Positions 1 through 64,000 of a stretch of DNA of 64,000 nt are shown here, in pieces; within the stretch, counting starts at the first letter, position 1; the number at the start of each line of letters is the position of its first letter. Position numbers and translations under genes: made by a program. Origin of the DNA: Mesonia phycicola (GTDB lineage Bacteria; Bacteroidota; Bacteroidia; Flavobacteriales; Flavobacteriaceae); assembly GCF_900141885.1 (NCBI RefSeq), contig NZ_FQYY01000009.1:62001-126000 (forward strand). The letters are read 5' to 3'. A model generated the notes under the pieces. That model was not told the DNA's origin, did no database searches, and saw only the letters and a program-made list of their open reading frames with translations.

Positions 1-721
1 TGTTATTTCCTGTGATGAACGAAGCTTGATCTGAAGCTAAATATACAACTAGATCTGCAACTTCTTCAGCTTTTCCTTCTCTTCTAAGAGGTGTACCTCC
101 AGCAACTTTTTCTCTTACCTCATTTTTTGTAAAGTCATCGTGAAATTTTGTTGCAATCATCCCTGGGCATAATGCATTTACTCTAATACCTTCTGGGCCA
201 AATTCTTTAGCTAGTGATCTAGTAAAGGTTAACACAGCTCCTTTTGATGCAGCATATAATGAAGCACCTGGACCACCACCATCACGAGCGGCTTGAGAAG
301 CAAAATTAACTACAGAAGCACCTTCTTTTAAATATGGTTTAACAGCTTTAGTAACCATTACTACAGATTTGAAGTTTACATCCATTAATAAGTTGTAAAA
401 ATCGTCATCAATTTCATTAATAGTTTTTCTTCCAAATAAACCACCAGCAACGTTTACTAAAATATCTATTTTTTCACCGTAAGAATCTACTGTTTTTTGT
501 ACTAAGTTATTTATATCTTCATGCTTAGTCATATCACCATATACAATGATACCTTCACCATTTACATCTTTGATTGCTTTTAAAGTGGTGTTAGCATCTT
601 CTTCGTTTTCAAAATAGTTTACTACTACTTTTGCGCCTTGTTTTGCTAAACCTACAGAAACAGCTCTACCTATATCTCTAGCTCCTCCTGTTACTACTGC
701 TACTTTTCCTTTTAAACTCAT
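1..721 (-). CDS. SDR-family oxidoreductase, probable 4-deoxy-5-hexoseulose uronate (DEH) reductase, C-terminus cut by window edge
   Basis: The frame starts at the ATG at 719-721 and stays open to base 1, giving 240 residues of a protein that is normally about 250, so only the last few residues are missing. Classic short-chain dehydrogenase signatures are visible: the cofactor loop TGGARDIG at residues 11-18, NVAGG at 90-94, catalytic Ser142, and YAASK with Tyr156 and Lys160, followed by CPGMI at 185-189. It lies 16 bp downstream of the uronate transporter, last in the visible alginate operon. In known alginate pathways an SDR of this type reduces DEH to 2-keto-3-deoxygluconate with NAD(P)H in the cytoplasm. 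The family assignment is firm; the substrate is inferred from context, because SDRs are functionally diverse. Confidence 0.85.
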   Translation of the reverse strand, partial: MSLKGKVAVVTGGARDIGRAVSVGLAKQGAKVVVNYFENEEDANTTLKAIKDVNGEGIIVYGDMTKHEDINNLVQKTVDSYGEKIDILVNVAGGLFGRKTINEIDDDFYNLLMDVNFKSVVMVTKAVKPYLKEGASVVNFASQAARDGGGPGASLYAASKGAVLTFTRSLAKEFGPEGIRVNALCPGMIATKFHDDFTKNEVREKVAGGTPLRREGKAEEVADLVVYLASDQASFITGNN

Positions 722-737
722 GTTACTTTTTTAAAGA

Positions 738-2009
738 TTAATTATTAATTTTTAAGGGTTTTATATTTTTACAGAAAATAAAGATTGCCGCTATAGACAA
801 TGGAACATATATCGCTATTAATATAAATGCAGGTTGGTATGAATTTTCTGTAATTACTGGAATTAAAAAGTTTAATATAATTACAGAAATTGCTGCAATT
901 GTTCCTGCTAAACCAGCTAAGGTACCTACAGATTTCCCGTCAAATAAATCACTGGATAAGGTTTGGATGTTTGAAATAGCAAATTGAAAACCAAATAAAA
1001 CTAAAGCTACAATTACTACAAATTTAAAAGGTGTATCTGCTATTAATATAGTGGCAACTAAACCTATTAACATTAAGACTCCTGCTATACTAATTACAAG
1101 TTTTCTAGAGTAGTTTAATGATTTACCAGAGTTTAATAATTTACCAGCGTACCAACCACCAGCAATACTACCTATTGCAGCTCCAACGTATGGAAACCAA
1201 GAAAACATCCCAATTTCTTTTACATCAAAATTATAAGTATTTTGTAAATAGATAGGCATCCAACCTACAAATAACCACCATACTGGCTCTATAAAAAATC
1301 TACACAGTATAACTCCCCAAGCTTCTTTGTGTTGAAGTATTTGTAGGATGCTTAATCCTTTTTCTTCTTCTTTAGAATCGTCTTCTTCAGGTTGATTAGA
1401 AAGGATGTGCTTTTTCTCTTCTTCTGTAATCCAAGGGTGTTTAGATGGTTTATTTTTGTTAATTATTAACCAAGGAATTATCCAAAGTATACCTAAACCT
1501 CCAATAATAATAAAGGTCCATCTCCAACCATAAAGTTCATAAAGAAAAGCAATTATTAAAGGAGCTATTACAGAACCTAGAGCTGCTCCCGAGTTAAATA
1601 TACCCTGAGCTACAGCTCTTTCATTAATAGGAAACCATTCTGCATTACTTTTTACTGATCCTGGCCAGTTACCTGCTTCAGAAATTCCTAAGAAAAATCT
1701 AAAAATTCCTAATGACATGATCCCTCTTACTGCAAAATGTAATAATGAAGATAGAGACCATACAAATATGGAGATAACATACCCAAATCTAGTACCAACT
1801 TTATCAAACATTTTACCTGATACAAGCTTACCTATGGCATAAGAAAACATAAAAATGTTTAATATTAAACCATAGTCTGCCTCTGTCATGCCCAGATCTT
1901 TCTGCATAGCCGGCCACATTATAGATAATGCAGAACGATCTATGTAATTGATAATTGTAGCTAAACCAATTAGCCCAATTACCCACCATCTAAGTCCTTT
2001 TAATTTCAA
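738..2009 (-). CDS. MFS transporter, ExuT-like (hexuronate / alginate monouronate uptake)
   Basis: A 423-residue protein with about 12 hydrophobic segments, of the anion:cation symporter branch of the major facilitator superfamily. The N-terminus carries the typical NYIDRSALS signature at residues 21-29. The start is a TTG at 2007-2009, three bases after the stop of the upstream cupin; no ATG lies close enough to keep the conserved first helix, so TTG is the likely start and translation is probably coupled. Placed between KdgF-like cupin and SDR in an alginate operon, it most likely imports unsaturated uronates or DEH across the inner membrane by proton symport. The exact substrate is inferred from its neighbours. 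Confidence 0.85.
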   Translation of the reverse strand: MKLKGLRWWVIGLIGLATIINYIDRSALSIMWPAMQKDLGMTEADYGLILNIFMFSYAIGKLVSGKMFDKVGTRFGYVISIFVWSLSSLLHFAVRGIMSLGIFRFFLGISEAGNWPGSVKSNAEWFPINERAVAQGIFNSGAALGSVIAPLIIAFLYELYGWRWTFIIIGGLGILWIIPWLIINKNKPSKHPWITEEEKKHILSNQPEEDDSKEEEKGLSILQILQHKEAWGVILCRFFIEPVWWLFVGWMPIYLQNTYNFDVKEIGMFSWFPYVGAAIGSIAGGWYAGKLLNSGKSLNYSRKLVISIAGVLMLIGLVATILIADTPFKFVVIVALVLFGFQFAISNIQTLSSDLFDGKSVGTLAGLAGTIAAISVIILNFLIPVITENSYQPAFILIAIYVPLSIAAIFIFCKNIKPLKINN

Positions 2010-2012
2010 AAT

Positions 2013-2381
2013 TTATTTTTTTATTACATTTATATCTATAAAATCTTCTCTAATTGGGCTAAAAACGTCTATTAATAGTCCGTCTGCTAAGCATTCTGCA
2101 CCGTGAGAAACATTTGGTGGGATATAAAAACCATCTCCTTCTTTTAAAATTTTATCTTCACCATCTATAGTTACTTTAAATTCTCCTTTGGCAACATATG
2201 TTGCTTGCGAGTGAAAATGGTCGTGTAAATAACCGATAGCTCCTTTATCAAATTTCACTTTTACCATCATTATTTGCGTATCATAGCCAACAAATTGACG
2301 CTCAATACCGTCAGCTACTTTTTCCCATTTATTACCGCTAGTTTCGAAAAATGTATCAGTGATAATTTTTTGATTTTTCAT
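2013..2381 (-). CDS. kdgF: KdgF-like cupin, unsaturated uronate linearisation
   Basis: A 122-residue single-domain cupin. The metal-binding cluster is visible as H53, H55, H57 and Q59 with H93 near the end of the barrel, and a D105-x-F107-x3-R111 pattern matches the active-site spacing described for KdgF. Characterised KdgF proteins turn 4,5-unsaturated monouronates from pectin or alginate into the open-chain ketouronate, speeding a step that otherwise occurs spontaneously. The gene is 3 bp downstream of the PL17 lyase that would make this substrate and 3 bp upstream of the transporter. There is no signal peptide, so it acts in the cytoplasm, after import. Other small cupins look similar, but the context strongly favours KdgF. 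Confidence 0.85.
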   Translation of the reverse strand: MKNQKIITDTFFETSGNKWEKVADGIERQFVGYDTQIMMVKVKFDKGAIGYLHDHFHSQATYVAKGEFKVTIDGEDKILKEGDGFYIPPNVSHGAECLADGLLIDVFSPIREDFIDINVIKK

Positions 2382-2384
2382 AAT

Positions 2385-4589
2385 TTATAATTTAAATAGT
2401 TTGTGTTTTCCTGTCCAGTTGTAATTTTTGCCATTAATACTAATAACATTATTACTTTTTTCATTGTTTTTTGTTGAAAAAACAAATAAGTGAGTACCGT
2501 GATTTTTTATAGTAAACCTTACGGCGTTGTAATTTTCATCTTGGTAAGCAAGTTCTAAATCTTCTAAATTTGAATTAGGATTTTGAACTGTTTCCATTTG
2601 CGGATTAAAGTTTCCGTGTGGTTCTATCACACTCACATAAGTAGCATTAGCTGTATTGTTTTTTCTAATAATAAAACCTCTATCTTGTCTAAGATTGAAA
2701 TAAGGATCGTTTGCTCCCATTTCTGTTAAATATAGATTATCTTCTTTATTAGTTAGAGTGCTAATGGTGTAAAATTTATTTTGATTTAAAAAAGTTAATT
2801 TAGAAACACCGTTTGCTGCACTAGCTTGTGCAAGATTATATAAATGTTCATACCCATAAGCTTCACCTAAAGCAGTTAGTTGTTGAGGTCTGTTATACTC
2901 AAAACTAGTTTCCATCAAGTGACCTATATAATTATAATTAAGATCGTATTGATGAGGTTGATTTGATTTAATTTGAAAAACATCTAATACCAATGGTTGC
3001 TCATAACCTTCTATATTTAATATAGAAATTGTTCTTTGCTGCTGTACATTGTAAGCATTATTCTCTATTGCAGAAACAATTTGTACATCATCATTATCTA
3101 GGTTTGCATAAACTAATTGTGCAGATGATTTACTAGCTTGTTTTACACTTGCTTTAAATTGAGATATACCATCTACAGTTACTGTATTGTGGGCAATTGT
3201 TTGTTTGGCAAAAGTTTTATTTTCTGGTAAATATCTTCCGCCCTCTTTTGCTTCTACATTTAAAAATCTTGCTGCTCCGTAGTCTTGTAATATTTCTCTT
3301 CCTTCATCATACATTATAATGCCTAGTCTATCAAAATGACCGTGACCCATACCTTGAGAAGCAAATTTAAATAATACACTAACTTGTTTTTCTTGGTTAG
3401 ATGGAACTCTTAATAAAGCAATACCTCCTTGTTTACCGTTTGGTCCATCTTTAATAAGTTGTGAAGATCTCTGATAACCTTCTACTTTGTTACTAGCAAG
3501 TGCTTGAGCTACTTTTAAACCAGCATCACTTATACTTACTTTACCTTGTTCTTTAATTACCGGAAGTAAGCTTTTATCGTTATAACGTTCATAAGCAATA
3601 TTGGTAGCAAAAACCAACTCTTCACTTAAGTATGTTTTATCTTTTATAGCGTCGTTAAAAGGATAAAACTTACCGTCATTATTAGTTAGTTGTAATAAAG
3701 TTACTACCGCTTTATGTAGAACTTCATTTTTGTATTCAAATATTTTTAATTCTGGTTGGTTTACTTCAATAGCTTCAGCAAAAACAATAAACGGCAACAT
3801 TGCATATCTTTGGTAGTACGGCCCTTCAGAATAGTAACCATCTGGAGAAAAAAGATCTTCTAATTGTTTAAAGAATCCTGTTTCTCCGTCTTTTTTACTT
3901 CCTTTTAAAGCTCTTTCTACCATGTCTTTATTGCCTAAAACATATCCTGTCATTCCAACAGATGCTACAGCCCAAGTACCATGGTTATGAATTTTATTGA
4001 ATGTTTTGTATGAGTCTACACTAATAAATTCTACTACGTTATTAAATAGTTTTTTTTCTATTTGTTTTCTTTCTTTCGATTTAATTTCACTTTTAACTAA
4101 ATCATAAGCTTGAATGGTATAAAATAACCATACCGCTTCATTTAATCCTTGCCAAAATAATTTACCAGCAGGATGATTTTCTTTACGTTTTGGGTGTAAT
4201 GAAAGAGTAGGGTATAAGTCTGCATACTGTAAAAGCATATCTTTTACATAGTTTGCATATTCTGTTTTTTTAGTAACTCTATAACTTAAAGCAGCATTAT
4301 ACATATCTGTATAATTTTTTTTGTGCTTTTCATGAGTATAACCACCACCAGGGTCTTTAGGTATAGGTAATTCTATACCGTTTGCTAATGCTTTATCTGC
4401 ATTGGTTACTACCTTAGAGAACGAGGCTTGTAAGAATGAGTTAGTTTCTATCTCTTTAGCTATAGTTTGTGCAGCATTTTCAGATAGAATAAGTTTTGTG
4501 TTTGTATTTTTTTTACTTTGAGAATATGCACAAGTACTAATTATACTTATGCATATCCCAATGTAAAATGTAATTTGTTTAATATTCAT
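2385..4589 (-). CDS. PL17 alginate lyase (exolytic oligoalginate lyase), heparinase II/III-like
   Basis: A 734-residue secreted enzyme with an N-terminal signal peptide (residues 1-24, ending near AYS-Q). An alpha-barrel alginate lyase domain covers about 60-340 and a heparinase II/III beta-sandwich domain about 380-734. Likely catalytic residues are N202 and H203 in HNHGTW, Y258/Y259 in EGPYYQRYA, and a histidine of GHGHFD at 415-420, placed as in the characterised PL17 enzyme Alg17C. PL17 enzymes degrade alginate oligosaccharides from the end to unsaturated monouronate. It probably works in the periplasm on oligomers delivered by SusCD. It follows the IPT protein by 18 bp and precedes kdgF by 3 bp, which places product formation next to product conversion. 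Confidence 0.92.
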   Translation of the reverse strand: MNIKQITFYIGICISIISTCAYSQSKKNTNTKLILSENAAQTIAKEIETNSFLQASFSKVVTNADKALANGIELPIPKDPGGGYTHEKHKKNYTDMYNAALSYRVTKKTEYANYVKDMLLQYADLYPTLSLHPKRKENHPAGKLFWQGLNEAVWLFYTIQAYDLVKSEIKSKERKQIEKKLFNNVVEFISVDSYKTFNKIHNHGTWAVASVGMTGYVLGNKDMVERALKGSKKDGETGFFKQLEDLFSPDGYYSEGPYYQRYAMLPFIVFAEAIEVNQPELKIFEYKNEVLHKAVVTLLQLTNNDGKFYPFNDAIKDKTYLSEELVFATNIAYERYNDKSLLPVIKEQGKVSISDAGLKVAQALASNKVEGYQRSSQLIKDGPNGKQGGIALLRVPSNQEKQVSVLFKFASQGMGHGHFDRLGIIMYDEGREILQDYGAARFLNVEAKEGGRYLPENKTFAKQTIAHNTVTVDGISQFKASVKQASKSSAQLVYANLDNDDVQIVSAIENNAYNVQQQRTISILNIEGYEQPLVLDVFQIKSNQPHQYDLNYNYIGHLMETSFEYNRPQQLTALGEAYGYEHLYNLAQASAANGVSKLTFLNQNKFYTISTLTNKEDNLYLTEMGANDPYFNLRQDRGFIIRKNNTANATYVSVIEPHGNFNPQMETVQNPNSNLEDLELAYQDENYNAVRFTIKNHGTHLFVFSTKNNEKSNNVISINGKNYNWTGKHKLFKL

Positions 4590-4607
4590 ATATTTTTTAT
4601 TTCTCTT

Positions 4608-6062
4608 TTAGCCTGCTGCTTTAAATAGGTCTGTAACATCTTCTGCTCCAAATTCTGTTAAAACAGAATCTGTAACAATAAACCAGTCTAGATTGATTTT
4701 TACTGGGAAAGTATCTTGACTAGAACCTGTATTTAATCTTATTTCAAAAACATTACTTACTGAAGAAATACTAGGTATAAATCCGTTTAGTCTTACCGCA
4801 TAAAGCTTCCATTGGTTACCTGTGTTGGTATTAGATCCAGAAAGTTCTCTTCTATTATCAGAGCTTGTCCCGCCAATGTATATTTTGAATATTGGCTCTG
4901 TATTTTCTGTATTAATCCAGAAATGTAGAACAGGGTTATCACTAAAATTACCAGCATCTAATATATTATTTAGAGTAGTATTTGTAGTTTCTTCGTGTAT
5001 TTTCATACGTCCGATTGTACTACCTGTACCCGTGTTCATTTGTAAGTTATAGTAATAATCACCAGGGAATGATGGTTGAGCAACATCTCCGTTTAATTGT
5101 TGAACTGCTAATGGATCTTTACTTGTATCTACTGTAAATACAGACTCATCGTAAGCATCAAACTCAATGTAACTTTCATACTGACCATTTATGTGTGGTA
5201 CATCATTTTGAGTAATGGTACTGCTATCTCCATAATCTACAACGATATCGTGATAACCTGTAGCTACATTAGCTGGTATATTAAAAGATAAAGAAGTTGA
5301 TGATAAGGTGTTAAAAGTAACTGTTTCTCCTCCAAAAGATAAAGAGTTTACTAAGTTTAGGTTGTCTCCAGTAATAGTAACTTCATTATCTCTAGATGTT
5401 AATGATGGCCAATTAGTAATGTTTGGTGTAGGGATTATAATTTCAAAATCTTCTTTTAAAAGAATGCTTGACTCCCCAGAGTTTGTGTTGTAGTATGCTC
5501 TCACATCTCCAATAGTAGTATCACTGTTAGGTATACTTACAACCATAGCTAAAGATTCTTGAAATTGGATAGTACCTTCTGTTTCTCCAAAAGAGATTCT
5601 TGTTATTACCTCTAAATTTTCTCCTTCAATAGTAATGTTTTCATTTACTTCTCCATTATCAGGAAATTCAGAACTAATAGTAGGAGTAGGGTAGGTTACA
5701 GTAATATCTTCTAGAGAAATAGCTTCTTTTTCTGCTGAGGTTACTATTTTAATAGGACCTGTAACTGCATCTGGTGCAATTTCTATTTCTAAAGTTTCAC
5801 TGTTTACTCTCTGAGAAATAGTACATTCTACCCCACCTATATAAGCAGTTTCAGCAAAATTTAAATTAGTACCTGTAACAGTTACTTTTGTTTGAATATT
5901 TGCAGTTTGAGGTGAAAATGATTCTATAGTTGGTTGTGCAGATAATATTTCATCTACAGTTTGGTCAATCTCTGTGTCTGCTTCACATGAAGTTAGCAAA
6001 ACTGCTAAACTTAGTAGTGATAGAAAAGAGAAGAAAATTAGTTTGTTTTTATTTTTCATCAT
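4608..6062 (-). CDS. IPT/TIG-repeat surface lipoprotein, putative alginate-binding protein
   Basis: A 484-residue lipoprotein: signal peptide with lipobox LLTSC, lipidated Cys26. Three IPT/TIG immunoglobulin-like repeats follow at about residues 44-125, 127-210 and 211-290, each opening with PTI or PTP and an S-P / N-G-type turn. A non-repeated C-terminal domain of about 190 residues (295-484), rich in Asp, Tyr and Trp, resembles a carbohydrate-binding beta-sandwich. It sits where SusE/SusF-type surface glycan-binding proteins are found in polysaccharide utilisation loci, between the two lyases and downstream of susD. The inference is that it is surface exposed and holds alginate for SusCD. 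Two start codons are in frame, at 6060-6062 and 6057-6059, and either works. The C-terminal domain family was not recognised. Confidence 0.8.
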   Translation of the reverse strand: MMKNKNKLIFFSFLSLLSLAVLLTSCEADTEIDQTVDEILSAQPTIESFSPQTANIQTKVTVTGTNLNFAETAYIGGVECTISQRVNSETLEIEIAPDAVTGPIKIVTSAEKEAISLEDITVTYPTPTISSEFPDNGEVNENITIEGENLEVITRISFGETEGTIQFQESLAMVVSIPNSDTTIGDVRAYYNTNSGESSILLKEDFEIIIPTPNITNWPSLTSRDNEVTITGDNLNLVNSLSFGGETVTFNTLSSTSLSFNIPANVATGYHDIVVDYGDSSTITQNDVPHINGQYESYIEFDAYDESVFTVDTSKDPLAVQQLNGDVAQPSFPGDYYYNLQMNTGTGSTIGRMKIHEETTNTTLNNILDAGNFSDNPVLHFWINTENTEPIFKIYIGGTSSDNRRELSGSNTNTGNQWKLYAVRLNGFIPSISSVSNVFEIRLNTGSSQDTFPVKINLDWFIVTDSVLTEFGAEDVTDLFKAAG

Positions 6063-6080
6063 TAACGTTTTTATACATTA

Positions 6081-8474
6081 TTAATTTAAAAGGCCTATAT
6101 CTTTACCATCTGTACCTGCACCTTTAAGTTTAGATTTCTTTTTTAAAGTGAAAGTTTTATAATTACTAAATTTTGGATTTTTAGTAAGGATGTTAGAAGC
6201 TTTAGCTTCTTGGGTCGTTTTAACCTCTCCGCTATTAAACACAGCAGAGTAACTTATACTATTTTTGTGTCCCTTAAGGTTTACTGCATACTTAGCTTCT
6301 GGACTTCCTGCAAAAATTGAATTTGTTATTTTAACAGAAACAATTCCGTTAGTTTTTAAAACATTTCCGTTTGTGTCTGTTGAATTGTTATAAAATAAGC
6401 AGTGATCTATTACTAGTTTACCACCTAAGGTAGACTCATCATTACCACCTCTGTAGTAGTTTATAGCAAATTCTGATATATCTTTAAAAAGAGTGTTTTC
6501 TATTTTAATCTCTTCTGCATTGTATATGCCTTTGTCATCTTTTTCATAACTAAGGTTTAAACCTCTTGTGCAGTTGATGATTTCACTATTCTTTATTTCA
6601 ATTTTTTCAGCAAACGTACCTTTATAAGCTTTAAAGAAAGAGCCTACTTTATGAGTAAAGTTTTTCACTCTAACATTATCTACTGTTAAGTTAAAAGACT
6701 GAGCTGTTGGTTCACTTGGTGAAATTATAGCATATTTTGCTTCTAGGTTAGCACTACCATCTATCTCTAAATTTTTAATGGTAAAATTCTTGCCACCTTC
6801 TACTTTAAAAATATAGGTAGGAGCCTTAGTAGTATTATTGCTTACTTTAATATAAGTAAGGTCTTTTGAGGCACCTTCTATAATTACATCATTAGTAATT
6901 TTAATTCCTTTAGTCACCGTATAAACTCCTTCTTTTAGTTTTATATGGCTATAAGGTTGTGCTTTTTTAATAGCTTTTATTAAAGTGTTTTCACCTGGTT
7001 CTACTTCTATAGTAGTATATTCTTCAGGGCTAGCTTCTTTGTATGCTTCAGGTATTTCTAATTGCCAAGTTACTCCAGGTTTTGTACTCAGAGCTAATGG
7101 TAACGTTTTGTTACCTGGAATTACAGCTCCCGCTGTAGCATAAGATCTTAATGCACCCGTAATATCTGTTTTTAAAGCACTTTTAGTAGCTTCAACTTTA
7201 AGAGCATTACTGCTAGATGATGTAGGAATTGGGTAAGCTTTGGTTTTTTCCCATTCAATAGTTACCTTATCAAATCCTTTTTGATCTACTTTAATGTCAC
7301 CTTGAATCTTATTGCCTGAAAAATCTATACCAGATATATCATCAGAAATACTTAATAAATCTAATTTATCTTCTGAATAGAAAATGTTGTTAGCAAATGT
7401 AGTACTTTCTGGTACCGCGCTTCTTTCGTCATCACTTCCTTCTGCTAATTCAACTGGTGTACAATTGATGAAAGTGTTGTTTTGGATAGTAGCATCTTTT
7501 ACTTGGTTATAACGATTTGCAGGACCATTAGGGACACCATTCATAATAGTTAAAGGAGCTCTAAAGCTATCTCCCTTTAATCCTATCAAAATATTGTTTT
7601 GTACTACATGCCCTTCGTTAATAACTCTTATTCCTCCAGTGTTAGGAAGATTGTTACCAATAAAAACGTTACCTTCTACTAATGCACGGTTACCGTGACG
7701 CAAAGTTAAAGTACCTTTGCTTTCTACAAATAGGTTGTTTCTAAAAATATTATCACAAGTTTTATTTGAAATAATTTCTACTTCACCATCACATTTTTCA
7801 AATGTGTTTAACTCTACTATCGTTTTTGATGTTTGCATAGATACGTGACTAGTACCTATTCTAATAGTTTCTCCTCCGTTAGAACCTAGTGGTGGTCTAT
7901 GCCCAAAATAATTGTGATCTATACGGTGGTTGTTGTCATAATTAGCTTCGTTTCCTTTTAAACCTACAATTAATACAGGACCCTTATTAGTTTTTCCAAA
8001 AAATGAACAATGGTCAACGCGATTATTTTTACCCCATAACTCTATCCATTTATATTCAATATCTCTTTGAATAGGGTTATAGTTGATAATGGCACAATTG
8101 GTTACTCTAGAAAAATTGGCTAATTCTTCATTATTTCTCTTAAAAGTAATTACGCTTTTACCATTTGTGTCACCATCTTTAAACCATAACCCTTCTACAT
8201 TTAGGTAATCTCCAAAGATTATTAGTCTAGAGTTACCTGTTAGTAATACTTTTCCTGGTGTTTCTGCTTTAAGGGTAATGTGATTATCACTTGTACCTTT
8301 AGCATAAAACCCAATCTTGATGTCTTTCCAGGTTTTATTAGCCATAATAATGGTGTCTCCTGGAGCAGCATTTTTAATGGCTTGAGATAACTCTTTTTCT
8401 GTGTTTACCTTTATATTATTAGCATTTGCAATAAATGCAAACCCTATAAATAATATGGTGAATATATTTTTCAT
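6081..8474 (-). CDS. PL6 alginate lyase, two-domain (chondroitinase B-like)
   Basis: A 797-residue secreted protein with a signal peptide (residues 1-19, ending ANA). The N-terminal parallel beta-helix at about 20-400 is the PL6 catalytic domain: NGGETIRIGTS at 199-209 and CDGEVEIISNK ending in K238, then TLRHGNR with R259. The 21-residue spacing between K238 and R259 equals that of the catalytic Lys and Arg in the two-domain PL6 enzyme AlyGC. A second beta-helix occupies about 485-797. The enzyme cleaves alginate by beta-elimination to unsaturated oligomers, in the periplasm or at the surface. It is 3 bp downstream of susD. The function of the second helix is not visible from sequence; in AlyGC it helps dimerisation. 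Confidence 0.92.
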   Translation of the reverse strand: MKNIFTILFIGFAFIANANNIKVNTEKELSQAIKNAAPGDTIIMANKTWKDIKIGFYAKGTSDNHITLKAETPGKVLLTGNSRLIIFGDYLNVEGLWFKDGDTNGKSVITFKRNNEELANFSRVTNCAIINYNPIQRDIEYKWIELWGKNNRVDHCSFFGKTNKGPVLIVGLKGNEANYDNNHRIDHNYFGHRPPLGSNGGETIRIGTSHVSMQTSKTIVELNTFEKCDGEVEIISNKTCDNIFRNNLFVESKGTLTLRHGNRALVEGNVFIGNNLPNTGGIRVINEGHVVQNNILIGLKGDSFRAPLTIMNGVPNGPANRYNQVKDATIQNNTFINCTPVELAEGSDDERSAVPESTTFANNIFYSEDKLDLLSISDDISGIDFSGNKIQGDIKVDQKGFDKVTIEWEKTKAYPIPTSSSSNALKVEATKSALKTDITGALRSYATAGAVIPGNKTLPLALSTKPGVTWQLEIPEAYKEASPEEYTTIEVEPGENTLIKAIKKAQPYSHIKLKEGVYTVTKGIKITNDVIIEGASKDLTYIKVSNNTTKAPTYIFKVEGGKNFTIKNLEIDGSANLEAKYAIISPSEPTAQSFNLTVDNVRVKNFTHKVGSFFKAYKGTFAEKIEIKNSEIINCTRGLNLSYEKDDKGIYNAEEIKIENTLFKDISEFAINYYRGGNDESTLGGKLVIDHCLFYNNSTDTNGNVLKTNGIVSVKITNSIFAGSPEAKYAVNLKGHKNSISYSAVFNSGEVKTTQEAKASNILTKNPKFSNYKTFTLKKKSKLKGAGTDGKDIGLLN

Positions 8475-8477
8475 AAT

Positions 8478-9962
8478 TTAATAACCAATGTTTTGAGCGA
8501 TACTCGGGTTCAAATCAATTTCGTATTGTGGTATAGGTAGTAGTAATTGATACTCTTCTATAGGGCCAGTGAAAAATTGTGGATCGTCTGGATTATTGTA
8601 TTGATCTTCTGTAGCAAAATGAGAGTTCATTACTGTAAGAGCTCTTCCTGTTCTTACAAGGTCAAACCAACGTTGATTTTCAAAAGCAAACTCTAATTTT
8701 CTTTCTTCTTCTAATGCTAATTTAAAATCGAAATAAGTACCTACTTCACTACTTGTGTAGTCTGTTAATCCTGCTCTTTGTCTTACTGTGTTTAATAAGC
8801 TAATAGCTTCTGCAGTTGGTCCGCCATTTTCATTTATAGCCTCAGCTAATAACAACATTACATCTGTGTAGCGTATAATTGGCCAATCGTTACCAGCATC
8901 ATCTACATTAGCAAAATCTGAATTGTATTTTTTAATATATCTAAATTCATTTACTTGCCCATTTAAACCTACCCAGCTATCTGCCATAGATACGTCTTTT
9001 CTTGTATCGCTAATGTTGTAAGCGTTAGACATACTTGTTGTTGGTACATTTAACTCATCACCACTTCCTGTCACAACGTAACTATCACTTTGTAGCGGAG
9101 AGAAGTAGTTAGCAAACGGAGCACCTAGACCAACGCTTCCAGATTGGTAACGCACGGCAAAAAGTATTTCAGAATTATATTCATTACTTATATTAAATAC
9201 GTCTTCATAAGAACTTAAGTACGTGTACGGACTATTATTTACTACGTCTGATAATTGAGCTATTGCTTCTTGCTCGTAACCTCCTTCTGCTGTTAAATAA
9301 ACTTTACCCAGTTCTGCTTTTGCAGCCCAGCTAGTTAATCTTCCTAGTTCACTACCGTCAACTTCGCTCGGAAGGTTTTCTGAAGCAAATAATAGATCTT
9401 CAATTATAAAATCATAAACATCACTTTCACTGCTTCTATCCATAGTTTTTGCTTCTTGACCAGATATTGGTTGATCAACAATAAAAACTCCTCCCCATAA
9501 TCTTACTAACTTAAAATAAGCGTGAGCTCTTAAAAAACGTGCTTCTGCTTCATATCTACTTTTTAGATCTTCGTCTTCTACTATTTCTATTTGTGTAATT
9601 ACATTATTTGCTAATGAAACAGTTCTGTATAAAGAGCTCCAGTATTCTTCTACATAAATGTTTTGAGAGTTTAATACAAAACGATCTACTTGTCTGTAAG
9701 GAATATTTGCAGTTTCACTATTTTGTGGACTCATATAGGTGTTATCTGAGCGTAACTCTGTTAGAATCCATTCTGTATCCATTACCCCTTGAAGTGAATT
9801 ATATATACCTACAACGGCTAGGTTTATTTGTTCTGTGCTAGTGTAATACTCTTCTTCACCAATATCTGATATTGGTTGTAAATCTAAAGTATCATCACAA
9901 CTTGTAAATAAAGAGGATACAACTAGTGCAATTGTTATAATTAATGTGTTTTTCATTTTCAT
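8478..9962 (-). CDS. susD: SusD/RagB-family glycan-binding lipoprotein
   Basis: A 494-residue outer-membrane lipoprotein with lipobox ending at Cys22 (SLFTSC) and the usual SusD opening of DLQP and EEYYTS. The RagB/SusD alpha-helical TPR-like body includes ARFLRAHAYFKLVRLWGGV and ends with the typical C-terminal part LLPIPQYEIDLNP. It forms the lid on the SusC channel and captures oligosaccharide at the cell surface. Its gene is 7 bp after susC and 3 bp before the PL6 lyase, so the ligand is most likely alginate oligomers. Confidence 0.95.
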   Translation of the reverse strand: MKMKNTLIITIALVVSSLFTSCDDTLDLQPISDIGEEEYYTSTEQINLAVVGIYNSLQGVMDTEWILTELRSDNTYMSPQNSETANIPYRQVDRFVLNSQNIYVEEYWSSLYRTVSLANNVITQIEIVEDEDLKSRYEAEARFLRAHAYFKLVRLWGGVFIVDQPISGQEAKTMDRSSESDVYDFIIEDLLFASENLPSEVDGSELGRLTSWAAKAELGKVYLTAEGGYEQEAIAQLSDVVNNSPYTYLSSYEDVFNISNEYNSEILFAVRYQSGSVGLGAPFANYFSPLQSDSYVVTGSGDELNVPTTSMSNAYNISDTRKDVSMADSWVGLNGQVNEFRYIKKYNSDFANVDDAGNDWPIIRYTDVMLLLAEAINENGGPTAEAISLLNTVRQRAGLTDYTSSEVGTYFDFKLALEEERKLEFAFENQRWFDLVRTGRALTVMNSHFATEDQYNNPDDPQFFTGPIEEYQLLLPIPQYEIDLNPSIAQNIGY

Positions 9963-9969
9963 TGTTTTT

Positions 9970-12900
9970 TTAGAAATTAATATCTACACCTACTGAAAAT
10001 TGCTGCTGAATAGGGTAAGCTCCTCTTTGGTAACCTGATATTAAAGGAGAGCTATATTCACTAGAAGTGCTTAAGGCTTCAGGATTAAGCCCGTAATAGT
10101 CATCAGACATTAAGTAAAGCACATTTTGACCTGAAGCAAAAACTCTAACTTTATCTAGTTTTGTTTTTTCTAACCATTTACTTGGTATACTGTAACCTAT
10201 AATTACTTCTCTAAGTGAAATGTATGATGCGTCTTGTATTAGGTAATCTGTAAGTACCCAATCTCTTCCTAATTTTTCTCTAGGTTTTGTAGCAGCAAAG
10301 TTTTCATTAAACCACCACCCGTCTACAAAATCTCTTTGTAAGTATCTAGTTTCTGTGTAGTAACCATCTCCATAAAATACTTCAGCTCCGTGAGATCCTT
10401 GTAAAAGGAAATAAAGATCAAAACCTTTGTACTTAAAAGTGTTGCTAAATCCCCAGGTGAAATCTGGAAAAGGGCTTCCTAGTGTTGTTCTATCTTCAGA
10501 ATCTATTATTCCGTCACCATTTATATCTTCTACTCTAATACCTCCTACAGCATCATCAGAAGAGCTAGGTAAATTGTCTATTTGATCTTGGTTTTGCCAA
10601 ATACCAGCCATTTTGTATCCGTAAAATTGAATAGCTTCTTCTCCAACTTTAGAAATATATTGCTCGCTTCTTTCACCTTGATTAATAAATTGCTCTTCAC
10701 CACCTAGTGATATAAGCTTATTTTGGTTTGTTGAGAAATTTATATTACCATCCCAAGAGAAATTATCATTACCTAAGCTAGCTGCTAATACAAGTTCTAT
10801 ACCTTGATTTTGAATTTTTCCAATATTATTCCAATAGTTATCGTGACCTGTTATGTATGAAACATTTTGTTGTAGTAAAAGTTGGTCTGTAACAGAGTAG
10901 TAATAATCACCAATAAGAGATAATTTGTTATCAAAGAAACTTAACTCTATACCAGTGTCATATTGGTAAGTTTGCTCCCAGCTAATAGCACTGTTTCCTA
11001 AAGTTGCACCTGTTTCTCCTAAACCAGAAGCAACAGCACCTCCGTTTTCACCTAAACTATAGTTACTAGGGTATAATAGATTGGTAAAAGCATAGTTTTC
11101 AATGTTGTTATTACCTGTAATACCAAAGCTTGATCTAATTTTAAATTGATTTACAAAACCAATGTTATTTTTCCAGAAATTTTCTTTGTGTACATTCCAT
11201 CCTACAGATGCAGAAGGGAAAAAACCATATTTGTTTTCTGGTCCAAATAAAGAAGAACCATCATAACGAGCTGCTACAGAGGCTAAATACTTCCCATCAT
11301 ATTCATAATTTACTCTTGCTAAAAATGATACTAAAGATATTTCTTCTTTGTAAGTATAAGTGTCTCCTGCATCTATAACAGTTGCAGCATTTAGTGTCTC
11401 AATCAAATCTGTTGGAAATTGATTACCAGCAATATTTGCTTCTTTTATACCTGTATACTCGTAAGTACTACCAATTAATGCGTCAATATCGTGATCTTTA
11501 ATTCTGTAATCGTAGTTTAAGGTATGCTCAGATATTACTCTTGTTCTTAAACTAGACTCATTTAAACCGTATGCTTGCCCTGTTCTATCTGCTAAAGAGT
11601 TTCTGAAAATTTCATAATCTCTTTGTCTGTAATATGCTCCAATTGTACCTCTATATGAAAGGTCGTCTGTAATTTTCCATTTGGTAAAACCATCAGCAAC
11701 CATTCTGTAGTCATATTGCGTTCTAGCCTCATTTTCCATTCTAGCAATTGGGTTGTTGTTACTAGTACCCCATAAAGAACTAATTGTAAAAGTTTGGTCT
11801 TGACCGTCTAGATCTTGATAGTTATACGTTGTATTGTTAAAATGTCTAGCGTGTGCATAAGAACCAACAGCTTGCCCTGTTAATTCTGAAGTAAATTCAT
11901 TGTGACGTACTGGTAACCATTGATGAGATCTTGCATAGTCTGAAAATCTAACAGTAGATCTTCTTGTTCTATTAAAAGAAGGTCTAAAATTAAAACCAAT
12001 TTCTAAATCTTCACTTAATTTAGTAGAAAGTCTACCACTTAAGTTTAAACGGTTGTTGTAATTATCTTTTAAAATCCCTTCATCTTCAATCCACTGTGTA
12101 GAGATGTAGTATTTAGTTTGCTTATTACCACCAGATACATCAAATTGGTAATTTTTAATAGTAGGAGTAGAGCGTTGAGCTTCTTCAGTCCAATCTGCAC
12201 CTCCAGAACCTGCTGCAACTATACGTTGAGCTCTTTCACGATCTGAATAATCTAAAGTTTGTGGAGTTGTACCATTTTGAGCAGCTTCATAATCTTCTAC
12301 TAACTGGCGTTGATTTAATAACAAGTCTGTATATTCAAAAGCATCTAATACATCTAATTCTTTGTATGGACTTTTAAATCCTGTAAATGTTTTAAAGGAA
12401 TATTTAGGGGTAGTACTACCGTTTTTAGTAGTTACTAATATTACACCGTTAGCACCACGTGAACCGTATAAAGCTGTAGAACTAGCATCTTTTAATACTT
12501 CTACAGATTTAATTGAACTTGGGTTTATAAATTCTAACCCATCTGCAATAGGGAAGCCATCTACAACTACTAAAGGAGAGCTGTTTGCACTAATAGAAGT
12601 TAAACCTCTAATAGAGATTTGTGGTGATGTACCCACTTCTGAGCTTACGTTTTGTATGCTAACCCCAGCTAATTTACCTTTTAATGCTTGATCTACAGTA
12701 CTGTAAGGTAGTTCGTCTAAATTTTCATTTTCTAACCTAGCAACAGATCCTGTTACGCTAGATTTCTTTTGTGTACCATAGGCAACTACAACAACTTCAT
12801 CTAATGTACTTGCATCTTCTTCTAGAGAGACTTCTATGCTTTCTGGTCCAGATACAATAAAGGTTTGTGTTTTAAAACCTACATACGATATAGTTACTAC

Positions 12901-13104
12901 ATCGTTTTCGCTTACAGTTAAACTGAAGTTTCCGTCAAAATCTGTAGTAGTACCTCTGTTTTCTTCTGCAATTACAATGTTGGCTCCAATAATTGGAATA
13001 CCATCTTTTGCAGAAACTACAACCCCGCTAAGTTCAAAGCTATTCTGAGAAAAGCCATAAAATGAACTTATAAATAATAAAACATATAAAAATTTTAATT
13101 TCAT
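9970..13104 (-). CDS. susC: SusC/RagA-family TonB-linked outer membrane transporter
   Basis: A 1044-residue TonB-dependent receptor. A signal peptide (1-19, ending GFS-Q) is followed by a carboxypeptidase-D-like regulatory domain at about 24-100, a TonB box region DEVVVVAYG near 105, a plug domain with KGKLAGVSI, SIRGL and VLKDASSTALYGSRGA, and a 22-strand barrel ending in a terminal Phe. It imports alginate oligosaccharides into the periplasm with the adjacent SusD. It is the first gene of the catabolic operon, behind a 194-bp gap after the regulator gene that contains a promoter candidate and a hairpin. Confidence 0.95.
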   Translation of the reverse strand: MKLKFLYVLLFISSFYGFSQNSFELSGVVVSAKDGIPIIGANIVIAEENRGTTTDFDGNFSLTVSENDVVTISYVGFKTQTFIVSGPESIEVSLEEDASTLDEVVVVAYGTQKKSSVTGSVARLENENLDELPYSTVDQALKGKLAGVSIQNVSSEVGTSPQISIRGLTSISANSSPLVVVDGFPIADGLEFINPSSIKSVEVLKDASSTALYGSRGANGVILVTTKNGSTTPKYSFKTFTGFKSPYKELDVLDAFEYTDLLLNQRQLVEDYEAAQNGTTPQTLDYSDRERAQRIVAAGSGGADWTEEAQRSTPTIKNYQFDVSGGNKQTKYYISTQWIEDEGILKDNYNNRLNLSGRLSTKLSEDLEIGFNFRPSFNRTRRSTVRFSDYARSHQWLPVRHNEFTSELTGQAVGSYAHARHFNNTTYNYQDLDGQDQTFTISSLWGTSNNNPIARMENEARTQYDYRMVADGFTKWKITDDLSYRGTIGAYYRQRDYEIFRNSLADRTGQAYGLNESSLRTRVISEHTLNYDYRIKDHDIDALIGSTYEYTGIKEANIAGNQFPTDLIETLNAATVIDAGDTYTYKEEISLVSFLARVNYEYDGKYLASVAARYDGSSLFGPENKYGFFPSASVGWNVHKENFWKNNIGFVNQFKIRSSFGITGNNNIENYAFTNLLYPSNYSLGENGGAVASGLGETGATLGNSAISWEQTYQYDTGIELSFFDNKLSLIGDYYYSVTDQLLLQQNVSYITGHDNYWNNIGKIQNQGIELVLAASLGNDNFSWDGNINFSTNQNKLISLGGEEQFINQGERSEQYISKVGEEAIQFYGYKMAGIWQNQDQIDNLPSSSDDAVGGIRVEDINGDGIIDSEDRTTLGSPFPDFTWGFSNTFKYKGFDLYFLLQGSHGAEVFYGDGYYTETRYLQRDFVDGWWFNENFAATKPREKLGRDWVLTDYLIQDASYISLREVIIGYSIPSKWLEKTKLDKVRVFASGQNVLYLMSDDYYGLNPEALSTSSEYSSPLISGYQRGAYPIQQQFSVGVDINF

Positions 13105-13153
13105 AATCGTTTAATTGAACAATGGTTAGTTTAAATGTGGCCATTTTTCAATT

Positions 13154-13181
13154 CAATTGTATGCTTGATTATGAGTGTCAA
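13154..13181 (-). promoter_or_regulatory. Candidate Bacteroidota promoter for the alginate operon (susC)
   Basis: Read on the minus strand, TTG is followed by 17 bases and TACAATTG, one mismatch from the TTG-N17-19-TAnnTTTG consensus. The 5' leader to the susC start at 13104 would be about 45 nt. A weak inverted repeat AATGG / CCATT (13121-13125 and 13141-13145) lies between it and the gene. No good copy of the regulator operator was seen here. Confidence 0.45.
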
Positions 13182-13262
13182 CTTTAGCGAATTAAAGTTT
13201 TTTCATAACTTTGTATAACAATTGAGTGAGACCACTTAATTTGTTTTTATTATCGAATTTAT

Positions 13263-13288
13263 AAAGGGTGAGTTGCAGCTCATCCTTT
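13263..13288 (-). terminator. Inverted repeat after the GntR regulator gene, possible terminator
   Basis: The arms AAAGG and CCTTT, then TGAG and CTCA, pair around a TGCA centre with two mismatched positions, forming a stem of about 11 positions. It starts 10 bp after the regulator stop codon on the minus strand and is followed there by TTTATAAATT. It could separate the regulator transcript from the susC operon, or be a protein-binding palindrome. Confidence 0.45.
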
Positions 13289-13298
13289 GTTTTTTTAA

Positions 13299-14012
13299 TT
13301 AATTTTCATAACAATATTTTGAAATATCACTAAGGTGAATCTCTAATGCTTCTTCTGCTTTTTCTGGATTTTGATCTTTTATAGCTTCATAAATAGCAAT
13401 ATGTTGATCTATTAGTGTTTGCCCTTTAACGTCTGAACATACTTTGTTTTGTGTAAAATAAAGTATGATTTCTGGAACGATGATTAACATTAATGAGTGT
13501 ATAACACTGTTGCCACTTGATTCTGCAATTTTAAGGTGAAACATTAAATCTTCTTCAATAGCATTTTCACCACGTAAAATTTTATCGTTTAAATTGGCTA
13601 GCGTGTCTCTAAGTTCTTGTAGACTTTCTTCACTTCTTCTTTCTGCGGCTAGCTTAACCATGTTTTTTTCTAGTAAAATTCTTGTTTCTACTAGTGATTT
13701 AAAATCTGGTTGCTGCAATTTTAAAATATCTTGCATCATTCCGTTTAAAGCGGTAATCCCTATGTTAGAAACTACTGTGCCGCTTTGTGGTAATTTTTTT
13801 ACAAGACCATAAAATTCTAATTTTTGTATGGCAGATCTAATTTGACTTCTACTAAAACCTAATTTATCAGATAGTGTTCTTTCAGAAGGTAATTTATCTC
13901 CTGGTTCTAATTGTTTAGAAGTGATTAAATCTTTGATTTTCATAATAATCACTTGCTCATCAGAAGATGAGTCTACACTATTTAGATTTTGTTTTAGTAG
14001 TTTTTCAATCAT
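13299..14012 (-). CDS. FadR-subfamily GntR transcriptional regulator of alginate utilisation
   Basis: A 237-residue regulator. The N-terminal winged helix-turn-helix covers about residues 20-82 and contains the GntR signature PGDKLPSERTLSDKLGFSR; the C-terminal FCD ligand-binding domain covers about 100-230 and is all helical. FadR/UxuR-type members sense acidic sugars or their breakdown products and repress at TGGT-ACCA palindromes. Exactly such palindromes lie on this gene's own promoter (14034-14058). The gene is directly upstream of susC in the same direction, so it probably controls the alginate operon and itself, perhaps with 2-keto-3-deoxygluconate or a phosphorylated form as inducer; the inducer is a guess. 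Confidence 0.88.
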   Translation of the reverse strand: MIEKLLKQNLNSVDSSSDEQVIIMKIKDLITSKQLEPGDKLPSERTLSDKLGFSRSQIRSAIQKLEFYGLVKKLPQSGTVVSNIGITALNGMMQDILKLQQPDFKSLVETRILLEKNMVKLAAERRSEESLQELRDTLANLNDKILRGENAIEEDLMFHLKIAESSGNSVIHSLMLIIVPEIILYFTQNKVCSDVKGQTLIDQHIAIYEAIKDQNPEKAEEALEIHLSDISKYCYEN

Positions 14013-14033
14013 ATTTCAATCGTTTTCGTCAAA

Positions 14034-14058
14034 TTGGTTGACCAGATTGGTTAACCAA
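14034..14058. promoter_or_regulatory. Paired palindromic operators of the GntR regulator
   Basis: TTGGTTAACCAA at 14047-14058 is a perfect 12-bp palindrome, and TTGGTTGACCAG at 14034-14045 is a near copy exactly 13 bp away. Both fit the TGGT-N2-3-ACCA operator type of FadR, ExuR and UxuR. The perfect copy overlaps the -7 element of the regulator's promoter, the other covers the early transcribed region, which suggests autorepression. Confidence 0.7.
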
Positions 14059-14085
14059 ATATATGTTTCATTTTAGTAATCACAA
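14056..14085 (-). promoter_or_regulatory. Promoter of the GntR regulator gene
   Basis: On the minus strand TTG (14083-14085) is followed by 19 bases and TATATTTG (14056-14063), an exact match to the Bacteroidota TTG-N19-TAnnTTTG promoter. The leader to the ATG at 14012 would be about 37 nt and contains both operator palindromes. Confidence 0.7.
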
Positions 14086-14274
14086 AATTTTTTTAGCAAA
14101 AAAATAACATTTACTTAATTTTTAACCTCTAAAGTTATGGTATTGATAATATGTGAAAAATGTGGGTTTGGTTTAATAACGTGATATTTCAAAGGGGATT
14201 TTAGGAGATTTTGAACTATAAATTTACAATTGTTAAATTTTTAAATCGATAGAATAATAATCTGTCTTATAATT
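14086..14274. other. Intergenic stretch with no recognised element
   Basis: Between the regulator promoter and the terminator of the PepSY gene lie 189 bp of AT-rich DNA. No start-to-stop frame of useful length, repeat or RNA-like structure was seen. Together with the flanking sites it makes up the 339-bp gap at 14013-14351. Confidence 0.5.
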
Positions 14275-14304
14275 AAAAAACTCTTTACAGATGCTTGTAA
14301 AGAG
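14275..14304 (-). terminator. Intrinsic terminator of the iron-uptake pair
   Basis: Arms CTCTTTAC (14281-14288) and GTAAAGAG (14297-14304) form an 8-bp perfect stem with an 8-base loop. On the minus strand it is followed by six T (14275-14280), about 47 bp after the PepSY stop codon. Seven T also follow on the plus strand, so it may work in both directions. Confidence 0.8.
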
Positions 14305-14351
14305 TTTTTTTGGTAGCCTAAATAGTATTTAAGCTTGTGAAATATAGAATT

Positions 14352-15473
14352 TTAATGCTGCTTTTTCTTTTTGTAGTTTCTTCCGTACCATAATAAAATA
14401 CCTGTTACGGGAAGTGTAGCTGTTAATAGGCTAATTATAAAAGCAATTATCTTTCCTGCAATGCCACCAATAGCACCAATGTGAATATCGTAATTCATTC
14501 TTTGTATTTTATCGGCAATTTTTGCGTTTTTGTATTTACCATATATGCTTGAAGTTTCTAACTCTTCTAGAGTGTTTTGATCAAAAAACCTAAAGTCTGA
14601 ATTATAAAAAAGTCCTTCACTATTAGAGACTTCTACATAAATACTTTCTTCTTTTGTTTTAGGATAATGTAATTCATAACTTTCTGCCTCTGGAGATTCT
14701 TCTAAAAGTTTTACTATTAAAAAATCCATCGGGACTACGTCTTTTGTGGTAGCTTCTCCTTTATTTTCTGGTATTATAAATCGTGCTTCCTTTTCTCCTC
14801 CTGTAGATTTATACACTACATATTTTAGCCAATTATAAGATATCATAGAGCCTGTAAAAGCTAATATTAAGGCAAATGAGCAAATATAGAAGCCTACTAC
14901 TGTGTGTAAGTCAAAGTTTTTTCTTTTCCAACGGGTTGTTTTTTTCCAATCAAACTTTAGGCGCTGTTTTAGGTTTTTACGTTTTTTAGGTAACCATAAA
15001 ATAAAACCTGAAATTATAATAAGTATAAATAATAAAACAGAAACTCCTACAACTTGTTCTCCAATCTCTTTAGGTAGCCAAAGTCTCATATGTCCTTTTA
15101 GTACAAATGCAAAAAAACCAGTTAGGTGATTGTCTACTTGAATAATTTCTCCCGAGTATGGATTAAGAAATACACTTTGGTAAAACTCAGGCTCTGCATC
15201 GTAAAAAATTACCTCAATAGCATCATCTGCTTTTTTGAAAATAGTACCGTGAACGGTATTGTTAGGGAAATGAGCTTCTGCAAGCTCTCTTGCTTTATTT
15301 GGGGTTAAAATTGGTTGATCTTGTGGAGTTACTTTTTTGTAATCGTTATATAAACTTTCAATTTCTTCTTTAAATGCCCAACAACAACCTGTTATGGCTA
15401 CAATAAATACAACGATGCCTGTAGCAAGTCCTAAAATTTTATGTAGTTGAAAAGTGAATTTTTTGAATGTCAT
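14352..15473 (-). CDS. PepSY-associated transmembrane protein (iron-uptake-linked)
   Basis: A 373-residue inner-membrane protein of the PepSY-TM family: one hydrophobic helix near residues 13-35 after FQLHK, two more near 135-160 and 190-215, and a last one near 340-365, with periplasmic PepSY-like segments between. Histidines in the helix regions (H12, the DLHTVVGFY motif, MNYDIHIGAIGG) are typical and suggest haem or metal handling. Members are often next to siderophore receptors and have been proposed to reduce or release iron from siderophores in the periplasm. The gene starts 58 bp after the TonB receptor gene and shares its promoter and terminator, so a role in iron uptake is likely but the exact reaction is unknown. 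Confidence 0.82.
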   Translation of the reverse strand: MTFKKFTFQLHKILGLATGIVVFIVAITGCCWAFKEEIESLYNDYKKVTPQDQPILTPNKARELAEAHFPNNTVHGTIFKKADDAIEVIFYDAEPEFYQSVFLNPYSGEIIQVDNHLTGFFAFVLKGHMRLWLPKEIGEQVVGVSVLLFILIIISGFILWLPKKRKNLKQRLKFDWKKTTRWKRKNFDLHTVVGFYICSFALILAFTGSMISYNWLKYVVYKSTGGEKEARFIIPENKGEATTKDVVPMDFLIVKLLEESPEAESYELHYPKTKEESIYVEVSNSEGLFYNSDFRFFDQNTLEELETSSIYGKYKNAKIADKIQRMNYDIHIGAIGGIAGKIIAFIISLLTATLPVTGILLWYGRNYKKKKQH

Positions 15474-15531
15474 TGTTGATAATTTAAATAATGAGCAACT
15501 TAATAAAAAGTTGCTCGTTATTTATGTTTAA

Positions 15532-17955
15532 TTAAAAATTATACGAAATGTTGGCCAAAACAGATCTTGGTGTTTGTGGAGTTATAGTTGTCCACCCTTT
15601 GTAATATTCTTTATTAAATGCGTTATTAACTTTTAAGCCAATTCTGTATTTATTGGCAGTATAAAATATAGAGGCGTTAGCTATTGTGTAGCTTGGTAAA
15701 ATAAAATCTCCTGTAGAAGCATAGTTAATAGCAAAACGTTCACTAGCCCCATTAAACCCTAAACCAACTCCAAAACCAGATAAGCTACCTTCTTGAAACT
15801 CATAATTTGCCCAGAAATTGTATAAGGTTTCTGGTCCTGCTTCTAGTGGTCTTTTATTTAAAATTTCAGTGTTGTCAGATTTTGTGGTTTCGCTATCATT
15901 ATTGCTAAAGCCTGCTCTAATATTTAATCCTTTTATTGGGTTTGCATTAATTTCAACTTCAAAACCTTTACTGGTAACTTCTCCTCCTTGAATTTTATTA
16001 AAAATTGAAGACGGATCTGTGATTAATCTATCTGTTACTTTAATGTCATAATAACTAATTGTTGCATTTAGTCTATTATTGAATAGATTTGTTTTTACAC
16101 CAAACTCTATTTGGTTAGCTTGTTCTGGATTATAAGTTTCTAATGTTTGTGGGCCAGCCTCTGGATCACCTACTAACTGAGGAGCCACATTAGTAAAACT
16201 ATTTTGGTAATTACCAAATACAGATAATTTGTCTTTAATAGGTTGGTATACAACACCAAATTTAGGAGAAAGTGTAGTTTGGTCATAATCGTCACTAGAA
16301 TCTGAAACATCTCCTTCAGTATCAAAATGATCTAGCCTTAATCCTACCATAGCAGATAAGTTATTTGTAATATCTAAAACATCTGATACATACATGCTGT
16401 AGATATTATATTTAGATTTAATGTTGCTTACTCCTTGAGAGGCAAGTGCAGCATCTAAAGCAGATGTTGATAATGGGTAAATATCTTCTTCTACATCTGC
16501 TGTAAATGGATTGTCTCCGTTAGAGGTTCCGTCTACTTGTACGTTACCGTAAAATGCGTAGCCTGTACTGTTATCTGTTTGTGTTTCATTAAAATAGTCT
16601 AAACCAATAACCATTCTGTTTCTTAAGTTAGCTATTTTAAAATCACCAATAAAATTTTGTTGTATATCTGTAGTTTGGGTATTTGCATTTTGTTTATTTA
16701 TATATCTTGAAAACGTGTTGTTTCCTAATATTCCGTAGTCATATAAATAAGTGTAATACCCTTTGGTAGAGGTGTTGCTTCTAGAAACTAAGGTTTGTGA
16801 TTTCCAAGAATCTGATAATTTGTAATCCATTTCTACTCTGTAATTTTGAGTAGGGTTTTCTAAAGTTATGTCATTGCTAGTAAATGATAACTTATTGTTG
16901 TAGCCTAATTCTTCTAAATTACTAGCGTCACTTGGTGCGTTTCTGTTTAAGAAAAGAAATACTGGATTTGTTTGCTCTGCTTGTGTAATTTCTCCGTAAA
17001 AAGAAAAAGATAGTCTATTGTTTACTTTGTAAGATAAAGATGGAGCTACAAAAAATGATTTGCTAAAACCTGCATCTTGAAAACTTTGTTGGTTGGTGTA
17101 AGCTGTATTAAGTCTAAAATATAGATTGTCTTCTTTGCTAAGTGCTGTGTTAAAATCTCCAACAATTTGATTGAAACCATAAGATCCTGTTGTGTAAGAT
17201 AATTGCCCGCCAGTACCTATATATGGTTTTTTGGTTACTACATTAATTAGTCCGCCGTAAGAACTCACTGCGTTTCCAAATAAGGTGGCAGATGGCCCTT
17301 TTAAAACTTCAATACGCTCAATATTTGCAGGGTTTATGGTTCCGTTTGTTAAACCTGGTAACCCATTTACTAATTGTGGTTGTACAGAAAAACCTCTAAG
17401 AGAATAATAACCTGCACCATCGCCACCACGACCCGTAGATGTCCATAATTGCTCTACACCAGTTGCGTTTTTTAATGCATCATCAAAGTTTGTAACAATC
17501 TGAGATTCTAATATTTCATTTGTCACTGTACTATAAACCTGTGTGTTCTCAAGGTCTTTTAATGGTAGTTTAGATACGTAAGCAGTTTGTTTTCTAGAAA
17601 ACTTATTACGTCTTTCTCCTTCAATTACTATTTCATTTAAAATCTCATTCCCTTCGTAAAGAACAAGGTTTTCTAGTTTTAAAGTTTCGTTACTAGTAAT
17701 AGTTAATGGTAATTCTTTTGTTTTAAATCCTATGTAAGATATTTTTAAAATATAGTTTCCTTCTTCTATATTATTTATGCTGAAATAGCCATTGCTATCT
17801 GTTTGTGTACCATATGAGGTGTTGTTTATGGAGATGTTAGCTCCTAAAATAGGAGTTTCATTAGCATCTTTTATTGAACCGGTTAAATTTCCTGTTTGTG
17901 CTAAAGCGGCAAGTGCTAGCAGTTGAAATGTTAAAAGGGATAAAATTTTCTTCAT
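15532..17955 (-). CDS. TonB-dependent siderophore receptor
   Basis: An 807-residue outer-membrane receptor. A signal peptide (1-19) is followed by a carboxypeptidase-like regulatory domain at about 22-110, a plug domain with SLRGFSVQP, IERIEVLKGPSATLFG and GGLINVVTKKP at about 195-245, and a 22-strand barrel ending in NISYNF. The plug signature is that of the FecA/FhuA siderophore class, not of SusC. The promoter upstream is bracketed by two Fur-box-like repeats, and a PepSY membrane protein follows. It probably imports a ferric siderophore; which one cannot be told from sequence. Confidence 0.9.
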   Translation of the reverse strand: MKKILSLLTFQLLALAALAQTGNLTGSIKDANETPILGANISINNTSYGTQTDSNGYFSINNIEEGNYILKISYIGFKTKELPLTITSNETLKLENLVLYEGNEILNEIVIEGERRNKFSRKQTAYVSKLPLKDLENTQVYSTVTNEILESQIVTNFDDALKNATGVEQLWTSTGRGGDGAGYYSLRGFSVQPQLVNGLPGLTNGTINPANIERIEVLKGPSATLFGNAVSSYGGLINVVTKKPYIGTGGQLSYTTGSYGFNQIVGDFNTALSKEDNLYFRLNTAYTNQQSFQDAGFSKSFFVAPSLSYKVNNRLSFSFYGEITQAEQTNPVFLFLNRNAPSDASNLEELGYNNKLSFTSNDITLENPTQNYRVEMDYKLSDSWKSQTLVSRSNTSTKGYYTYLYDYGILGNNTFSRYINKQNANTQTTDIQQNFIGDFKIANLRNRMVIGLDYFNETQTDNSTGYAFYGNVQVDGTSNGDNPFTADVEEDIYPLSTSALDAALASQGVSNIKSKYNIYSMYVSDVLDITNNLSAMVGLRLDHFDTEGDVSDSSDDYDQTTLSPKFGVVYQPIKDKLSVFGNYQNSFTNVAPQLVGDPEAGPQTLETYNPEQANQIEFGVKTNLFNNRLNATISYYDIKVTDRLITDPSSIFNKIQGGEVTSKGFEVEINANPIKGLNIRAGFSNNDSETTKSDNTEILNKRPLEAGPETLYNFWANYEFQEGSLSGFGVGLGFNGASERFAINYASTGDFILPSYTIANASIFYTANKYRIGLKVNNAFNKEYYKGWTTITPQTPRSVLANISYNF

Positions 17956-17961
17956 GAGTTT

Positions 17962-17984
17962 TTATTTAGACCTAATATAAATAA
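17962..17984. promoter_or_regulatory. Fur-box-like inverted repeat, downstream copy
   Basis: TTATTTAGA, five bases, TATAAATAA: a 9-5-9 inverted repeat with one mismatch. It lies between the -7 element and the start codon of the siderophore receptor, where a bound repressor would block transcription. Confidence 0.55.
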
Positions 17985-17994
17985 TGTTTTTTTG

Positions 17995-18025
17995 CAAACG
18001 TATTAAACCGTAAAGATGTACGCAA
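17995..18025 (-). promoter_or_regulatory. Promoter of the siderophore receptor gene
   Basis: On the minus strand TTG (18023-18025) is followed by 20 bases and TACGTTTG (17995-18002), an exact match to the TAnnTTTG element. It is enclosed by the two Fur-like repeats. Confidence 0.6.
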
Positions 18026-18026
18026 G

Positions 18027-18049
18027 TTATTTAAATTAAATCTAAATAA
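18027..18049. promoter_or_regulatory. Fur-box-like inverted repeat, upstream copy
   Basis: TTATTTAAA, five bases, TCTAAATAA: the same 9-5-9 form as the copy at 17962-17984, also with one mismatch, directly upstream of the -33 element. Confidence 0.55.
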
Positions 18050-18143
18050 AAGTTAATTGATTTATTTGAGAGATGGAGCTGTTTTAATAGAAAATATTGA
18101 TGAAATTTACTTGTAAAATTCAGATGTAGATTGCCTTAATTAT

Positions 18144-19400
18144 TTACATTCCGGTTCTAATAGCTTCTACAGGGTCTAATTTTGATGCAGAAACAGCAGG
18201 GATAATTCCAGAAATTAATCCAATCATTCCAGATACGGTAATTCCAATCATCACATTGGTAAATGATAGTACAAACTCAAAATCTCCTGTAAAGTTAGAT
18301 GCAATAATTGCTATAAGCCAAACTAAAAAGATACCTATTAAACCTCCAATAATAGATAGAATTATAGCTTCAAATAAAAATTGTAATAAAATAAATCTGT
18401 TTTTGGCTCCAAGTGATTTTTGAATTCCAATTAGGTTAGTTCTTTCTTTAACACTTACAAACATAATGTTAGCAATACCAAAACCTCCAACTAATAAAGA
18501 AAATCCGCTAATGATAAGTCCAAATAAATTCATTTGTCCTGTAATGTTATCTATAAAATCGGTAAATCCTTTTAGTTGATTAATAAAAAAATTACTTACT
18601 TGGTCAGGTTTTAGTCCTCTAAATAGTCTTAAGTTTTGTTCTGTTTGTGCAATATAGGCGGCGTCATCTACATCTGCTTCAGGTTTTAAGATAATTTGTG
18701 GGAAAGTACTTTTATTATTATCTCCATAAATTCTTCTAGTAATATTAACGGGTAAAAAAGCAGTGCCATCTTTAGAGGGGCCAAACATACTAGTACCTTC
18801 TTTCTCTAAAACCCCTATTACAGAAAATTTTCTTCCGTATAAACGTACTTGTTGACCTACGGCGCTATTGGGGTTTCCAAATAAATTTTCAGCTACTTCG
18901 TTTCCTAAAACTACTACGGGAGCTCCGCTATTAGATTCTGCTTCGTTAAAAAAACGCCCTTCTTCTAATTGTAGAGCTTCAATAAAATAATAATCGCTGG
19001 TCACAGCAGCTATCCCCACACTTTCTACTTGCTTGCCTCCATAGTTAATAGACTCTGAAGCTACATTTAGTTTATAAGTAGCAGCGGTGGTATTTGGTAA
19101 TGTTTTTTTTAAGTGCTGAAATTCTTCATAAGAAACATCTGGAAATTGCTCTCTTTTCCACTGGGGGATGTCTGTTGGCGCAAAAGAAAAACGCATGATA
19201 ATGATAGTATTTGTGTCTAAAGAACTTAAACTTCCTTTTATTTCTTTTTCTAGAGAGTCTACCGCAGCTAAAATTGCAATTATAGAAAAGATACCTATAG
19301 TTACTCCGAGTAAAGATAAAAATGTGCGTAGTTTGTTGTTAGTTAATGCGTTAACTGCAAACAAAAGACTTTCTTTTAATACTCTTAAGTAAATTAGCAT
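18144..19400 (-). CDS. MacB/FtsX-type ABC transporter permease
   Basis: A 418-residue inner-membrane protein with the MacB layout: one membrane helix near residues 22-45, a large periplasmic MacB-PCD domain (about 50-270), and three helices near 285-310, 335-365 and 375-400, ending in the typical PAVSASKLDPVEAIRTGM-like tail. The N-terminal NKLRTFLSLLGVTIGIFSII is characteristic. Such permeases pair with a separate ATPase for mechanotransmission-type export or lipoprotein release. No ATPase gene is adjacent, so the partner is elsewhere. It is divergent from purH. Confidence 0.9.
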   Translation of the reverse strand: MLIYLRVLKESLLFAVNALTNNKLRTFLSLLGVTIGIFSIIAILAAVDSLEKEIKGSLSSLDTNTIIIMRFSFAPTDIPQWKREQFPDVSYEEFQHLKKTLPNTTAATYKLNVASESINYGGKQVESVGIAAVTSDYYFIEALQLEEGRFFNEAESNSGAPVVVLGNEVAENLFGNPNSAVGQQVRLYGRKFSVIGVLEKEGTSMFGPSKDGTAFLPVNITRRIYGDNNKSTFPQIILKPEADVDDAAYIAQTEQNLRLFRGLKPDQVSNFFINQLKGFTDFIDNITGQMNLFGLIISGFSLLVGGFGIANIMFVSVKERTNLIGIQKSLGAKNRFILLQFLFEAIILSIIGGLIGIFLVWLIAIIASNFTGDFEFVLSFTNVMIGITVSGMIGLISGIIPAVSASKLDPVEAIRTGM

Positions 19401-19518
19401 AAGCTCAAAGGCATAAATTTAATACTGCAATATAAATGTAAGACGTTTAGTCTATTTGTTTGTTACATTTTTTCAATAAAAATGAGCTATTTATGGGTAA
19501 ATTTTTATATGAAAATAT

Positions 19519-19526
19519 TACTTTTG
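19519..19526 (+). promoter_or_regulatory. -7 element upstream of purH
   Basis: TACTTTTG matches TAnnTTTG exactly, 22 bp before the purH start. No TTG is seen at the expected -33 distance, so the promoter call rests on this half only. Confidence 0.4.
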
Positions 19527-19548
19527 CAACTTTAAACAACACAGCAAA

Positions 19549-21081
19549 ATGAGCAATATTAAAACTGCTAAATCAGCATTAATTTCAGTATTTCATAAAG
19601 ACGGATTAGAGCCAATAGTTAAAAAGCTAAATTCATTAGGTGTAACACTTTATTCTACTGGTGGTACAGAAAAATTTATCAAAGATTTGGGGATTAACGT
19701 AGTTCCTGTAGAAGATGTAACTTCTTACCCTTCTATTTTAGGGGGTAGAGTAAAAACTCTTCATCCAAAAGTTTTTGGAGGTATCTTAAATCGTCAAGAC
19801 CACGAGGGAGATGTGAAAGAAATGAATGAATATGAAATTCCGCAGTTAGATATCGTAATTGTAGATCTATATCCGTTTGAAAAAACAGTTGCTTCTGGAG
19901 CTGCAGAGCAAGATATTATAGAGAAAATAGATATAGGAGGTATTTCTTTAATTAGAGCGGCAGCTAAGAACTTTAAAGATGTACTTTGTGTTTCTTCTAT
20001 GAATGATTATGAAGATTTTTTAAATGTAATATCTCAAGGTGAAGGTAAAACTACGCTAGAAGATAGAAAGCGTTTTGCTGCAAAAGCATTTAATGTGTCG
20101 TCTCATTATGATACTGCTATATTTAATTATTTTAATGCAGATAATGAAGAAGTTGTTTATAAAGCTAGTATAACAGAAGGTAAAAAGTTACGTTACGGAG
20201 AAAATCCGCATCAAGAAGGTTATTTCTTTGGTGATTTTGATGCTATTTTTAATCAGCTTCACGGTAAAGAACTTTCTTATAATAATTTGTTAGATGTAGA
20301 TGCTGCAGTAAACTTGATGAATGAGTTTAAAGGAGAAGCGCCTACGTTTGCAATTTTAAAACATAATAATGCTTGCGGTTTAGCACAGCGTGATACAGTT
20401 AAACAGGCGTATTTAGATGCTTTGGCAGGAGATCCTGTTTCTGCTTTTGGAGGTGTTTTAATTAGCAATTCAGAAATAGATGAAGCAACTGCAGAAGAAA
20501 TACATCAGTTGTTTTGTGAAGTAGTTATAGCGCCATCGTTTACAGAAACAGCATTATCTATTTTACAAGGAAAGAAAAACAGAATTATTTTAGTTCAAAA
20601 AGAAGTAGAGCAACCAGAAAAACTAGTAAGAACTTGCTTAAACGGAGTTTTAGTAGAAGATAAAGATGGGAAAACAGATGTAGCTGAAGATTTAAAAGAA
20701 GTTACAGATGCTAAACCTTCTGCTCAGCAAGTAGAAGATTTATTATTTGCTTCAAAAATATGTAAGCATACAAAATCTAATACCATTGTATTAGCAAAAA
20801 ACAAACAACTTTGCGCAAGTGGTACAGGGCAAACTTCTAGAGTAGATGCTTTACGTCAAAGTATAGATAAAGCAAATTCATTTAATTTTGATTTAAATGG
20901 AGCAGTAATGGCAAGTGATGCATTTTTTCCTTTTCCAGATTGTGTAGAAATAGCAGATAAAGCAGGGATTGTATCTGTAATTCAGCCAGGAGGGTCAATT
21001 AAAGATCAATTAAGTGTAGATTATTGCAATAAAAATAATATTTCAATGGTTATGACAGGGACACGTCATTTTAAGCATTAA
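19549..21081 (+). CDS. purH: Bifunctional AICAR formyltransferase / IMP cyclohydrolase
   Basis: A 510-residue protein, the normal length for the Bacteroidota form. The N-terminal MGS-like IMP cyclohydrolase domain (1-150) shows LYSTGGT and LGGRVKTLHPKVFGG; the C-terminal AICAR transformylase domain shows LRYGENPHQ and KHNNACG with the catalytic Lys-His. It carries out the last two steps of purine synthesis, AICAR to FAICAR to IMP. It ends 45 bp before mreB, with no terminator visible between them, so some transcripts may continue into the shape operon. Confidence 0.97.
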   Translation: MSNIKTAKSALISVFHKDGLEPIVKKLNSLGVTLYSTGGTEKFIKDLGINVVPVEDVTSYPSILGGRVKTLHPKVFGGILNRQDHEGDVKEMNEYEIPQLDIVIVDLYPFEKTVASGAAEQDIIEKIDIGGISLIRAAAKNFKDVLCVSSMNDYEDFLNVISQGEGKTTLEDRKRFAAKAFNVSSHYDTAIFNYFNADNEEVVYKASITEGKKLRYGENPHQEGYFFGDFDAIFNQLHGKELSYNNLLDVDAAVNLMNEFKGEAPTFAILKHNNACGLAQRDTVKQAYLDALAGDPVSAFGGVLISNSEIDEATAEEIHQLFCEVVIAPSFTETALSILQGKKNRIILVQKEVEQPEKLVRTCLNGVLVEDKDGKTDVAEDLKEVTDAKPSAQQVEDLLFASKICKHTKSNTIVLAKNKQLCASGTGQTSRVDALRQSIDKANSFNFDLNGAVMASDAFFPFPDCVEIADKAGIVSVIQPGGSIKDQLSVDYCNKNNISMVMTGTRHFKH

Positions 21082-21126
21082 TTTTCATACTTTTACAGAC
21101 AACCCTTACAAGCTACAAAATAATTT

Positions 21127-22155
21127 ATGGGATTTTTTGATTTTTTAACTGAAGAAATTGCAATTGATTTAGGGACAGCCAATACATTGGTTATTCATAA
21201 CGATAAAGTAGTTGTAGATAGTCCTTCTATAGTTGCAAGAGACAGAGTTACTGGTAAAATTATTGCTGCAGGTAAAGAAGCAGCAATGATGCAAGGTAAA
21301 ACCCATGAAAATATAAAAACAATTAGACCGCTTAAAGATGGGGTAATTGCAGATTTTGATGCTAGTGAGCAAATGCTTACTAGATTTATTAAAGAAATAC
21401 CTGCTTTAAAACGTAAAATTTTTACCCCAGCTTTAAGAATGGTAATTTGTATTCCGTCAGGAATTACAGAAGTAGAAATGCGAGCAGTAAAAGAAAGTGC
21501 TGAGCGTGTAAATGGTAAAGAAGTTTATCTTATACATGAACCTATGGCAGCAGCAATAGGTATTGGTGTAGATATCATGCAGCCTAAAGGAAACATGATT
21601 GTAGACATAGGTGGAGGTACTACAGAAATTGCAGTAATTGCATTAGGTGGTATTGTGTGTGATAAATCTGTAAAAATTGCAGGAGATGTATTTACAAATG
21701 ATATTGTATATTACATGAGAACCCAACACAACCTTTATGTTGGAGAACGAACTGCTGAAAAAATAAAAATTCAGATTGGTGCAGCTACAGAAGATCTTGA
21801 AGTTCCGCCAGAAGATATGAGCGTGCAAGGAAGAGATTTGTTAACAGGTAAACCTAAACAAGTAGAAATTTCTTACCGTGAAATAGCAAAAGCATTAGAT
21901 AAGTCTATTTTGCGTATAGAAGATGCTGTAATGGAAACTCTTTCTCAAACCCCTCCAGAATTAGCTGCAGATATTTACAATACAGGAGTTTACTTAGCAG
22001 GTGGTGGTTCTATGCTTAGAGGTTTAGATAAACGTCTGTCTCAAAAAACAGAATTACCAGTTTATATTGCAGAAGACCCTTTAAGAGCGGTAGTTCGTGG
22101 AACTGGTATTACCTTAAAAAATATCTCTAAATTTAAAAGTGTACTTATTAAGTAG
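21127..22155 (+). CDS. mreB: Rod shape-determining protein MreB
   Basis: A 342-residue actin-like ATPase. Phosphate-1 motif DLGTANT at residues 13-19, phosphate-2 VDIGGGTTEIAV near 158-170, and the adenosine motif GGGSMLRGL near 296. It forms membrane-bound filaments that position the elongation machinery. First gene of mreB-mreC-mreD-mrdA-rodA. Confidence 0.98.
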   Translation: MGFFDFLTEEIAIDLGTANTLVIHNDKVVVDSPSIVARDRVTGKIIAAGKEAAMMQGKTHENIKTIRPLKDGVIADFDASEQMLTRFIKEIPALKRKIFTPALRMVICIPSGITEVEMRAVKESAERVNGKEVYLIHEPMAAAIGIGVDIMQPKGNMIVDIGGGTTEIAVIALGGIVCDKSVKIAGDVFTNDIVYYMRTQHNLYVGERTAEKIKIQIGAATEDLEVPPEDMSVQGRDLLTGKPKQVEISYREIAKALDKSILRIEDAVMETLSQTPPELAADIYNTGVYLAGGGSMLRGLDKRLSQKTELPVYIAEDPLRAVVRGTGITLKNISKFKSVLIK

Positions 22156-22169
22156 TAGAAAGTTAGTTT

Positions 22170-22988
22170 ATGCAGCAAATTGTCAATTTTCTTATAAAAT
22201 ATAAGAATACCTTATTGTTTCTGCTATTACTTTTTGTTTCTCTAATTTTTACAATTCAATCTCATACTTATCATAAAAGTAAATTTATTACCTCTGCTAA
22301 TTTTATTACAGGTGAAGTTTATAGCTTAAAAAATGATATAGATGAATACTTTCATCTGAAAAACTACAATCAACGTTTAGTAGAAGAAAATAAAATGCTA
22401 CGAGCTAGATTGGAGTCTCTAAACGATAAAAAGTTAGATACTGTTTTTCAAGATACTTCTAGTTACGATAGTCCGTATAAATTTACTTTAGCTAAAGTGA
22501 TAAGAAATCAATACTCCAATATAGATAATTATATCTTAATAAATAAAGGAGAAAGCGATAGTGTGTACAGTGATCTAGGTGTAGTTACAAGTAGAGGTAT
22601 TGTGGGTATTGTAGAAGAGAGTAGTAGTGGATTTTCTAGAGTAATCTCTATTTTAAATAGTAATTCTGCTATTAGTGTTCAATTAAAAAACACGAATCAC
22701 TTTGGTAGTTTGGTGTGGAACGGTAACAATCCAAATATAGTTCAGTTAGAAGAAGTACCAAGATTAGCACCAATTAAAAAAGGAGATACTATAACTACAG
22801 ATGGTAGATCTTTTATTTTTCCTAAAGGGATACCTGTAGGGATTGTAAACGATTTTGAATTAGATCAAAACCAAAGCTACTATAAAATTAATGTGAGATT
22901 ATTTAATGATATGACCAACATAGGCTATGTGTATGTGATAAATAATCAGAATTTAGAAGAAATTAAATCTTTAGTGCCAAATGAATAA
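22170..22988 (+). CDS. mreC: Rod shape-determining protein MreC
   Basis: A 272-residue periplasmic scaffold protein: one membrane helix at about 11-29, a short coiled coil at about 52-85 and a beta-barrel core with the RGIVGIV motif near 138. It links MreB to PBP2 and RodA. It starts 14 bp after mreB and overlaps mreD by 8 bp (ATGAATAA). Confidence 0.95.
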   Translation: MQQIVNFLIKYKNTLLFLLLLFVSLIFTIQSHTYHKSKFITSANFITGEVYSLKNDIDEYFHLKNYNQRLVEENKMLRARLESLNDKKLDTVFQDTSSYDSPYKFTLAKVIRNQYSNIDNYILINKGESDSVYSDLGVVTSRGIVGIVEESSSGFSRVISILNSNSAISVQLKNTNHFGSLVWNGNNPNIVQLEEVPRLAPIKKGDTITTDGRSFIFPKGIPVGIVNDFELDQNQSYYKINVRLFNDMTNIGYVYVINNQNLEEIKSLVPNE

Positions 22989-23487
22989 GGTAATAAGTCC
23001 AGATATCATTCGGTTTGTTTTACTTGTATTGCTACAAGTACTTCTACTAAGTAATATAGATTTTTTAGGGTTTATCAATCCATACTTATATGTCTACTTT
23101 ATTTTATTGCTACCATTTACGCTAAGCCAATGGAGGGTATTGTTGTATTCTTTTTTAATAGGTCTGGCTATAGATTTTTTTCAAGATAGTGGAGGGGTAA
23201 ATGCAGCTGCTTGTCTTGTAGCGGCATATTTTAGGCCAAATATTTTAAAGTTTGCATTTGGGGTAAGTTATGAGTTTCAAACAATTAAATTTTATCAAAC
23301 TCCCATCACTCAAAGGCTAACTTATATTTCTTTATTAATATTTATACATCATTTTGTTCTTTTCTCATTAGCATACTTTAACTTTACATATATCGTTGAA
23401 ATACTTAAAGACACTCTTTTCTCTAGTATTTTTACAATAATATTGGTATTAATCTTGATGGTGCTTTTTAGAAAAAATAGAAAATGA
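22981..23487 (+). CDS. mreD: Rod shape-determining protein MreD
   Basis: A 168-residue membrane protein with about five hydrophobic helices and the family feature GLAIDFFQDSGGVNAAA near residues 60-76. Its N-terminus overlaps mreC by 8 bp and its stop overlaps the mrdA start by 4 bp (ATGA), so the three are translationally linked. Confidence 0.93.
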   Translation: MNKVISPDIIRFVLLVLLQVLLLSNIDFLGFINPYLYVYFILLLPFTLSQWRVLLYSFLIGLAIDFFQDSGGVNAAACLVAAYFRPNILKFAFGVSYEFQTIKFYQTPITQRLTYISLLIFIHHFVLFSLAYFNFTYIVEILKDTLFSSIFTIILVLILMVLFRKNRK

Positions 23488-25346
23488 GAAGAATACTTCC
23501 TTTCATATTAATAGTTTTAACAGGCTTTGTATTTCTAGGTCGTCTGTTTTATCTTCAAATTGTAGATGATTCTTTAGCTATATTATCTCAAAAAAATGCA
23601 ATTAAAATTGAATATGATTATCCGCAAAGAGGATACATTTTTGATAGAAACGGAAAACTTTTAGTTTCTAACCAACCTTCTTATGATGTGATGGCAATAC
23701 CAAGAGAGGTAGAGCCATTTGATACTTTAGAGCTTTCTACATTATTAAATATTAGCATAGAACAATTAGGTAAACAACTAGATAAGGCTAAAATTTATTC
23801 ACCAAGATTACCTTCTGTTATTGTACCTCAGTTAACAAAAGAAGAATACGCCTATTTTCAAGAAAAACTAAGAAAATATGAAGGTTTCTATATTCAAAAA
23901 AGGTCTTCAAGAGACTACCAAATAGATTATGGAGCAAATGTTTTAGGTTATATTTCTGAAGCAAATGATGCAGAAATAAAAAAGAATATATATTACCAAG
24001 CAGGAGATTTAATAGGAAGACAAGGCGTAGAAAAACAATATGAAGATTTACTAAGGGGTACCAAAGGGGTAAAATATATTCAAAAAGATCATTTTAATAG
24101 AGAAATAGGCTCTTACAAAGACGGTATTTATGATACTTTACCTGTAAAAGGTAAAGACGTCACTCTTACTTTAGACGCAGAATTACAAGCTTATGGAGAG
24201 AAATTAATGAAGCATAAATGGGGCGGAATTGTAGCTATAGAACCTAAAACAGGTGAGATTTTAAGCTTAGTAAGCGCTCCTGGTTATGATCCTGATTTAC
24301 TAGTGGGAAGAAAACGAAGTAAAAATTTTAATAAACTTTGGTACGATACAATAGCAAGACCACTTTACGATAGAAGTTTACAGGCAATGTACCCGCCAGG
24401 TTCACCATTTAAAACCATGACAGCTTTAATTGCATTGCAAGAGAATGTAATAAGCACTACCGAAGGGATTGAGTGTCATCACGGTTTTTCTTATGGGCGT
24501 TCTTCTAGAATGAAATGTCACGGACATGCATCTCCTTTAAGCATGGAACCTGCAATAGCGCATTCTTGTAATGCTTATTTTGGTAAAGTTTACCGCAGAA
24601 TTATAGAGAAATATGAAACGCCACAAGCAGGAATGAATGCTTGGCACGATCATTTAACTAGTTTTGGCTTAGGTAATTTTTTAGGTAACGATCTTCCTGT
24701 TGGGCAGCCTGGTAGAATACCTGATGCAGAATATTACAATAAGTGGTATCCAGATGATCGTTGGCAAGCTAGTTATACATTATCTAATGGAATTGGACAA
24801 GGAGAAATTGCAACTACGCCGATACAGTTAGCAAACATGACAGCTGCCATTGCCAACAGAGGTTGGTATTACACTCCGCATATTCTAAAAAAAATAGACG
24901 AAGACCCGTTAAAAAATCCAAAATATACCACTAAAAATATAACCACAATTGATGCTGAAAATTTTGAACCTATTATTGCAGGGATGCATGATGTATATAA
25001 ATATGGTACAGCAAAATATATTAATATTCCAGGAATAGAAATTTGTGGAAAAACGGGTACTGCAGAAAACTATACTAAAATAGATGGGGAAAGAACGCAA
25101 CTAACAGATCATTCTATTTTTATTGCTTTTGCACCTAAAGACGATCCTAAAATTGCGATTGCTGTTTTTGTAGAAAATGGCGGATTTGGTTCTGGTTATG
25201 GTGGTAAAATAGCAAGTTTAATGATTGAAAAATACTTAAAAGGTAAGATAACTAGAACAGATTTAGAAAATTGGGTACTATCGCATAGTTTAGAAGATGA
25301 ATATGCAAAACCTTATAGCGGAAAACCTTTTAAAATTAATCAGTAA
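23484..25346 (+). CDS. mrdA: Penicillin-binding protein 2, elongation transpeptidase
   Basis: A 620-residue class B PBP. An N-terminal membrane helix (4-24) is followed by the pedestal domain starting near PQRGYIFDRNG (47-57) and the transpeptidase domain. Catalytic motifs are SPFK with Ser307 and Lys310, SCN at 361-363, and KTGT at 523-526. It cross-links peptidoglycan during lateral growth together with RodA, whose gene begins on the very next base after the stop. Confidence 0.97.
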   Translation: MRRILPFILIVLTGFVFLGRLFYLQIVDDSLAILSQKNAIKIEYDYPQRGYIFDRNGKLLVSNQPSYDVMAIPREVEPFDTLELSTLLNISIEQLGKQLDKAKIYSPRLPSVIVPQLTKEEYAYFQEKLRKYEGFYIQKRSSRDYQIDYGANVLGYISEANDAEIKKNIYYQAGDLIGRQGVEKQYEDLLRGTKGVKYIQKDHFNREIGSYKDGIYDTLPVKGKDVTLTLDAELQAYGEKLMKHKWGGIVAIEPKTGEILSLVSAPGYDPDLLVGRKRSKNFNKLWYDTIARPLYDRSLQAMYPPGSPFKTMTALIALQENVISTTEGIECHHGFSYGRSSRMKCHGHASPLSMEPAIAHSCNAYFGKVYRRIIEKYETPQAGMNAWHDHLTSFGLGNFLGNDLPVGQPGRIPDAEYYNKWYPDDRWQASYTLSNGIGQGEIATTPIQLANMTAAIANRGWYYTPHILKKIDEDPLKNPKYTTKNITTIDAENFEPIIAGMHDVYKYGTAKYINIPGIEICGKTGTAENYTKIDGERTQLTDHSIFIAFAPKDDPKIAIAVFVENGGFGSGYGGKIASLMIEKYLKGKITRTDLENWVLSHSLEDEYAKPYSGKPFKINQ

Positions 25347-26600
25347 ATGAATAAAAGTATAGGGTTTGATTGGCTAACAATTTTATTATTTCTATTATTA
25401 GTATTTTTTGGCTGGGTTAATATATATTCGGCTTCATTAAATGAAGCTTCTCAAGGTTTTTTAGATTTATCACAAGCCTATGGTAGACAAGCCATGTTTA
25501 TAGGCTTAAGTTTAGTGCTTATAATATTTATACTTTCTATAGAAGCTAAATTTTACGAGCGTTTTGCTAGTGTAATTTATTTAGTCTCTTTGCTGTCTCT
25601 AATAGGTCTTTTTGTGTTTGGTAAAACTATTTCTGGGGCAACATCATGGTATGCATTTGGGAGTTTTAGTTTGCAACCCTCAGAGTTTGCAAAGGCGGCT
25701 ACAGCATTAGCTTTAGCAAAATACTTGAGTGATATTCAAACAAACATGAAGTCTTTTAAACATCAATTAGGGGCTTTTTTAATTATATTTCTTCCTGCAT
25801 TAATAATTGTACCACAGCCAGATCCTGGGAGTGCATTGGTTTATGCGGCTTTCTTTTTTCCGTTGTATAGAGAAGGTTTGTCTGGTGGTTACTTGTTAGT
25901 GGGTTTATCTTTAGTAGTGTTATTTGTGTGTACCCTACTTTTTAGTGCAGTTTGGGTAACTATTGGAGTTATTGTTTTGGCTCTAATTATTCTATTATTC
26001 AATAGAAAAAAGAAGAAAAAACATTATAGTAGATATCTTATTGTTTCTACGATAGCCATTTTATTTTCATTCTCAGTGAATTATATTTTTCATAATATGT
26101 TTGAACAGCGTCATCGAGATCGTTTCAATATTGTATTAGGGAAAGAAGTAGATAGTAAAGGTATTGGCTATAATACTAATCAAAGTGAAATAGCTATTGG
26201 TAGTGGTGGCTGGACAGGTAAGGGCTGGACACAAGGTACCCAAACCAAAGGTAATTTTGTGCCAGAACAACATACAGATTATATTTTTAGTACTGTTGGA
26301 GAAGAATGGGGTTTTGCAGGGAGTGCTGCAGTGATTTTACTTTTTGTAGCTCTATTAATAAGACTTACTTTTTTAGCAGAAAGACAAAAATCTCAATTTA
26401 GCCGAGTGTACGGTTATAGTATTGTAGGTATATTTTTTATACATTTTTTAGTAAATATAGGGATGGTGATTGGTATTTTTCCAACAGTAGGTATTCCTCT
26501 TCCTTTTTTTAGTTATGGTGGCTCTGGTCTTTGGGGCTTCACTATTTTACTATTCATCTTTGTTAAGCTAGATTCTAATAGAAAAGCAGCGTATTATTAA
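25347..26600 (+). CDS. rodA: SEDS peptidoglycan polymerase RodA
   Basis: A 417-residue membrane protein with about ten helices. Family motifs: PSEFAKAATALALAKYL near 110, QPDPGSALVYA near 153-163 with the conserved Asp, and the large periplasmic loop GNFVPEQHTDYIFSTVGEEWG near 300. It polymerises lipid II glycan strands as partner of PBP2. The internal cytoplasmic stretch RKKKKKHYSR near 221 is unusually basic but fits a loop between helices. Last gene of the shape operon. Confidence 0.96.
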   Translation: MNKSIGFDWLTILLFLLLVFFGWVNIYSASLNEASQGFLDLSQAYGRQAMFIGLSLVLIIFILSIEAKFYERFASVIYLVSLLSLIGLFVFGKTISGATSWYAFGSFSLQPSEFAKAATALALAKYLSDIQTNMKSFKHQLGAFLIIFLPALIIVPQPDPGSALVYAAFFFPLYREGLSGGYLLVGLSLVVLFVCTLLFSAVWVTIGVIVLALIILLFNRKKKKKHYSRYLIVSTIAILFSFSVNYIFHNMFEQRHRDRFNIVLGKEVDSKGIGYNTNQSEIAIGSGGWTGKGWTQGTQTKGNFVPEQHTDYIFSTVGEEWGFAGSAAVILLFVALLIRLTFLAERQKSQFSRVYGYSIVGIFFIHFLVNIGMVIGIFPTVGIPLPFFSYGGSGLWGFTILLFIFVKLDSNRKAAYY

Positions 26601-26602
26601 AC

Positions 26603-26624
26603 AGGTTTAAACCTTTTCTTTATA
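26603..26624 (+). terminator. Weak terminator candidate after rodA
   Basis: AGGTTTAAACCT (26603-26614) is a perfect 12-bp palindrome two bases after the rodA stop, followed by TTTTCTTTAT. The stem would have only four pairs with a four-base loop, so strength is doubtful. Confidence 0.3.
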
Positions 26625-26672
26625 TTAAGGTCTTAATACAAGTTCTTCTTATTTAATTTAAGGAAAAGCGCT

Positions 26673-27962
26673 ATGAATCATGTTGTAATAATAGGTAACG
26701 GAATTTCAGGGATTACTGCTGCAAGGCATATCAGAAAAAATTCAAATAAAAAAATTACTGTAATCTCTGCCGAAACAGATTATTTCTTTTCGCGTACTGC
26801 ATTAATGTATGTCTATATGGGGCATATGAAGTTTGAGCATACACAGCCTTATGAAAATTGGTTTTGGGAGAAGAATAACATAGCTCTTAAAAACGCTTTT
26901 ATTGAAGAAATAGATTTTCAAAACAAAAAGCTTACTTCTTCTCAAGGAGAAACTATAATGTACGACCAGCTTATTTTAGCAACTGGTTCTATCACTAATC
27001 TTAGAGGTTGGAAAGGGCAACATTTTGAAGGCGTTCAGGGATTGGTTAGCAAACAAGATCTAGAATTGCTAGAAAAAAACTCTAAAAACACACAACATGC
27101 AGTAATTGTTGGAGGCGGATTAATAGGTGTAGAAATGGCTGAAATGTTACATTCTAGAAAAATAGAGGTAACTATATTAGTTAGAGAATCTGTTTTTTGG
27201 GGAAGCGTTTTACCTAAAGAAGAAGGGAAGTTAATTAGCAATCATATAGAAAGTCACGGAGTAAAAATTTTATACCATACAGAATTAGACGAAATTATTG
27301 CAGACGATAATAATCGTGTTAAAGCAATAAAAACGAAACAAGGTAATATTATAGATTGCCAATTAGTGGGAATTACTACAGGTGTAAAGCCTAGTATTTC
27401 ATTTTTAGAAAACACTGAGTTAGATACAGAAATGGGAATATTGGTTAATCCATTTCTAGAAACTAATATGCCAGATGTATATGCTATAGGAGATTGTGCT
27501 CAGCAAAGGCAATCTATTAATAATAGAAAGCCGATAGAGGCAGTTTGGTATACTGGCAGAATGATGGGAGAGGCAGTAGCACAAACTATATGTGGTAACC
27601 CAACCAAATACAACCCGGGTAATTGGTTTAATTCAGCTAAATTTTTTGATATAGAATACCAGACTTATGGTTGGGTTTTTTCTAAACCAGATGAAGAATA
27701 TTCAGATTTTTATTGGCAAGACCCTAAAAAAGAAAGAGCTCTTCATTTTCAATACCATTCTAAAACACAGAAATTTAGAGGTGTTAATTCTTTTGGTATT
27801 CGTTTACGTCATGAGGTAGCAGATGCTTGGTTAAATAATAATTTGACAATTCAGCAAGTTATTTTGCAATTACCAGAGGCAAATTTCGACAAAGAATTTT
27901 CAAGAAAGTTTAGTAAACAAGTTCAACAAGCTTTTCAAGAAGCACAATCCCCACAATTGTAA
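26673..27962 (+). CDS. FAD-dependent pyridine nucleotide-disulfide-type oxidoreductase
   Basis: A 429-residue cytoplasmic flavoprotein. FAD-binding GNGISGITAARH at 8-19, NAD(P)-binding GGGLIGVEMAEML near 147-159, and the second FAD motif DVYAIGDCAQ near 269-278. There is no CxxxxC redox disulfide, so it resembles nitrite reductase NirB N-domain or rubredoxin/ferredoxin reductases more than thioredoxin reductase. It is 3 bp upstream of the polyferredoxin membrane protein, and the two probably form one electron-transfer unit taking electrons from NAD(P)H. The substrate is unknown. Confidence 0.85.
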   Translation: MNHVVIIGNGISGITAARHIRKNSNKKITVISAETDYFFSRTALMYVYMGHMKFEHTQPYENWFWEKNNIALKNAFIEEIDFQNKKLTSSQGETIMYDQLILATGSITNLRGWKGQHFEGVQGLVSKQDLELLEKNSKNTQHAVIVGGGLIGVEMAEMLHSRKIEVTILVRESVFWGSVLPKEEGKLISNHIESHGVKILYHTELDEIIADDNNRVKAIKTKQGNIIDCQLVGITTGVKPSISFLENTELDTEMGILVNPFLETNMPDVYAIGDCAQQRQSINNRKPIEAVWYTGRMMGEAVAQTICGNPTKYNPGNWFNSAKFFDIEYQTYGWVFSKPDEEYSDFYWQDPKKERALHFQYHSKTQKFRGVNSFGIRLRHEVADAWLNNNLTIQQVILQLPEANFDKEFSRKFSKQVQQAFQEAQSPQL

Positions 27963-27965
27963 GTT

Positions 27966-29555
27966 ATGAGTAGAGTTCAGTATAATATGTCTTTAGCGGG
28001 GCAACCGCCACAGGCGCTAAGTATGTGGCAAAAGTTTTTTGTATTTATAGGTTTAGTAGGTTTGTCTATTCTTTTACTAGCTACTTTTAATGTTAATTTT
28101 CCTAATAAAGGTTTATGGCTTTTCTTATCGTTAGGGGGGATTAGTGTAGGTACAATTGGTTTTTCTTGGGCTCTGTATGGAGATAAACAAGCAGGAATAA
28201 AAAATGATGGAGTTTGGTTTAAATCTATAAGCTCAAAAGGAATATTAGGTTGGGTTTTAGGTGTTTTTCTGACTCTTTTTTATGTGGTACTTTATTTTTA
28301 TCCGCAGTATATAGGTTTAAATAGCGAAGGTGAAAATACAGGCTTAGTAGCTTTGTTTGATCCATTAAGCAAAATGTTAAGTGGTAATCCTGCTAGCCAA
28401 TGGTTTATGTATGGTACGCTTTACACCATCTCAATATTAATTTTCGGAATTAAATTTATCTGGAAATATCGCCATAGTCGATATGAAATAATAAGAACTT
28501 CTTCTGTTATGTTTTTTCAAACAGCATTTGCATTTATTATTCCTGAGTTTATGGCTCGCTTAAATGGAGATAGCTTACAATTGCCTTATTACGATTTAAA
28601 AAATGTATGGCCTCTTAATTACTATAATTTTGAACAATACAGAATAGATGGTTTTTTAAACTCTGGTACTATAGGGTTTGTTTTATTAATCTTCGGAATC
28701 ATTTCTATCTTTATTATTACACCAATTCTTACTTATAAATATGGTAAGCGTTGGTATTGCTCTTGGGTTTGTGGTTGTGGCGGATTAGCAGAAACTGCTG
28801 GAGATCCTTTTCGTCAATTAAGTGATAAAAGCCAAATGGCTTGGAAGGTAGAGCGTTGGGTTGTGCATAGCGTAGTGGTATTTGTAACATTAATGACAAC
28901 AGCAGTAATTTATTCTTACCTAGATTATGATGCATCTAAATATTGGTTAAGTAAAGATGTATTTTTAGGTCTAGTAGCTTTATTGCTAACCTTAGTGTTT
29001 GGTTGGGCAATGCTTTACAGAAGAGAAGAGTTGCAAAAAGATGCCCAATATGGGGCAATAGGTTATTTTGTAATTATATTAGGTTTAGTAGGTATTCATT
29101 ATATGTTTGGTAGTCAGTTATTTATTTTTCAAGCAGAAACACTTAGAACCACCTATGGATTTTTAATAGGTTCTGTTTTTAGCGGTGTGATTGGAGTAGG
29201 TTTTTATCCAATTTTTGGAAGTCGTGCTTGGTGTCGTTTTGGTTGTCCTATGGCGGCAATTTTAGGATTTCAACAACGTTTGTTTTCAAAATTTAGAATT
29301 TCTACCAACGGCGGACAATGTATTTCTTGTGGTAATTGTTCTACTTATTGTGAAATGGGTATAGATGTAAGAGCTTATGCGCAAAAAGGACAGAATATAG
29401 TGCGTTCTTCTTGTGTAGGTTGTGGTATTTGTGCAGAAGTTTGCCCACGTGGAGTTTTAAAATTAGAAAATGATACCCCTAAAGGAAGAATTAACCCGAA
29501 AGATGTATTATTAGGTAACGATGTAGATTTAATGAACTACGTAAATAATAAGTAG
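27966..29555 (+). CDS. 4Fe-4S polyferredoxin membrane protein (NapH/NosR-like)
   Basis: A 529-residue inner-membrane protein with about nine helices. Cysteine motifs are YCSWVCGCGG near residue 260 and WCRFGCP near 420, each following a membrane helix as in NapH/NosR/CcoG proteins, then two 4Fe-4S clusters: CISCGNCSTYCEMG near 452 and CVGCGICAEVCPRG near 484. It probably carries electrons through or along the membrane, fed by the adjacent flavoprotein. No nitrate, nitrous oxide or oxidase genes are near, so the acceptor cannot be named. Confidence 0.85.
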   Translation: MSRVQYNMSLAGQPPQALSMWQKFFVFIGLVGLSILLLATFNVNFPNKGLWLFLSLGGISVGTIGFSWALYGDKQAGIKNDGVWFKSISSKGILGWVLGVFLTLFYVVLYFYPQYIGLNSEGENTGLVALFDPLSKMLSGNPASQWFMYGTLYTISILIFGIKFIWKYRHSRYEIIRTSSVMFFQTAFAFIIPEFMARLNGDSLQLPYYDLKNVWPLNYYNFEQYRIDGFLNSGTIGFVLLIFGIISIFIITPILTYKYGKRWYCSWVCGCGGLAETAGDPFRQLSDKSQMAWKVERWVVHSVVVFVTLMTTAVIYSYLDYDASKYWLSKDVFLGLVALLLTLVFGWAMLYRREELQKDAQYGAIGYFVIILGLVGIHYMFGSQLFIFQAETLRTTYGFLIGSVFSGVIGVGFYPIFGSRAWCRFGCPMAAILGFQQRLFSKFRISTNGGQCISCGNCSTYCEMGIDVRAYAQKGQNIVRSSCVGCGICAEVCPRGVLKLENDTPKGRINPKDVLLGNDVDLMNYVNNK

Positions 29556-29637
29556 TAGAATTATAAAGTTTTTGTAAGTACTGTTTTAATTTTCGACATA
29601 ATTACCTCAAAAATTTTTACCCCTTAGAATAATTAGA

Positions 29638-30324
29638 TTGAATATTAAAGTTATTATCCCCGCTTATAACGAAGAAGATTCTATTTCTTTAGTTATTAAA
29701 GATATACCCAATGTGGTAAATGAAGTAATTGTTGTAAGCAATAACTCTACAGATGCTACAGAAATTAATGCAAAAAAAGCTGGGGCTACGGTACTTAAAG
29801 AAAATAGAAAAGGTTATGGTTATGCCTGTTTAAAGGGGATGAGCTATGTTGCTGCTCAAGCTCAAAAACCAGATATAATTGTTTTTTTAGATGGAGATTA
29901 TAGTGATTACCCAGAGCAACTTCTAGATATTGTACAGCCTATTTTAGAAAACAAGAAAGATTTTGTAATTGGGGCTAGGGTAAAAGCACTTCGAGAAGAA
30001 GGCTCTATGACGTTTCCGCAAATATTCGGAAATTGGTTAGCTACATTTTTAATGAAATTATTTTTTGGTGCTAAATTTACAGATTTAGGTCCGTTTAGAG
30101 CTATTAAGTATGATAAGTTATTAGCTTTGAAAATGGAAGATAAAACCTACGGTTGGACGGTAGAAATGCAATTAAAAGCCATAAAACAAAAGCTATTGTA
30201 TACAGAAGTACCTGTAAAATATAGAAATAGAATAGGAGTTTCTAAAGTTTCTGGTACGGTAAAAGGGGCAGTTATGGCGGGAGTAAAAATTTTGAGTTGG
30301 ATTTTTAAATATAGTTTTAAATAA
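29638..30324 (+). CDS. GT2 glycosyltransferase, polyprenyl-phosphate sugar synthase-like
   Basis: A 228-residue GT-A enzyme of the DPM1/DPG-synthase type: VIIPAYNEEDS at the N-terminus, FLDGDYSDYP with the DxD-like metal site near 85, and the C-terminal GVSKVSGT with a basic amphipathic tail. There is no membrane helix. The start is TTG at 29638, which gives the expected N-terminus; no in-frame ATG is near. Family members transfer a hexose from a nucleotide sugar to polyprenyl phosphate. It is the first of three genes spaced by 1-2 bases with a processive-type GT2 and a GT-C enzyme that could use the lipid-linked sugar. Confidence 0.8.
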   Translation: MNIKVIIPAYNEEDSISLVIKDIPNVVNEVIVVSNNSTDATEINAKKAGATVLKENRKGYGYACLKGMSYVAAQAQKPDIIVFLDGDYSDYPEQLLDIVQPILENKKDFVIGARVKALREEGSMTFPQIFGNWLATFLMKLFFGAKFTDLGPFRAIKYDKLLALKMEDKTYGWTVEMQLKAIKQKLLYTEVPVKYRNRIGVSKVSGTVKGAVMAGVKILSWIFKYSFK

Positions 30325-30326
30325 AT

Positions 30327-31820
30327 ATGGCTCTTACGGTTTTAGCTCTTTATACATTCGCATTATTTTTCGTTTTTCTGTATTCTATTGCACAATTACA
30401 ATTGGTATTTAATTACTTTAAGTCTAAAAAAGTAAAAGATACTTCAGAAAAATTCAATTTTAAAAATTCAGAAGAAATACCTGTAGTTACCATCCAGCTT
30501 CCTTTGTATAATGAGAAGTATGTGGTAGAGCGTTTATTAAAAAATATTGTACAGTTAGATTACCCAAAAAACAAGTTAGAAATACAAGTTTTAGACGATT
30601 CTACCGATGATTCTGTTTTGCAAACTCATCAATTGGTTGAAAACTATAAAACAGAAGGAATAGATATTCAGCATATTTTAAGAACTAACCGAAAAGGTTT
30701 TAAAGCAGGAGCTCTTAAAGAAGGTTTAAAAATAGCAAAAGGGGAGTTTATAGCTATATTTGATGCAGATTTTTTACCACAAAAAGAATGGTTATTACAA
30801 ACCATACCTTATTTTAAAGATAAAAAAATAGGAGTGGTGCAAACCCGTTGGGGGCATTTAAACAGAGATTATTCTATTATTACTAAAGTTCAAGCCTTTG
30901 CTCTAGATTTTCATTTTGTTTTAGAGCAAGTAGGGAGAAATTTTGGTAAGCATTTTATCAATTTTAATGGTACTGCAGGGGTTTGGAGAAAAGATTGTAT
31001 TATAGACGCAGGTAACTGGCAAGGAGATACGCTAACAGAAGATTTAGATTTAAGTTACCGTGCACAGTTAAAAGGATGGAATTTTAAGTATTTACAACAC
31101 GTAGAAACACCTGCAGAGTTGCCTATGGTTATGAGTGCTGCGCGTTCACAACAATTTAGATGGAATAAAGGTGCTGCAGAAAACTTTCAGAAAAATTTTA
31201 AGCTCTTATTTCAGAGTAAAAATATATCTTGGAGTACTAAGTTTCATGGTTTTTTTCATTTGCTTAATAGCTCTATGTTTCTAATGGTTTTGATAATAGC
31301 GGTATTGAGTGTGCCAGTTTTATATATTAAAGAAGCTTACCCAGAATATGGTGTTTATTTTTATGTATTAGCAGCATTGGGAGTAAGTACACTTATCTTC
31401 TTTGTGGCTTATTTAATTACTTTTTTGCAAATTCACGGCAAAGAAAAAATGAGTTTTATAAAGTTTTTGGTTTTGTTTTTCTCTTTTTACTCTATTGCTC
31501 TAGGGCTTTCTGTACACAATACTTTAGCTATTCTAGAAGGTCATTTAGGTAAAAAATCATCTTTTGTAAGAACCCCAAAATTCAATGTGATTCATTTAAA
31601 CGATAGTTGGAAAAATAATCAATATTTAAAAAGCACTTATAGCTTTACGCAGATTGTAGAATTAGGCATGCTTTTTTACTTTGCTTTTGCTATTTATAGT
31701 GCTTTTCAGGTAGATGATTTTGGTTTAATTATTTTTCATTTAATGTTGTTTTTTGGCTTTGGTTTTGTGGTTTGGGAGTCGTTTTTGTCTAATTTTCACT
31801 TTCTGAAAAAAAGAAAATAA
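30327..31820 (+). CDS. Membrane-bound GT2 glycosyltransferase, cellulose-synthase-like
   Basis: A 497-residue protein: one N-terminal helix (about 3-25), a cytosolic GT-A domain with QLPLYNEK, DDSTDDS, FDADFLP, TEDLDLSYRA and the QxxRW-type motif QQFRW near 272-276, then four or more C-terminal helices. This is the arrangement of processive or ceramide-glucosyltransferase-like enzymes that make a glycosidic bond at the inner membrane. It begins two bases after the preceding gene. The acceptor is unknown. Confidence 0.82.
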   Translation: MALTVLALYTFALFFVFLYSIAQLQLVFNYFKSKKVKDTSEKFNFKNSEEIPVVTIQLPLYNEKYVVERLLKNIVQLDYPKNKLEIQVLDDSTDDSVLQTHQLVENYKTEGIDIQHILRTNRKGFKAGALKEGLKIAKGEFIAIFDADFLPQKEWLLQTIPYFKDKKIGVVQTRWGHLNRDYSIITKVQAFALDFHFVLEQVGRNFGKHFINFNGTAGVWRKDCIIDAGNWQGDTLTEDLDLSYRAQLKGWNFKYLQHVETPAELPMVMSAARSQQFRWNKGAAENFQKNFKLLFQSKNISWSTKFHGFFHLLNSSMFLMVLIIAVLSVPVLYIKEAYPEYGVYFYVLAALGVSTLIFFVAYLITFLQIHGKEKMSFIKFLVLFFSFYSIALGLSVHNTLAILEGHLGKKSSFVRTPKFNVIHLNDSWKNNQYLKSTYSFTQIVELGMLFYFAFAIYSAFQVDDFGLIIFHLMLFFGFGFVVWESFLSNFHFLKKRK

Positions 31821-31821
31821 G

Positions 31822-33192
31822 TTGTTTAAAAAAATAATATCACATCATAAGGTAACTATATTTATGTTGGTTACTATGTTGGTGTTGTATTACGTCTTTG
31901 CTTATAATTTATTAAGAAGTGATTTTGTAAAGTTAATTACGTTATACGCTGCTTTATTTTTTTTAAGTTACAAAACCCTTCAGTTATATAAATTTAATTG
32001 GAAATATTTACTTGCTTTAGGAGTATTGTTTAGGTTAGTTTTTCTAGTTGCTATCCCTAATCTATCTCAAGATTTTTACCGTTTTATTTGGGATGGTAGG
32101 TTGTTTGTACAAGGTTTAAATCCTTATATGTCTACACCACAACAATGGATAGATGCTGGTAATTTTGGTATAGTAAATCAATCTTTAGAGTTGGTAGAAG
32201 GTATGCAAAGTCTTAATGCTAGTCATTATACCAATTACCCTCCTGTAGCTCAATTTATATATGTATTTACGGCATTTATAAGTCCTAATAGTATTTTAGG
32301 AAGTGTTGTGGTAATGCGTTTAATTTTAATTATAGCAGATGTTGTTTCTTTTATATTTCTTCGGAAGTTACTTCTGAAATTAAATATAGATAACCAAAGA
32401 GCTTTTTGGTATTTTTTAAATCCATTGGTAATTATAGAGCTTACAGGTAATCTACATTTTGAAGGGGTAATGGTGATGTTTTTAGTTATTTCTCTGTACT
32501 TGCTATTACAAAAAAAATGGTGTCTTTCAGCAATTTTATTAGGTTTATCTATATCTGTAAAGTTGCTGCCACTTATGTTATTACCTCTATTTTTACAGTA
32601 CTTTAGAAAACAAGAAAAACTAAGTTTTTATAAATTATTATTTTTTTATTTTCTTGTTTTACTCACAGTAATTATTAGTTTTTCTCCGTTTGCTTCGGTA
32701 GAATTTATAAATAATTTTGCAAGTTCTATAGTGCTTTGGTTTAGTAAGTTTGAATTTAACGCTAGTGTATATTATTTAATTAGATGGGTAGGTTTTCAAA
32801 CCGTAGGTTGGAATATTATAGGTACCGTAGGTAAAATTCTTCCTTTGGTAATTATTATGTTTATAATAGGTTTAGCATTGTTTTGCAATAATACCTCAGA
32901 AAAAAAGCTATATACAAGTATGTTATTTGCTTTTGCACTGTATTTTTTATTGTCTACCACCGTGCATCCTTGGTATTTAATTACACCATTAGCAATATCT
33001 ATATTTACCAAGTATCGTTTTATGCTGATGTGGTCTTTTACGGTTATTTTTAGTTATAGTGCATATGAAACAACAAGTTTTAACGAGCAGCTTTGGCTGG
33101 TCTCTTTAGAGTATTTTATAGTTTTATTGAGCTTTCTTTATGATGCATACAGGATTAGATTCCAGACTAGGGTTAGAATATTCAGGCACTAA
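31822..33192 (+). CDS. GT-C family polyprenyl-phosphate-dependent mannosyl/glycosyltransferase
   Basis: A 456-residue multispanning protein with about 11-12 helices. The first periplasmic loop has SQDFYRFIWDGRLFVQGLNP near 83-102, the acidic motif of GT-C enzymes using polyprenyl-phosphate sugars (PIG-M and GT87-like). The start may be TTG at 31822, one base after the previous stop, or the ATG at 31864; both keep the first helix. It forms a unit with the two GT2 genes upstream, the first of which could supply the lipid-linked donor. Its last 69 bp overlap the end of the convergent dehydratase gene. Confidence 0.75.
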   Translation: MFKKIISHHKVTIFMLVTMLVLYYVFAYNLLRSDFVKLITLYAALFFLSYKTLQLYKFNWKYLLALGVLFRLVFLVAIPNLSQDFYRFIWDGRLFVQGLNPYMSTPQQWIDAGNFGIVNQSLELVEGMQSLNASHYTNYPPVAQFIYVFTAFISPNSILGSVVVMRLILIIADVVSFIFLRKLLLKLNIDNQRAFWYFLNPLVIIELTGNLHFEGVMVMFLVISLYLLLQKKWCLSAILLGLSISVKLLPLMLLPLFLQYFRKQEKLSFYKLLFFYFLVLLTVIISFSPFASVEFINNFASSIVLWFSKFEFNASVYYLIRWVGFQTVGWNIIGTVGKILPLVIIMFIIGLALFCNNTSEKKLYTSMLFAFALYFLLSTTVHPWYLITPLAISIFTKYRFMLMWSFTVIFSYSAYETTSFNEQLWLVSLEYFIVLLSFLYDAYRIRFQTRVRIFRH

Positions 33193-35070
33193 ATCTTTTA
33201 AACAATTTAAAGATAAATTTATGTTATTGGCTTTAATATTACTAGCCAATTCTAAAAGTAACGTAGTTTTAGAAGTATCAAAATTATGAGTAGCCTTAGC
33301 AATCATAATTTTTTCATGATGCGTAGGTAGTGTAGTTTCTTTATCTGCCAATAATTCTTCGTATAATTTTTCTCCTGGCCTTAATCCTGTAAATTCTATC
33401 TTTATGTCTTCATTAGGTATAAGACCTGTTAATCTAATCATATGATGTGCTAGGTCAATAATTTTTATTGGAGATCCCATATCAAATACGTAAATTTCTC
33501 CACCTTTCCCCATAGCTCCAGCTTCTAAAACTAATTGACAAGCTTCATCTATAGTCATAAAAAATCTAGTAATGTCTGGGTGAGTTACAGTTACAGGTCC
33601 GTTTTCTTTAATTTGTTTAGTAAAATGTGGAATTACAGAGCCATTAGAACCTAAAACATTACCAAATCTAGTGGTAATAAATAAAACGTTGTTATCTAAT
33701 TTGTTAGCTAACGATTGTATATAAAGTTCGGCCGCTCTTTTGGTTGCTCCCATGATATTTGTGGGGTTAACGGCTTTGTCTGTAGAAACAAATACGAAGC
33801 GTTCAATATTATGTTTTATAGACAAATCGGCAAGGTTTTTAGTCCCTTTAAAATTTACACTTAAAGACTCTAATGGATTTGCTTCCATCATTGGTACGTG
33901 TTTATAGGCAGCACCGTGAAATACAATTTGCGGGGAGAATCTATCAAATATTTGTTCAATTCTACTTTTATCTCTAACATTAGCTATAACGCTTTCAAAC
34001 TTAAGTGTTGGGTGATTCTTTTTTAATTCAAGTTTTAAATCGTGTAACGGGGTTTCTGCCTGATCTACCAATAATATTAACTTTGGATTGAAGTTGATTA
34101 ACTGTCTAACAATTTCACTTCCAATTGATCCTGCTGCACCTGTAACTAGAATGGTTTTGTTTTGGTATTTATTAAAAAGTTTCTTGTTGTTTAATTTTAT
34201 AGGGTTTCTTTGCAGCAAGTCTTCAATATTAATTTCTTTCAAATCTTTCAAATCTTTAAAATCGGTATGATTCCAGTCTTGTAATTGTGGGAGTTTATAG
34301 ATTTTAATTTTCAACTCTAATAATTCAGTAATAATAGTGTTAGAGCTATGTTGTAACTCTTTTAATTTACTATCGCTAACAATAATTGATTTAGCATAAT
34401 TATTGAATCTTTTTAGCTGATTTATATCAAAAATAGGTAAGTTAAAAATTCTATTATTTGTTTTCTTTTCATCTACATTAATAAAGCCAACAACATTAAA
34501 AAAGCCAGAATTTTGAGAAATAAGCCCTTCTGCCATTGCAACGTCAGAGACAGATGTTCCCAATATATAAGCTTTGTCAAGAGGTTTTCTAGATATGTTA
34601 ATAAGTTCATAAACTCTTTTTACACCAATTCTAAAAAAGAATAATAAAGAGTAAGCTATAAATCCATATATAAATACCCCTGCATCTACAATGATTTTAT
34701 GTTCAAATAAATAATAATCAATATGATTAATAACTAGCAAAGTAAACACGCAACAAGCTATTACTTGCAGTTGTTTTATGGCATCTTTAAAACTTGAGTA
34801 CCTTACTATGCCAAAATAAGATTTAAAAACAAAGAAATAGAGACTCTGTATTAGTAAAAGAGCTAACAATTCAATTTTAAAATTGAAAAATGACATTCCA
34901 CCAGGTTGCAAAGTAGAAACAAAGAAATAAGCAGAGTTGGCAGCAATCAAACATAGAAATAAATCTATAGAAAAAATCACCCATCTAGGGACATAATTTT
35001 TTACAAGTTTCTTGCCAATTTCTAAAATTTTTAGCTGCAGTTTTTCTTTCACGAGTTCAATATTTGACAC
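33124..35070 (-). CDS. CapD/PglF-type membrane-bound NDP-sugar 4,6-dehydratase
   Basis: A 648-residue protein: four membrane helices and a CoA-binding-like domain in the first 290 residues, then an extended SDR domain with TGAAGSIGSEI near 308 and STDKAVNPTNIMGATKR near 427-443, where Met replaces the usual catalytic Tyr as in FlaA1, PglF and WbpM. These enzymes convert UDP-GlcNAc to the 4-keto-6-deoxy sugar, first step to bacillosamine or related sugars. The start is GTG at 35070, behind a good promoter; no ATG is near. It lies apart from, and opposite to, the PglC/PglD-like genes at 48797-50007 that could use its product. Confidence 0.9.
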   Translation of the reverse strand: MSNIELVKEKLQLKILEIGKKLVKNYVPRWVIFSIDLFLCLIAANSAYFFVSTLQPGGMSFFNFKIELLALLLIQSLYFFVFKSYFGIVRYSSFKDAIKQLQVIACCVFTLLVINHIDYYLFEHKIIVDAGVFIYGFIAYSLLFFFRIGVKRVYELINISRKPLDKAYILGTSVSDVAMAEGLISQNSGFFNVVGFINVDEKKTNNRIFNLPIFDINQLKRFNNYAKSIIVSDSKLKELQHSSNTIITELLELKIKIYKLPQLQDWNHTDFKDLKDLKEINIEDLLQRNPIKLNNKKLFNKYQNKTILVTGAAGSIGSEIVRQLINFNPKLILLVDQAETPLHDLKLELKKNHPTLKFESVIANVRDKSRIEQIFDRFSPQIVFHGAAYKHVPMMEANPLESLSVNFKGTKNLADLSIKHNIERFVFVSTDKAVNPTNIMGATKRAAELYIQSLANKLDNNVLFITTRFGNVLGSNGSVIPHFTKQIKENGPVTVTHPDITRFFMTIDEACQLVLEAGAMGKGGEIYVFDMGSPIKIIDLAHHMIRLTGLIPNEDIKIEFTGLRPGEKLYEELLADKETTLPTHHEKIMIAKATHNFDTSKTTLLLELASNIKANNINLSLNCLKDLVPEYSNPSLESNPVCIIKKAQ

Positions 35071-35106
35071 TGAAAATGATGTTTTTTAAGTAGGGTATAT
35101 AATTTA

Positions 35107-35136
35107 CAAAAATAATACTTTATATCAGTAATTCAA
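35107..35136 (-). promoter_or_regulatory. Promoter of the CapD-type dehydratase gene
   Basis: On the minus strand TTG (35134-35136), 19 bases, TATTTTTG (35107-35114): an exact match to the Bacteroidota promoter form. The leader would be about 30 nt and supports the GTG start at 35070. Confidence 0.6.
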
Positions 35137-35197
35137 TTTTATTATTTTGTTACTTTTTTCAAAAGACTAATATATTTTTATTAGATAGAAACTTAAT

Positions 35198-35205
35198 TAT
35201 ATTTG
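35198..35205 (+). promoter_or_regulatory. -7 element directly before the Wza gene
   Basis: TATATTTG matches TAnnTTTG, but it ends only five bases before the ATG at 35211 and has no TTG at -33. If used, the transcript would be nearly leaderless. Confidence 0.3.
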
Positions 35206-35210
35206 TGCTT

Positions 35211-35963
35211 ATGAAAAAGCTTTTGTTTTTATTTTTACTTCTTACTATAGCTAGTTGTGCAACCCGTAAAGAGATTGTTTATTTTCAAGGAGATAGCGAG
35301 GTTAGTTTAGATTCTATTTATCAGCATCCAAAAATTCAGGTAAATGATATTTTAAAAATAGATCTAACAGCTTTAGAGCCAGAAAGCTTACTGCCATATA
35401 GATTTGATAAAACTCAAATTTCACAAACTAATAATATACAGGGATCTTCATTAAAATTACAGGGCTATTTAGTAAGAACTAATGGAACAATTAATTACCC
35501 AGGTTTAGGAGATATAGAAGTGAAAGGATTAACAACTATAGCTGTACAGCAGTTAATTAAAGATAAGTTATCTGTTTATGTAAAAGATGTGGAAGTGAAA
35601 GTTAGAATAGTTAATTTTAAATTTACAGTATTAGGAGAGGTAAATATACCTGGGACTTATACTATAGATGAAGAATTAATTAGCTTAACTCAGGCTTTAG
35701 GTATGGCTGGAGATTTAACTATTCAAGGGAGTAGAAAAATTTTAGTTTTAAGAGAAGTTGATGGTCAACTGACCTCTAAACGAATAGATTTAACTACAAC
35801 TAGTTGGATGAATTCTGAATACTTTTATTTAAGACAAAATGATATGGTTTATGTGGAGCCTAACCCAACAAAAATTAAATCTGCAGGATTTATAGGTAAT
35901 TTAGGAAGCTTACTCTCCGTTATATCTATTTTGTTGACGAGTGCTGTTTTAATTTTTAGATAA
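35211..35963 (+). CDS. wza: Polysaccharide export outer-membrane lipoprotein, Wza-like
   Basis: The ATG at 35211 is chosen over the GTG two codons earlier because it gives a clean lipoprotein signal: MKKLLFLFLLLTIASC, with lipidated Cys16. The 250-residue protein has the Poly_export domain (about 38-130), an SLBB-like domain (about 135-215) and a C-terminal hydrophobic helix (about 228-249), usual in Bacteroidota Wza. It forms the outer-membrane pore of the Wzx/Wzy export route. It is 9 bp upstream of wzc. Confidence 0.92.
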   Translation: MKKLLFLFLLLTIASCATRKEIVYFQGDSEVSLDSIYQHPKIQVNDILKIDLTALEPESLLPYRFDKTQISQTNNIQGSSLKLQGYLVRTNGTINYPGLGDIEVKGLTTIAVQQLIKDKLSVYVKDVEVKVRIVNFKFTVLGEVNIPGTYTIDEELISLTQALGMAGDLTIQGSRKILVLREVDGQLTSKRIDLTTTSWMNSEYFYLRQNDMVYVEPNPTKIKSAGFIGNLGSLLSVISILLTSAVLIFR

Positions 35964-35972
35964 ATAATTTTT

Positions 35973-38351
35973 ATGAGTGAGAATAATGTTGCTTCAGACA
36001 AATCCTTGCAGGAAAGTGAAGATATTAAAAATATTATTTTACAATATTTAAGGTATTGGCCATATTTTATCTTATCTGTACTTGCTTTTCTTACAGGTGC
36101 ATATATCTATTTAAGGTACTCTACTCCAATTTATAATACTTCTGCAAAAATTAAAATTTTAAAGGATGATGAGGGCGGAATTGATTTATCGGGTTTAAGT
36201 AAATCTACAACTTTATTTAATTATAGTAAACTTAATTTAGAGAACGAGATTGAAGTATTAAAATCTAGACGTTTAATTAATAAAGTTATTAGTACATTAG
36301 ATTTAACTACTACTTATTATAAGCAATTAAGATTTAGAGAACAGTTACTTTTTAACAAAGGACTTCCTTTTAAACTTAAACCAGTAGATGATAGTCTAAC
36401 GTTAAATCAAAATTTTGAGATTACTTTTTTAGATGAGCAAAGTTTCAAAATTTCATTGTTAGAACAAGGAGAAAGCTATAGCTATAAATTTGGAGATACA
36501 ATTTCAAATTTTACTAATCCTATTGTAGTTTATAGAAACCTAGGCTTCACAGAATCTTTAGCTTCTTATGATAAGCAAGTCTATACTATTTACAATACAT
36601 CTGTTGAAAATAAAATTAGTGAATTATCTAACAAGATTAGTATTAACCCTTTGGGTAAAAGTAGTAGTATACTTTCTTCAAGTATGCAAGGGCCTAATAA
36701 AGAGAGAAATGAGGTGATTTTAAACACTTTAGTAAAAGTGTTTAATGAAGATGGTATCGAAGATAAGAGGTTAGTATCTAAGCGAACTATGGAGTTTATC
36801 ATAGATCGTTTGCAATTTTTAGAAAGTGAGTTAGATACAGTAGAATCTGGCTTGGTAGGTTTTAAAGAGGCTAATGATGTGGTAGATGTAGAGTCAAGTG
36901 TAGAACAGCTTTTTTCTAAAGAATCTGTTTCAGAGGAGAAAAGGTTTGAGATGTCTACGCAAATTGCTGTTGCAGAAGAGTTTGAAAACTTAATGCAAAA
37001 TCAAGATGAATTTGCATTATTACCCGCAAACTTAGGTATAGAAAATGCTTCTATAAATCAATTAACAAGTGTCTATAATGATTTGATTTTAGATAGAGAG
37101 AGGCTTTTAATATCTTCTACAGAAGAAAACCCGATGGTCTTACAATTAAATGAAAAACTAAATCAACTAAAGGGTAATTTGTTAAAAAATATAGACAATC
37201 ATTTAACAAGTTTGAAAATATCTTTTCAAAAATTTCAATCTCGTGAAGGGAAATATACTGGTGAAATAGGTACTTTGCCACAAAAAGAGAAAGACTTACG
37301 AAACATATTAAGACAGCAAGAAATTAAAGAGAGGCTTTATTTGTTCTTGCTTCAGAAAAGAGAAGAAGCAGCATTGTCTTTTGCAATTACTTCTCCTACT
37401 TTGAAAGTTGTTGATTATGCTTTTACCTCTAATTCTCCAATTAAGCCTAGTAGAAATTTAATTTTGTTTGGGTCTTTTTTTGTAGGCTTAATAATTCCTG
37501 TTGCTTTTCTGTATGTGAAGTTTCTTTTAAATACTAAAATATACCGAAGAGAAGAGATTGAAAGTAGATTGCCAGCAATAGATATTTTAGGTGAAATTCC
37601 TCAGTTACCCTCATCTCATGATAAATTAGTACATCAGCAAGATCACAGTATTTTGGCAGAGTCTTTTAGAATATTAAGAACCAATTTATCGCAAATTATA
37701 GATAAGGCTAATGGAAAAACGTTAAAAAGTGATTCTAATGTTGTTTTTGTTACTTCTTCTATAAAAGGAGAAGGGAAAACTTTTACAGCAATTAATTTAT
37801 CTAGAATTATTGCTTCTTCGGGTAAAAAAGTTCTGCTATTAGGTTGCGATTTAAGAAACCCGCAATTACATACTTATTTTGGTATGGAGAAAGAAGATAT
37901 AACTGGAATTTCAGATTATTTATATAACCCAAGTAAATCTTTAGAAAGTTTTATAAAAAAATTTCAAACAGAGTTTAGTAATCTAGATATTATTTTTTCA
38001 GGAAGTGTTCCTCCAAATCCAGCAGAATTACTGATGGGTAAGGACTTTAAAGATATGGTAGAATATCTAAAAACTAAATACGATTACATTGTGGTAGATA
38101 CCGCTCCTACAATTTATGTTACAGATACTTTTTTAATTGCAAACGAAGCAGATGTTACGGTTTACGTAGTTAAGCAAGGTTTAACAGAGAAAAAATTAAT
38201 GAATCATATTCGAGTTATCGATGCTAAAAATAAACTAAAAAATATATCTATAACCTTAAATGGTGTTTCTGGGCATACTAATTTTGGTTATGGTTATGGT
38301 TACGCTTATACAGAAACTCAAAAGAAGAAATCTATCTTTAAGTTTAAATAG
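35973..38351 (+). CDS. wzc: Polysaccharide co-polymerase / tyrosine autokinase, Wzc-like
   Basis: A 792-residue inner-membrane protein. Wzz domain with a helix near 28-48, a long periplasmic coiled coil (about 270-470), a second helix near 498-518, then a BY-kinase domain with Walker A IKGEGKT near 598, Walker A' LLLGCDLRN near 625 and Walker B YIVVDTAPT near 707. The C-terminus ends in a Gly-Tyr cluster, GYGYGYAYTE, the usual autophosphorylation site. It sets chain length and gates export with Wza. A terminator follows. Confidence 0.93.
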   Translation: MSENNVASDKSLQESEDIKNIILQYLRYWPYFILSVLAFLTGAYIYLRYSTPIYNTSAKIKILKDDEGGIDLSGLSKSTTLFNYSKLNLENEIEVLKSRRLINKVISTLDLTTTYYKQLRFREQLLFNKGLPFKLKPVDDSLTLNQNFEITFLDEQSFKISLLEQGESYSYKFGDTISNFTNPIVVYRNLGFTESLASYDKQVYTIYNTSVENKISELSNKISINPLGKSSSILSSSMQGPNKERNEVILNTLVKVFNEDGIEDKRLVSKRTMEFIIDRLQFLESELDTVESGLVGFKEANDVVDVESSVEQLFSKESVSEEKRFEMSTQIAVAEEFENLMQNQDEFALLPANLGIENASINQLTSVYNDLILDRERLLISSTEENPMVLQLNEKLNQLKGNLLKNIDNHLTSLKISFQKFQSREGKYTGEIGTLPQKEKDLRNILRQQEIKERLYLFLLQKREEAALSFAITSPTLKVVDYAFTSNSPIKPSRNLILFGSFFVGLIIPVAFLYVKFLLNTKIYRREEIESRLPAIDILGEIPQLPSSHDKLVHQQDHSILAESFRILRTNLSQIIDKANGKTLKSDSNVVFVTSSIKGEGKTFTAINLSRIIASSGKKVLLLGCDLRNPQLHTYFGMEKEDITGISDYLYNPSKSLESFIKKFQTEFSNLDIIFSGSVPPNPAELLMGKDFKDMVEYLKTKYDYIVVDTAPTIYVTDTFLIANEADVTVYVVKQGLTEKKLMNHIRVIDAKNKLKNISITLNGVSGHTNFGYGYGYAYTETQKKKSIFKFK

Positions 38352-38393
38352 CAATTTTTTTATAAACTAATATTAGTTTGTTTTGTTATAATT

Positions 38394-38421
38394 AACCTGA
38401 ATTTATATTTCAGGTTTTTTT
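38394..38421 (+). terminator. Intrinsic terminator after wzc
   Basis: Arms AACCTGAA (38394-38401) and TTCAGGTT (38409-38416) form a perfect 8-bp stem with a 7-base loop, followed by a run of T up to 38421. Confidence 0.8.
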
Positions 38422-38635
38422 ATACGTAATTAATAACAAAAAGTAAGAACTCTATTCCATTACAATATAATAAATTTTATATCTAATGATACTATTGCTA
38501 AACACTTTTAGGCTTCCTTAGTAATATAAATTTTCGATAACAAAGCAGTTGTTGTATGGTCTATTTTAGACTTTTTGCTGCTGTTCTTTGTGGGGTATAT
38601 AGTAGGTAAATGTTCTTTAATTGAAATATAGAACA
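38422..38635. other. Intergenic stretch between two terminators, possible gene remnant
   Basis: This 214-bp stretch lies between the wzc and ompA terminators. No complete gene is present. A frame at 38536-38631 on the plus strand, without a start codon, reads as a hydrophobic peptide (VVVWSILDFLLLFFVGYIVGK) before a TAG; it may be the end of a lost membrane protein gene or chance. Confidence 0.3.
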
Positions 38636-38667
38636 AATAAAAAAGAGAGCCTATAGCTCTCTTTTTT
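38636..38667 (-). terminator. Terminator of the OmpA-family gene
   Basis: Arms AAAAGAGAGC (38641-38650) and GCTCTCTTTT (38656-38665) form a perfect 10-bp stem with a 5-base loop, with T runs on both sides. It lies 24 bp beyond the ompA stop on the minus strand. Confidence 0.85.
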
Positions 38668-38690
38668 ATTATAATATGTTGTTGATATAA

Positions 38691-39953
38691 TTACTTAATT
38701 TTAAAAGTAACTCTTCTAACTAATTGTCTTGCTTCTGCAGAAGTTTTATCTACAGAGCTGTCTACTCCGTTACCAACGTGTTTCAATCTTGATGCGTCAA
38801 TACCAGAAGCAATAACGATGTTGTATACTCGTTCTGCTCTTCTATTAGATAATTCTTCATTGTAAGCTGCATTTCCTAATTCATCTGCATAACCAATTAA
38901 TTCAGCTTTTACAGAAGGATTTTCTCGCATGTAAGTAATAACATAATTAATTGCTTCTAAAGAATATGTGTGTGGTTTGTCACTGTTTAATGGGAAGTAA
39001 ACATTTACGTAGCCATCGTTAAGTAACTTTTTGATATCAAAGTTTTCTTTGCTTTCTGCAAATTCTTGCTTAGAAGTATATCTTTGGTCTAAAGAAGACT
39101 CAATTTCATCTGGAATACCATTTTCATTTTTATCAACCGCGAAACCTTTAGAGTCTACAGCAACACCATTCATTGTATTAGGTTCTCTATCTAAATAATT
39201 AGGTACACCATCTTGATCTTCATCTCTCAGATCTTCTTCTAGTTTGGCAACTCTATCTTGTATGGAGTCTAATTCTTTCTTTAACTCCGTATTTTCACTC
39301 TTGTCTACCCAATCAGCGTGAGTTTTGTGTTTTCCTAAATAAACATTAATACCAATAGAAGCATTAGTTAAAAGCCCATCAAAACCTAAATTTTCAGTTT
39401 CTTCTTGGCCATCCCAAGTATAGTTTTGGTTAATATTTCCTACAATACTAAGATCTGCATATAGAGCAATTCTATTACTTAATCTTACTTGTGGAGTAAT
39501 ACCAGCAGTAACAATAGTCATATAGTCGTCGTCAAATGTAGCGTCATCAAATTTAATCATCGCCATTCCACCACCACCGTGAGCAAGTAAGTTAATTCTG
39601 TTAGTCCATTCTCTAAAGTTTAAAATAGAACCTAAATTTAAAACCCCTTCTATAGAAGCTCTGTAAAATTGTGTAGAAAATTCAGGAACCCCTTCTCCTT
39701 CAGAAATATCATTAATTCCAGCATTGGCTTTAAGTCCAAATTTATCGTTAAACATATATCTAACTCCAAGGTCTGCATTCCAAGCTCCAAAAGTAGGAGA
39801 GTAGTATCCTTCAGCATAAGGTCTACTAGACTCATTAAGACCACCACCTACATCAATAGACCATTTGTTGTAACCTGTTTCTTTTTCTTCTTCTTGTGCC
39901 TGCATGGTTAATCCAATAAGTGCAGAAAATAATAGAAATGTAATTTTCTTCAT
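38691..39953 (-). CDS. OmpA-family outer-membrane protein with TSP3-like calcium repeats
   Basis: A 420-residue protein: signal peptide (1-19), an 8-strand beta-barrel (about 25-210), a short coiled coil (ELKKELDSIQDRVAKLEEDL, near 222-241), thrombospondin type-3-like Asp-rich repeats (DEDQDGVPNYLD and DKNENGIPDEIE, near 244-280), and a C-terminal OmpA peptidoglycan-binding domain (about 310-420) with GYADELGNAAYNEELSNRRA. It anchors the outer membrane to the wall. It is on the opposite strand to the polysaccharide genes on both sides and has its own terminator, so it is probably independent of them. Confidence 0.92.
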   Translation of the reverse strand: MKKITFLLFSALIGLTMQAQEEEKETGYNKWSIDVGGGLNESSRPYAEGYYSPTFGAWNADLGVRYMFNDKFGLKANAGINDISEGEGVPEFSTQFYRASIEGVLNLGSILNFREWTNRINLLAHGGGGMAMIKFDDATFDDDYMTIVTAGITPQVRLSNRIALYADLSIVGNINQNYTWDGQEETENLGFDGLLTNASIGINVYLGKHKTHADWVDKSENTELKKELDSIQDRVAKLEEDLRDEDQDGVPNYLDREPNTMNGVAVDSKGFAVDKNENGIPDEIESSLDQRYTSKQEFAESKENFDIKKLLNDGYVNVYFPLNSDKPHTYSLEAINYVITYMRENPSVKAELIGYADELGNAAYNEELSNRRAERVYNIVIASGIDASRLKHVGNGVDSSVDKTSAEARQLVRRVTFKIK

Positions 39954-40141
39954 AATTTTTCTTTATTAATCCTCTAGGGCTTCGCCTGAAATTTTGTGTA
40001 AAGATATGACAAAAATCGTTTTACAGAAAAAAATGGGTTTAAATTATGTTTATTTACAAATAAGACTAATGCTAAAATTATTATTTTAATTTTGAGTTTT
40101 TATTTAATCAAGTATATATTTAATAAAATTATTTTAATTAT

Positions 40142-41647
40142 ATGAATCAATTCAAAACCGGAGCTTTAATTAGTTACTTGTCTATTTTTGTAACTAATAT
40201 TTCAGGGTTGTTGTTAACACCTTATATAATAAGAAGATTAGGTACTTCTGAGTATGGCGTGTATGTTCTTGTTGGTTCTATAATAGCATACTTATCCGTT
40301 TTAGATTTTGGTTTAAATAACGCAGTAGCTAAGTATGTAACGAAATATAGATTAAAATCAGAAAAGGAAAGTGAAGCTAATTTTTTAGGACTAATTTCTT
40401 TAAATTTCTTAGGTTTACTAATTATTATTTCAATTATAGGGGTTTTAATTTGTTTAAATTTCGAAAATTTTTTTAGTAAAAATTTGACAGTAAAGGAAAT
40501 TGAGTTAGGTAGTAAATTAGTGCCTTTAGTTATTTTTAATGTAATTCTTGTGCTGCCATCTTCTATATTAACCGCATACTGTCATGCTTATAATAAGTTT
40601 GTTTTTCCAAAAATTACAATGCTTCTAAAAACAATTTTGAGGGCAGCTTTCGTTTTTTTCTTTTTATATATAGGTTTTAAAGCGGTTGCAATTGTATTAA
40701 TAGATACTTTTTTTAATTTATTAATGACTGCTAGTTTATTGTTTTTTTGTTTACAAAGAATAAAAGTAAAGGTGAAGTTTAGTAAAATAGATTTTAAATT
40801 GTGGCATGAAATACTATATTATTCTTTTTGGATTTTTTTAGCAAGTTTAGTGTTAAAGTTTCAATGGCAAGGTGGGCAAGCTATAGCAGGTAGGCAATTA
40901 GGAGCTTCTTCTGTTGCGGTTTTTGCAATAGGGATAATGTTGGGGGGGTATTATAATGCCTTTGCCTTTGCAATTAATAGTATGATTTTGCCAAGAGCTG
41001 TAAATATGATAGAACAAAAAAAAAATTCCGTGGAAATTACAAATGATATGGTGAAAATAGCTCGTTATATTTTAATGATACTTTTACTTATTTTAAGTGG
41101 TTTTTTTCTTTTTGGGCAGTTATTTATAAAATTATGGGTAGGAGATTTCTATCTTCCTGCTTGGTATATAGCAATATTATTTATGCTAGTAAGAACTATA
41201 CCTATTATTCAAGTATATGGAAGGTCTATTTTAGAAGCAAAAAACAAAAATAGATATAAATCTCTTTTAAATTTTGTAACAGCAAGTTTAGCATTAATTA
41301 TAGCGTATTTTTTAGCTCCTGTCTATGGGTTAAAAGCTATTTATATGTCCATATTAATAGCAATGGTAATTGATTCTATCTTAATGAATCTTTATTACAA
41401 AAAAGTTTTTGATTTTTTAATATGGAGATTTTTTAGAGAAAGTTTTTTACCCTTTATTATTGTAACATTATTTTTAGGCTCTTTTTTTTATTTTATAATG
41501 GATTTGTGCTACCTAAATAGTTGGGTAGACTTACTAATGTTTACTATAATTTACGGAATTTCTTATGTTTTAATAATTTATAATTTGTTACTGAGCAATG
41601 AAGAAAAACATACGCTTTTAAGTCTTTTTAATATTAAAATAAAGTAA
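40142..41647 (+). CDS. wzx: Oligosaccharide flippase, Wzx-type
   Basis: A 501-residue membrane protein with about 12-14 helices and the MOP-superfamily opening (YIIRRLGTSEYGVYVLVGSI near 28-47 and LDFGLNNAVAKYVTKY near 54-69). It moves lipid-linked repeat units across the inner membrane. First gene of a tightly packed ten-gene run that ends at 50007. The preceding 188 bp have no clear promoter. Confidence 0.9.
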   Translation: MNQFKTGALISYLSIFVTNISGLLLTPYIIRRLGTSEYGVYVLVGSIIAYLSVLDFGLNNAVAKYVTKYRLKSEKESEANFLGLISLNFLGLLIIISIIGVLICLNFENFFSKNLTVKEIELGSKLVPLVIFNVILVLPSSILTAYCHAYNKFVFPKITMLLKTILRAAFVFFFLYIGFKAVAIVLIDTFFNLLMTASLLFFCLQRIKVKVKFSKIDFKLWHEILYYSFWIFLASLVLKFQWQGGQAIAGRQLGASSVAVFAIGIMLGGYYNAFAFAINSMILPRAVNMIEQKKNSVEITNDMVKIARYILMILLLILSGFFLFGQLFIKLWVGDFYLPAWYIAILFMLVRTIPIIQVYGRSILEAKNKNRYKSLLNFVTASLALIIAYFLAPVYGLKAIYMSILIAMVIDSILMNLYYKKVFDFLIWRFFRESFLPFIIVTLFLGSFFYFIMDLCYLNSWVDLLMFTIIYGISYVLIIYNLLLSNEEKHTLLSLFNIKIK

Positions 41648-41662
41648 TTATAAATCTCACTT

Positions 41663-42421
41663 ATGATATATCTAGGTTTGAGAATACCTGTTTTAAATTT
41701 ATTTACAAAACCCAATAAAAAGGCTATGTGGGTTTTTGGTATGCAAAAAACAGGTACTACGGCTATAGCAAGTTTATTAGCTACGCGGTCTGGAAAGAGT
41801 TGTACTTTAGATACTAAATATTTATGGGGTGATTATTATAAAGATATTATAAATAAAAAATTATGTTTCAATAATCACATAAATAAGTTCTCTTATCCAT
41901 TTTCTAAAGATATCATTAAAGAACCTTCAGCTTCGTTGATGATTAATCAAATAGAAAAGGTATTTAAATTAAAAAAATACATTTTTATAACAAGACACCC
42001 GTTAGATACTATAAGATCTATTCTTAATCGCTTAAATATACCAGGAAACAAAAAAAGTATTAATATTGAATCTATACACCCTGATTGGCAAATTCATTTT
42101 AGTTCAGGAGAGTCATACGTTAGAGATCTTGCAATATTATATGTTAAAGTTTATTCTCAAGAAAATTATATTTTTTCAGATAACTGTGTGTTAGTTAAGT
42201 ATGAAGATTTTGTAGAAGACAAACTAACATTTATTGATGGCTTGTTAGATGAATTTGATTTTGAAAAAAAGAATGATATTACAAATATTTTAGATAAAAA
42301 TTTTCAACCTAAGGGGCAGGTTGTAAAAGATTATGTGTCATATTTTGGAGAAGAAAATTACAATGAAATAAAAGCAATCACGGAACAAGTTGCGCAAAAG
42401 TTTAATTATAATTTTATTTGA
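41663..42421 (+). CDS. Sulfotransferase family protein
   Basis: A 252-residue cytosolic protein with the PAPS-binding elements of sulfotransferases: the 5'-phosphosulfate loop GMQKTGTTAIASLL near 26-39 and the 3'-phosphate strand ITRHPLDTIRSI near 108-119. The family moves sulfate from PAPS onto a hydroxyl or amine. Placed between the flippase and a GT56 gene inside the polysaccharide cluster, it probably sulfates the repeat unit. No PAPS synthesis genes are in the window. Family is clear; the acceptor is inferred. Confidence 0.82.
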   Translation: MIYLGLRIPVLNLFTKPNKKAMWVFGMQKTGTTAIASLLATRSGKSCTLDTKYLWGDYYKDIINKKLCFNNHINKFSYPFSKDIIKEPSASLMINQIEKVFKLKKYIFITRHPLDTIRSILNRLNIPGNKKSINIESIHPDWQIHFSSGESYVRDLAILYVKVYSQENYIFSDNCVLVKYEDFVEDKLTFIDGLLDEFDFEKKNDITNILDKNFQPKGQVVKDYVSYFGEENYNEIKAITEQVAQKFNYNFI

Positions 42422-42428
42422 ACTTATA

Positions 42429-43574
42429 ATGAAAATACTTCACTTAATTGATAATGAGAAATTTACTAATTATGCTATTGAGATGGCTATCAGTTCTAAA
42501 GCTAATATAGAATTTAAAATTTCACATGATTTTTTGGTGCTTGGAGAAGATACACAACTTATATCTAGAGCATATCAAGATTTAGTTACATTTATACCAA
42601 ATTTTAAATTATATAAAAGTTATATAGAAAAATCTAATGTGGAAATTTTAGTTATTCATTGCTTGACAGTATTTAAGTGCATGGCCTTATATAATTCAAT
42701 GAAAAATTTTAAATCTGTATGTTGGAGTATGTGGGGAGTAGATTTTTATTCTTCCCCCTATTATAAACAAGAATTGTATGGTAATGAAACAAAAAATATT
42801 AGGCATAAATTTTTTAAATATGATGTAAAAAAAATATTAAGGCCACTTTTTTATTATATGAAATATGGTACAACGTATAAAAAATCTTTTCTTTATGTTA
42901 TCAAACATGTTGATTTTGTTTCCCCTATAATTCCAAATGAATTTGACTTGATTAAAAAAATACCATCATTTAAGGGAGAGTATTTGGCATATGGTAATGG
43001 GGATATTGAATCATTATCTAATTTTATTTCACCAGAATCTAAAAATGTAAATAATATTTTTATTGGTAATTCCTCTACATATGAATCTAACCATATAGAA
43101 GTGATGAGAAAAATTTATAAAGAAGGGCTTGAGGAAGGTCAAAAAATATTTGTTCCTTTAAGTTATGGAGGTAATGAAAAATATAAATTAGAGTTAGTGA
43201 AAGTTGGGAAATCCTTATTTGGAGATAAATTTGTTCCTATCTTTGATTTTTTAAAATTAAAGGAATATAATCATATCCTAAATTCTTGTAGTTATGCTTT
43301 TTTTAACCATAAACGTCAACAAGCAGTTGGGAATATTTTGCCGCTATTATTGCAAGGAAAAAAAGTTTTTCTCTCTGGAGATAATATACTTTATAATTAT
43401 TTTTTAGATATAGGTATAAAAGTTTTTAACATTAATTTACCATATAATTCTGCTTTTTTATCAAGTACTGAAATTAAAATCAACAGAGAAATAGTGCTTA
43501 CATATTTTAGTAGAGAAAAAATTATCAATAACCATTATTTGTTTTATAAAACTTTAGTAGATGCTTCAAAGTAA
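42429..43574 (+). CDS. GT56 glycosyltransferase, TDP-Fuc4NAc transferase-like (WecF family)
   Basis: The start is placed at the ATG at 42429, seven bases after the sulfotransferase stop, giving MKILHLIDNEKFTNYAIEMA and 381 residues; an upstream in-frame ATG at 42390 would overlap the neighbour and adds no conserved sequence. Recognisable GT56 features are CWSMWGVDFYSSP near 98-110, IGNSSTYESNHIEVM near 214-228, and FVPLSYGGNEKY near 242-253. WecF adds 4-acetamido-4,6-dideoxygalactose to enterobacterial common antigen lipid II. No dTDP-Fuc4NAc synthesis genes are in the window, so the donor may differ. The gene is visibly AT-rich even for this genome. Confidence 0.75.
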   Translation: MKILHLIDNEKFTNYAIEMAISSKANIEFKISHDFLVLGEDTQLISRAYQDLVTFIPNFKLYKSYIEKSNVEILVIHCLTVFKCMALYNSMKNFKSVCWSMWGVDFYSSPYYKQELYGNETKNIRHKFFKYDVKKILRPLFYYMKYGTTYKKSFLYVIKHVDFVSPIIPNEFDLIKKIPSFKGEYLAYGNGDIESLSNFISPESKNVNNIFIGNSSTYESNHIEVMRKIYKEGLEEGQKIFVPLSYGGNEKYKLELVKVGKSLFGDKFVPIFDFLKLKEYNHILNSCSYAFFNHKRQQAVGNILPLLLQGKKVFLSGDNILYNYFLDIGIKVFNINLPYNSAFLSSTEIKINREIVLTYFSREKIINNHYLFYKTLVDASK

Positions 43575-44538
43575 TAAATTAAAGTTGTCCATTTTAATTC
43601 CTGTCTATAACTGCGAAAAATTTATAGATCGTTGTGTAAAAAGCATCGTAAATCAGAATTCTGTGTTTGATTTAGAAGTGGTAATTGTAAACGATGGTTC
43701 TATAGATAATACTGCTGATATTATAAATAATTTAGCTGCAAAATATTCCTACATAAAAGTTTATCATCAAAAAAACCAAGGGGTTTATAAAGCACGAAAT
43801 TTCGGTTTAAAGAAGTTGAGAGGAGACTATTTATGGATGTTAGATGCAGACGATTATATTGCAAAAGATGCTTTTATAAATTTATCTAATGCTTTTGAAG
43901 AAGTAGATGTATTTCATTTAGGTTATCGACAAGAAAACAAGGATGAAAATTTTGATTATCGTTTGCCGCCAGGTAAAGATTTGGAAATTGTAGATGGAAT
44001 AGAATTTTTAGATAGAAATGACGGTCGTTTATTCCTGTGGAATAATATTTATTCCTTAAAATTTTTACAGGAAAATAATTTTACTTTTTTAGCAAAATCG
44101 GTTAGTCTCGAAGATTCTTTATTTAATTTACAAGTTTTTTCTAAGGCTAGTAAAGTGAAATTTATTAAAAAATGTTTTTATAGCTATTTACATAATGAAA
44201 ACTCAATTTCGAAAACAAAGTCAAAAGAACATTTGTTAAAACAAGGAGAGAGTTCAATAAATGTTCATTTAAATACAAGAAAACTTAGAGATAATTATCC
44301 ACAAAATTCTAGAGAGTACAAAGTAATACACGAACGCTTATCCCATTCAATACTTGGTTTTTTTTATAGTTTGTATATAGAGAAATACCCCTTAAACTAT
44401 ATTAAAAAAATTTTCATTTTATATAAAGAAGAAAAACTTTTGCCAATAAGTAAATCTAATAAAACTATAAAATTGGTTATTTTTGAACAATTAATCAATT
44501 TGAAGTGGCCTTTCCTTTGGTTGTGTAAACTAAAATAA
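43561..44538 (+). CDS. GT2 family glycosyltransferase
   Basis: A 325-residue GT-A enzyme: LSILIPVYNCEKF near 9-21, VNDGSIDNT near 44-52 and the metal-binding MLDADDY near 95-101. The C-terminal part is variable and includes a hydrophobic tail (about 305-322). It overlaps the GT56 gene by 14 bp and precedes the polymerase gene by 4 bp. It adds one sugar of the repeat unit; donor and linkage are unknown. Confidence 0.85.
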   Translation: MLQSNKLKLSILIPVYNCEKFIDRCVKSIVNQNSVFDLEVVIVNDGSIDNTADIINNLAAKYSYIKVYHQKNQGVYKARNFGLKKLRGDYLWMLDADDYIAKDAFINLSNAFEEVDVFHLGYRQENKDENFDYRLPPGKDLEIVDGIEFLDRNDGRLFLWNNIYSLKFLQENNFTFLAKSVSLEDSLFNLQVFSKASKVKFIKKCFYSYLHNENSISKTKSKEHLLKQGESSINVHLNTRKLRDNYPQNSREYKVIHERLSHSILGFFYSLYIEKYPLNYIKKIFILYKEEKLLPISKSNKTIKLVIFEQLINLKWPFLWLCKLK

Positions 44539-44542
44539 ATCT

Positions 44543-45625
44543 ATGCTTGTTTACCTAATTTTATTTGTAGGTTTTGTTTTTTTTTATTTTCAAAATAATC
44601 AAAGCCCATCTATTGGTATTTATCTTTTTTTTGGTTTTGCAATATTAATAGCAGGCTTTAGAGATATGATTGGTGGCTTTGATGTGTACATCTATTCTGA
44701 TGTTTTTGAGCATGACCTAGATCAGTTTGCTCAGTTGCAAATATTTGACCCTGGATTTATGGCATATTTTGCCTTGATTAAACAAGTAGATGATACAAGA
44801 GAATGGATGTTATTAATCTCCTCTATTATTGTTTTAGGAACTCATTTTTATAGTATAAAAAAACTGAGCCCTTTATTTTACGTCTCTTTATTTATCTATT
44901 TTGCTAAATTTTATTTGATGTCTTTTGTATATATAAGGCAAGGGATGGCAATGGTGTTGGTTTGGTTAGCCTTTACTTTTATCAAAAAAGAAAAAAAAAT
45001 ATGGATATGGGTTTTAGCAATTGCAGCAGTTTTTATGCATAAAACCGCAATTGTGGTGCTTCCTTTTTTATTGGTTAGAAATAGAGCGTTCTCTCTTTTT
45101 CAAGTTTTTAGTATTAGTATTATTGCAGGTATAGTGAGTTTATCACCTATAGGAGACTTCCTGTTAGGGAGTGCTATTGAAAATATAGATGATAAAAAGC
45201 TAGAGGTTTATGCTGATAAAAGTGGAGGGGTGAATATTTTTTATTTAATAGAAGGTTTTTTAGTTATTTTTCTAGTGTTGACTTATCGAACCAAAATGTA
45301 TGTAGATGAAAATAAGAGATGGATTTTAAATGGATTGTTATTTTATGGGTTGATTATATTGCTAAGTTTGACCAATGCTACTTTTATCCGTTTTGCTTGG
45401 TACTATTTTATTTTTGTAGTAATTGGCTTACCTTATTTAATATTAGAAACACTTTCTTTAGAAAAAATGAAACTATTTAAAACCGTTGTTTTTTTATATT
45501 ATACGGCAATTTTTTTTCGATTAATGTTAGTGTACGATGGAGGAGACTTTATGCCGTATAAAAGTATTTTTCAAGATTTTAATAGGGATGGACAGTGGGA
45601 ACATATGGAATATCGTTATGAATAA
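44543..45625 (+). CDS. EpsG-family membrane protein, probable polysaccharide polymerase (Wzy role)
   Basis: A 360-residue protein with about ten hydrophobic helices and the EpsG signature FRDMIGGFDVYIY near 41-53 and SFVYIRQGMAMVLVWLAF near 127-144. In clusters with Wzx and a Wza/Wzc pair this family fills the Wzy polymerase position. It overlaps the next GT2 gene by 8 bp. Confidence 0.82.
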   Translation: MLVYLILFVGFVFFYFQNNQSPSIGIYLFFGFAILIAGFRDMIGGFDVYIYSDVFEHDLDQFAQLQIFDPGFMAYFALIKQVDDTREWMLLISSIIVLGTHFYSIKKLSPLFYVSLFIYFAKFYLMSFVYIRQGMAMVLVWLAFTFIKKEKKIWIWVLAIAAVFMHKTAIVVLPFLLVRNRAFSLFQVFSISIIAGIVSLSPIGDFLLGSAIENIDDKKLEVYADKSGGVNIFYLIEGFLVIFLVLTYRTKMYVDENKRWILNGLLFYGLIILLSLTNATFIRFAWYYFIFVVIGLPYLILETLSLEKMKLFKTVVFLYYTAIFFRLMLVYDGGDFMPYKSIFQDFNRDGQWEHMEYRYE

Positions 45626-46502
45626 AATACTTACTATTTTTACACCAACTTATAATAGAGCGTCTCTTTTAAAAAGAGTGTTTACTAGTTTGCAAAAACA
45701 AACCTACAAAAATTTTGAGTGGATTATTGTAGATGATGGTAGTACTGATAATACAGAAGAAGTCGTAAAATCATTTATCGAGTATACCCAAGATTTCTCA
45801 ATTAATTATTTTAAACAAAAAAACGGAGGAAAACATCGAGCCATTAATTTTGGAGTGAAAAAGGCAAAAGGAGATTTTTTTCTCATTTTAGATTCGGATG
45901 ATTATCTAAAAGAAGAAGCTATAGAAGTTTTAAATCCGTTACTTGATCAGAGTAGGTTGAATGCTAATTTAGCAGGTGTTGCGGTAAGAAGAGCTTATAG
46001 TGATGGTAATATTGTAGGCAATATCTTTGATAAATCTATTCTAGCAAATTCAGTATCCATACGCTATCAACACAAAATAATCGGTGATTTAGTAGAAATT
46101 TTTAAAACAGAGATTTTAAAAAAATATAAATTTCCAGAAATAGAAAATGAAAAATTTTGCCCTGAAGCTTTAGTTTGGAATAGAATAGCACAGTACTATA
46201 ATTTACAATTTTATAATTTAGGTTTGTATATCACAGAGTATTTACCGGGAGGATTAACGCAAAAGATCATTAAAATAAGAATGCAGTCTCCAATTGCTAG
46301 TATGTTGCATTATGTAGAATTAGTTTCTTATAAAATACCAATAAAAGAAAAGGTGAAAGCTACTATTAATTTTTGGAGGTTTTCGTTTAATGATTCCTCT
46401 AGTTCTATTCTAGATAATCTAAAAAAATTACCAAATCTTTTTTATGGAGCATTTCTTCCTTTAGGTCTTTTGATGTATTTTAATGATAAACGTTCTCAAT
46501 AA
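45618..46502 (+). CDS. GT2 family glycosyltransferase
   Basis: The start is taken as the ATG at 45618 inside an ATGAATAA overlap with the polymerase gene. It yields MNKILTIFTPTYNRASLLKR, the normal GT2 opening, and 294 residues; a longer frame from 45537 would add 27 residues overlapping the neighbour. Motifs are VDDGSTDNTEE near 38-48 and LILDSDDYL near 90-98. It ends in TAATG with the next gene, a 1-bp overlap. Donor unknown. Confidence 0.85.
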   Translation: MNKILTIFTPTYNRASLLKRVFTSLQKQTYKNFEWIIVDDGSTDNTEEVVKSFIEYTQDFSINYFKQKNGGKHRAINFGVKKAKGDFFLILDSDDYLKEEAIEVLNPLLDQSRLNANLAGVAVRRAYSDGNIVGNIFDKSILANSVSIRYQHKIIGDLVEIFKTEILKKYKFPEIENEKFCPEALVWNRIAQYYNLQFYNLGLYITEYLPGGLTQKIIKIRMQSPIASMLHYVELVSYKIPIKEKVKATINFWRFSFNDSSSSILDNLKKLPNLFYGAFLPLGLLMYFNDKRSQ

Positions 46503-47584
46503 TGAAAGTGTTACAAATTATAGACAGCTTGGGTACAGGAGGAGCAGAGAAATTGATTTTAGATAGCGTGCCTTTGTATATTGAGCAGGGAATTACCACG
46601 GATGTTTTGGTTTTAAGAGATGAAAATTATCCATTTATGCAGCAATTAGAAGAACTAAATATCTGTAAAGTTTATAAATTAGGGAGAGGTTCTGTCTACC
46701 ACCCTATTCATATATTAAAGATTGCTGAAATTTTACCGAAATATGACATTGCTCACGTGCATTTATTTCCGGCACAATATTGGGCAGTGTTAGCTAAAAA
46801 ACTTAGTAAGGCAAAAACCAAGTTAATATTTACAGAACATAATACTTCTAATAAAAGAATAAATAATAAATTTTTAGCAGTAATAGATCGTTACTTCTAT
46901 TCAAAATATGATAAAATAGTATCTATTTCTAAAGAGATTGATGAAATAATTAAAAGGCATACAAAACTTAAAATGAGTCAAGTTGTTTTCAAAGTTATTG
47001 AAAATGGAGTAGATTTAAATAATATTTACGAAGCTGAAGAATTACAAGAGTTGAAGCAAGTAAATCAGAATATAATTTTACAAGTATCAGCATTTCGACC
47101 TCAAAAAGATCAAAAAACATTAATTAATTCTTTCACTTATTTACCAGAAAATACCATTTTGCTTTTGGCTGGAGATGGACCTTTAAAATCAGGTTTAGAA
47201 ATTTTCACAAAAGAGTTAGGGCTATCCGAACGAATATTATTTCTAGGAAACCGTTCCGATATCCCCCAACTACTAAAAACAGCAGATGTAATAGTGCTTT
47301 CTTCTCACTATGAAGGGATGTCTCTGTCTAGCATAGAAGGGATGGCTTCCGGTAGACCATTTATAGCCTCAGATGTACCAGGATTATCAGAAATTGTGAG
47401 TGACGCTGGATTATTATTTCCTCAAGGTAACGCTAAATTGTTAGCAGAACATATCCAAAAGCTGTTAGGTAATAAAGTTTTGTATGATGAAGTGGTAGAA
47501 AAATGCCAAGAACGAGCAGAAGAATATGATATTTCTATTATGGTAAAAAAATATATACAGTTGTATGAAGAAGTTCTTGCCTAA
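46502..47584 (+). CDS. GT4 family glycosyltransferase
   Basis: A 360-residue GT-B enzyme. The N-terminal acceptor loop IDSLGTGGAEKLI (8-20) and the C-terminal donor site EGMSLSSIEGMASGRP near 265-280, with the E-x7-E motif, define retaining GT4 enzymes. It overlaps its neighbours by 1 bp upstream and 20 bp downstream. Position suggests transfer of an inner sugar of the repeat unit. Confidence 0.87.
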   Translation: MKVLQIIDSLGTGGAEKLILDSVPLYIEQGITTDVLVLRDENYPFMQQLEELNICKVYKLGRGSVYHPIHILKIAEILPKYDIAHVHLFPAQYWAVLAKKLSKAKTKLIFTEHNTSNKRINNKFLAVIDRYFYSKYDKIVSISKEIDEIIKRHTKLKMSQVVFKVIENGVDLNNIYEAEELQELKQVNQNIILQVSAFRPQKDQKTLINSFTYLPENTILLLAGDGPLKSGLEIFTKELGLSERILFLGNRSDIPQLLKTADVIVLSSHYEGMSLSSIEGMASGRPFIASDVPGLSEIVSDAGLLFPQGNAKLLAEHIQKLLGNKVLYDEVVEKCQERAEEYDISIMVKKYIQLYEEVLA

Positions 47585-48731
47585 AGTAATTCGTGTTTCA
47601 ACGGTGCCAATTTCTTTAGATAAATTGTTGGAAGGCCAATTAAATTTTTTGTCAAAACATTATCAAGTAATAGGGGTTTCTTCTGCAAATGGAGATCATT
47701 TAAAAAAAGTGGGAGTTAGAGAATCTGTACAAGTTGTTCCTGTAGAGATGCAAAGAGGAATTCATCTTTTGCAAGACTTACAATCTCTGTACAAGCTCGT
47801 AGTTTTATTTAAAAAAGAAAAACCAACCTTAGTACACAGCATAACACCTAAAGCAGGATTATTAAGTATGCTAGCAGCTAAAATCGCTAGAGTACCTAAT
47901 AGATTACATACATTTACAGGTCTAATCTTTCCTAGTAAAACAGGTTTTTTTCAATTTGTCCTAATTCAAATGGATCGTTTACTGTGCAAAGTTGCTACAA
48001 ATGTTTACCCAGAAGGAGTAGGAGTTAAAAACGATTTAATAAAATACAAAATTACAGATAAACCTCTAAAAATTTTAGCCAACGGAAATGTAAATGGTAT
48101 CGACACTTCTTATTTTGAACCAAAACTTTTTCGACAAGAAGAAATACAAACATTACGAGAAGATTTAGTTATTAGTTCTACTGATTTTGTATTTGTATTT
48201 GTAGGAAGGCTGGTAGGGGATAAAGGTATAAATGAACTTGTTGCTGCATTTAAAAATTTAAGCGAACAAGAGGATGATAGAGAAATAAAACTTTTATTAG
48301 TTGGCCCTTTAGAACAAGAATTAGATCCGTTACTACCCATAACTTTACAAGAAATTAAGCAGAATGCTAATATCGTGTCCGTAGGATATCAAGAAGACGT
48401 AAGACCGTATTTTGCAATTAGTCAAGCTTTAGTTTTTCCAAGTTATCGAGAAGGTTTTCCTAATGTAGTGATGCAGGCAGGAGCAATGGAGTTACCAAGT
48501 ATAGTAACCGATATTAATGGTTGTAATGAAATTATAAACCATCAAGTAAATGGTTTAATCATCCCCGTAAAAAACATTGAACTTTTAGAGAAAGCAATGA
48601 ATCGATTATTAGAAGAACAACAGTTATACAGGCAACTACAATTGCATTCTAGGAAAATGATTGCAGATCGTTATGAAAGAGCACGTGTATGGAAAGCTTT
48701 GTTAGATGAATATAACTTGTTGTTGTCATAA
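47565..48731 (+). CDS. GT4 family glycosyltransferase
   Basis: A 388-residue GT-B enzyme opening KVIRVSTVPISLDKLLEGQL, common in Bacteroidota capsule clusters just before the PglC-like transferase. The donor motif reads EGFPNVVMQAGAMELP near 304-319, so the second Glu of E-x7-E is Gln. Such enzymes usually add the second sugar to the lipid-linked first one, as PglA does, and the position just before the initiating transferase fits. It overlaps the previous gene by 20 bp. Confidence 0.85.
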   Translation: MKKFLPKVIRVSTVPISLDKLLEGQLNFLSKHYQVIGVSSANGDHLKKVGVRESVQVVPVEMQRGIHLLQDLQSLYKLVVLFKKEKPTLVHSITPKAGLLSMLAAKIARVPNRLHTFTGLIFPSKTGFFQFVLIQMDRLLCKVATNVYPEGVGVKNDLIKYKITDKPLKILANGNVNGIDTSYFEPKLFRQEEIQTLREDLVISSTDFVFVFVGRLVGDKGINELVAAFKNLSEQEDDREIKLLLVGPLEQELDPLLPITLQEIKQNANIVSVGYQEDVRPYFAISQALVFPSYREGFPNVVMQAGAMELPSIVTDINGCNEIINHQVNGLIIPVKNIELLEKAMNRLLEEQQLYRQLQLHSRKMIADRYERARVWKALLDEYNLLLS

Positions 48732-48784
48732 ACTAACGATTTTTTTTATTATAAAATAGTGCTTTCTGAAAAAGCTTAATTCAC

Positions 48785-48792
48785 TACTTTTG
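48785..48792 (+). promoter_or_regulatory. -7 element directly before the PglC-like gene
   Basis: TACTTTTG matches TAnnTTTG exactly and ends four bases before the ATG at 48797. There is no TTG at -33. An internal promoter with an almost leaderless transcript is possible. Confidence 0.3.
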
Positions 48793-48796
48793 CACT

Positions 48797-49402
48797 ATGT
48801 ATAAAAACTTTTTTAAAAGAATTTTTGATTTTTTATTTGCATTGTCTCTTCTGTGCTTTTTAAGTCCGGTTTTTTTTATTGTATTTGTTGGGTTATTTAT
48901 AGCTAATCAGGGCAAACCTTTGTTTTTTCAATTAAGACCAGGCAAGGAGGAAAAGATATTTAAAATCGTTAAATTTAAAACGATGACTGATAAAAAAGAT
49001 GGTGAAGGTAACTTGTTGCCAGACGTAAAACGTCTAACTAAAATAGGGAAGTTTGTAAGAAAAACATCTTTAGATGAAATTCCACAATTAATCAATGTTT
49101 TAAAAGGAGATATGAGTTTAATTGGACCAAGACCATTACTTCCTGAGTATTTACCTTTATATAGCGAAGAACAAAAAAAAAGGCATTTAGTAAGGCCAGG
49201 TATTACAGGTTGGGCACAAGTAAATGGTAGAAATGCAATTTCTTGGAAGGATAAATTTAAACTCGATGTTTGGTACGTAGAGAATCAAAGTTTTATGCTA
49301 GATATTAAGATTTTATTTTTAACAATAAAAAAAGTTTTTGTTTCTGAAGGAATCAGTGCAGTAGGTCAGGCAACTACAGAACCCTTTAAAGGCAATTTAT
49401 GA
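48797..49402 (+). CDS. Initiating sugar-phosphate transferase, PglC-like
   Basis: A 201-residue monotopic phosphoglycosyl transferase: one re-entrant hydrophobic helix (about 9-33), basic KFKTMTD near 55-61, catalytic Asp-Glu in TSLDEIPQ near 92-99, and [16 protein letters not shown] near 111-126. The small size, with no extra N-terminal helices, matches PglC. It places a sugar phosphate on undecaprenyl phosphate to start the repeat unit. It overlaps the acetyltransferase gene by 4 bp (ATGA), as in pglC-pglD pairs, pointing to a di-N-acetylbacillosamine-like first sugar. Confidence 0.9.
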
Positions 49403-50007
49403 GCAGATTAAATATATACGGCGCTAGTGGTCATGCCAAAGTCATCACAGAAAGTTTTTTGTCTTCTTACCCTAATGGTATAGTTAATTTTTGGGATGAT
49501 GATGTAAATAAAAAAACTTGTTTGAATTATTCAATTAATCATAATACTTCTAATTTAGATATTATACAAAGTGAATTTGTCATAGGTGTTGGGGATAATA
49601 AAATAAGAAAAAAAGTTGCAGTTAAAATTAGTGATAAGGTGGTTTTTTCTAAAGCTGTTATCCATAAGTCTTCAATAGTTTCTGTATCTGCCAATATAGG
49701 TGTAGGGACGGTTTTTTTTGCAAACAGTGTGGTTAATGCAAATGCAATAATAGGTAAACATAGTATTGTTAATAGTGCAGCAGTGGTAGAACACGATTGT
49801 ATATTAGGTGATTTTGTACACATTTCTCCTGGTGCTTTATTAGCGGGTAATGTTACTATAGATGAAGGTACTCAAATAGGAATAGGAGCTAAAGTTATTC
49901 AGGGAATTAATATTGGTAAATGGTGTAAAATTGGGGCTGGTGCTGTAGTTATTCATGATGTCCCAGATGGTGCTACAGTAGTTGGAGTTCCTGCAAAAAT
50001 AATTTAA
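49399..50007 (+). CDS. NeuD/PglD-family sugar O/N-acetyltransferase
   Basis: A 202-residue enzyme: N-terminal nucleotide-sugar binding domain with [10 protein letters not shown] (4-13), then a left-handed beta-helix of hexapeptide repeats (about 90-195) with the catalytic His of VVEHDC near 132-137 and the ending VVGVPAKII. PglD acetylates UDP-4-amino-sugars. The 4-amino donor would need an aminotransferase (PglE type), which is not seen in the window. Confidence 0.88.
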
Positions 50008-50026
50008 TAACGTTTATTTATAAAAT

Positions 50027-50057
50027 AAAAAAAGGTGCTCATAGAGCACCTTTTTTT
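50027..50057. terminator. Bidirectional terminator between convergent gene sets
   Basis: AAAGGTGCTC (50031-50040) pairs perfectly with GAGCACCTTT (50044-50053) around a 3-base loop, with A and T runs on either side. It closes both the polysaccharide cluster (plus) and the T9SS cassette (minus). Confidence 0.88.
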
Positions 50058-50074
50058 GTGGAAACAAATCTTCA

Positions 50075-53000
50075 TTAAGATTTAATTAGTTTCGTTTCGT
50101 AAACTTGTTGTGAATCTGTGTCTTTCACTTTTAAGAAATATATTCCTGATCCTCCAAATGGAACAGAATTTAATTGAAGTGTTCCATTAGATTCTGGAGT
50201 AGCTTTACGGTTGTAAATTTTTTGTCCTAATACATTGTAAATTTCAACTTGAATATTACTTCCAGATTGTTCTGGTAGCAAGATGTAAACACTTTGATCT
50301 TCCACAGGGTTAGGATAAACCGAAATAGATTTAGTGTCAAAATTATTTAAATCAAGCGTAGATTTTCCAAAACTTATAGAGAATCTATCAGAAGCAATAC
50401 TTTCTGCAATAGTTTCGTCTACCTGAAAGTTTATTGTTTGTAAACCGCTAGTTAATAGAGTAGAGGTTTGCAAATAAGCATCTTCTAAATATACTTCTTT
50501 CTCAAATTCAGTAGGTATTTCTATTTGGAAAGTATAATCTGTATAACGATACTGGTTGGTAAATAACTGTAAAACTTCCCCTTCTTGCGGTAATTCTCTG
50601 TTTTCAATAGATAAATAACTCCCTTGCTCTATACGAGCTAAATTTTCATCTAAATTGAAGAATTTAGGTGCGTCTTGATTATTCACTGCATTACTAGCAC
50701 TATTAGAAAACTTAATTCTTAACCCATCTGATGAAGTCTGATTGTTAGTGAATGCATCTTGGGTAAATAATTGTAATCTAATTTCTTTTGTATCTGTAGT
50801 AGTTGCACTTCTAAATACACTTGTAGCAGCTTCTTGTACCGCTTTGTTCGCTTCTGTAAAAGCTAAGCTTGTAGTAGTACCTGCAGATCCGCTTAAGAAG
50901 AAAGCAGCTTGCATTGGTTGTAAATACTGATTTGCATTAGAGCTAGTGTTGCTATTACTACCGTCTGATAAATCTACCGTTACATAACCGCCACGTCCTC
51001 CTGGAGTACCTGTTACAGGCGTACCTCCTAAATCTGGATCATATACATAATAGAAATTTGAATCTACGTTAGTAGTATTAATGTTACTCATTACTAATTG
51101 CATATTTACAGCTGCGTGATAAGGATTTCCGAAGAAATTAGCGACACCATCTGTTGTGTTAAATCCAGTTTGAGTAACATCTCCAGTAAGTACTGAACCT
51201 GTATTTCTAATAATGGTATTGGTTGGAGCTGCAGTATTAGATGTAACGTCTATTGAGCGGTCTCCTCTAACTAGTAAACGGTAAGGGACTCCTGCTATTA
51301 AATTAGTATTATCTGTATCTGCTATGTTAACCCAAGAACTTGTACTATTATTAAAACTAAACATAGATGGGTTTCCTGATGGGGTAGCATCAAATCCATC
51401 GGTTTGATCTATGGTTGTACCTGTAATATGAGTACCGTAACCAGGAGTAGGGTCGTCGTTATATGCTGTAGCACCTTCTTGCCAATTAGCTTTAATATTT
51501 GCAGAAGTGGTTACAGAAGAGGTAATAAATCTAAATGCTCTCTTTGCAGGGAAACATTGTTCTGTGATAACATTACCTGAAATGATACCGCCAACTTCAC
51601 CAATTTGTGCTGCACCATTGGTGAAATCACAACGTAAGTATAGTTGATCTCCTGTAGACAATGTTCCGTTAGTTACGGTAAGTACATCATCAATGTATAA
51701 GTATTCATCTGTATTTAAGCCAATAGTTACACCATTTGGATTGTCAATTTCTAAATTACCTATAGACATACTATCACCTGTAAGGCTTTGGTTTAAATAA
51801 CCATTAAAAACTAATTGAGCTTGAGAAGCATCAAAACTACCTAAGTTGTAAATATCTTGTTGTATTGCTAATTCTACTCCGGTATCTACCGTTGCATCTG
51901 CTCCGCTAGCAATATGTATACATCCTACAGATGCATCTTCTGTTAAAGTTGCAGAAGGATTAAGAATTACTAATTTTCTACCTTTATCTATAGCGCTAGG
52001 TGCTCCATTAGTACCTGAACCATTGGTGTAAGTTGTACCATCCCACGTAATAGGCTGTACATCGTTGTATCTTATAGTGAAATAGTCTCCATCTGTAAAG
52101 TTAATTCCGCTGAAAGTAATTTTGTTACAACCAATAGAACCTGTTACTAATGTAGGTGAGCTAAAATTTGAAGAAGAGCTAATTATTAATTCTATAGAAG
52201 AATAAATAGAACTACTTAAACTAATTTGATCTAATAAAAGACTAAGGTCTACTGTTCCTGTTTCTCCTCCTTCATCAACACGCCATACTGTAGCCAGTTT
52301 TTGGTCGTCTGCAAGAGTAGAAGAACAATCTATATCATCAGTGTCTAGTAAATCTATTTCTTCTCTATTAGAAGCTATTAATAAATGTTCACCGGCATCT
52401 AAATTAGATGGATTAGAGATATTAATAATTCCTGTTCCTACGAAACTTTGATTTTTGATATCTGTAGTAGAATTATACAACCCTACTAAATTATGATCAA
52501 AATCTCCTTCAGTAGTAGAGTCATAAGCAAATAAATCATTAGTACTTAAGCTTAAATCATACTTTGCGGAGTAGTAGTTTTGTAAAACTCCTACTTGAGC
52601 AGAATTTAAAGAGAGATCATACATAGTAAACTCAGTAATACTTCCTTCAAAATAACTTGTATTTGCTGTAAGAGAAGATCCGTCTACTATGATGGTATTA
52701 CTTCCATTTCCTCCTATAGAAATATCTCCAGTATGTGCATATAATAAACCAATATTGTTAATTGTGCCCACTAAGGCTCCGTTTAAATAACAATCTATAG
52801 TTCCTGTAGTAGTAGAATTACCATTATACACATAGTTAAGTACGTAATCGGTGTTGGCAGAAATAGGTGTGTCTAAATCTGTGTAGTTCCATGGAGAACC
52901 TGCACCATCATTACTTTGGTTGTAGGCAGCAAAAGTTAAATTTCCATTTTTGATAAAAAATAGTAAGCTTCGTGTGTTACCACCTTCTTCATAAAGAATT

Positions 53001-54673
53001 TGTGTAGAGGTAATATCGGATCCAGAATTAAATACCATAGTAAATGTTCTATTACTATATGGCTCATCAATATTAATCTCTAAATTGTCGTCAATTTGTA
53101 AGATATCATTTGTTCCATCAAACACAACAGAAGGAAATCCGTTCATTTGATTTTCAGTATAGATTGGCTGTCTTGATGCTGAAGCTTGTTCTAATGGAAG
53201 TCCATTAGGCCCTTGGTTTGCCCAGGTGCTAACTGCAGTGTTATTACTCAAACTTAAATTACTTGCTTGATACCAGAATCTAGTATTTAGTAATGAAGTT
53301 ACACCTCCTGGGATATAATCTCCAGATTCTAATTGAGATACAGCAAAACTAATGTAGTCTCCATTGTTAATAGTGATGTTTTCAAAAGTTGCAATATTCC
53401 CAGAAATATTAGTAGCTGCAGTTTCTGTAGGACTTGTAAATGCCGCATCATTACTTACTAGTAGAATTACTTCTTCTGAAGTAAATGTAGTTCCAAAATC
53501 ATCTAAAGATAAGCTAAAGTCTGCAGTAGTAAAGCTTCCTGTTTTTTGAGCTCTCCAGTTACTAGTAAGTTTGTAAAGAGATTTATTTGTAGCAGTACAA
53601 CCATAAGATAATGTTTCTAATTCTGAATTATCAAATGTATCTGTAGCTATAGCTAATAAATCATTATCTGCTAGTGCATCATTCTCTGTGATTGTTACCA
53701 TACCTGTTCCTATGGAAGTAGCTAGGTGATTGTCTGAAGAAGTTTCTCTTTGAATTGCAACATAGTGATAGTCAAAATTTTCAGTTGCATTATCATAGGT
53801 GTACACATCTTTAGAGCCAATACTAATATCGTATTTTGATGATAAATAGTTCTCCAAACTATTAAGTTCTGAAGTGTTTAATACTTTATTATAGAAAATA
53901 AATTCAGCTAAACCTCCTTGAAAAAAGTGGTTGGAGTTGTTATTTCCACCATCGTGATAATAACCATCGTTTACTTGTGCTCCTAAATTTGCTGGATTAT
54001 GATTGTAAACTCTACCAATACCTGTTAATGTTCCAAATAAAACACCATTTAGGTAAGTATCTATGGTACCTGTCATTGACGTGTTACCGTTAAAAGTAAA
54101 AGTAATAATATACTCGGTATTAGCGGTGATAGATGTGTTAGCAGAGGTAAACCCCCATGGAGCATCTGCACCATCATTATTTAGGTTTAAAGCACCAATA
54201 TAAAGAAGGCCATTGTCTATATATACATTAAAACCACGTGTAGACCCTCCTTCATTATAAATGTTTTGTCTCGTTGTAACATCTGCCCCTGTTCTTATTA
54301 CAAAAGAATATGTTCTTTGAGCCCAAGGTCCACCGGTATCAAGATCAGTATTGTCTGCTATAGATAAATAATCGTTACTACCATCAAATTCTAAAATAGG
54401 AAATCCGTTTAATTGATTGGTAGAAAAAGTAGGTCTACGTGAAGCAGTACCTTGAGTAGCATTATTACTATTACCTCCATAATTAAATACAGTATTTACA
54501 GTTGCGCCGTTATTTGTAGTTGCAGATAATGAATTAGCAATAAACCAAAAACGGTTATCTGTATCTGAGCCCACACCACCTGGCCCGCTTTGCGCATTTG
54601 TAATAAACGGTAAGTGAAAAATTACAATTGCTATACTGGTGAAAATATAATTTAAGTATTTATTTTTCATCAT
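50075..54673 (-). CDS. Giant T9SS cargo protein with two LamG-like modules
   Basis: A 1532-residue secreted protein, signal peptide 1-28 (ending NA-Q). Residues about 29-449 and 450-865 are two copies of one module: a LamG/concanavalin-like domain (opening NRFWFIANSLS and TRFWYQASNLS, with NGFPILEFDGSNDYL and NGFPSVVFDGTNDIL), then a second region with SKYDISIGS and AKYDLSLST. A segment with CIHIASGADATVDTG follows, then a module from about 1005 (CDFTNGAAQIGEV) shared with the protein encoded at 54953-58117. The C-terminus (about 1448-1532) is a type A T9SS sorting domain with SVYPNPVED. It is probably anchored or released at the cell surface; the ligand is unknown. Confidence 0.85.
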   Translation of the reverse strand: MMKNKYLNYIFTSIAIVIFHLPFITNAQSGPGGVGSDTDNRFWFIANSLSATTNNGATVNTVFNYGGNSNNATQGTASRRPTFSTNQLNGFPILEFDGSNDYLSIADNTDLDTGGPWAQRTYSFVIRTGADVTTRQNIYNEGGSTRGFNVYIDNGLLYIGALNLNNDGADAPWGFTSANTSITANTEYIITFTFNGNTSMTGTIDTYLNGVLFGTLTGIGRVYNHNPANLGAQVNDGYYHDGGNNNSNHFFQGGLAEFIFYNKVLNTSELNSLENYLSSKYDISIGSKDVYTYDNATENFDYHYVAIQRETSSDNHLATSIGTGMVTITENDALADNDLLAIATDTFDNSELETLSYGCTATNKSLYKLTSNWRAQKTGSFTTADFSLSLDDFGTTFTSEEVILLVSNDAAFTSPTETAATNISGNIATFENITINNGDYISFAVSQLESGDYIPGGVTSLLNTRFWYQASNLSLSNNTAVSTWANQGPNGLPLEQASASRQPIYTENQMNGFPSVVFDGTNDILQIDDNLEINIDEPYSNRTFTMVFNSGSDITSTQILYEEGGNTRSLLFFIKNGNLTFAAYNQSNDGAGSPWNYTDLDTPISANTDYVLNYVYNGNSTTTGTIDCYLNGALVGTINNIGLLYAHTGDISIGGNGSNTIIVDGSSLTANTSYFEGSITEFTMYDLSLNSAQVGVLQNYYSAKYDLSLSTNDLFAYDSTTEGDFDHNLVGLYNSTTDIKNQSFVGTGIINISNPSNLDAGEHLLIASNREEIDLLDTDDIDCSSTLADDQKLATVWRVDEGGETGTVDLSLLLDQISLSSSIYSSIELIISSSSNFSSPTLVTGSIGCNKITFSGINFTDGDYFTIRYNDVQPITWDGTTYTNGSGTNGAPSAIDKGRKLVILNPSATLTEDASVGCIHIASGADATVDTGVELAIQQDIYNLGSFDASQAQLVFNGYLNQSLTGDSMSIGNLEIDNPNGVTIGLNTDEYLYIDDVLTVTNGTLSTGDQLYLRCDFTNGAAQIGEVGGIISGNVITEQCFPAKRAFRFITSSVTTSANIKANWQEGATAYNDDPTPGYGTHITGTTIDQTDGFDATPSGNPSMFSFNNSTSSWVNIADTDNTNLIAGVPYRLLVRGDRSIDVTSNTAAPTNTIIRNTGSVLTGDVTQTGFNTTDGVANFFGNPYHAAVNMQLVMSNINTTNVDSNFYYVYDPDLGGTPVTGTPGGRGGYVTVDLSDGSNSNTSSNANQYLQPMQAAFFLSGSAGTTTSLAFTEANKAVQEAATSVFRSATTTDTKEIRLQLFTQDAFTNNQTSSDGLRIKFSNSASNAVNNQDAPKFFNLDENLARIEQGSYLSIENRELPQEGEVLQLFTNQYRYTDYTFQIEIPTEFEKEVYLEDAYLQTSTLLTSGLQTINFQVDETIAESIASDRFSISFGKSTLDLNNFDTKSISVYPNPVEDQSVYILLPEQSGSNIQVEIYNVLGQKIYNRKATPESNGTLQLNSVPFGGSGIYFLKVKDTDSQQVYETKLIKS

Positions 54674-54710
54674 ATAATAATTTTAAATTAATAATGTAAC
54701 TATATATAAC

Positions 54711-54737
54711 AAAAGCTACCTTTTAACAGCAGCTTTT
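54711..54737 (-). terminator. Hairpin between the small CTERM gene and the giant T9SS gene
   Basis: AAAAGCT (54711-54717) and AGCTTTT (54731-54737) can pair around a 13-base loop, followed on the minus strand by a short T-containing run. It could act as a partial terminator that lowers expression of the downstream giant gene. Confidence 0.4.
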
Positions 54738-54749
54738 TATTATTAAATT

Positions 54750-54947
54750 TTATTTTTTTCTAGATTTTAATATTCCTAACGCTCCGCCAAAAGTTAATGC
54801 TAGCCATATTAAACCATTTATAGGAGCAGCAACGGTTTCATCATCAACATCATCTGGGAAACCTATTTGCGCATTAACTGCAGGAATTGAAGCAATTAGT
54901 ATTATCAATAAAATAATATATTTTCTTTGATTTATTTTCTTTTTCAT
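54750..54947 (-). CDS. 65-residue secreted protein with exosortase-like (PID-CTERM-type) C-terminal signal
   Basis: A signal peptide (1-26, ending VNA-Q) leaves a 39-residue product: an acidic stretch QIGFPDDVDDETVA, the motif APIN at 41-44, a hydrophobic helix at about 46-60 with a GG centre, and the basic end KSRKK. This motif-helix-basic pattern is that of C-terminal sorting signals such as PEP-CTERM, and closely recalls the small Flavobacteriia proteins named PID-CTERM, with Asn in place of Asp. Its start is 5 bp after the stop of the T9SS protein upstream, so they are cotranscribed. No sortase gene is in the window. Function unknown. Confidence 0.7.
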   Translation of the reverse strand: MKKKINQRKYIILLIILIASIPAVNAQIGFPDDVDDETVAAPINGLIWLALTFGGALGILKSRKK

Positions 54948-54952
54948 AACGC

Positions 54953-57900
54953 TTATTGTTTAACTATTTTTTGTGTAAAAATACTTCCGTTGGTAGTTTG
55001 TAAGTTAAAAAGGTAAATCCCAGTTGGTAATGTTGAAATATTAAGTTGGTTGTTAAAGTTTTCGTTAATAGTTTTATTCATTACTTTTCTTCCCATTGTG
55101 TCGTAGATGTTAATAGTACCTCCGTTAATATCTATGTCTTCAGTAGAAATGTTTAAAATTTCTTGCGTTGGATTTGGGTAAACTTGTACTTCATTTGATA
55201 CATACGTATCATCTCCTAATGTAGATTTATTAAATGTTATAATAAATCGATTAGTTTTTAAAGTCTCGCTAATAGATTCGTCTACTCTAAAGCTATAAAT
55301 AGAACCATTGCTTAATACAGTACTTTTATTAGTATAATTATCTTTTAAATAAACAGTGTAATCATCTAAACCTTGTAGTTCTGCTTTAAAAATATAATTA
55401 GTAGTTACGTAATTGTCTGTAAATAATTGAAGAGTTTCATTATCTGTAGGAATATTTCTAACTTCAATAGATACTAAGTTTCCATTTACATCTCTAGCAA
55501 TATTTTCATCTAGGTTATATAGTTTTGGAGCATCTTTGTAAGTGTATGCATTATCTCCAGTTTCTTGAAACTTTATTTTTAGACCATCAGAAGAATTGCT
55601 TGAAGAGTAATAAAGTTCTTCTTGAAAAATATTTAACTGTAAATATTTCTGTTCATTATTTGCAGTTCTAAATATATCAGTACTTTCTTGCTCTACAGTT
55701 TTAAAACTTTCTTCAAATGTAATAGAAGGAGTAGTACCAAGGTTACTTGTTAAAAAGAAAGCAGATTGCATTGGTTGTAAAAAGTTGTTTCCATCTCCAA
55801 CTGTACCTGTGTTTGTTAATATTTCTATAGTAGAATATGCACCTCTTGTACCTGAGTTAGGATCCCATATATAATAGTATAAAGGATTAATATTTGATGC
55901 TGCCGCACTATTTATCACTTGCTCCATATCTACAATGGCGTGGTATGGATTACCAAAGAAGTTAAAACTACCTTCTGTAAAATTAAAACCAGAGTTAAAA
56001 GTAACACTTCCTGTAGCTGCAGTACCTGTAGCTCTAAGTCTTGTGTCTGTAGGTGGGGTATCATTATCTGTAATATCAATAAATCTGTCTCCTCTAATTA
56101 TTAATCTATATGGTGCTCCTGCTGTTAAATTGCTAGTGGTATTAGCTGCAGCTTCCCAAGACTGTGTAGAGTTATTAAGAGTAAACATAGATGGGTTACC
56201 AGAAGGGTTATAATCAAAACCATTATACCCATCAGCGTTAGAGCCAACACCTGTAATGTGAGTCCCGTAATTATGTAAAACTGTAGCATCATCATAAGTT
56301 GCAGCGTCTTCTTGCCAGTTTGCTCTAATAGATGTAGTAGTTGTTATAGAAGAAGATACAAATCTATAAGCTCTATTTGCAGGAAAACATTGTTCTGCAG
56401 TAATATCACCAGAAATTGAACCAGTTACTTCTCCTATTTGAGCTGTGTTGCCAGTAAAGTCACAAGTAAGAGTGATATTTCCGTTGGTTGTTAATTGACC
56501 AGTAATAACTGTTAAAATCTCTGTGATTTTCATTTCAGTATTTACAACAACGCCATTATTGTTTTCAATAGTAAAATTAGCTAAATCACCATCTATAAAA
56601 CCAGAAGGGATAGTTTGTTGTGCTTGTCCAGACATATATAATTCTGAATTTGCTGCACTACCATCTATATAGCTGTTAACACCTGTGGTAATAGTTCCTT
56701 GAATAGTAAATAAATGTCCGTTTAATTCAATGGAAGTATTATCTCCTAAAATCAAATTATCTGCACCAGTATTAATATCTAAAATAGGATAATTAGTTAA
56801 TCCTGAAGGGATAGTTACATTGTAATTAGCATTTGGTACCTCAGCAATGTCCCAGTTGTTGGCATCATTCCAATCGTTATCAACACTACCATTCCACGTT
56901 GCATCACCACAACTCGTTGCATCTGCAATAGTAGCAGATATAACTTCTTTAAGACTTGAGCTATTAAATGCGATAGTGTGGTCACCACCAACTTCAAAAG
57001 ATAAATCATCAAAAACAGCTTGTCCAGAAGCATCTGTAGTTCTTGTAAGCGTACCTAATAATTGACCTGGACCAGTTTTGATATTTGCAGTGATATTAAA
57101 ACCTGCTTGAGCAACAGCATTTCCAGCATCATCTGTAACTTGAATTGTAAAGCTAGAAGGCAATGTACCATCACAGTTTGATGTAGTTGGTTGAGAAACT
57201 ATGTTAAAGTTACTAGCAACAGGTATGGATGGTTCGTTATATGCTATAAATGCAGGATCTGTACTACCACTTGGAGTGTAAATTAATGCTACAGCATCTG
57301 TAATGTTAGAAGCTGTTATTCCAAACTCAGATAATTCTATTGAAGCAAACTTGATTGTTTTATTATTGTTTACTTGTCCAGGACTACCGTTAAAATTAAA
57401 TAAATCAGTCTGCCAAGTTCCTAAGGTTGGAGCTGCAGAAAGAGTTACATCTACTCGGTTACCTACAGTATTACCTCCACTATCTACAAATCTTAATTCG
57501 TCTTTAGTAGTACTAACTTGAGCAATTTGTGAAACTAAAATATCAGGAATACCGTCTCCAACATCTATCATGTCTAAACCGGCAGAGCTTAATTCAAATC
57601 TAATTGTACTTGTTGAAGGAATATTGGTAAAATAAGTACCTAAATCTAAGCCATTTGGTCCTGCAGTTAAATATGATGCAAGTTCTGCTCCAGTAGGGTT
57701 AGCTGTAAAAGGTAAAGAAGAGGTAGAAGTACCATTGTCAATACCATCTGTTAATTGACCAAAACCAATGTAATAAGAACCACCGCCTGTTGTAGGTAAT
57801 TCTAACACCGGCAATGCTCTAAAATTTGCAGAGGTATAAGAAACTCCTTTAGAGGTTAATTTAGTATCATTAACACCAGTAGAATAAGTAGTACCGTTAG

Positions 57901-58117
57901 CGGTAAAAGCTAATACTGCATGAGAATCTTCAGGTAAAATACTATTGTTTGCTGAAGAGGTAGATTTCCAGTAACCTAGGTAATCTGTATAGATTTCTGT
58001 AACTTGAGCTTGATTATTAAATGAAATTAATAAAAACACAAAAAGTGCTAAAAATTTCATTATTGAGTAGCTAGTGTACTTTTTTTTCATAGAAAAATAA
58101 TTTGATATTTTAGCCAT
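54953..58117 (-). CDS. T9SS cargo protein with Ig-like domain, paralogue of the giant neighbour
   Basis: Up to 1054 residues. Three in-frame ATG starts exist, at 58117, 58090 and 58060; the last gives the most compact signal peptide (MKFLALFVFLLISFNNQAQ). After an N-terminal region of about 280 residues comes a filamin/Big_1-like domain (about 300-400, with VTDDAGNAVAQAGFNI), then a segment with NWDIAEVPNANYNVTIPSG, and from about 545 the module shared with the protein encoded at 50075-54673 (CDFTGNTAQIGEV, EQCFPANRAYRF, NFFGNPYHAIVDMEQV). It ends in a type A T9SS sorting domain with VYPNPTQE. First gene of the three-gene cassette. Confidence 0.85.
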   Translation of the reverse strand: MAKISNYFSMKKKYTSYSIMKFLALFVFLLISFNNQAQVTEIYTDYLGYWKSTSSANNSILPEDSHAVLAFTANGTTYSTGVNDTKLTSKGVSYTSANFRALPVLELPTTGGGSYYIGFGQLTDGIDNGTSTSSLPFTANPTGAELASYLTAGPNGLDLGTYFTNIPSTSTIRFELSSAGLDMIDVGDGIPDILVSQIAQVSTTKDELRFVDSGGNTVGNRVDVTLSAAPTLGTWQTDLFNFNGSPGQVNNNKTIKFASIELSEFGITASNITDAVALIYTPSGSTDPAFIAYNEPSIPVASNFNIVSQPTTSNCDGTLPSSFTIQVTDDAGNAVAQAGFNITANIKTGPGQLLGTLTRTTDASGQAVFDDLSFEVGGDHTIAFNSSSLKEVISATIADATSCGDATWNGSVDNDWNDANNWDIAEVPNANYNVTIPSGLTNYPILDINTGADNLILGDNTSIELNGHLFTIQGTITTGVNSYIDGSAANSELYMSGQAQQTIPSGFIDGDLANFTIENNNGVVVNTEMKITEILTVITGQLTTNGNITLTCDFTGNTAQIGEVTGSISGDITAEQCFPANRAYRFVSSSITTTTSIRANWQEDAATYDDATVLHNYGTHITGVGSNADGYNGFDYNPSGNPSMFTLNNSTQSWEAAANTTSNLTAGAPYRLIIRGDRFIDITDNDTPPTDTRLRATGTAATGSVTFNSGFNFTEGSFNFFGNPYHAIVDMEQVINSAAASNINPLYYYIWDPNSGTRGAYSTIEILTNTGTVGDGNNFLQPMQSAFFLTSNLGTTPSITFEESFKTVEQESTDIFRTANNEQKYLQLNIFQEELYYSSSNSSDGLKIKFQETGDNAYTYKDAPKLYNLDENIARDVNGNLVSIEVRNIPTDNETLQLFTDNYVTTNYIFKAELQGLDDYTVYLKDNYTNKSTVLSNGSIYSFRVDESISETLKTNRFIITFNKSTLGDDTYVSNEVQVYPNPTQEILNISTEDIDINGGTINIYDTMGRKVMNKTINENFNNQLNISTLPTGIYLFNLQTTNGSIFTQKIVKQ

Positions 58118-58134
58118 AAAATTTTATGGAACAC

Positions 58135-58142
58135 CAAATGTA
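58135..58142 (-). promoter_or_regulatory. -7 element upstream of the T9SS cassette
   Basis: On the minus strand TACATTTG matches TAnnTTTG exactly, 17 bp before the first possible ATG. No TTG is seen at the usual -33 distance. Confidence 0.35.
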
Positions 58143-58227
58143 GTACATAGATTTCGTAATGATTTTTTTTTTCGATTAAAGGCTTTATTATGCCGATGAA
58201 TACACTTTATTAACTTTTTGTTATGGT

Positions 58228-59688
58228 TTATTGATTTGGTAAATCCCCTGGGCCTTTAGTTGGTAATTCAGATTTCCCCATTAAATATTTATCTACTTCA
58301 CGTGCAGCTTCTCTGCCTTCAGAAATTGCCCAAACAATTAACGATTGTCCTCGACGCATATCTCCTGCTGTAAAGATGTTTTTAATGTTGGTTTGGTATT
58401 TTTTATTAGACTGAATGTTAGATCTTTCTGTAGTGTTTAAACCTAGTTGTTCACTCAATGTTTTTTCAGGGCCAGTAAAACCGAGCGCTAATAAAGCTAA
58501 ATCACAGGGCCATTCTTTTTCAGAGCCTTCTATTTCTTTTAGTTGCGGTCTGTTTCCTTCGTTTTTTATCCATTTTACTTCTACTGTTTTTAAAGATTTA
58601 AGTTTTCCTTTTTCATCTTTTATAAATTCTTTAGTAAGAATGCTCCAATTTCTGTCTACGCCTTCTTCATGAGAAGAGCTTGTTTTAAGCGTAAATGGCC
58701 AATAAGGCCAAGGGTGATCTTTTGTTCTATGAGTAGTAGGCATAGGCATAATTTCAAAATTTGTAACAGATTTTGCGCCGTGTCTATTAGAAGTACCTAC
58801 ACAATCAGATCCAGTATCTCCACCGCCAATAACAATTACATGTTTGTTTTTTGCAGAAAGTTTTTCTTCTGTTTTAGCTAAGCCATCTACAACTTTATTG
58901 TTATGGCTTAAAAATTCCATAGCTTGTATTACTCCTTCTGCATTTGCGCCTTCAATAGGTAGTGGTCTTCTTTGTGTTGCTCCACCGCATAAAACTATAG
59001 CGTCAAAATTGTTTAACTCTTTAATATTGTAGTTTTTACCTACGTATGTATTTGTTTTAAAGATTACACCTTCTGCTTCCATCTGCTGAAGCCTTCTGTC
59101 TATAACGCTTTTGTCTAATTTAAAATCAGGAATCCCATAACGAAGCAAGCCTCCAATTTTTTCAGCTCTTTCAAATACGGTTACGGTATGTCCTGCTCTT
59201 CTTAACTGTTGCGCAGTTGCTAAGCCAGCAGGGCCAGAACCTATAATTGCTACAGTTTTTCCTGTTTCTATTTTAGGCTTTTTAGGGGTAATCCAACCTT
59301 CTTCAAACCCTTTTTCTACAATATATTTTTCAATTAACTCAATACTAACAGGTGGCTCGATAATGCCTAATACACAAGAAGATTCACAAGGGGCAGGGCA
59401 AAGTCTTCCTGTAAATTCAGGAAAATTATTTGTAGAGTGTAAAATTTGTAGTGCTTTGTACCATTCATTTTGATAAACAGCATCGTTAAAATCTGGAATT
59501 AAATTACCTAATGGGCAACCGCTGTGACAAAATGGAATACCACAATTCATACATCTCGCACCTTGTTCTTCAAGAGTTTGTTGACTTAATTTTTTAGAAA
59601 ACTCTTTGTAGTTTTTAATTCTTTCAGAAGGTGAAATGTTTTCTTCTGTCTTTCTTTCATGTGCTAAAAATCCTCTTAACTCTCCCAT
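58228..59688 (-). CDS. gltD: Glutamate synthase small subunit
   Basis: A 486-residue NADPH-dependent flavoprotein. Two 4Fe-4S sites in the N-terminal domain ([16 protein letters not shown] near 41-56 and [12 protein letters not shown] near 97-108), FAD site [19 protein letters not shown] near 149-167, NADPH site GGGDTGSDC near 285-293, and the second FAD motif [12 protein letters not shown] near 442-453. It passes electrons from NADPH to GltB. Its ATG overlaps the gltB stop by one base (TAATG). Confidence 0.97.
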
Positions 59689-62600
59689 TATACCGTTTTT
59701 AATTCTGCTGTTGTGTTATTTTTTTCTTCCTCAATTTTTTGTAACGCTTTTTTAAATTCTGTAGGCATTACCTTTATAAAATGATGTTTTTGTTCTTCCC
59801 AGTTTTCAATAATTTCTTTAGCAATTTTACTTTCTGTATGTTTAAAATGATTTTTAATTAAATGTTTTACTTCTTCTTGATTTTCTTCAGAAGGTTCTTC
59901 TAGTTCAATCATTTCCATGTTGAAATTATGGTGGTCTAGGTCTTGATTAGGATTGTAGAGATAGGCAACTCCACCGCTCATTCCTGCAGCAAAATTTCTT
60001 CCTATTTTTCCTAAAATTACTGCAATACCTCCAGTCATATACTCACAGCCATGATCACCAATCCCTTCTATAACCGCTTTGGCACCAGAATTTCTTACAC
60101 AAAAACGCTCACCTCCAATTCCGTTGATGTAAACTTCTCCGCTAATTGCTCCATACAAAGCAACATTACCAATTATGATATTTTCATGAGATTTAAAGGT
60201 TGCTGCTGTGGGTTTTTTTACTGTTAGAGTTGCTCCAGATAAACCTTTACCTATATAATCATTTGTGTTACCAATTACATTTAGCGTAAGGCCTCTAGTA
60301 GCAAACGCTCCAAAACTTTGCCCTGCAGAACCGGTAAAATTAATGGTAAGTGTATTTTCTGGTAAGCCTTGTGCGCCGTGAATTTTAGAAATTTCATTAC
60401 TTATAATAGCTCCCGTAGTTCTATTCATATTATTAATAGGGAAACTAAGATTCATTTTCTCTTTTCTGTAAATTGCTGGGTGCGCTTTACTTAAAATTTT
60501 AAAATCTAGCACTTTTTCTAATTGATGATCTTGGTCTTGCGTTTTATGTAGCGCCATATCTTCATCAATTTTTGGTTTGTATAAAATTTTAGATAAATCT
60601 ATGCCTTGCGCTTTATAATGTTTAACGGCTTTATTCATATCTAATTTTTGACTTTGGCCTACCATCTCATTCATAGTACGATAACCTAGACTTGCCATAA
60701 TTTGTCGAAGTTCTTGAGCTACAAAATACATGTAGTTAATTACATCTTCTGGGGTGCCTTTAAAGTTCTTTCTTAATTCTGGGTCTTGGGTAGCAATACC
60801 AACAGGGCAAGTGTTTAGATGGCAAGCTCTCATCATAATACAACCTGTGGCTACTAATGGTGCTGTAGAGAAACCAAACTCTTCTGCACCTAAAAGAGCT
60901 GCAATAGCTACATCTCTACCTGTTTTTAATTGTCCGTCACATTCAATTGTAATTCTATTTCTTAAGTTGTTAAGCAATAGCGTTTGTTGTGCTTCTGCAA
61001 TACCTAACTCCCAAGGTAGTCCTGCATGCCTTAGTGAGGTTAGGGCAGATGCACCAGTACCACCATCAAAACCAGAAATTAGAACTACGTCTGCTTTTGC
61101 TTTTGCAACTCCTGCAGCAATAGTACCAACGCCAACTTTTGAAACAAGTTTCACATTAATTCTAGCTTCTCTATTTGCATTTTTTAAATCGAAAATAAGT
61201 TGTGCTAAATCTTCAATTGAATAAATATCGTGGTGTGGAGGGGGAGATATAAGCCCAACAAATGGAGTAGAGTTTCTTGTTTTAGCAATGTCTGGATTTA
61301 CTTTTGCACCCGGTAATTGCCCACCTTCACCAGGTTTGGCTCCTTGTGCCATTTTAATTTGAATTTCTTTGGCACTACTTAAATAATTGATAGAAACTCC
61401 AAACCTACCAGATGCTACTTGTTTTATGGCGCTGTTTCTCCAATTTCCGTTTTGGTCTTTGTTAAAGCGATCTGGGTCTTCACCACCTTCACCTGAGTTA
61501 CTTTTACCGCTTAGACGATTCATGGCGATGGCTAAATTCTCATGGGCTTCTTTGCTAATAGAGCCAAAAGACATAGCGCCGGTTTTAAACCTTTTTACAA
61601 TCTCTGTCCAAGGTTCTACTTCGTCTATAGAAATAGGGTCTAAATCTTTAAATTTAAACAAACCTCTTAACGTCATTAACCGTTCGTTTTGCTCGTTAAT
61701 TAATTTAGAATATTCTTCGTAACTAGTAGGGTTATTTTGTTTTACTGCTTGTTGTAGTTTAGCTACGCTAGCCGGGTTAAACATATGGCGTTCTCCATTT
61801 CTTCTCCAGCGGTAATCTCCTCCTATATCTAAAGCTAACCCAGTTTCTACTTGTTGAGTTTTAAATGCTTTGTGGTATCTTTTTTGAATTTCTTTTTCTA
61901 TTTCATATAAACCAATACCTTCAATTCTGGTAGGCGTATTTGTAAAATATTTGTTGACAAATTTTTGATTAAGACCAAGTATTTCAAAAATTTGAGAACC
62001 TCTGTAAGAAAGTAGCGTAGAGATCCCTATTTTATTCATTATTTTAATAATTCCCTTACCAATAGCTTTATTAAAATTTTGTACCGCAACTTCTGGTTCT
62101 GTAATTTTAATATCTCTGTCTTCTACCAGTTTATAAATAATTTCATTTACTAGATAAGGGTTAATTGCACTTGCGCCGTAACCGAATAAAAGTGCAAAAT
62201 GATGTGGTTCTCGTGGTTCTGCAGATTCAATCACGATGCCAAAAGATGATCTTCTGTGATGTTTTTTTAATCGGTGATGCACAAACGAGCAGGCTAGTAA
62301 ACAAGGAATTGGCGCTAGTTTTTCTGAAACTCCTCTGTCTGAAAGAATAAGAATATTGCAACCTTCATCTACTGCGATTTTTGTTTCTGAAATAATTTCT
62401 TCTAATCTATTTTCTAATCCGTTTAATCCTTTTTCTGCTTCGTAGAGAATAGAAATACTAACGGTCTTAAAATCGGGGTGATTTATGTATTTTATTTTGT
62501 CTAAATCTTCGTTAGAAATGACAGGATTTTGGATTCTTAATTTTTTACAGTGCTTGGGAACAATATCAAATAAATTGTGATCTTCTCCTATAGAAAGGCT

Positions 62601-64000
62601 AATGTCTGTAATAATTTCTTCTCTAATTCCGTCTAATGGTGGATTGGTAACTTGTGCAAATAACTGTTTAAAATAATTAAATAATAATTGTGGTTGATCT
62701 GAAAGTACAGCTAAAGGTATATCTGAACCCATAGAGCCAATTGCCTCTTTCCCTAATGTGGCCATTGGAGTAATAATGGTAGAGATGTCTTCTAAGGTAT
62801 ATCCAAAAAGTTTTTGTCTTGAGTTAAGGTCTATTTTTTCTATGGTAGATTGATTGCCGGTATAAGCAATATTAGATAGTGGGAGTAAATTATTGTTTAA
62901 CCATTCTCTGTAAGGTCTTTTGGTAACAACTTCATATTTTACTTCTTCATCTTCAATAATTCTTCCTTTTACCATATCTACCAAGAACATTTTTCCTGGT
63001 TCTAACCTACCGTGATACTCCACATTTCCTGGTTTAATATCTATTACGCCAGTTTCTGAAGCCATTACTACGTAACCGTCTTTTGTAACAGTGTATCTAG
63101 AAGGTCTTAATCCGTTTCTGTCTAAAAGAGCGCCAATATAATTTCCGTCTGTAAAAGGAATAGAAGCAGGGCCATCCCAAGGCTCCATAATACATGCGTT
63201 GTATTCATAAAATGCTTTTTTTTCATCACTCATTACAGGGTTTTTTTCCCAAGCCTCTGGTACCATCATCATCATAGCTTCTGGTAAAGATCTTCCTGTG
63301 TGTAGTAATAACTCTAAAGCCATATCCATAGAGGCAGAGTCAGATTTTCCTTCCATAGTAATCGGAAGAATTTTCTTGATGTCTTCTCCAAAAAAATCAC
63401 TTTTAAAAAGTTCTTCTCTGGCTTTCATTCGGCTTAAATTACCACGTAACGTATTTATTTCTCCATTATGACACATATACCTAAATGGTTGTGCCAAATC
63501 CCAAGTCGGGAAGGTGTTGGTAGAGAATCGTTGATGAACTAATGCTAGTTTGGTAACTACATCGTCATCATTTAAATCTTGATAATAGGTGTTAATGTCA
63601 TTTGGCATTAATAAACCTTTGTAGATAATAGTGTTGGTAGAAAGACTAGAAACATAAAAATTATCTTTTTCTAAAAGGTCTGATTGATTTATGCGGTTTT
63701 CAGCAATTTTACGAGCAGCAAATAATTTTCCATTAAATTCTTCTGCAGTACATTTTGTTGGTTTCGCAATAAATACTTGGTAGACTTTAGGTTCAGATAA
63801 TTTAGCGATACTCCCTAAACAAGTAGCGTCTATAGGTACTTTTCTCCATCCAATTAAATCTAATTTTTGATTTTGTAATTCTTCTTCAAAAAGTGTTTGA
63901 CAAATTTTTAATTGATTAGGTGCCTGCGGAAGAAAAAACATCCCGACTGCGTATTCTTTAAATTCTGGTAATTCAAAACTGCAGACTTTTTTAAAGAATT
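59688..64000 (-). CDS. gltB: Glutamate synthase large subunit, N-terminus cut by window edge
   Basis: The frame stays open to base 64000, beyond the first visible ATG at 63941, which lies inside the amidotransferase domain (EFKEYAVG-MFFLPQ), so the true start is outside the window and about 1437 of roughly 1500 residues are seen. Domains in order: the rest of the class II glutamine amidotransferase, the central domain, the FMN-binding synthase domain with ISGFDGGTGASAL, the 3Fe-4S cysteines in CIMMRACHLNTCPVG, and the GXGXG helix domain with GSAGQSFGAFATRG. It makes two glutamate from glutamine and 2-oxoglutarate. Confidence 0.97.
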   Translation of the reverse strand, partial: FFKKVCSFELPEFKEYAVGMFFLPQAPNQLKICQTLFEEELQNQKLDLIGWRKVPIDATCLGSIAKLSEPKVYQVFIAKPTKCTAEEFNGKLFAARKIAENRINQSDLLEKDNFYVSSLSTNTIIYKGLLMPNDINTYYQDLNDDDVVTKLALVHQRFSTNTFPTWDLAQPFRYMCHNGEINTLRGNLSRMKAREELFKSDFFGEDIKKILPITMEGKSDSASMDMALELLLHTGRSLPEAMMMMVPEAWEKNPVMSDEKKAFYEYNACIMEPWDGPASIPFTDGNYIGALLDRNGLRPSRYTVTKDGYVVMASETGVIDIKPGNVEYHGRLEPGKMFLVDMVKGRIIEDEEVKYEVVTKRPYREWLNNNLLPLSNIAYTGNQSTIEKIDLNSRQKLFGYTLEDISTIITPMATLGKEAIGSMGSDIPLAVLSDQPQLLFNYFKQLFAQVTNPPLDGIREEIITDISLSIGEDHNLFDIVPKHCKKLRIQNPVISNEDLDKIKYINHPDFKTVSISILYEAEKGLNGLENRLEEIISETKIAVDEGCNILILSDRGVSEKLAPIPCLLACSFVHHRLKKHHRRSSFGIVIESAEPREPHHFALLFGYGASAINPYLVNEIIYKLVEDRDIKITEPEVAVQNFNKAIGKGIIKIMNKIGISTLLSYRGSQIFEILGLNQKFVNKYFTNTPTRIEGIGLYEIEKEIQKRYHKAFKTQQVETGLALDIGGDYRWRRNGERHMFNPASVAKLQQAVKQNNPTSYEEYSKLINEQNERLMTLRGLFKFKDLDPISIDEVEPWTEIVKRFKTGAMSFGSISKEAHENLAIAMNRLSGKSNSGEGGEDPDRFNKDQNGNWRNSAIKQVASGRFGVSINYLSSAKEIQIKMAQGAKPGEGGQLPGAKVNPDIAKTRNSTPFVGLISPPPHHDIYSIEDLAQLIFDLKNANREARINVKLVSKVGVGTIAAGVAKAKADVVLISGFDGGTGASALTSLRHAGLPWELGIAEAQQTLLLNNLRNRITIECDGQLKTGRDVAIAALLGAEEFGFSTAPLVATGCIMMRACHLNTCPVGIATQDPELRKNFKGTPEDVINYMYFVAQELRQIMASLGYRTMNEMVGQSQKLDMNKAVKHYKAQGIDLSKILYKPKIDEDMALHKTQDQDHQLEKVLDFKILSKAHPAIYRKEKMNLSFPINNMNRTTGAIISNEISKIHGAQGLPENTLTINFTGSAGQSFGAFATRGLTLNVIGNTNDYIGKGLSGATLTVKKPTAATFKSHENIIIGNVALYGAISGEVYINGIGGERFCVRNSGAKAVIEGIGDHGCEYMTGGIAVILGKIGRNFAAGMSGGVAYLYNPNQDLDHHNFNMEMIELEEPSEENQEEVKHLIKNHFKHTESKIAKEIIENWEEQKHHFIKVMPTEFKKALQKIEEEKNNTTAELKTV

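What the first reader, a model, noticed from the sequence alone, without database searches (positions are those of the whole stretch)
50075..58117. Cassette of two T9SS giants sharing a 500-residue module, with a tiny CTERM protein between them
Both large proteins share, in the same order, CDFT-x-AQIGEV, EQCFPA-RA-RF, A-WQE, PSGNPSMF, FFGNPYHA, YLQPMQ/FLQPMQ-AFFL, DAPK-NLDENIAR/LAR and a T9SS signal, but their N-terminal halves differ (two LamG modules against an Ig-like module). A 65-residue protein with a different sorting signal is encoded between them on the same strand. One locus using two surface-sorting systems suggests a dedicated surface assembly, possibly with the small protein as anchor or partner.
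Basis: partly seen in the sequence, partly recalled or inferred. Interest (0 to 1): 0.72.

Follow-up and report, generated by a model that had tools for sequence, protein, structure and literature searches.

The report
T9SS giants paired with exosortase mini-protein
Two giant surface proteins and a tiny membrane protein encoded between them belong to a recurring gene unit that appears to couple two separate bacterial surface-sorting machines, and the tiny protein is a candidate for the unknown target of a biofilm-linked enzyme, XrtF.

Summary
P0003 (54953-58117, -) and P0001 (50075-54673, -) share 42% identity over 612 residues; both carry T9SS type A signals. A 65-aa protein lies between them, 5 bp after P0003.

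The pairing recurs. A small CTERM gene sits within 100 bp 3' of 51 of 102 module genes but only 1 of 359 other ORFs there, itself a T9SS cargo. The window's order recurs in five other loci.

The small protein is a divergent PID-CTERM. Of 298 family genomes, all 129 with such proteins have exosortase XrtF; none of the 105 without XrtF has one. XrtF is the only exosortase found in the window's genome. F. johnsoniae needs XrtF for normal biofilm; its targets are reported unknown.

In other families the three parts can be adjacent: in 16 of 40 PID-CTERM/exosortase pairs a T9SS-type gene lies directly upstream, against 5 of 265 other genes; 14 of the 16 pass the T9SS model.

The unit is T9SS cargo plus mini-CTERM plus exosortase, not the module alone. 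Most likely the exosortase cuts the mini-protein, which then anchors or docks the giant; that function is inferred.

The parts
54953..58117 (-). P0003, 1054-aa T9SS cargo ('A-type' giant): signal peptide, N-terminal domains, shared module, T9SS type A signal
   Evidence: similar N-termini in L021, L022, L023, L025-L028, L032, L033, L039, L041
55208..56530 (-). shared ~450-residue all-beta module of P0003 (about residues 530-970)
   Evidence: alignment A1, AF2 pLDDT 92.5 for module plus CTD; no PDB relative by sequence, no convincing whole-module fold match
54956..55183 (-). T9SS type A C-terminal signal of P0003 (residues 979-1054)
   Evidence: TIGR04183 48.9 bits; fold match to T9SS CTDs 8glk_D, 8gl8_D, 8gl6_D
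54750..54947 (-). 65-aa mini-CTERM protein P0002: signal peptide ending NAQ, acidic ~15-residue stretch (IGFPDDVDDETVAA), PIN, ~17-residue transmembrane stretch, basic tail
   Evidence: small-family profile hit in own genome E 1.4e-25 (this sequence is in the profile)
54816..54824 (-). P-I-N motif of the CTERM signal (residues 42-44), predicted exosortase recognition region; P and I invariant in the 27 aligned sequences
50075..54673 (-). P0001, 1532-aa T9SS cargo ('B-type' giant): two tandem ~430-residue LamG-containing repeats, shared module, T9SS type A signal
52034..54592 (-). tandem LamG/ConA-like repeats of P0001 (residues 28-455 and 453-880)
   Evidence: 36% internal identity; Laminin_G_3 in 4 of 6 sequences of A5; fold search
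50354..51781 (-). shared module of P0001 (about residues 965-1440)
50081..50320 (-). T9SS type A C-terminal signal of P0001 (residues 1452-1531)
   Evidence: TIGR04183 49.5 bits
58135..58142 (-). TACATTTG, resembling the Bacteroidota -7 promoter element (recalled), 17 bp before the P0003 start; weak evidence, since the pattern is no commoner in the window than in shuffles
   Evidence: 102 matches in the window, 112.6 expected
54711..54737 (-). hairpin with weak T tail after the small gene, possible partial terminator
50027..50057 (-). strong hairpin-plus-T terminator after P0001

Best explanation
The cassette is a dual-sorting surface unit. The giants are exported by Sec, cross the outer membrane through the T9SS and are fixed at the surface by the PorU sortase (established for type A cargo; here inferred from the signal). 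The mini-protein is exported by Sec, loses its signal peptide, stays in the inner membrane by its C-terminal helix, and is cut near PI[D/N]G by the exosortase XrtF. XrtF then joins the short acidic peptide (about 15 residues) to an envelope or exopolysaccharide component. Making both from adjacent, tightly spaced genes supplies partner and handle together: the exosortase-anchored peptide is a docking or anchoring point that ties the lectin-like T9SS giant to the exopolysaccharide matrix. Shown here by comparative genomics: recurrent pairing, a signal distribution that follows exosortases, and T9SS-mini-CTERM-exosortase gene orders in other families. Inferred: the cut, the acceptor, the docking.
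For: (1) Pairing: 51 of 102 module ORFs vs 1 of 359 other ORFs have a small CTERM gene within 100 bp 3', and that one control is itself a T9SS cargo (49.3 bits); 52 of 81 module loci have one within 250 bp, and 60 of 63 small-family hits lie beside a module ORF. (2) A-small-B consecutive in L025, L026, L027, L032, L033 and the window; L023 has an extra giant and small gene in between. (3) Small gene under purifying selection: dN/dS 0.13-0.34 in the six of eight comparisons with a usable dS. (4) 62 of 62 and 113 of 113 genomes with the small family or PID_CTERM have XrtF (E<=1e-20), against 193 of 298 overall. (5) Class-wide, 123 of 125 PID_CTERM genomes have an exosortase-family hit against 176 of 296 overall, and 59 of 94 PID genes copied from the listing lie 37-573 bp 5' of an exosortase hit. 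(6) In 16 of 40 such pairs, from 10 GTDB families, a gene with a T9SS tail ends 42 bp or less before the small ORF, against 5 of 265 other genes; 14 of the 16 pass TIGR04183's cut-off, L216 and L226 do not. One Flavobacteriaceae locus, L171, has T9SS module giant, small gene and exosortase in a row. (7) One exosortase only in 10 of 12 module genomes, the window's included; all 12 have XrtF. (8) In L039, L041 and L043 the T9SS signal and the small gene are homogenised together: CTD 86-99% against module 54-66%; in L039 and L041 the 300 bp before the small gene are 98% identical. (9) F. johnsoniae xrtF and Fjoh_1449 deletions make much less biofilm and no zorbs, as do porV, porU and sprA deletions (PMC10936215, passages).
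Against: 29 of 81 module loci lack a small gene. 38 of 60 fetched Flavobacteriaceae PID-CTERM loci sit by riboflavin synthase and only 4 of 60 directly follow a T9SS gene (genomes with the module were mostly avoided in that sample), so PID-CTERM proteins also have other roles. 24 of 40 class-level PID/exosortase pairs have no T9SS-tail gene directly upstream. Small proteins resemble others of the same genome more than partners of similar giants elsewhere (0.79 vs 0.62), which argues against a peptide tuned to each giant. The joint homogenisation is seen in 3 of 7 same-locus pairs of giants that both have a small gene; L025, L027, L030 and L031 do not show it. The CTD does not predict small-gene presence better than the module (83 vs 86 of 100). 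P0002 is below the PID_CTERM cut-off. Clustering of XrtF presence on the species tree was not corrected for. No experiment shows cleavage.
Confidence: 0.55

Rival explanations
1. The mini-protein is an inner-membrane helper (pilot or chaperone) for T9SS export of the co-encoded giant and is never sorted; the exosortase merely removes its tail or recycles it.
For: Very short mature part; tight spacing behind T9SS genes; recombination units of T9SS signal plus small gene in three loci.
Against: PID-CTERM genes also occur away from T9SS genes, for instance by riboflavin synthase (38 of 60) or divergent from Wzc-like EPS genes, and their presence follows exosortases.
Confidence: 0.2
2. The small protein is a general exosortase substrate with its own envelope or EPS role; it sits behind T9SS genes because both are surface genes expressed together, without direct partnership.
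For: Other genomic homes of PID-CTERM genes; EPS-type genes next to several PID/exosortase pairs and an EPS cluster beside the window cassette; homogenisation of small proteins within a genome.
Against: Same-strand genes ending within 50 bp upstream have T9SS tails in 16 of 17 cases among 40 class-level loci, which is more specific than loose co-regulation predicts. Module and small-protein distances correlate (r 0.69, permuted maximum 0.26), though shared ancestry contributes.
Confidence: 0.25
3. Ordinary chance neighbourhood of a short membrane ORF and T9SS genes, with no system.
For: Short hydrophobic ORFs are common in AT-rich genomes (general knowledge).
Against: 1 of 359 control ORFs, 129 of 129 XrtF co-occurrence, codon-level selection.
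Confidence: 0.01

Closest known systems
PEP-CTERM/EpsH exosortase system (Haft 2006; seen as a search listing and through other papers' passages)
   Same: C-terminal tripartite signal (short motif, transmembrane helix, basic tail), an exosortase in all 129 carrier genomes of the family set, EPS-type genes near several pairs.
   Different: Motif is P-I-D/N; the sorted part would be a peptide of about 15 residues in the window; the small gene often directly follows T9SS cargo genes.
PID_CTERM (NCBIfam NF046080) with exosortase X/Y (NF046081, NF046083)
   Same: The window protein is a weak hit; small proteins lying just 3' of module hits in two congeneric genomes (G337, G506; by position) and in L171 pass the cut-off. 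Neighbouring accession numbers suggest NCBI built the models together (inference).
   Different: Window protein is below cut-off; the only exosortase found in its genome is XrtF at a distant locus, not an adjacent XrtX; T9SS partnership is not part of the model name (the model's full notes were not seen).
XrtF / exosortase F system (TIGR04128, TIGR04127)
   Same: Both genes present in the window genome on the same contig, 44 kb beyond the window's end.
   Different: Target proteins are stated to be not yet known (PMC12188702, passage). This work proposes PID-CTERM mini-proteins.
T9SS type A cargo (TIGR04183)
   Same: Both giants meet the cut-off and the CTD fold matches solved T9SS CTDs.
   Different: One giant is followed at 5 bp by an exosortase-type mini-protein gene.
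GlyGly-CTERM/rhombosortase with T2SS cargo (Vibrio cholerae), as described in PMC7468200
   Same: A C-terminal sorting protease working with cargo of another secretion system (passage).
   Different: There the tag is on the cargo itself; here it is on a separate mini-protein encoded next to the cargo.

Membership tests
T9SS type A cargo | TIGR04183 over curated cut-off at the C-terminus | tested here: met
   49.5 and 48.9 bits vs 23
T9SS type A cargo | secreted and anchored through T9SS | not testable with these tools
   needs a T9SS mutant
PID_CTERM (NF046080) | curated cut-off of 26 bits | tested here: not met
   13.6 bits for P0002, 14.9 in the genome scan. Relatives 3' of module hits in G337 (26.4) and G506 (26.2 with its neighbours in the frame) pass. 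P0002 is therefore called PID-CTERM-like, not filed as a member.
PID_CTERM (NF046080) | motif, transmembrane helix, basic tail at the C-terminus, after an N-terminal signal peptide | tested here: met
   sequence and alignments; no signal-peptide predictor was run
exosortase substrate | an exosortase encoded in the same genome | tested here: met
   XrtF 232.7 bits vs 90; only match of PF09721 and TIGR04178 in the genome
exosortase substrate | phylogenetic profile follows the exosortase | tested here: met
   129 of 129 carriers in the family set have XrtF, 0 of 105 XrtF-negative genomes carry one; 123 of 125 at class level, exceptions G234 and G251; not corrected for the species tree
exosortase substrate | cleavage and transfer by the exosortase | not testable with these tools
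   needs mass spectrometry
LamG/ConA-like lectin domain (P0001) | Pfam Laminin_G_3 match | tested here: inconclusive
   no hit in whole P0001 or its first repeat, hit in 4 of 6 sequences of A5, fold-level matches
Ig-like domain (P0003) | Pfam Ig/Big-type match over cut-off | tested here: inconclusive
   only Glyco_hydro2_C5 E 0.048 and DUF7382 E 0.16, both below cut-off

The most novel reading that the evidence does not exclude
Bacteroidota run a hitherto undescribed two-track surface assembly: a T9SS giant and an exosortase-sorted mini-protein are made from one gene unit. The mini-protein's mature peptide, covalently placed on exopolysaccharide or a glycolipid by XrtX/XrtF, is the dedicated handle that locks the giant to the matrix. 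This would be the missing substrate class of XrtF and explain why xrtF and T9SS mutants share a biofilm defect.
Probability: 0.35. Interest if true: 0.88.

Novelty: new variant of a known kind. Interest (0 to 1): 0.74.

Why it matters
T9SS and exosortases are usually treated as separate surface-sorting systems. A recurring T9SS cargo, mini-CTERM and exosortase gene order, seen in ten GTDB families of the class in a sample of 40 loci, would join them. It supplies concrete, testable candidates for XrtF substrates, which a 2025 paper still calls not yet known (PMC12188702, passage), although xrtF is needed for normal F. johnsoniae biofilm and surface colonisation (PMC10936215, passages). Nothing in the listings, nor in the passages read, describes the union; those searches cover open-licence PMC full texts only, and one search found no paper that uses the term PID-CTERM.

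Tried and rejected
Module as the key element: rejected. It occurs without the small gene in 29 of 81 loci, and 10 of the 16 class-level T9SS-type genes upstream of PID-CTERM genes show no module hit, five a weak one and one a clear one.

CTD as a specific predictor of the small gene: tested, no advantage over the module.

One-to-one co-evolution of giant and peptide: module and small distances correlate, but small proteins are more alike within genomes, so no specific matching is claimed.

A single origin of the pairing: the label needs 18 changes on a quick tree (shuffled mean 33.8), so it is clustered but gained or lost repeatedly.

Sequence search for solved relatives of the module (E<=1) or of P0001 (E<=0.1): none. 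Module fold search: only the CTD part matched convincingly. The P0001 N-terminal model matched many LamG-like domains, mostly lectin-like domains of clostridial neurotoxins at 10-14% identity; this is a common fold and says nothing about toxicity.

RNA families at 49900-59800: none at gathering score. Bacteroidota promoter pattern: no commoner in the window than in shuffles. Searches were translated in the wrong frame and not used. One search was a first control with a motif rule that missed many module proteins (16 of its 17 'control' hits were such); one search replaces it. In one search the T9SS value printed for L204 came from a leftover file and was dropped; one search repeats the count with fresh files. 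In one search the small ORF picked for L224 looks like the wrong frame and L223 had no gene upstream; both are kept in the 40.

Rows left out before counts; 11 of 113 module ORFs with under 260 bp of 3' DNA; one short module row; the same-genome comparison uses Psychroflexus only, 15 of 51 units; two of eight dN/dS comparisons had saturated dS; 94 PID places in 91 genomes copied from a truncated listing (125 positive genomes), some second hits not copied; the exosortase listing was truncated too, so 59 is a lower bound; 40 of the 59 adjacent pairs fetched, roughly in listing order; at most five candidates scored per genome.
Full report
What is there. On the minus strand lie P0003 (54953-58117, 1054 aa), a 65-aa protein (54750-54947) and P0001 (50075-54673, 1532 aa). 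The first gap is 5 bp, the second 76 bp. Both carry T9SS type A signals over the curated cut-off. P0001 has two tandem repeats of about 430 residues (36% identical) that are LamG-like by relatives and fold. The shared module plus CTD is all-beta with a confident model (pLDDT 92.5); the module has no Pfam match or PDB relative by sequence, and only the CTD matches solved structures well. A strong terminator follows P0001, and a weaker hairpin separates the small gene from P0001.

The small protein. It has a signal peptide ending in AQ (by eye), about 15 acidic residues, the motif PIN, a transmembrane stretch and a basic tail. Relatives share the pattern F-x-DDVxDE-xx-APIDG-TM-K/R. P0002 hits NCBIfam PID_CTERM below cut-off (13.6 vs 26 bits), while small proteins lying just 3' of module hits in two congeneric genomes pass. 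Selection keeps it as a protein: dN/dS 0.13-0.34 in the six of eight comparisons with a usable dS.

The pairing recurs. The window genome holds seven module hits. Counting the contig-end fragment on C27 as the likely other end of the cut giant on C22 (inference), they make five loci, and three of these have a small CTERM gene next to the giant: the window, C22 and C34; C26 and C19 do not. A scan of public genomes gave 77 named loci, many from Mesonia, Psychroflexus and Dokdonia. With these and the own loci, 51 of 102 module ORFs with enough 3' DNA have a small CTERM ORF within 100 bp downstream, against 1 of 359 other ORFs of at least 250 aa and 0 of 5 weak module hits; the single control, in L040, is itself a T9SS cargo (49.3 bits). 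By locus, 52 of 81 have a small-family gene within 250 bp, and 60 of 63 small-family hits lie there (the profile was partly built from these genes). The window's order, A-type giant, small, B-type giant, recurs in L025, L026, L027, L032 and L033, and with an extra giant and small gene in between in L023.

Recombination. In Psychroflexus loci L039 and L041 the two small-linked giants' modules are 54% identical, but their last 85 residues are 96-99% identical, the 300 bp before the small genes are 98% identical, the small genes 87-95%, and the 100 bp after them only 48-56%. L043 shows a weaker form (module 66%, CTD 86%). Here the T9SS signal and the small gene move or convert together. Four other same-locus pairs (L025, L027, L030, L031) do not show the contrast. 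Within a genome the small proteins are more alike than between genomes at similar module identity (0.79 vs 0.62), which points to a shared partner such as the exosortase instead of a peptide fitted to each giant.

The exosortase link. The window genome has one exosortase by PF09721 and TIGR04178: XrtF at contig position 169937-170449, 44 kb beyond the window's end, with the TIGR04127 partner gene beside it. In 298 genomes of the family searched with a completeness floor of 95, 193 have XrtF at E<=1e-20. The small-family profile finds 62 genomes and PID_CTERM 113; all of them, 129 in union, are among the 193 (hypergeometric 7e-36 for the union, not corrected for phylogeny). At least one genus shows both states: G125 has XrtF and PID-CTERM, G238 has neither. 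The module itself is in 12 of 298 genomes, all XrtF-positive (one search read). Across 296 genomes of the class, 123 of 125 PID_CTERM genomes have an exosortase-family hit, against 176 overall; G234 and G251 are exceptions. Of 94 PID genes copied from the listing, 59 lie 37-573 bp upstream of an exosortase hit on the same strand.

T9SS, mini-protein and exosortase together. I fetched 40 of those 59 pairs, not chosen for T9SS. In 16 of 40 the gene directly upstream of the small gene has a T9SS tail and ends 42 bp or less before the small ORF or overlaps it; these come from ten GTDB families (families read). Only 5 of 265 other genes in the same loci have such a tail, and 16 of the 17 same-strand genes ending within 50 bp have one. 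NCBIfam puts 14 of the 16 over the TIGR04183 cut-off; L216 and L226 have no NCBIfam hit. Three of four neighbouring exosortases tested pass the exosortase X cut-off. One of the 16 carries the window's module clearly, five weakly, ten not. In 17 of the 40 the upstream gene is divergent instead; four of the five such neighbours tested carry Wzz or GNVR domains typical of EPS chain-length proteins. One Flavobacteriaceae locus, L171, has module giant, small gene and exosortase consecutively.

Limits. In Flavobacteriaceae most sampled PID-CTERM genes are not with T9SS: of 60 fetched loci, 38 lie by riboflavin synthase, 11 by an exosortase-like gene, and 4 directly after a T9SS gene (genomes with the module were mostly avoided when choosing them). 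So PID-CTERM proteins are a broader exosortase clientele of which the T9SS-linked ones are a part.

How it most likely works. Type A T9SS cargo is carried by PorV and released or linked to surface lipopolysaccharide (PMC10994853, passage). Exosortases are proposed to cut near the motif and conjugate the new C-terminus to an unidentified compound (PMC7468200, passage). The simplest joint reading is a peptide handle anchored by XrtF or XrtX that retains or organises the T9SS giant at the EPS-covered surface. F. johnsoniae data fit: deletions of xrtF, of its partner gene, of porU, porV and sprA all abolish zorbs and strongly reduce biofilm (PMC10936215, passages). XrtF targets are stated to be not yet known (PMC12188702, passage). 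Cleavage, acceptor and docking remain untested.

Novelty. The parts are known families; their union was not found in the listings, which cover open-licence PMC texts only. I file it as a new variant of a known kind.

Noticed in passing
L001 (own genome C22:352850) and 38 of 60 loci in L128-L187: A proline-rich PID-CTERM mini-protein of about 65 aa sits next to the riboflavin synthase gene, usually convergent, in many Flavobacteriaceae; this looks like a conserved core-locus exosortase substrate with no known role (L129 neighbour has Pfam Lum_binding).
   Followed up: partly
L153, L158, L160, L162, L163, L165, L166, L171: In some Flavobacteriaceae a PLDGG-type small CTERM gene overlaps or abuts a ~200-aa exosortase-like gene; the three tested (L153, L158, L171) are XrtX-like but below that model's cut-off.
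   Followed up: partly
L011 (own genome C26:331000-347000): Two tandem module giants, 56% identical over their length, with no small CTERM gene.
   Followed up: partly
window 33124-50007: Exopolysaccharide cluster next to the cassette, its last genes convergent with it: export protein 35205, Wzc-like 35973, flippase 40142, sulfotransferase-family protein 41663, glycosyltransferases, EpsG 44543.
   Followed up: no
window 2385-13104: Polysaccharide-use genes: oligoalginate-lyase-like protein (below that model's cut-off) and SusC.
   Followed up: no
L188-L227: Outside Flavobacteriaceae many PID-CTERM mini-proteins carry a CWPPPC-type cysteine pair just before PIDGG, which the window type lacks.
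   Followed up: no
A1 alignment, window rows: Both window giants have a cysteine pair (CDFT...EQCF) where the other four module proteins of the genome in the alignment have other residues, mostly S and Y.
   Followed up: no
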